Shown: piece by piece, positions 1-21,955 of the stretch
Position numbering within the stretch: position 1 is the first letter of the stretch
Layout of the letters: each line of letters opens with the position of its first letter
From: a virus
Reading direction: 5' to 3' (one strand)
DNA: 21,955 nucleotides
IMG/VR virus record: IMGVR_UViG_3300046804_003856
Span: 1-21,955 of that record
Program-made: the position numbers and the translations under genes
The notes under the pieces: generated by a model
The model's input: only the letters and a program-made list of their open reading frames with translations
Database searches by the model: none
Told to the model about the DNA's origin: nothing

Positions 1-24
1 GCTTAGGCTTGCTTTTTTTATTTT

Positions 25-696
25 ATGCCTAAAGAAGATTTTAAAGTTTATTCTCTTAATAAGAAAGAGCTCATAAACAGCTTAATGCAACACAATATAG
101 TTAAGAATATAAACTCTAGAGTTTTAGGTCCCAGAGCTCCAGCTGAAATGCTTGCGCTTTTCTTTCAGCTAGGAAAAGCAGATAAGCAGATAAAAATGCA
201 AGGAGCTATATATGATGGTGCTGTATCGACCAACGCTGAGCAATTTCAAGTAGACGATTTACCTATATATGTAGGGGGTTCGTGTTCAGTATATCCTCGT
301 GTTGATAGATCTGATGTTGTAGTATCTCTTAGATACGGACCAATAGTAGCAGAAGGAGATGTCTTCTTAAGAAGAATTACAGATCTAAAAGGAGCTCCTT
401 TATATGTTGGGGGAGATCTCAGAATAGTTGATGCTCAATCTCTTGAAGGAGCGCCTTTGTACGTGCGAGGCAGTATTATTATAGACAGTCTTACTAAAGA
501 TTTATCTTATCTCAAACCACTAGAGAATACGTTTTGTGAAAAGGATCTAATTATAGGAGAAGCGAGTAATTCTTCTCCTGAAGAAGTCTATTCTAGAGAT
601 GTATGCGACCATATTAGCAACATGCTACCGCTAGTACAAGGAAGCGTACTCGATATCGCTCATATACCTGATGAGGATTATGATGATGAAGAATAA
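25..696 (+). CDS. LRR-like repeat protein, paralogue 1 of 7
   Basis: A 223-residue protein of unknown function, first of seven consecutive paralogues. Residues 1-75 hold a helical-looking N-terminal part. From about 77 to 178 there are four or five repeats of roughly 19 residues, clearest at 119-137 (DLKGAPLYVGG) and 138-156 (SLEGAPLYVRG), each followed by alternating hydrophobic residues as in a beta-solenoid or bacterial leucine-rich repeat. The C-terminus is strongly acidic (DEDYDDEE). No signal peptide or membrane segment is seen, so a cytoplasmic or virion protein is likely. It is closest to the next gene: both share the last two repeats, a DLSY segment and an MLPL-x-QG segment near the end. 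The ATG follows a T-rich leader (TTTTTTTATTTT) with no Shine-Dalgarno sequence. Transcription must start left of the window or within the first 24 bases. Confidence 0.85.
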   Translation: MPKEDFKVYSLNKKELINSLMQHNIVKNINSRVLGPRAPAEMLALFFQLGKADKQIKMQGAIYDGAVSTNAEQFQVDDLPIYVGGSCSVYPRVDRSDVVVSLRYGPIVAEGDVFLRRITDLKGAPLYVGGDLRIVDAQSLEGAPLYVRGSIIIDSLTKDLSYLKPLENTFCEKDLIIGEASNSSPEEVYSRDVCDHISNMLPLVQGSVLDIAHIPDEDYDDEE

Positions 697-714
697 TATC
701 TTTTTTTAATTTTT

Positions 715-1431
715 ATGTCAAAATATAACCCAGATACAGAGCTTAATATTGGAGGTGCTAAAATATACTATCTTGATAGTGCAAAGCTTGCTGTTAATAA
801 AGAAATACTTGATGCTTACTATCAACTAGTAGTTAGAAGTAGTACCTGGAGCAATAGAGTAGACTCAAATAGGTCTGATACTGATGCATTAGATATCTTA
901 ATGAGAGTCCTAAGGAGAGTAAACAGACCTATAAAACTGTATGGCTCTACTATATACACCAATAAAGTAGAGCATGGATCTACTCATTTAGATATAGATG
1001 ATGTACCTATGTATCTCCTTAAAGGAAGATATACAGTATATTACGGAAAAAGCACTCAGGTTCAAGATGTCGTAGTATCTCTCGAAAACGGCCCGATAGT
1101 GGTACAAGACTCTGTATCAATAGTATCACTTGTTAATAATCTCAAAGGGAGTCCATTATATGTCGGTAAGAGTTTCACTACCTACAATGCCACGTCTCTT
1201 GAAGGAGCCCCTTTATATATAGGACAAAATGCAATGATATATGGTTCTAAGCGAGATTTATCTTATTTTGAGTCGCTAAAGAACACCTATATTGGAGAAA
1301 GTTTACTTTTAGGAAATCCTGATGGAGACAAGATATACAGTGTGAGAGAATGTATGGCTATTAAAGACATGCTACCTCTCCTTCAAGGAGATGTCGAAGA
1401 TATATATGACCTCTCATACTTTATAAACTAA
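715..1431 (+). CDS. LRR-like repeat protein, paralogue 2 of 7
   Basis: A 238-residue protein, the nearest relative of the gene before it. Residues 1-90 are a divergent N-terminal part. Residues 96-200 carry the solenoid-type repeats, best seen at about 142-160 (NLKGSPLYVGK) and 161-179 (SLEGAPLYIGQ). The end matches paralogue 1 in DLSY, in the Leu/Gly-rich strand after it, and in DMLPLLQG (about 218-225), but the acidic tail is replaced by YDLSYFIN. An 18-base spacer separates it from the gene before. Its leader is T-rich (TTTTTTTAATTTTT immediately before ATG) and lacks a Shine-Dalgarno sequence. The function is not recognised. The repeats suggest a protein-binding surface, which is an inference from the fold class only. 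Confidence 0.85.
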   Translation: MSKYNPDTELNIGGAKIYYLDSAKLAVNKEILDAYYQLVVRSSTWSNRVDSNRSDTDALDILMRVLRRVNRPIKLYGSTIYTNKVEHGSTHLDIDDVPMYLLKGRYTVYYGKSTQVQDVVVSLENGPIVVQDSVSIVSLVNNLKGSPLYVGKSFTTYNATSLEGAPLYIGQNAMIYGSKRDLSYFESLKNTYIGESLLLGNPDGDKIYSVRECMAIKDMLPLLQGDVEDIYDLSYFIN

Positions 1432-1457
1432 GATGAATAAATTAGATTTTTAATTTT

Positions 1458-2144
1458 ATGCCATACCGTGACCCAGATGCAGAATATGAATACGAAGAGG
1501 ATGACTCTATGTGGGATTCTTTAAAAATACCAAGAGGTAGCTTACCTGACATAGGAAAAGTAGAAAAAATTAACGGAATAAATTTAGTCAGATTCCATAA
1601 TCTTATGAGCTTGTATAAGCTATTTCCTAACAGACGGCACACCAACGTAGATTTTGCAGGTACCGTCTTCGATAGCACTATAATAAATGCATATGAACCC
1701 GCTTTGGGCATGGCTCCTATTATAGTACAACAATCATACACGATAGATCCTCGACAAGACAACCTATTAAACAGCCCTGTAGCAATAGGAAGTAGTCTGC
1801 ATCTCTTAGATAACTATGCTATTACTAGTCTGAAAGGTATACCTGTTTATGTAGGTGAGCTGAAAATAGCAGATTGCTCTCAACTTAAGAAATACGATTA
1901 TTTACCAGCTTATATACATACTGAAGCAGCAGTAGATTATGTGCCCAGTATAGCAGAAGACTTTGCAAATACATTTGTAGGAGAGGATTTACATGTATAT
2001 ATAGGTAACTGGATGAGATCTAATGGTATGTCTATGGAGCAATCTAACATTACTAAGTTTGCTAATGAGGTTACCTCTATGATGAAAAAATCATTTGAGG
2101 AAAGAAATAATCCTATAAATGTCACTATACATATGTATAGCTAA
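1458..2144 (+). CDS. LRR-like repeat protein, paralogue 3 of 7 (divergent)
   Basis: A 228-residue protein, the most degenerate member of the array. The N-terminus is very acidic (DPDAEYEYEEDD, about 5-16). Repeats start near residue 81, but only one copy, TSLKGIPVYVGE (about 123-134), keeps the full consensus; neighbours at 84-96, 102-117 and 145-160 keep the hydrophobic spacing. The segment ANTFVGEDLHVYIG (about 170-183) matches the ENTF/KNTY strand near the ends of paralogues 1 and 2, which places it in the same set. The C-terminal 40 residues look helical and then form a short hydrophobic strand. The leader is TTTTTAATTTT before ATG, with no Shine-Dalgarno sequence. Function unknown. Confidence 0.8.
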   Translation: MPYRDPDAEYEYEEDDSMWDSLKIPRGSLPDIGKVEKINGINLVRFHNLMSLYKLFPNRRHTNVDFAGTVFDSTIINAYEPALGMAPIIVQQSYTIDPRQDNLLNSPVAIGSSLHLLDNYAITSLKGIPVYVGELKIADCSQLKKYDYLPAYIHTEAAVDYVPSIAEDFANTFVGEDLHVYIGNWMRSNGMSMEQSNITKFANEVTSMMKKSFEERNNPINVTIHMYS

Positions 2145-2156
2145 TACTTTAACAAT

Positions 2157-3287
2157 ATGTTCAATATATATAAAACTGACGGTAGACCTGTTAATGGGCC
2201 AGGCAAACTTAGACAACATCCTTCAATGGATTTAAACCTGCATATCATGAATGTTATATCCAACAGGCTACCTTCTCTATCTTTTGGTAAACCTGATCCC
2301 CGTCATCACAATCTTGGTGTAGTCTATGATCAACGAGCGCAAATGGCAGGTAGGATGTCAAAATTAGATAGTGCACTATCTATATTTAAGAATCTATTAT
2401 ACTCTGACTTTAATATAAAAGCGTATCAATTAGATATAGCTCCTGCTGTACTGGATGCTACATACAGTATATATCAGGATCAGCTTGATACACAAAAAAA
2501 TAAACGGTTTAACATATCCCAGTCGCCCGTCTGTATAGTAGACAACTGCGAGCTATTTATAGACACACTTAATTCTCTAGAAGGAGGGCCTGTGTATGTA
2601 GGGGGTACATTTCATTTAGTAGGGGTGAACCCGGCAGAGAATAATTATGACCCTTTTATATTAAGTAAGTCTCCGCTTAATATATCATCTCTTAAGGGTG
2701 CTCCTTTGTATGTAGGAAAACAATTTGATATAAGAAACACAAGAATAAGAAACTGTGAGCACGCCCCTCTTTATATAGGTCATGCAATTCGCATATCCAA
2801 TAATCCTGAGCTAGAATCTCTTAAAGGTCTACCAATTGTCTCAACACGTTCAATAGAGGTTACTGACTGTCCCAAGCTAACTACTAGTGGCTTACTTGAA
2901 GGGCCTAAAGATATAGGGACCCTCGAATGCGATGCTATACACTTCTTCGGTAACATAGATTCATCCGGCTCTGCATATGAAGAATTTGGAAGCAAGTTAA
3001 GAGATATGAAAATTAAATACTTAAATCTTCAATCTTCTTTCTCTTATATAAAAAAGCTGCTTAATACTCTTCATACAAAAGCTAGTAATGCTAGTAATAG
3101 AGATAAATCAAAGATAGAAGAGCAAGTAAATATATTGCAATCTATAATTAAAACTGCACAGGTAAAAACTTCAAAACTAACATACCGAGGTGCTAGTGCT
3201 GTAAAGTACGGAGCTGCGTCAATACCTAAAGAATCATACTCTTTAAATGTTAAATCAGTGAGTATAGATATACTCTTAGATTTATAA
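2157..3287 (+). CDS. LRR-like repeat protein, paralogue 4 of 7 (long form)
   Basis: A 376-residue protein forming a close pair with the next gene. It starts MFNIYKT. Residues 70-117 form a helix-strand N-cap (IFKNLLYSDFNIKAYQLDIAP). Repeats run from about 118 to 255: NSLEGGPVYVGG, SSLKGAPLYVGK, CEHAPLYIGH, ESLKGLP and a last GLLEGP turn, ending in LECDAIHFFGN (about 247-257). The last repeats resemble the 20-residue bacterial leucine-rich repeats of YopM/IpaH-type proteins (LP followed by a hydrophobic strand and an N or C turn). Residues 280-335 look alpha-helical and include a tandem ASNASN. The end is ILLDL. Over 150 central residues about 108 are identical to the next protein, counted by eye. 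Function unknown; no catalytic motif seen. Confidence 0.87.
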   Translation: MFNIYKTDGRPVNGPGKLRQHPSMDLNLHIMNVISNRLPSLSFGKPDPRHHNLGVVYDQRAQMAGRMSKLDSALSIFKNLLYSDFNIKAYQLDIAPAVLDATYSIYQDQLDTQKNKRFNISQSPVCIVDNCELFIDTLNSLEGGPVYVGGTFHLVGVNPAENNYDPFILSKSPLNISSLKGAPLYVGKQFDIRNTRIRNCEHAPLYIGHAIRISNNPELESLKGLPIVSTRSIEVTDCPKLTTSGLLEGPKDIGTLECDAIHFFGNIDSSGSAYEEFGSKLRDMKIKYLNLQSSFSYIKKLLNTLHTKASNASNRDKSKIEEQVNILQSIIKTAQVKTSKLTYRGASAVKYGAASIPKESYSLNVKSVSIDILLDL

Positions 3288-3299
3288 TATATACATAAT

Positions 3300-4412
3300 A
3301 TGTTTAATGTATACAAAACTAATAGTGGAGAGATGGGAAGTACATATGCTCTAGATCTAGGTACATATGTCTCTCACACTGTATATAATCGGATTCCTTC
3401 CTTGTCTTTTGGTAAGAAACCTCATGATATATTATATATATCAAATCTTGTATCAGGTCAGCTACGAGCTAAATCAACAGCGTCAAGATTAAATAGTTCT
3501 CTTTATATATTTAAAGACTTAGCATATGCTGACTTTAATATAAGAGCTAATCAGATAGATATAGCCCCTGTTATACTTAATGCTACATACAATGTATATC
3601 AGGATACACTGAATTACCAAAAAGATAACAGATTTAATATATCAAAATCCCCTGTCTGTATAGCAGGTAACTGCGAGCTGTTCATAGATACACTTAATTC
3701 TCTAGAAGGGGGCCCTATGTACGTAGGAGGTTCATTTACATTAGTAGGCGTAAACCCTGTAGAGAACGACGGCGATGTTTATGGTTTAAGTAGATCCCCT
3801 CTAAACCTTACATCTTTAAAAGGCGCGCCTTTGTATGTGGGATCGACACTTAGGGTAGAGAATACAAAGATAAAAAATTGCGAGCATGCACCTCTTTATA
3901 TAGGACAAGGGATCAGTTTATGCTACAACCCTGAGCTAGAAACACTCAAAGGATTACCGATCGGTCTACGAAAAACAATACGAGTTACTAATTGTCCTAA
4001 GCTAACCACAAGCGGGCTACTTGAAGGACCTAGAGACATAGAGGGCCTCGAATGTGATGCAGTACATTTTTTTGGCAATACAGACCCCTCTAGCTCTGCA
4101 TACGAAGAATTTGGAAGTAGATTAAAGGACATAAAACTTAAATATTTGAGTATTCAGGCCCCATATTCTTATATAGAAAAACTACTTAATACTCTAAGTA
4201 TAAAAGCTAGCAATGCTAGCAATAGAGACCGATCAAAAATAGAAGAACAAATAAATCTATTAACATCTACGCTCAATGTTGCTCGTACAAAAACCTCAAA
4301 AATGGGATATCGAGGTACTTCTACAGTTAGATACGGATCTACTGTAGCACCTAGTGCACTACATTCACTGCGCGCTGAAAGAGTAAATATAGCTATACTC
4401 TTAGATCTATAA
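3300..4412 (+). CDS. LRR-like repeat protein, paralogue 5 of 7 (long form)
   Basis: A 370-residue near-twin of the gene before it, with the same order of parts: MFNVYKT start, helix-strand N-cap (about 68-100), repeats from about 112 to 250 (NSLEGGPMYVGG, TSLKGAPLYVGS, CEHAPLYIGQ, ETLKGLP, LLEGP), LECDAVHFFGN cap, helical region with ASNASN, and ILLDL end. The N-terminal 60 residues differ most from the twin, while the repeat region and the ASNASN helix are conserved. Many third-codon positions differ although the protein is conserved, suggesting an old duplication kept by selection (inference). Even the spacer after the stop resembles the twin's (AATATATAC). No Shine-Dalgarno sequence precedes the ATG. 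Function unknown. Confidence 0.87.
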   Translation: MFNVYKTNSGEMGSTYALDLGTYVSHTVYNRIPSLSFGKKPHDILYISNLVSGQLRAKSTASRLNSSLYIFKDLAYADFNIRANQIDIAPVILNATYNVYQDTLNYQKDNRFNISKSPVCIAGNCELFIDTLNSLEGGPMYVGGSFTLVGVNPVENDGDVYGLSRSPLNLTSLKGAPLYVGSTLRVENTKIKNCEHAPLYIGQGISLCYNPELETLKGLPIGLRKTIRVTNCPKLTTSGLLEGPRDIEGLECDAVHFFGNTDPSSSAYEEFGSRLKDIKLKYLSIQAPYSYIEKLLNTLSIKASNASNRDRSKIEEQINLLTSTLNVARTKTSKMGYRGTSTVRYGSTVAPSALHSLRAERVNIAILLDL

Positions 4413-4423
4413 TATATACTTTT

Positions 4424-5278
4424 ATGTCTAAAGAAAAATTTAATATACTACAGCATACACAGCCAAGTCCTGGTTTTACTAGTTATCTTCATACCAAACA
4501 TATGCATTTTGATCGTAGCCTTCCCTTCGAAGCTATGGAAGTTATGAGCAGAAGATTACATGCAGGAAAATTCAAAGAATTACAAAATACCCTCTCTAAT
4601 CTTGCATTTGTTGATCGTGGTGTAGCAAGCATATACTACCCAGATAATGATGCTTATATGCCTGCTATTGTTAACGGAGCAGTACTGCTGACAGAGAACT
4701 ATAATCGAAGTACACTAGAGAATTTACCTGTATATGTAGGCGGGGGTCTTACGCTGAAGAACGCTGTCAGTGTGATGAGTCTTGTAGGCAGTCCTTTGTA
4801 CGTAGGGGCAGAGTTATTAATAGAAAATACATCTATAGAGAATCTAAAAGGAGGACCAAATTACGTCGGACACGGATACAGGATAGGTAGGAACGAAAAA
4901 CTTTTAAGTCTTGAAGGTATAAACCCAGAGGCATCAACAGTTATGTTATTTTTCAATAACCCTTCATTAACATTAGAACATCTACCTAAAAACTTAAGAC
5001 ATCTTGAATGCGATGCGATCCCATTCATAAAAGGGATTAGAGATGGGTCTCTAAAGAATTTAACAGTATCAGAAAATCTCTTCTTATATATTACAAAAAA
5101 AGAACTCAGTAAGCTCTCTTCTGAAGATAAAGATATATTAGCCCCTGGAAAGTACTCTACATACGATAATCTACGAGAACTCATACAACCAAACAGTACA
5201 CCGTCTAAGAGAGCGTCCCGAAGTGTTCTTGCGCTTCCATACATAAACGTATCAGCTCCATTTGGACATAATGATTAA
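4424..5278 (+). CDS. LRR-like repeat protein, paralogue 6 of 7
   Basis: A 284-residue paralogue. It starts MSKEKFNIL, sharing the FNI(L/Y) signature with other members. A helical N-cap lies at about 46-75, followed by repeats from about 79 to 195: ENLPVYVGGG, MSLVGSPLYVGA, ENLKGGPNYVGH, LSLEGI and EHLPKNLRHL, the last of which closely fits the bacterial LP-type leucine-rich repeat. The cap LECDAIPF (about 194-201) matches paralogues 4 and 5. Next comes a strand and helix with LSKLSSEDKDIL (about 238-249), shared with paralogue 7. The C-terminal 25 residues are Ser/Pro-rich and basic, then hydrophobic. The leader is ATATACTTTT before ATG. Function not recognised. Confidence 0.85.
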   Translation: MSKEKFNILQHTQPSPGFTSYLHTKHMHFDRSLPFEAMEVMSRRLHAGKFKELQNTLSNLAFVDRGVASIYYPDNDAYMPAIVNGAVLLTENYNRSTLENLPVYVGGGLTLKNAVSVMSLVGSPLYVGAELLIENTSIENLKGGPNYVGHGYRIGRNEKLLSLEGINPEASTVMLFFNNPSLTLEHLPKNLRHLECDAIPFIKGIRDGSLKNLTVSENLFLYITKKELSKLSSEDKDILAPGKYSTYDNLRELIQPNSTPSKRASRSVLALPYINVSAPFGHND

Positions 5279-5299
5279 TTTATAGTGCATTACAACTAT

Positions 5300-6085
5300 A
5301 TGAGCAACCAATATAATATCTTAACTAAAAAACGTTTTCTTAATTACGAGAATGATATGGATAGAGATGTAATTAATGCATTTAGAGATAAAAGAGATAT
5401 CCCATCTTGGTATGATGAATCAGCTATAGAAAAAGTATCACATATACAGCAACGCTATAAAAGAGGTAGAACTAGTCTAGAAGATCTACTTAAAAATGTA
5501 GCATATAGTGACTTAATGTTTGATGCAGGTTATGTCAGGAACAATCTGTTGAACATACCAAGTATATTAGATTCATTTCTCCTTATAGATGTAGAATTTC
5601 CTGGAGATTCTCTTGAAGGAGGGCCTGTATTTGTACAGTCTTTAGAAATAACCTCTCCTAATATTAAATCTCTTAAAGGCAGCCCTGTATATGTAAACAA
5701 GAATATGAGAGTTATACTAACATCTATACAGGATCTAGAGGGATGCTCAGATGTTGGCGGGTCTATCACAATAGGTTATAACCCTAATTTAACAAGCCTC
5801 AAAGGCTTACCTCAATCAGTAAGAAATATTGCAATAAAATCAAACCCCTCTCTTAAAACATTTGAAGGTATACCTAAGAAGGGCTTACATTACTTAACTC
5901 TTGAAGCTGACGCTGATGTATTTGTGAATAGTATAAAGTTAGGTGTGTTTGAAGAGCTAAAAATAAAAGGCTTTACAGACTTTATGTCAACCAAAGAAAG
6001 TGTGCGCGAATTATCTTCTGAGGATAGAGCTATATTCAAAAAATTTAGTGAGAAGCAACATCCCGTAAGCCTTTATTCTCGATAA
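5300..6085 (+). CDS. LRR-like repeat protein, paralogue 7 of 7
   Basis: A 261-residue paralogue, last of the array. I chose the ATG at 5300 (MSNQYNILTKK) rather than an in-frame GTG at 5285: every other member uses ATG, and this start aligns with the FNIL/FNIY opening of its relatives. The helical N-cap is at about 58-82. Repeats at about 86-195 include DSLEGGPVFVQS, KSLKGSPVYVNK, QDLEGC, TSLKGLPQSV and KTFEGIPKKG, with strands such as RNIAIKSNPSL that fit bacterial leucine-rich repeats well. The cysteine of the LECDA cap is replaced (LEADADVF), but the following VRELSSEDRAIF segment matches paralogue 6. The stop lies 12 bases from that of the convergent spike gene. Function unknown. Confidence 0.83.
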   Translation: MSNQYNILTKKRFLNYENDMDRDVINAFRDKRDIPSWYDESAIEKVSHIQQRYKRGRTSLEDLLKNVAYSDLMFDAGYVRNNLLNIPSILDSFLLIDVEFPGDSLEGGPVFVQSLEITSPNIKSLKGSPVYVNKNMRVILTSIQDLEGCSDVGGSITIGYNPNLTSLKGLPQSVRNIAIKSNPSLKTFEGIPKKGLHYLTLEADADVFVNSIKLGVFEELKIKGFTDFMSTKESVRELSSEDRAIFKKFSEKQHPVSLYSR

Positions 6086-6097
6086 CATAAAATACTA

Positions 6098-9000
6098 TCA
6101 GCATATCTTTGGGATTGTGGCAGTATTGTCTTGAGCTGAAGTTGCGAGAGAATCCGATCCAGAGAACTTATCTCCTCGAGGTCTCTCATAGCTGTGATAA
6201 TGTGCATGTGTACTAGCCGGATGCACGTGCGGAAAATTAAACACCGTAACAGGCCCTACTGCACATACTCCTATTCCTGTAAACCCGTCTATCGGCACAA
6301 CAGACATAATAAGAGACATATATTCAGTAACCAGATCATCTATACCTTGAGCTGTTGCAAGATAACCTATCTGGCCTGGTGAGGAGTAATGTAATACGCT
6401 TTTCAAGCTTGCGCTCATTGCTTTAAGAGCAGGGCCACCAGTAGTTAGCCATCTAGCAGTCTCTCCTGTATAATCTGGAGAACTCGATGTACTAGTCTTC
6501 TCAACATCATAAGAAGTGTTCAGAGATGGAGTACTCACTCCCCCTTGCGCATATACTCCTCCCATAGTATTTAAGTTAGCAGCGCAGTGCATGCTACCTA
6601 CAACGTGTACATTGGTGGCAGCCTCTCCTAACTGTATAGATTGGCCATACATTTGTACTGCAGCACCGTTTATTTTTGTTATACCATTATTATTCCCTAC
6701 CACAATAGAGTTACCAGTCATCTCTATAGAGCCGCCGTGCATATTAAGCTGACCTCTTGTCTCCGTGAAAATGCCACCGCTTCCTGTACGAATGTGTAAC
6801 TTATTACCGATAAACATATCGTAATTGCCGAGATCAGGGCCGTTCATCTCGAGAGGTTCATATTGCTTTATATTTTCAGTTTTAAAGCCCATAGCTCCTT
6901 CTTTTTCGTATATTTCACTTCCAGCAAGTACTTGCGTGCCTGGTATTTCTCTATAAGGCTCGAGATTATTTGGCGCCAACCCTACTACTAAAGAAGCGTT
7001 ACGAGCTACTTTTACCTTATAGTCTCCGCCAAAACCTGTCTTTTTTTCTAGATCCAGTACCTTATCTTGTATTGACGATAAGTTTGCTACGTACTCCTCA
7101 TCTGTAGCTGTTGCTTGAGGGCCTCCTGTGTATGTAGGAACTCTATGATTCGTACAAGTACCGCAAGAAGTACTTGTCATAAACTTTTTTTGCTTACCAA
7201 TTTTTATAGGTTTCAGCGCTACACTGAGTATTTCTTTCGCAAACCCCGGCACTGCTCCAGTTCTCGGTAGCATTTTATTAAGAGCTTTATTAAGAGTACG
7301 TAGTACAGTATTTATTATACCGTCTCCCTTAGTTGATAATATAGTTCTGTTACAATTGGGACAAGGTGCTGTTCCGGTAGGGACAATAGTGTTCTTTCTC
7401 TTATTGTGTACAGGCTCGATAGCTTCATATATAGCTTGCGCCGCACTCACAGAGTCAGAATCCCATTTGCCTATCTCTAGAGTAAAATCCTCTCCTATAG
7501 TTAGATTGTTTTCTCCTGCCACATACTCGCTGTTATCTCCGAAAACAGAATGAAACTCATCCCCATCCGTTGTACGAGATCTCCGTACTGGAGCATAATC
7601 TACTGTTCCAGTACTCATCATTTCTAACGTACCACCACCCTGAGTAGATATCTTAAATCCACTCTCTTCTATATCTCCCTCAACACTGTCATGTCTTACT
7701 TGAGTCAATAGTTCTATGGCTCCTGCCCCGGGCTGAACCATAGAGGTAGTTAACACTCTATCTGTTTCAGTACTTACAGGGCCTTTTGATCCTCCTGAAG
7801 ATCTCTGCTTAACACCGACCCAGTCTTCTGTTACTATATGCTGTGCAAAGTAAACTGGGTACATAGGGTCCCCACCCTCAAAAAACACCCATACATGTGC
7901 ACCAGGTGTAGGGGTAGAGAATATACCGCCTGGCAAACCATCTAATGGTGTACTTACATTTCTATCTGCTAGAGGGTTAGCAGATTTAAACATGTCAAAA
8001 ATAGCAGTTATAGGGTTCTCTGTACCTTGCGTCTTTGTGTCCTTAGCAACAGTACTTGAAGCTTTAGCGCCACGGCCACTGTCATATGCGGTACCTTCTG
8101 CTTTAGCTGTAGCGAGAGAAATTTCTGTGCTATCTTTTGCTTTGTTGAGCCATGACTGCTGTACAGCAAAGTCTTCTTTTGTTTTAGGTTCAATTATCTG
8201 ATTAAAAGTCTTTTCGTTAGCTTTATCTCTTAGACCGTACCACTTATACTGTCCTTTACTATTTGATGTAGCCTTAATAGCTGCTCTAAAGTTTCCTTGT
8301 GCAGCAAGAGTATATGCTTTAGGGTTATACGATCGCAAATACTCTATACCTGCGTTTAACTGAGCAAGCTTAGACGTCTTATCTAGCCCTACTCCATTCA
8401 AGCTTCTAGGGTCTCCTTGAAACTTACTTTTTACACTAGCTGCGTCATTACTATTTGTACGCAAGAAGCCTAGATCAGCATACAAGTCATATGCAGCAGA
8501 AGGACTCAGACCTCTCTTTATACCGTCATTTATGTTACTATTAGCAATTTGTGTACGTCTGCCTTTGCTATTATAAAGGGTTACAGTCTTATTATCTAAG
8601 TTTGAGTACGCTTCTCCTGTATTCCAGCCTGACTCAGAATAGCCTATAGCAGTAACAAATATCTCTAAGTTTCGTCTCTCAATTTCTTTAGAAACAGGCT
8701 TGTCGGTAACTGATATATCTCCAGATATATGATATTCACTTGAAGATGTAGGGGCATCTGTTTTAACAGGAGATGTATTCTTAGTATCGGCGGCCGTGCC
8801 AGAGGTGTTTGTAGCTTGCTTGGTAGTAGGGTTATAATATGTAGCACTACCACCACCAAATAAAGGAGCGGCATATTCAGCCCATGGCAATAGAGGTTCA
8901 ATTTGCTCTAGAAGCTCGGAGGGAAAATTATCAATAGTATTGTCTCCCAGGCTTCTTAGATATAGATCCTCCTTCAAAGAGTTAACTTGCTTTACTAAAG

Positions 9001-9100
9001 GCAAGCTCACCTGTGGCACAAAGATCTTAACTCTGTTCCTTTCTTCAGGGTCAGAATTACTTAAAACAATACCTCTATAGTTACCAAAAAACTTCTCCAT
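6098..9100 (-). CDS. baseplate central spike, gp5/VgrG-like, with lysozyme-like insertion
   Basis: A 1000-residue spike that should sit under the hub and pierce the cell envelope. Residues 1-83 begin an OB fold as in T4 gp5 and VgrG (YRGIVLSN, RNRVKIFVPQ, LPWAEYAAPLFGGG). The fold seems to resume at about 386-425 (GGIFSTPTPGAHVWVFFEGGDPMYPVYF). Between them, low-complexity linkers flank a helical segment (about 138-320) with YSESGWN at 154-160, resembling the catalytic-Glu helix of lysozymes and transglycosylases; the exact family is unclear. Residues 480-545 and 765-850 have short repetitive strands typical of spike beta-helices. C580, C583, C646 and C649 could bind a metal. H958, H960, H965, H967 and H969 near the C-terminus resemble metal-binding spike tips. 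T4 gp5 is 575 residues, so this is large. The ATG follows the previous stop after three bases, without a Shine-Dalgarno sequence. Confidence 0.85.
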   Translation of the reverse strand: MEKFFGNYRGIVLSNSDPEERNRVKIFVPQVSLPLVKQVNSLKEDLYLRSLGDNTIDNFPSELLEQIEPLLPWAEYAAPLFGGGSATYYNPTTKQATNTSGTAADTKNTSPVKTDAPTSSSEYHISGDISVTDKPVSKEIERRNLEIFVTAIGYSESGWNTGEAYSNLDNKTVTLYNSKGRRTQIANSNINDGIKRGLSPSAAYDLYADLGFLRTNSNDAASVKSKFQGDPRSLNGVGLDKTSKLAQLNAGIEYLRSYNPKAYTLAAQGNFRAAIKATSNSKGQYKWYGLRDKANEKTFNQIIEPKTKEDFAVQQSWLNKAKDSTEISLATAKAEGTAYDSGRGAKASSTVAKDTKTQGTENPITAIFDMFKSANPLADRNVSTPLDGLPGGIFSTPTPGAHVWVFFEGGDPMYPVYFAQHIVTEDWVGVKQRSSGGSKGPVSTETDRVLTTSMVQPGAGAIELLTQVRHDSVEGDIEESGFKISTQGGGTLEMMSTGTVDYAPVRRSRTTDGDEFHSVFGDNSEYVAGENNLTIGEDFTLEIGKWDSDSVSAAQAIYEAIEPVHNKRKNTIVPTGTAPCPNCNRTILSTKGDGIINTVLRTLNKALNKMLPRTGAVPGFAKEILSVALKPIKIGKQKKFMTSTSCGTCTNHRVPTYTGGPQATATDEEYVANLSSIQDKVLDLEKKTGFGGDYKVKVARNASLVVGLAPNNLEPYREIPGTQVLAGSEIYEKEGAMGFKTENIKQYEPLEMNGPDLGNYDMFIGNKLHIRTGSGGIFTETRGQLNMHGGSIEMTGNSIVVGNNNGITKINGAAVQMYGQSIQLGEAATNVHVVGSMHCAANLNTMGGVYAQGGVSTPSLNTSYDVEKTSTSSSPDYTGETARWLTTGGPALKAMSASLKSVLHYSSPGQIGYLATAQGIDDLVTEYMSLIMSVVPIDGFTGIGVCAVGPVTVFNFPHVHPASTHAHYHSYERPRGDKFSGSDSLATSAQDNTATIPKIC

Positions 9101-9103
9101 ACA

Positions 9104-10645
9104 TTAAAACAATCGCGTATTTGTATACGCTCTATAATTAATCTTGTTGCCTGAACGGTCAACTTGCTGCACAGAGCCGTCTATACTTAAGCGAGGTAAC
9201 ACGAATATAGGATTTACTGTAGGGTTGTACTGATATTGTGAAGAGCCAAAATGAAATGGCTGAGCAAATGTAAATGTAATGCCGCCCTTTTTCTTAGCAT
9301 TACCTATGAATAGTTTTTTCTTACCCTTGAGTACATTTTTAACAAAAGCACTACGTATACCATTACCGATAAAGCCTTTTGCGTTTGTAGATAAAGCCTG
9401 TATTATACCGAGCGTTTTTTGAGCGTCCTTAGGTAGCTGACTTATTAACCAATTTATACTTGAGTATCTTCTAAGTACCTTAAGAGAGTTTAATAGAGGT
9501 GCTTCTATTTTAGTTTGTAGGTTTGAGACCTTATCCAACCCGGGTATAGCTATGTTAATGTTTGTACCCAGAGCTTCATACATATAGGTAAATATACCTT
9601 TCTCAGTTATAGTAGTTAGTTCATTGCTCAAGTCTGCAAAGATATTAGTCATAACTGACTCTCCTTCTGCTGCACCGAGTAGAGTGTTTACAAAGTCTTT
9701 TAGATTCTCTCCAAAATCTTTGAGAAAGCCTCCAATTTCTGCAAAAACACTCTCTAATACACTAGGTAAAGCTGTTTGCTCTAATAACCAATCAAGAGCT
9801 GACATTAACAATATAGTTAAAGCTTTAATAGCAGCTTTTATTTTGCGCTGCAGCTTTACTACAGCAGCTTGAAAGTTTTGAAATATTTGATTTATTGCAT
9901 CTATAGCTTGCTCAAGCTCTTCTCTAATAGTATATAGTAGTGTACGAGCGCTATTGAACATATCTGCTGGTATATTAGCAAATCTGTTTTCTTTCATCTT
10001 AGCGTTTAAAGTAGCCCACCCACTATTAAAAACATCTTTGCCGTTCTCTCTACTTGATACCCGTTTAAATATACTTTTTGTAGCGCTATTTCCAGGCAAT
10101 GAGCTGTCTATGTTATCCTGATCTGCATCCTCTTTTATACGCCTAGCTCTATGTTCCGCAGTTGCTTTGCGTATTCTTGCCGCAGCTATATTGAGCTGAT
10201 CTAGACCAAAAGAGGCTGCCTCATCTATAGCGTTTAAAGTTTGTGTTATTGAAGACCCTAACCTGTCTGTAGTCTCAGAGAAAAAGCCATCTACTCCTAT
10301 AGCAGTCTTAGCAGTTATTGCTTGTAAGCTATTTATATGCTTTAACTTGCGTAAGCTACGCGCCACGTAAGAGTCTGTTGCACCCGTTTCATCGGCTACA
10401 GTAGAAATCTTATCATACTCTTCCTGTACTTTATCTGCATTTAAATTCTTACTACCAGCTGGACCTAACCCGTCAGAAGTATTTCTTGTTTTATTGAGAT
10501 ATGTAATCCACTTTAATCTCTCTGCGTTTCCGCCGCTGCTCCATAAAGGAAGATAAGGCTTAAGCGTGTTGAATTCGGCCCAAGTTAACCCTGCTACAGG
10601 GCTTGCAGATTCTTTTACGTTAGATATATTCTTAGGTACAGCCAT
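9104..10645 (-). CDS. baseplate-region helical protein of unknown function
   Basis: A 513-residue protein I do not recognise. The opening (LTWAEFNTLKPYLPLW, about 20-35) is followed by a mostly helical body. Charged helices lie at about 145-180. A long amphipathic stretch at about 245-320 (EELEQAIDAINQIFQNFQAA and onward) could form a coiled coil or bury in another protein, and it contains a hydrophobic patch ALTILLMSALDWLL. The last 80 residues look strand-rich and polar, ending in NYRAYTNTRLF. It lies between the hub and spike genes with 3-base spacers on both sides, so a structural or assembly role at the hub-spike junction is likely by position only. It is not an obvious lysozyme, fibre or chaperone. 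Confidence 0.75.
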   Translation of the reverse strand: MAVPKNISNVKESASPVAGLTWAEFNTLKPYLPLWSSGGNAERLKWITYLNKTRNTSDGLGPAGSKNLNADKVQEEYDKISTVADETGATDSYVARSLRKLKHINSLQAITAKTAIGVDGFFSETTDRLGSSITQTLNAIDEAASFGLDQLNIAAARIRKATAEHRARRIKEDADQDNIDSSLPGNSATKSIFKRVSSRENGKDVFNSGWATLNAKMKENRFANIPADMFNSARTLLYTIREELEQAIDAINQIFQNFQAAVVKLQRKIKAAIKALTILLMSALDWLLEQTALPSVLESVFAEIGGFLKDFGENLKDFVNTLLGAAEGESVMTNIFADLSNELTTITEKGIFTYMYEALGTNINIAIPGLDKVSNLQTKIEAPLLNSLKVLRRYSSINWLISQLPKDAQKTLGIIQALSTNAKGFIGNGIRSAFVKNVLKGKKKLFIGNAKKKGGITFTFAQPFHFGSSQYQYNPTVNPIFVLPRLSIDGSVQQVDRSGNKINYRAYTNTRLF

Positions 10646-10648
10646 ATG

Positions 10649-12334
10649 TTAAACTTTTGAAGTGCTTGGTGTCAACGAATCAGTAGTTTTTAGCTTTGTA
10701 TAGCTGCTGACTCTAACAGCTATACAATTGTTAGTGTATCCGTTATCTTTATTTATTGTGTGAGTTACTTCTGTGAGAAGCCATTGACCGTTAAACTTTT
10801 TCTCAAAATCGTTAAGTCTGTCTACATTAGAGATTATGTTAATAAATTTACCTGGAGTTCTAACAGTAAGTCCTTTTGCAGAGAATGTTATTGCTTGATT
10901 TAGAAATACGCTGCGCATAATCATATCATTACGAGACGCATATTGAGCTGCTACTGTTTGATGTACAGTGTGCTGTATCTTAGTATTTACACCGTTTAGT
11001 TTGGCTTTATTTGTAGATAATAAAGGCTCATGTCTAGAGCCGTTATATAGGTTATTTTTTATAATCTTCTCCTTAACAGCAGTATGTACCGCTTCAATAC
11101 TGTTTTGCTTACAATATATAGACCAGGTACTTGAGGCTATATCATATTGAACTACAGGTCTATTAGTAATACTCATATCATCAACCCCTGACATAGGCGC
11201 AATATTATAGTTATATATTATAGAAGTATTAGGTATATGTATGTTAACTAATTTTCCGTTTACATAGCTTTGACCTATATCATATGTTATATTAACAGAC
11301 GGGTAATCTTCTGTATTAGTAATTGACTGTAGAGTAAGCGTTTCTACGCACCCTTCTTGAAGATTATTATTTGGGGAAGCTTTTTCAAAAATCTTGTCTA
11401 TACCTACTAAACTCCATTCTTTTTTATATCTGTGAAGACGTAAGATACCCGGCAAAAAATTCATCTCATATTTCTCTGTACCATCTCTAACATAGCTATC
11501 TGAAGCTATATAGTTACTGAGCAAGTAGGATAAGTTATCATTTACATTGTAGGTAGCTGGAGTAGTATAAAATATATAGTTAGTATCTGACCCCTCGTCC
11601 CACTCCTTACTAAATGCTGCAACGCTTATGTCAGGCTCTTCTATGCTACCTTCTTCAGAAAAGCCTATCATAAGCTCTTTTTGCTCAGTAAAGATACTCT
11701 CTTCGTCCTGTATCTCAGGGGAGTTACAAACTGTCTGAATAAAGTCTTTAACAGATGCGCCTATCAGACACTTACCTTCTTTGGCATTAATAAGCAGAGC
11801 AGGGTTAGTAGAGTTAGTACCAGATTGATTAGCGATAACTCTTGTAGCAAGATATCTTGTTGACCACAATATGCTTGACTCTTCAAATATTTGAAAACGC
11901 TCATCAACAAATTCTAGCTGCTTAAATTTCTCAATACCGTTTGTACTAGAGACGTCTTGTATTGATACAACTGCAAAATCATAGTTAATCTCCCAATCTT
12001 CAGCAAATTTTGTATCAATGTTTTCTTCGAGATTGATGTTTGCTATAGGAAAGAATCGAATATTTAGCCGGTTACGACCATCAGAGCGGAATGTGTATAT
12101 ATTACCTTGGTAGCTTTTTGTATTATCAATATCTCCTCTCTCAAAAAATTCTAAGTCGTTTTTAAGTAAAAGAGAGCCAGATGTAACCCACGATAAGAGA
12201 GACTCTTTTATAGTTATTAGCTCTATAAAACCTTGAGGTATCTCTATCTTTTGTACACCATTGTATAATGTAGCTTTGAAATGATAGAATTGATCGTTAA
12301 GGTTTACTGTAAATTTTGAGTCTAGAGGATCCAT
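10649..12334 (-). CDS. baseplate hub protein, gp27-like
   Basis: A 561-residue protein predicted to form the ring that joins tail tube and spike. The N-terminal part (LNDQFYHFKATLYNG, then ITIKESLLSWVTSGSLLLKN) resembles the first tube-like domain of gp27/VgrG-type hubs. The C-terminal part is diagnostic in style: FLNQAITFSAKGLTVRTPG, then a Phe-rich turn and FNGQWLLTEVTHTINKDNG, matching the hub pattern in which a Gly-x-Trp strand precedes a T-x-V-x-H strand. I start it at the ATG at 12334, two bases after the stop of the preceding gene. A GTG at 12346 in the same frame would overlap that gene and add only four residues. The spike gene follows after one other gene, in keeping with gp27-gp5 partnership. 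Confidence 0.75.
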   Translation of the reverse strand: MDPLDSKFTVNLNDQFYHFKATLYNGVQKIEIPQGFIELITIKESLLSWVTSGSLLLKNDLEFFERGDIDNTKSYQGNIYTFRSDGRNRLNIRFFPIANINLEENIDTKFAEDWEINYDFAVVSIQDVSSTNGIEKFKQLEFVDERFQIFEESSILWSTRYLATRVIANQSGTNSTNPALLINAKEGKCLIGASVKDFIQTVCNSPEIQDEESIFTEQKELMIGFSEEGSIEEPDISVAAFSKEWDEGSDTNYIFYTTPATYNVNDNLSYLLSNYIASDSYVRDGTEKYEMNFLPGILRLHRYKKEWSLVGIDKIFEKASPNNNLQEGCVETLTLQSITNTEDYPSVNITYDIGQSYVNGKLVNIHIPNTSIIYNYNIAPMSGVDDMSITNRPVVQYDIASSTWSIYCKQNSIEAVHTAVKEKIIKNNLYNGSRHEPLLSTNKAKLNGVNTKIQHTVHQTVAAQYASRNDMIMRSVFLNQAITFSAKGLTVRTPGKFINIISNVDRLNDFEKKFNGQWLLTEVTHTINKDNGYTNNCIAVRVSSYTKLKTTDSLTPSTSKV

Positions 12335-12336
12335 AG

Positions 12337-12930
12337 CTATTTGCACTCTGGTGCCAACAGCTCTACCTTCATTTGATCAAAAACAAAAGTTGAGGTGCAC
12401 CCTATTTCTTCAGTTCTCTTATAATCAAACTCAATTTCACTTAACTTTGTTATAAAAACATTATTATACGCAAAACGTACTACTTTATTATTATATTCAT
12501 CTAAGCCGTATATTTCAAAAGAAGTAACATAATCTCTAAAGCTATTTGTTAAAGGTTTGGTTATTGCTGTATCAAAGAAGCCTGTGGAAGCTTCATTATA
12601 CAAATCTAGCCAATTCCACAATAGCCAGTAATTGAAGAATCTATTATCTATCACACACCCTAAAGTCAGAGAGGAGTATGACGGTCTACTAAAGCTTGTA
12701 GTCTTATGTACTTGACCAGCGTATGGAGAATCTATCTCAGCAACTGACACAGAAGGCACTGGCGTACCATAGACACTAAATTGTAGACTATTAGAATCTA
12801 AGGTCTTGAAATTTTCATTGCATGTACTGTTTCTATAAAGCTTGTTTGCTCTATTTTTTAAGGCTATAGGGATGTCCAGTACAGCAAGAAACTTATCTCT
12901 ACGGGCTTTGTTGTAAATTGTCTGATCCAT
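12337..12930 (-). CDS. tail-tube-fold protein (third copy), hub- or tube-associated
   Basis: A 197-residue protein with the style of the gp19 tube fold: a central region GTPVPSVSVAEIDSPYAGQ (about 55-73), an aromatic-rich helix NYWLLWNWLDLYNE (about 100-113), a strand SFEIYGLDEYNNKVVRFAY (about 137-155) and a final beta strand with CTSTFVFDQMKVELL. In tube proteins a similar loop, helix and closing strand order is seen. It lies one base after the terminase stop and directly before the hub gene, so it may be a tube-to-hub adaptor, comparable in place to gp54-like or tail-completion proteins. The assignment rests on pattern and context, not on a strong motif. Confidence 0.6.
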   Translation of the reverse strand: MDQTIYNKARRDKFLAVLDIPIALKNRANKLYRNSTCNENFKTLDSNSLQFSVYGTPVPSVSVAEIDSPYAGQVHKTTSFSRPSYSSLTLGCVIDNRFFNYWLLWNWLDLYNEASTGFFDTAITKPLTNSFRDYVTSFEIYGLDEYNNKVVRFAYNNVFITKLSEIEFDYKRTEEIGCTSTFVFDQMKVELLAPECK

Positions 12931-12931
12931 A

Positions 12932-14680
12932 CTAATAATCGAGAAGCCATGCTATATCCTCCATATCTACAAAAGATCTGTCAGTCATCTTAGGTCGAAT
13001 GATATTTAAGTTATAGAAGTCTTTATTAGTATTTATCTCAAGCCCTTCTTCTGCATTATCTTCGTTATTGTTGTCTTGTTGCTGTATAAGAGCGCTCTTA
13101 CTAATAAGATGTGAGGTATCCTCAAAACCAGAGATATGCTTAGGCAAGCCTTGAGCATCAAAATCTATTACATCAAAATGTTTCTGTACTATCTCAGGAA
13201 AAAGTACAAACAATCCCCATGTAAGAGACATAACTCTGTCGTCGTGAGTTTCAGAACTTTTTCTCTGCCAAGTGTCATTAGGCATTTTTACAAACGTTTC
13301 AAACTCCTGTAAAGTATCTAAATCTCTTAAAGTAACTACTCGAAGCTTATTAAACCAATAACGCATGTTGCGTATGCCGTGGTACTTCGTATTTGTATGG
13401 GCCAATATACCTGATCTATGATTAGAATTATACTTTATCTGAGAGCTGTGAGTATAATTAACGAGATTTGGATATTCGTGTGTTTGTATTAAAGCATCTA
13501 CGACACCTCCTCCGCAATTGTTTCTCTCCACTGCTAGCGGCGGGTTTCCCCACTGCTTGGCTATTTCTACTAACTTTGTAGTAAAGTGATATGGATCAAG
13601 CTTGTTGTTAGCATATACAGCAACTTGCTCTATATTAGTCAGATCTGTTATATCCATTACCTGTATTACAGAATAGTTACGACCTACCCCTTCACCAATA
13701 TCTACTCCTATCGTATACAGCTTACCTGCTTCAGGTCTTTTCCATATTTTATAGTCTCCATCATCAAGCACTATAACAGGTTTTTGTAACTTCGCTCGCA
13801 TGCCTTCTATTACGTCGAAGTCTAGAACAGATTCTGCTTCTTCTATAAAAGAGTTACCAAACTCAATATTAAATGCCTCTACAGAGCCTAAAAGCTTTAT
13901 TTGCTCTTGTCTCCATACTTCATCTCTCTCTGGTCTCTCCCACCAGTCTACTCGGGTATGGGCCCATCCGTTTTCTCCTTTTAGTGCGCCGTTGTATAAA
14001 TCATAAAACTTATTCTGTGTACCATTAGGTGTACTAATGACGATGATCTTTGATTTCTTCGAGGTTGAGATGGTAGGTATGGCACTTCTCCATAGCTCAT
14101 TTAAAATTTTCTTATCAATAAATGCAAACTCATCTACAATAAGAACATTAACAGAACCACCACGAGCAGCGCTAGAACTAGTAGCGCTGATTGTTATTGT
14201 AGAGTCGTTAGTGAATACAATACCATCTTTTCGCCAAGATTTGACGCCAGGTTTTAAGAAGTTAGGTAGCTGTTCGTATGCCATCTTAACTCTCTCAAAT
14301 TGCTCTATAGCTGTATCTTCTTTGTTAGCTATAATAACAATTTTTTTGTTGTCTTGAAAGCAAGCCGTCCATAGAGCATATATAGCAACAACTGTTGACT
14401 TGCCCATCTGTCGAGATGCAAGGATAACACTAAATCTATTATCCTTAAGCATTTGTAATATTTTTTGCTGGAACTCAAATAGCTTAATCTTTTCTTTACC
14501 CTGATCGAGAACAGTAATATAGAAGTGCTCCTGGGCAAATCTGAGTATACTGTCTGCACAGGATCGTACCTCTGCAAGCATTTCCTCTGTCCAAGTAAAG
14601 GTAGCTCCTTTCCTGGGCAGATTCTCATTACCCATGTAATGAGATGAACCTAGATTTAGCTCTTCTATTTCTTTTGACAT
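12932..14680 (-). CDS. terminase large subunit, T4 gp17-like
   Basis: A 582-residue DNA-packaging motor that cuts concatemeric phage DNA and drives it into the prohead using ATP. The ATPase domain has Walker A SRQMGKST (89-96) and Walker B VNVLIVDE (177-184, D183/E184), then the coupling motif STPNG (216-220). The RNase H-type nuclease has the expected acidic residues D327 (GVDIGEG), E385 (LAVERNN, followed by CGGG) and D480/D481 (THDDRVMSL). Length is close to T4 gp17 (610). The C-terminal 80 residues are acidic and Asn-rich. It sits inside the tail operon rather than beside a small terminase, which is not seen here. Stop and start at both ends are one base from the neighbours; no Shine-Dalgarno sequence. 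Confidence 0.97.
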   Translation of the reverse strand: MSKEIEELNLGSSHYMGNENLPRKGATFTWTEEMLAEVRSCADSILRFAQEHFYITVLDQGKEKIKLFEFQQKILQMLKDNRFSVILASRQMGKSTVVAIYALWTACFQDNKKIVIIANKEDTAIEQFERVKMAYEQLPNFLKPGVKSWRKDGIVFTNDSTITISATSSSAARGGSVNVLIVDEFAFIDKKILNELWRSAIPTISTSKKSKIIVISTPNGTQNKFYDLYNGALKGENGWAHTRVDWWERPERDEVWRQEQIKLLGSVEAFNIEFGNSFIEEAESVLDFDVIEGMRAKLQKPVIVLDDGDYKIWKRPEAGKLYTIGVDIGEGVGRNYSVIQVMDITDLTNIEQVAVYANNKLDPYHFTTKLVEIAKQWGNPPLAVERNNCGGGVVDALIQTHEYPNLVNYTHSSQIKYNSNHRSGILAHTNTKYHGIRNMRYWFNKLRVVTLRDLDTLQEFETFVKMPNDTWQRKSSETHDDRVMSLTWGLFVLFPEIVQKHFDVIDFDAQGLPKHISGFEDTSHLISKSALIQQQDNNNEDNAEEGLEINTNKDFYNLNIIRPKMTDRSFVDMEDIAWLLDY

Positions 14681-14681
14681 A

Positions 14682-14978
14682 CTACCACTTACCTACAGGA
14701 CAGTTTGCAGCCTTAAGGTAAGTTTTCGTAGCCATATAACATCCGCACTTAGAGCATCTAGTATTATCTACATAAAATTCACACGCTTGACACACAGCTA
14801 ATCTCTTTTCTGCTTCTTCTGCTGTAAGAGATATGCCTTCTCCTGCTACAGCAGATCTTACTGTTGCAGCTGCTGTCTTTAATAGATCCTTACCCATATC
14901 TACCATAGACGGCATAGTATGTTCTTGAGCTTGTTTTAATTGCTGTTCTCTTATGTTATCCATATGTTTATTAAACAT
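14682..14978 (-). CDS. small zinc-ribbon protein
   Basis: A 98-residue protein with a helical N-terminal half and a C-terminal cysteine cluster: C63 and C66 (CQAC), C75, C78 and C80 (CSKCGC) and C93 in a final CPVGKW. The spacing fits a zinc ribbon. Small proteins with this ending are common in T4-like phages and often lie near structural genes; that is from memory. The function is not known; binding to DNA or to a packaging or baseplate partner is possible. It sits between gp53-like and terminase genes, one base from each. The ATG encoding M6 is a possible alternative start. Confidence 0.75.
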   Translation of the reverse strand: MFNKHMDNIREQQLKQAQEHTMPSMVDMGKDLLKTAAATVRSAVAGEGISLTAEEAEKRLAVCQACEFYVDNTRCSKCGCYMATKTYLKAANCPVGKW

Positions 14979-14979
14979 G

Positions 14980-15330
14980 CTAACTATTATTTATCTGTGT
15001 TAGTAAGGCTACAACTACATTTTTATTTAGTATACGTAGAGGAGAGTAATGTATAGGCATCTTAGTAGGGTCGTTAATATTATTTGCAGCGCATATGATC
15101 CACCATAAGTCTATAGTATTGTAGTACCTGTAAGATAGACCTGTATACGAATCTCCTTTAACTGGGTAATGTAGAGTAAAGAAGCTCGGCAATATGTCTT
15201 GATCTACGCTAACTGTATTTAATAAATTATAGAAATATCTTCCATCTGAGTCTTGATAAATTTTAAATAAATTTTCAAGTCTTGCGCTCTCGAGAGAAGG
15301 TAGATCTGCTATGTCGTTTTGTTTATTCAT
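14980..15330 (-). CDS. baseplate wedge protein, gp53-like
   Basis: A 116-residue protein that should help join baseplate wedges around the hub. The core is GDSYTGLSYRYYNTIDLWW (about 59-77) followed by IICAANNINDP. T4 gp53 and its relatives share this LysM-like helix pair, with a Tyr-rich stretch, D-x-WW and an Asn-rich loop ending in Pro. The family in T4 is longer (about 196 residues), so this is a short form with little outside the core. The last strand-like part is VVVALLTQINNS. Three bases separate it from the gene before; its stop TAG is followed by C and the next ATG. Confidence 0.75.
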   Translation of the reverse strand: MNKQNDIADLPSLESARLENLFKIYQDSDGRYFYNLLNTVSVDQDILPSFFTLHYPVKGDSYTGLSYRYYNTIDLWWIICAANNINDPTKMPIHYSPLRILNKNVVVALLTQINNS

Positions 15331-15333
15331 ATC

Positions 15334-16539
15334 CTATCTGGTAGAGCCAGTACCCATTTTTGCGGCCTGCATTATTCTCGGCATTACATACCCTGTTTGC
15401 GGGTTTTTTAACGGTGGCGGTATCTTTGATGGAGGAGCTGCTATACCGTTTCTATTAAGCGTACTAGAATTGCTCGTCCCTGTCTGATTAGACGGTGCCG
15501 TCGTACCAAATATTTTTTCTGCTAGGGATATTGTAAGAGAGTTTTGAGGTGCTCGAGCAGTAATCAACGGTACATTGTCCCACGAAGCTTGTAATACATT
15601 TCTACTCAATGTAATCATTTCAGTCAGTGATATAGTGACTTGATATGCCTCGGGTAGGGTGTACCAGGTAGAGTCTTCAGATAACTGTACTCTTCTTTGT
15701 ACACCTAAATTCTTAACAGTTATATTATTAATGAACATGAGAGGTCTTGAATAGAACGCAGACACCTCAGATGTATCTCTTACACTAAACACATATGGAG
15801 ACTCGTAAGCAAAAAAAGATGTTCTGTCCTTTACAGACCAATATAACATTCTATTAATTAAATCTATGTTAGAACGCACACTACCTCCATCAAAAATATT
15901 ATACAAAGGAAAAGTTACAGCTACAGTACTACGATCTGTGCCGTTAAAGTACATAGGCTGTTCAGTACCACTATAAGGAGCTTTTACACCGGCTTGTTGT
16001 TTTATTATAGACTTTGTTAATTGATCTATACCTTTATCCTCAAATAGAGAAGGGATACCACTTAAACCGAGAGCTACTGTTGCTTGATTACCAAGCTTTG
16101 CAGCTATATCAGCAGATAACTCAAGAGCAGATCCATATAGAGATTTAGCGTCTTCAACTATTTTCTCACTCCAGGAGCTAGATGCATCTAAGGGGGTCTC
16201 TACAAAATAAGGCAACCTAATAGTGAGATTCTCATCCTTAAGGTCATACAGACCTGTATATGGATCTCCCGACACCCCGGCACCTGATCCTGGGTTGACC
16301 GTCTCTTTCATAACGTTTAAAGCGTTTGTAGCTCTAGTAGTAAAAGCATTCTTTATTGCGCCTTCAAAACTGCTCTTGCCTAGTATCTTACTAAGATATG
16401 TTAGCTGCTGATTACCTGTTACAGAGAAAGCCTTTAACTCAATAGCAGGTATTCTGTCTATAAAATCAGGGTCTTTTCTGTCTTGAGATAGACACCAATC
16501 GTAATCCTTCACAACGTTTATTATTGAGGTACCAGCCAT
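15334..16539 (-). CDS. baseplate tail-tube cap/junction protein, gp48-like
   Basis: A 401-residue protein probably related to T4 gp48 (364 residues), which caps the baseplate and starts the tail tube. Supporting features are RLPYFVETPLD (about 108-118), the segment STVAVTFPLYN (about 214-224) and the strand-helix element PEAYQVTISLTEMITLSRN (about 296-314). The last 55 residues are low-complexity and Pro-rich (PPSKIPPPLKNP) and may be a flexible tail. Placement directly after a tape-measure-like gene matches the T4 order 29-48. The 25-base upstream spacer contains ATAAGTATTA, also found before the tape-measure gene, and no Shine-Dalgarno sequence. Confidence 0.6.
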   Translation of the reverse strand: MAGTSIINVVKDYDWCLSQDRKDPDFIDRIPAIELKAFSVTGNQQLTYLSKILGKSSFEGAIKNAFTTRATNALNVMKETVNPGSGAGVSGDPYTGLYDLKDENLTIRLPYFVETPLDASSSWSEKIVEDAKSLYGSALELSADIAAKLGNQATVALGLSGIPSLFEDKGIDQLTKSIIKQQAGVKAPYSGTEQPMYFNGTDRSTVAVTFPLYNIFDGGSVRSNIDLINRMLYWSVKDRTSFFAYESPYVFSVRDTSEVSAFYSRPLMFINNITVKNLGVQRRVQLSEDSTWYTLPEAYQVTISLTEMITLSRNVLQASWDNVPLITARAPQNSLTISLAEKIFGTTAPSNQTGTSNSSTLNRNGIAAPPSKIPPPLKNPQTGYVMPRIMQAAKMGTGSTR

Positions 16540-16549
16540 AAGAAGTTAA

Positions 16550-16559
16550 TAATACTTAT
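16550..16559 (-). promoter_or_regulatory. shared leader motif ATAAGTATTA (gp48-like gene)
   Basis: The minus-strand 10-mer ATAAGTATTA lies 10 bases before the ATG at 16539 and recurs before the tape-measure-like gene. Both are in the only long spacers of this part of the operon. It may be a ribosome-recruiting leader or promoter element, or chance. Confidence 0.25.
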
Positions 16560-16564
16560 TGATA

Positions 16565-18751
16565 CTATCTTGTTAATAATCCCCCTGCATTAGATAAAGC
16601 AAGTGTTTGATTAGCAAACGCTCTAGTACTTGCTATAGGCGCTGCAGATGTATAGCTAGCTATCTTCTCTATAGGGGCAGATGTAGGTGGGGAGGGTAAT
16701 GAAGGAGCAGACTCTTTTCTAGAGTTAGAAGCTCCCATATTCATACTTTTGTTTGCAAAGATATCTCCCTTGGCAATAGTTTGTTCTAGACTCTGCACAG
16801 CTCTTACAATATCATCAAGTTTACTATTTTGCTCAGACCATTGCGCGCTATCATCTGTCGGCACTATCATACTTGCGTCTGATGTAATAGACCTTACAGG
16901 AGATGTTTCTTGTGCAGCAGTAGAGACTCTAGGCTCTGTAGAAGACTTTGATTCTTTAGGTTTATCCCTCTCATCATCTGCTGCAACTTTTGCTACGTTA
17001 ACTAGTTTTTTATTTCTCTCAATTAGTTTCTCTGCTCTTTGCTGTGCTTGTCTTAAACTCTCTCCCTCATTCATTGAAGGCGCTACTTCCTTTACAATAT
17101 CTTTTGGTTTTGCAGTCTCTGATACGTCTTCTGTTCTAGGTGTTTGTGTGTTTTTTTCTCTAAGTTCTCTGTCTTTCTTAGCTTCTTCAAGAACTCTTCT
17201 AGCTCTGTCTGCAACAGTATTACTCTGGGGTTTTTTAGGTCTGCTTTCTTGTCTCTTTACTTCTTCGTCGCTTTTAGTTCTACCCATACGACCAACTGAA
17301 CCTTGCGCTTCATATGGAGTTCTAACACTTGCAGGAGAACCAGAAAAAGCATCCTGAGCATACCTTAAAAGCAATCCTCTACTTGTTTTAGTTGGTCTCT
17401 TGAGATCTGCTTCTTTTTGAGACTTTATAAATTCCTGAAGACGCTTGTCTTCTGCTTCCTGCCCTCCAGCCCTCTCCCAAGCCATGTAATCATCATACTC
17501 TTTGATCGCTTGCTCTGTTATTTTTTGAGCGTTCTTCTCTCCTGCGCTTGCACCAAAGCCACGACCAATCTGTTTTCCACCAAAGCCTCCAGCAATCCCG
17601 AGCCCCACTGCAGGTAGAAGCCCTATCCCGCCCGTGGCAAGCCCTACTAGAGCAGGCAATAATATAGAGCCAGCTATAGAGCCTATTGCCCCTCCTGCAA
17701 TTTCTCCTTTTTTAGTCTCTCTTTCTCGAATGTTTGTCAGCTTGCTTGCTTCCCCATACTCTTCCATAGCAGTAAGAGCCTCATACCCTGCAGCAAGTAT
17801 ACCAAGAGGCTTGAGAGCTCCACCAGCTTTACCTAGTATCTTACCCATAACTCCAGAAGAAGCTCTTGATGCTCCAGCTGTTGCAGCTCCAGTAGCACCT
17901 GCAGCTGCAGATCGACCAAGCAACCCCCCAGCAGCTACTGCAGCTGCAGTCGGTACGCCACCGCCTATACCGCCAGAACCACTGATCATCTGAAGAGCGC
18001 GGCTTTTTGTACCTTCCTCTTTTAAAGTATCGTCTATTGCTCTTAAAGCTTTTAATATTTTGTTATCTGACGCTACGTTTTTTATAAAAATCTCGTTTCC
18101 TATTTCTGTAGCTAATTCATCAATAGTACTTTGAGATAGCGAGACAGTACTTGGCTTTGTATCGCTTTCTTTATTTTCTGATGCATCAGTAGAAGTAATA
18201 TTAGGTACAGTAGATGATTCTCTACTTTTGCTAGGAGTTGATGGTTCCGTGCTTTTACTCTCAGGTGGGCTTTTAGTAGTAAAATCTTTAGATGCAGCTA
18301 CATCCTTATCTACATTCTCTTTTGAATAGGTTTGCTCTCTTTTATCTTGTATCTTCTCTTGAGTGGGAGGGATCTTCGCTAGACGTTCTTCGAGATCTGC
18401 TATTTGTATGTCAATAGCTGCTATTTGAGCATCTTTAGCCTCTTTGAGAGATGTGACTCTATTGAGTATCTCTTCAAAAGAGCTATCTCTAGTCTGCAAG
18501 CCTCTATTTATAAGCTTATCTATAAGTTCTTGTACAGCTTGTGTTTGAGTGTTTAATTCTTCTGCTGTATCAGCCGCTTGAGCAGTTGTATCCTTAGTAT
18601 TTTGCTGAATAGCATCTAAGCTGTCATTTTGCTTCTCTAGTACAGAAACTAGCTGCTTATTTTGTGACTCTGCAGCATTTGAAGCTTTATCCACAGCTTC
18701 TGTTAAAGCCTTTAATAGTCTTATTATCTTAGAATTATCTTCAGAGCTCAT
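16565..18751 (-). CDS. tape-measure-like protein, positional gp29 equivalent
   Basis: A 728-residue low-complexity protein. Residues 1-130 form an almost continuous charged coiled coil. Residues 135-210 are Ser/Thr/Lys/Pro-rich and probably disordered. Two Gly/Ala-rich hydrophobic regions follow (about 257-330 and 351-414), the second with glycine-zipper spacing (IAGGAIGSIAGSILLPALVG), as in tape measures thought to insert into membranes. Residues 415-660 are charged and helical, and the C-terminus is Ser/Ala/Pro-rich. Such a layout and the position between hub-assembly and tube-cap genes point to the tail-length ruler. At about 0.15 nm per helical residue it would span about 110 nm if fully helical (inference). 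Low-complexity proteins give poor similarity, so this call relies on context. Confidence 0.7.
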   Translation of the reverse strand: MSSEDNSKIIRLLKALTEAVDKASNAAESQNKQLVSVLEKQNDSLDAIQQNTKDTTAQAADTAEELNTQTQAVQELIDKLINRGLQTRDSSFEEILNRVTSLKEAKDAQIAAIDIQIADLEERLAKIPPTQEKIQDKREQTYSKENVDKDVAASKDFTTKSPPESKSTEPSTPSKSRESSTVPNITSTDASENKESDTKPSTVSLSQSTIDELATEIGNEIFIKNVASDNKILKALRAIDDTLKEEGTKSRALQMISGSGGIGGGVPTAAAVAAGGLLGRSAAAGATGAATAGASRASSGVMGKILGKAGGALKPLGILAAGYEALTAMEEYGEASKLTNIRERETKKGEIAGGAIGSIAGSILLPALVGLATGGIGLLPAVGLGIAGGFGGKQIGRGFGASAGEKNAQKITEQAIKEYDDYMAWERAGGQEAEDKRLQEFIKSQKEADLKRPTKTSRGLLLRYAQDAFSGSPASVRTPYEAQGSVGRMGRTKSDEEVKRQESRPKKPQSNTVADRARRVLEEAKKDRELREKNTQTPRTEDVSETAKPKDIVKEVAPSMNEGESLRQAQQRAEKLIERNKKLVNVAKVAADDERDKPKESKSSTEPRVSTAAQETSPVRSITSDASMIVPTDDSAQWSEQNSKLDDIVRAVQSLEQTIAKGDIFANKSMNMGASNSRKESAPSLPSPPTSAPIEKIASYTSAAPIASTRAFANQTLALSNAGGLLTR

Positions 18752-18756
18752 CGTTA

Positions 18757-18766
18757 TAATACTTAT
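18757..18766 (-). promoter_or_regulatory. shared leader motif ATAAGTATTA (tape-measure gene)
   Basis: Second copy of the minus-strand 10-mer ATAAGTATTA, 5 bases before the ATG at 18751. The different distance to the start codon argues against a classical ribosome-binding site and slightly for a transcriptional element. Confidence 0.25.
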
Positions 18767-18769
18767 CTA

Positions 18770-19528
18770 CTAGATATTTACTAGAAGAAGAGTACTAACA
18801 ACATCGGCGAGAGACACATCGTTTACGCTATATATTCTCTCTCTTTCGTTTTTTATATTAGAAATAAACTCATATGTCTTGTTGAGCAGACTAAAAGGTA
18901 GTAGCTCAATAACATCTCCAGCTTTTACTATATTACTACTAGTTATATCAAAGTGCTGATCCTTTACTGTAATACTCTTAACACACTTAAGAGCTTCAAC
19001 TAATAGCATTTGTACTACATATACTGACTTCTTTTCTTCATCTTCTAGTACGTTTGCTGGTGGATTTATATACATAACATCATCGATACCTACACTAGGT
19101 ATACCTAGGGTGAGAGTAATATCCCCTTCTGCTACCTTAACATCTGTAAATGTGTTGTTAAAGTATTTCTCCTTTAAGCTATGTATAATATCGCTTGCTC
19201 TAACATCTTTATTATTCTGTAGGGAGATAGAGCTTTTTATATTATCTCTATAATGTAATATAATAGAATCCCTATCATATAAAGATAAAGATAACAGATC
19301 TATATCTTGTTCTGTACAGTTTTCTTTTATTACCTTTAGCAAATGCTTGTTAAGATCGTGTACAGTACTGTTAGAGTTAATATTAATCTTTAAGAATTCT
19401 TTTTGCTGAGCAGCAGTAAGACAAACAAAGCTTACCTCTTTCCCTAAAGAAGGAAGCCATATTTGGATAGTATTTTTGCTCGCTGCTTCTTTCATTAAAG
19501 AAACTATAAGATCTATATTGTTACTCAT
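18770..19528 (-). CDS. baseplate hub assembly protein, gp26/gp51-like
   Basis: A 252-residue protein whose start resembles the T4 baseplate family that includes gp26 and gp51: IQIWLPSLGKEVSFVCLTAAQQKEFLKI (about 22-49) fits a strand, the LPS-x-G turn and a helix beginning with QQ. The middle has a beta segment (VAEGDITLTLGIPSVGIDDV) and the C-terminal half is helical (FSLLNKTYEFISNIKNERER). In T4 these proteins help assemble the hub but are not clearly stoichiometric virion parts. It precedes the tape-measure gene. Upstream, TATAAATA lies 5 bases before the ATG. No Shine-Dalgarno sequence. Confidence 0.6.
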   Translation of the reverse strand: MSNNIDLIVSLMKEAASKNTIQIWLPSLGKEVSFVCLTAAQQKEFLKININSNSTVHDLNKHLLKVIKENCTEQDIDLLSLSLYDRDSIILHYRDNIKSSISLQNNKDVRASDIIHSLKEKYFNNTFTDVKVAEGDITLTLGIPSVGIDDVMYINPPANVLEDEEKKSVYVVQMLLVEALKCVKSITVKDQHFDITSSNIVKAGDVIELLPFSLLNKTYEFISNIKNERERIYSVNDVSLADVVSTLLLVNI

Positions 19529-19533
19529 GTTTT

Positions 19534-19541
19534 TATTTATA
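19534..19541 (-). promoter_or_regulatory. possible T4-type late promoter box TATAAATA
   Basis: The minus strand carries the exact T4 late consensus TATAAATA five bases before the ATG at 19528. A start about six bases downstream would give an almost leaderless message. Around five chance matches are expected in a window of this AT content, and several lie inside genes, so the support is only position. Confidence 0.25.
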
Positions 19542-19545
19542 AAGT

Positions 19546-20469
19546 TTATTGGCTATTCAACGAATTATAGTAATCTGTCACATTGATAGGGTCTTTGTCT
19601 TGATTACCAGCATTATTTGTTCGTTGGTATTGTTTACGTATAAAACTAATATATAGCTCCCTTTCAAGCTCACACATTCCCATAACAGCTTTATAGTCTA
19701 TATTACCTATACTCGTTAATGTATACACTTGTTCATGTACAGTAGCTAGATCAGAGCTATATAAAAATTCTATATATTTAAATAGATCTGCTCCAAGTAT
19801 ATCGCAATGTATATCTGTATTATTATAAGCTTTGTATAGTACTATGCTTTTAAATTTTTTTTGAGTTGCCTGTATATACTCAACTACTTTAGAGTATAGA
19901 TGTACACTAAGACTAGCACACAAAATATTTCTTTCTTCTAAAGAAAATGTTTTAAGATCATATTCTATATCTTGATTGTTAATAATAATTTTTTGTACAA
20001 AAAGAGGGACATATGCGCTGATGTCATTTACATCATTAATAATTTCAATTATATGAAATATATCGCAAGCATTTGGAATGTCACATACTATAGTGAGATC
20101 CTTACTCTCAAATGTATTAGGCTTGTGTTTTAATATTAAATTAATAAAGCTATAATACACATTATTGATATCAAGTTTGTACTCTGCCTCTCTGTTTCCA
20201 TTTAAGAGTACTTTTAAATCTATATTAGAACCTATACTTACTATACGAGTCTTTATATATAGTAAAAAGAGATCTATATATGTACATCTCTCCTTTCTAC
20301 CATTAATACATTTATCGAGAGACTCAACTAAAACTTTATATTTGTCAAATGCGTTTTCTTCAAAAGTAATACACTTAAGTAACTTAATCTGATTAAGAGT
20401 ATTTAACTCAGTTATAAATACTTCTCTATCAGATATTTCATATTTATAATTTATACCTAAATCTGACAT
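19546..20469 (-). CDS. baseplate hub assembly protein, possibly gp26/gp51-like (second)
   Basis: A 307-residue protein probably related to its downstream neighbour. The opening EISDREVFITELNTLNQIKLLK (about 11-32) has the same strand, turn and Gln-helix order as gp26/gp51-type proteins, with the LPS turn missing. The middle is rich in Ile and Asn and mostly helical. A DIPNACDIFHIIEIIND segment (about 129-145) and a Tyr-rich helical end follow. No catalytic motif or membrane segment is seen. It begins one base after the stop of the second tube-fold gene. Alternative: an unrelated hub-assembly factor; the family assignment is tentative. Confidence 0.5.
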   Translation of the reverse strand: MSDLGINYKYEISDREVFITELNTLNQIKLLKCITFEENAFDKYKVLVESLDKCINGRKERCTYIDLFLLYIKTRIVSIGSNIDLKVLLNGNREAEYKLDINNVYYSFINLILKHKPNTFESKDLTIVCDIPNACDIFHIIEIINDVNDISAYVPLFVQKIIINNQDIEYDLKTFSLEERNILCASLSVHLYSKVVEYIQATQKKFKSIVLYKAYNNTDIHCDILGADLFKYIEFLYSSDLATVHEQVYTLTSIGNIDYKAVMGMCELERELYISFIRKQYQRTNNAGNQDKDPINVTDYYNSLNSQ

Positions 20470-20470
20470 A

Positions 20471-21250
20471 CTAGGTCACTGTATAGCGTTGATATTGAAA
20501 TGTAGTGTTCATCTTTACTAGCCCTGCACTACTATAGCTATAGCTTTGCTCGGGTACAGATATAGGTACACAGTCGTAAAATTTAAATGTCTTGCGTATG
20601 GTAGGTACATGTGTTTTTTGTGTACTTCCATCTTCAAGCATCTTTGCTGACCCTACTTTAACAAAGTCTGCTATTATATTAGTTCTGAAATTTATAGCCA
20701 CTAGTCCCCACTTTGCACATATATTTACCCAGGGCCTTATAACCAAGTCTACTACAGACATGTTACTTTCCATGAAAGCTATAGTTAAAGTGTGTCTATC
20801 TGATCTGTTACCTATTACAGCTGGAAACTGTATATTACCTGCTCCAGGTAGGGCAGGCACCGTAATAGAATCAACCGCCTCTCCTGGTATACTAATGCCT
20901 TGCACATATAAACAGGTTTGAGTCAAAACGCCTGTTTCTGTATTAATAGCTCTAGTGTTTATTAATCTGTTTATTCTCGACCCTATTTCATTACTGTTCT
21001 CTACGATAGAGGTAGAGCTATTGCGCTGGATCTCTCGGGCTAATTGATTAAAAAAAGCATATACGTCTCCTACCCCTGTAGGTTCAAATCTCACTGTCCA
21101 ATACTCTGCTTTCGCAGGTTTAAAGTCAGTAACAGCAAGACTGTCATTCGCAGCACCTCTTCTCTCTCCTATAAAGAGAGCATTATAAAAAGTCTCAAGC
21201 TGTGTGTAAAATGTACTGTCTAATGTAGATTTATCTGAAAGTGATGACAT
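20471..21250 (-). CDS. second tail-tube-fold protein, baseplate-tube junction (gp54-like)
   Basis: A 259-residue protein with the gp19 tube style: YVQGISIPGEAVDSITVPAL (about 133-152), then RHTLTIAFMESNMSVVDLVI (about 172-191) with the adjoining aromatic helix RPWVNICAKWG, a charged strand FKFYDCVPISVPEQSYSY and a closing strand LVKMNTTFQYQRYTV. Compared with the tail tube next door it has a 100-residue N-terminal extension containing YWTVRFEPTGVGDVY. Such extended tube paralogues form the baseplate end of the tube (gp54 in T4), so this is the likely role. A strong hairpin ends six bases before its ATG, and the start has no Shine-Dalgarno sequence. Confidence 0.6.
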   Translation of the reverse strand: MSSLSDKSTLDSTFYTQLETFYNALFIGERRGAANDSLAVTDFKPAKAEYWTVRFEPTGVGDVYAFFNQLAREIQRNSSTSIVENSNEIGSRINRLINTRAINTETGVLTQTCLYVQGISIPGEAVDSITVPALPGAGNIQFPAVIGNRSDRHTLTIAFMESNMSVVDLVIRPWVNICAKWGLVAINFRTNIIADFVKVGSAKMLEDGSTQKTHVPTIRKTFKFYDCVPISVPEQSYSYSSAGLVKMNTTFQYQRYTVT

Positions 21251-21256
21251 AGAAAG

Positions 21257-21290
21257 CCCCTCTTGGTACTTATACTTATACCAAGAGGGG
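21257..21290 (-). terminator. strong hairpin after tail tube gene (attenuator or terminator)
   Basis: A perfect 12-base-pair stem, CCCCTCTTGGTA paired with TACCAAGAGGGG, encloses a 10-base loop. It is the most GC-rich inverted repeat noticed in this AT-rich window. On the minus strand it is followed by CTTTCT and then the ATG of the next gene, so the U-rich tail is short. It could terminate part of the transcription from the tube gene, stabilise the 3' end of that message, or control initiation of the next gene. Confidence 0.6.
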
Positions 21291-21291
21291 A

Positions 21292-21299
21292 TATTTATA
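21292..21299 (-). promoter_or_regulatory. possible T4-type late promoter box TATAAATA
   Basis: TATAAATA on the minus strand lies in the 67-base spacer between tube gene and the second tube-fold gene, just before the 12-base-pair hairpin. If used, transcription would start inside the 5' arm of the hairpin. It is intergenic, which adds some weight, but the motif is frequent by chance in AT-rich DNA. Confidence 0.3.
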
Positions 21300-21317
21300 T
21301 TCTATATAGATTATAGA

Positions 21318-21941
21318 TTAGAACACTGTTAAATCTTCCCCGCCCACGCCAAGTAAGTTTCTCGGCTGAGCTGGCTTTCTTGTAACATTGTTAACATTGT
21401 CAGATACTCTCCAGTATTGATATGCAAACGTCGCATCAATAGTGACAATTGCGCCGGTTCCTGCTAGAGTATAGCTAATGTCCCCTAAGGTCGTAAGCCA
21501 TGCACCAAAAAGAGTTATCTCTCTCGTAACATCCCCTCTACCATCTAAACTGACGATCTTTATAAGGTTAGAGTCATCTCTATCAGGTATATTAGCCCCT
21601 GTACTATTCTTATCGTTGAAGGCAAGAGCATTCCACTCTGTAAGCTTCTCTACAATACCTAGAGATTCATCACACTTAAGAGACACTCTCCATGCATTAG
21701 AGCCACTATAAGACGCTACCCCTGGTACTCTGAAGTCAAGCCCCAAATAAGGTACGTTGACCACAGACACTGTCCTGCCTGGTAAAGTTGCAGTATTTAG
21801 GTAGAGCAACTCGCTATCTTCTTTATCAAGATTAACACTTAAGAGTTTAGTGACTCTAAATTGAAAATCTCTCGCAAAGCCTTTGTTAATAGCTCTGTCG
21901 TAAAAGTTTTGTATACCTGATTTTTGGAATATGTCACTCAT
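21318..21941 (-). CDS. tail tube protein, gp19-like
   Basis: A 207-residue protein that polymerises into the inner tube of the contractile tail. Family features are the NFYDRAINKGFARDFQFRVT opening, LPGRTVSVVNVPYLGLDFRVPG (about 73-94), the helix LGIVEKLTEWNALAFND (about 113-129), the strand REITLFGAWLTTLGDISYTL (about 155-174) and the closing strand ATFAYQYWRVSD. T4 gp19 is 163 residues, so this is slightly longer at both ends. It is complete here, its ATG lying 14 bases from the window edge. A 67-base spacer with a strong hairpin follows, which would suit a highly expressed virion gene whose transcript is attenuated before the minor baseplate genes. Confidence 0.85.
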   Translation of the reverse strand: MSDIFQKSGIQNFYDRAINKGFARDFQFRVTKLLSVNLDKEDSELLYLNTATLPGRTVSVVNVPYLGLDFRVPGVASYSGSNAWRVSLKCDESLGIVEKLTEWNALAFNDKNSTGANIPDRDDSNLIKIVSLDGRGDVTREITLFGAWLTTLGDISYTLAGTGAIVTIDATFAYQYWRVSDNVNNVTRKPAQPRNLLGVGGEDLTVF

Positions 21942-21955
21942 ATGTTATATTAATA

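Follow-up and report, generated by a model that had tools for sequence, protein, structure and literature searches.

A tandem array of seven predicted LRR paralogues in a phage, with copies that differ mainly at the concave face

Introduction

In LRR proteins, the x residues of the LxxLxLxxN motif face the concave side of the solenoid, which is usually the ligand-binding side. The LRRs of dsDNA viruses have reportedly been treated by Matsushima in 2021. For the present study, the reference group consists of proteins of tailed phages with repeats of about 21 residues, e.g., those of Vibrio phage VB_VaC_TDDLMA (PHROG 21719 / 7816, without an assigned function) and of the tandem arrays at the loci L004, L016, and L022. 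For a Vibrio phage from coral mucus, the gene reported to vary most within the species is an LRR-like one that has been inserted into the tail module (PMC10945359). For giant viruses, a crystal study of FNIP LRRs led to the proposal that many ligands are recognized (PMC9525666). In the literature, we found no study in which tandem arrays of phage LRR genes, or selection at their faces, are described.

Here, we analyzed a stretch of viral DNA of 21,955 nucleotides (the window), which contains an array of seven paralogues, W1 to W7. The array resembles the phage 21-residue LRR proteins in the repeat spacing, the LxGxPxxVxG signature, the tandem paralogues, and the variable concave face. In contrast to that group, the repeats of W1-W7 are few, irregular, and 19-25 residues apart, most of the Cys and Asn ladder is missing, the end domains are different, and there is no PHROG match. 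Like the FNIP/FGxxFN LRRs of giant viruses (CroV), W1-W7 form a virus-encoded LRR family with many paralogues, but the CroV proteins have another repeat consensus and a eukaryotic-virus setting (PMC9525666), and the window proteins have no F-box. The predicted LRR fold is shared with the effectors YopM, IpaH, and SspH, and the SspH1 LRR was the top structural match of the W5 model; unlike these effectors, W1-W7 are encoded by phage genes and have a different repeat, no ligase domain was found, and there is no sign of injection. Proteins of the internalin J type have a cysteine ladder, and the protein profile of L004 matches internalin-J (E 3.3e-19), whereas W1-W7 have neither a secretion signal nor a cysteine ladder, and a search of PDB sequences with the window profile was negative. 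A fixed framework with a varying concave face is common to W1-W7 and other LRR binding repertoires.

Results

Positions 25-6085 of the plus strand contain seven intact, closely packed ORFs with intergenic gaps of 6-26 bp. In BLASTP comparisons, all pairs of W1-W7 were related, with E values from 1e-166 to 1.2e-4 (the best E value in 20 rounds with shuffled copies was 0.002), confirming the seven side-by-side paralogues of an earlier note on this DNA. The features are as follows, with the evidence for the predicted LRR paralogues in brackets:

25-696, plus strand: W1, 223 aa, LRR paralogue of subset A (ORF, BLASTP, hhalign)
715-1431, plus strand: W2, 238 aa, LRR paralogue of subset A, LRR fold predicted (BLASTP, AlphaFold2 model)
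1458-2144, plus strand: W3, 228 aa, LRR paralogue, most diverged of the seven (BLASTP, hhalign)
2157-3287, plus strand: W4, 376 aa, LRR paralogue of subset B (BLASTP, site comparison)
3300-4412, plus strand: W5, 370 aa, LRR paralogue of subset B, with residues 121-258 (approximately) predicted to form an LRR solenoid (BLASTP, AlphaFold2 model, site comparison)
4424-5278, plus strand: W6, 284 aa, LRR paralogue of subset C (BLASTP, hhalign, site comparison)
5285-6085, plus strand: W7, 266 aa, GTG start, LRR paralogue of subset C (BLASTP, hhalign, site comparison)
6086-6097, no strand: convergent boundary of 12 bp that separates the LRR array from the tail operon, with a different conserved gene there in relatives
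6098-21941, minus strand: conserved T4-like tail and packaging module (context, outside the array)

The array and the spike gene run towards each other, their stop codons being 12 bp apart, and thus the described position of the array beside the tail operon was correct. A TAG is present at bases 4-6, 18 bp ahead of the first ATG (that of W1), and therefore a preceding gene of the operon has possibly been lost at the contig edge and the array may be longer than seven genes; the window is a fragment, and seven is the minimum number of copies. Scans for sigma-70 promoters and terminators yielded fewer sites than were found in shuffled sequences. On the minus strand, in the gap between two tail genes (21251-21317), a perfect CCCCTCTTGGTA/TACCAAGAGGGG hairpin is located beside a TATAAATA motif, and the pair resembles a terminator with an adjacent late promoter of the T4 type. 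By eye, a Shine-Dalgarno-like sequence was absent from most genes on both strands of the window (1-21955), and this scarcity hints at a host that initiates translation without one, e.g., one of the Bacteroidota.

The proteins were split into N-terminal, solenoid, and C-terminal parts, which were compared using hhalign. The SLxGxPxYVG solenoid was the part common to all seven, in agreement with the repeats reported before, with probabilities of 97-99% among the three pairs W1/W2, W4/W5, and W6/W7, and of 62-85% for W3. End caps, which had been thought to be shared across the array, were common only within these pairs; between subsets, the probabilities for the N- and C-terminal parts were below 1%, except for one 12-column match at 9%. 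The proposed division into three subsets was thus valid for six genes, while W3 turned out to be an outlier. The identities over the aligned part were 59% for W4/W5, 36% for W1/W2, and 32% for W6/W7 (BLASTP). The whole-gene dN/dS of W4/W5 was about 0.22, indicating that both copies have been kept functional.

Structural models of W5 and W2 were generated with AlphaFold2 on an alignment of just seven sequences, and the end-domain predictions, which rest on such alignments, are of low confidence. LRR proteins are curved solenoids in which every repeat of 20-30 residues adds a parallel strand, with a core of the LxxLxLxxN type. In the W5 model, a solenoid with a strand in each repeat spanned residues 121-258 approximately, mostly with pLDDT values of 65-89 when taken over stretches of ten residues. 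It was followed by a mixed/helical part, and residues 1-117 were poorly predicted. The strands 183-187, 204-208, and 226-230 occupied identical repeat columns. When the W5 model was compared with the PDB, LRR proteins topped the list, namely the SspH1 LRR (Z 11.3, rmsd 4.6 over 173 residues), SDS22 (Z 10.8), internalin C (9.7), and IpaH2.5 (9.3). The solenoid was weaker in the W2 model, which matched mostly LRR chains with a best Z of 7.9, a level that is also reached by chance arrangements; taken alone, this model is weak evidence for an LRR. Together, both models and the sequence repeats make a solid case for a predicted LRR fold of the whole family, and thereby the LRR-type solenoid suspected earlier was recovered, clearly for W5 and less so for W2.

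Searches of PHROGs and Pfam with W1-W7 yielded nothing convincing, including no recognizable trimeric or tail-attachment domain, and Foldseek against BFVD gave zero matches at E 0.001. A weak Pfam match of W2 to Bflower_3 (E 0.0016) was discarded, being below the curated cut-off and unsupported by the W2 model. Because Pfam revealed no domain at all, and thus no NEL ligase domain, in the C-terminal parts of W4-W7, the idea that W1-W7 are E3-ligase effectors of the IpaH/SspH kind was rejected. The comparison with YopM and IpaH made in the earlier note is therefore appropriate for the fold, but does not extend to an attached catalytic domain. Simple hydropathy analysis revealed no signal-like or membrane segments in W1-W7, and the proteins are thus expected to stay cytoplasmic or to be packaged.

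The divergence between the copies was quantified separately for the concave columns, i.e., columns 10, 11, 13, 15, and 16, numbered from the L of LxGxP. This choice rests on LRR geometry, and the per-column variation in four other loci had already been seen beforehand; the strands of the W5 model coincide with columns 11-15. In a repeat-by-repeat comparison of W4 and W5, 15 of 20 concave sites differed, compared with 10 of 64 elsewhere (Fisher p 1.6e-6). The pN values were 0.52 and 0.08, respectively, while the pS values were similar (0.72 and 0.58), and just 6 of the 20,349 possible five-column sets reached the concave count. For W1/W2, all 15 concave sites differed versus 20 of 48 elsewhere, and for W6/W7 the respective numbers were 5 of 5 and 7 of 16. 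Across the three pairs, pS was similar in the concave and other classes, and other exposed positions were more conserved than the concave positions. The copies differ mainly at five positions of the LRR concave face. As dS in the window is near saturation, the dN/dS of its concave sites is not read as greater than one, and positive selection in the window itself is unproven.

Peptide-pattern scans of IMG/VR and GTDB contigs with W5, with W4 and W5, and with the seven-protein alignment revealed no close relative, although such scans may miss relatives. In the phage collection, W5 matched just two Vibrio phage LRR genes, and W1 and W6 matched none. The profile of the seven proteins matched L085 (E 3e-28) and L004, which is on a viral contig of 77.8 kb and comprises five LRR paralogues in tandem, made up of clean LxGAPxYVGGxFxCxxNxLTS repeats. 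The L004-type repeat was present in one gene each of two Vibrio phages, in a run of four genes in a 735 kb phage, and in sets of two to four adjacent genes of further contigs. A 413 kb contig had 25 LRR profile matches and a 195 kb contig had 12, whereby one gene may hold several. The copy number thus varies from one to many in other phages, which answers the question in the earlier note of whether it is always high. Judged from these matches, tandem LRR genes are a recurrent phage feature, and the repeat is found in many unrelated phages.

W1-W7 have retained the LxGxPxYVG half of the repeat, while the CxxN half of the family signature LxGxPxxVxGxFxCxxNxLxS is mostly gone. Furthermore, inspection of the alignment showed that the N-terminal parts of W1-W7 differ from the L004-type N-terminal cap (IEEWLxxMxIxNYTI). 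Because both elements are missing, W1-W7 probably belong to the phage 21-residue LRR family but are no clean members of it, and the array is best classified as a divergent, degenerate branch of this LRR. In L085, a 709-aa frame right after a distant terminase relative (8011-10137) carries phage LRR repeats at its C-terminus, from which it appears that LRR modules also exist fused to other domains. In L004, an ATPase gene and then a possible VWA gene are located directly ahead of the LRR array (7530-9867, plus strand), and a minus-strand ORF (755-1243) may encode a pyruvoyl-dependent arginine decarboxylase.

Selection at the concave columns was quantified for twelve other phage LRR loci. Nei-Gojobori counts were made between repeats, partly within one protein, with a bootstrap over repeats, and the resulting intervals ignore shared ancestry. 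L012, L014, and L016 are on one contig, and L003, L009, L015, and L085 are among eight loci that had been kept out of the column choice. For five of the twelve loci (L003, L009, L014, L015, and L085), which are on five different contigs, the concave dN/dS was higher than one with a bootstrap interval excluding one. It was indistinguishable from one for L007, L012, L016, L022, and L023, and below one for L004 (0.57) and L008. Framework columns had dN/dS values of at most 0.09 in the eight-locus set. For L003 and L085, other exposed columns were also near one, and the concave contrast rests on few synonymous changes. At several unrelated phage LRR loci, selection thus appears to diversify the concave face.

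The minus strand of the window contains terminase, tail-tube-like, hub-like, and wedge-like genes and thus a T4-like packaging and tail module. The terminase is about 34% identical to those of cultured T4-like phages, and a search with an alignment of two terminases retrieved 70 viral loci, most with 45-51% identity. Most of the gene order in this module is found in the relatives as well. On the opposite strand past the spike gene, fourteen relatives have a conserved gene of 265-363 aa that is unrelated to W1-W7, indicating that the convergent boundary is old and that the LRR array is the differing part. With both LRR profiles, the array was found in none of 15 relatives with the same tail module (records of 50-226 kb, possibly incomplete), and one of the 15 had a single LRR gene, located elsewhere. 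By this distribution, the array is accessory and not part of the core tail, and the idea of W1-W7 as core T4-like tail proteins was discarded. Two LRR loci are near tail genes, L004 between tape-measure-like and baseplate genes and L007 near tail-fibre genes, whereas those of L016 and L022 are near terminase, homing-endonuclease, clamp-loader, or helicase genes. Therefore, neither a constant neighbourhood of tail genes nor a functional link to the tail, both considered in the earlier note, was borne out. The window, a genome fragment, contains no YxDD-like motif as a sign of a diversity-generating retroelement.

Two further observations concern the tail module. The spike gene (6098-9100, minus strand; 1000 aa) is a fusion; most relatives have two separate genes instead, one for an OB-domain spike and one for a protein of about 690 aa with paired CxxC motifs. 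A zinc-ribbon-like gene (14682-14978, minus strand; 98 aa) is located upstream of the terminase gene, while in relatives it is downstream of the hub gene, which is taken as a small rearrangement.

Discussion

The explanation that we favor is that W1-W7 are small, soluble LRR proteins with a binding function, from an accessory family that has expanded in tandem. The LRR framework would be retained in all copies, while the concave binding face would be particular to each copy and the end domains to each subset. The site of action would most likely be inside the infected cell, where different or variable host proteins, either defence components or other takeover targets, would be bound and then blocked or diverted. 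We infer for W1-W7 a cytoplasmic location, protein ligands, an anti-host purpose, and a recognition or decoy role. The accessory distribution, the free copy number, and the change focused on the ligand face are in line with a set of binders that address different or variable host targets. The earlier view that the differences matter for binding gains support, because the divergence is focused on the ligand face and the same face is apparently diversifying in other loci. Several points count against this explanation: dS in the window is near saturation, the end domains are predicted with low confidence, the concave dN/dS is clearly below one in L004 and L008 and not above one in L007 and L022, and the tail-side location of L004 and L007 would also suit a role in the virion. 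Overall, we assign a probability of about 0.55 to the reading that W1-W7 are cytoplasmic binders with diversified specificity for different or variable host-cell targets, perhaps host defences.

It is rather unlikely that W1-W7 belong to the virion as adhesins or tail decorations, with diverged faces that widen the host range via binding to different cell-surface molecules. The adjoining spike gene, the tail-side loci mentioned above, and the high variability of the tail-module LRR-like gene of the Vibrio phage (PMC10945359) would be in accordance with such a role. However, the array is on the strand opposite to the tail operon and is not found in relatives that have this tail module, the LRR loci of L016 and L022 have neighbours other than tail genes, and no domain for trimerization or tail attachment was recognized.

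We regard as improbable a neutral or weakly selected expansion, in which tandem repeats duplicate easily and the LRR is simply under the weakest constraint at its concave positions. The window dN/dS, not demonstrably above one with dS near saturation, and the concave value of 0.57 in L004 would be compatible with it. Yet all seven ORFs are intact, the overall dN/dS of W4/W5 is low, other exposed positions remain more conserved, and the values above one in L003, L009, L014, L015, and L085 are beyond the reach of relaxed constraint. A hetero-oligomer of non-identical subunits, with the diverged faces as specific contacts between the copies, would fit the seven genes, which point in one direction, probably form a single operon, and have end domains that differ between the subsets, but it is very unlikely given that the copy number is free in other phages, from one to many.

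Large phage genomes contain scattered LRR genes without an assigned function. The excess of change at the ligand face, in the window and at several unrelated loci, indicates that selection on phage LRR proteins probably acts on which partners they bind, and the annotation gap becomes a directly approachable experimental question. As a tentative generalization, to which we give less than even odds, tailed phages including this one may keep LRR gene repertoires with concave faces under diversifying selection. These would be sets of protein binders that evolve against variable host proteins, as a mirror image of LRR immune receptors. If this is true, the immune-recognition scaffold of animals and plants would be used by phages in the opposite direction.
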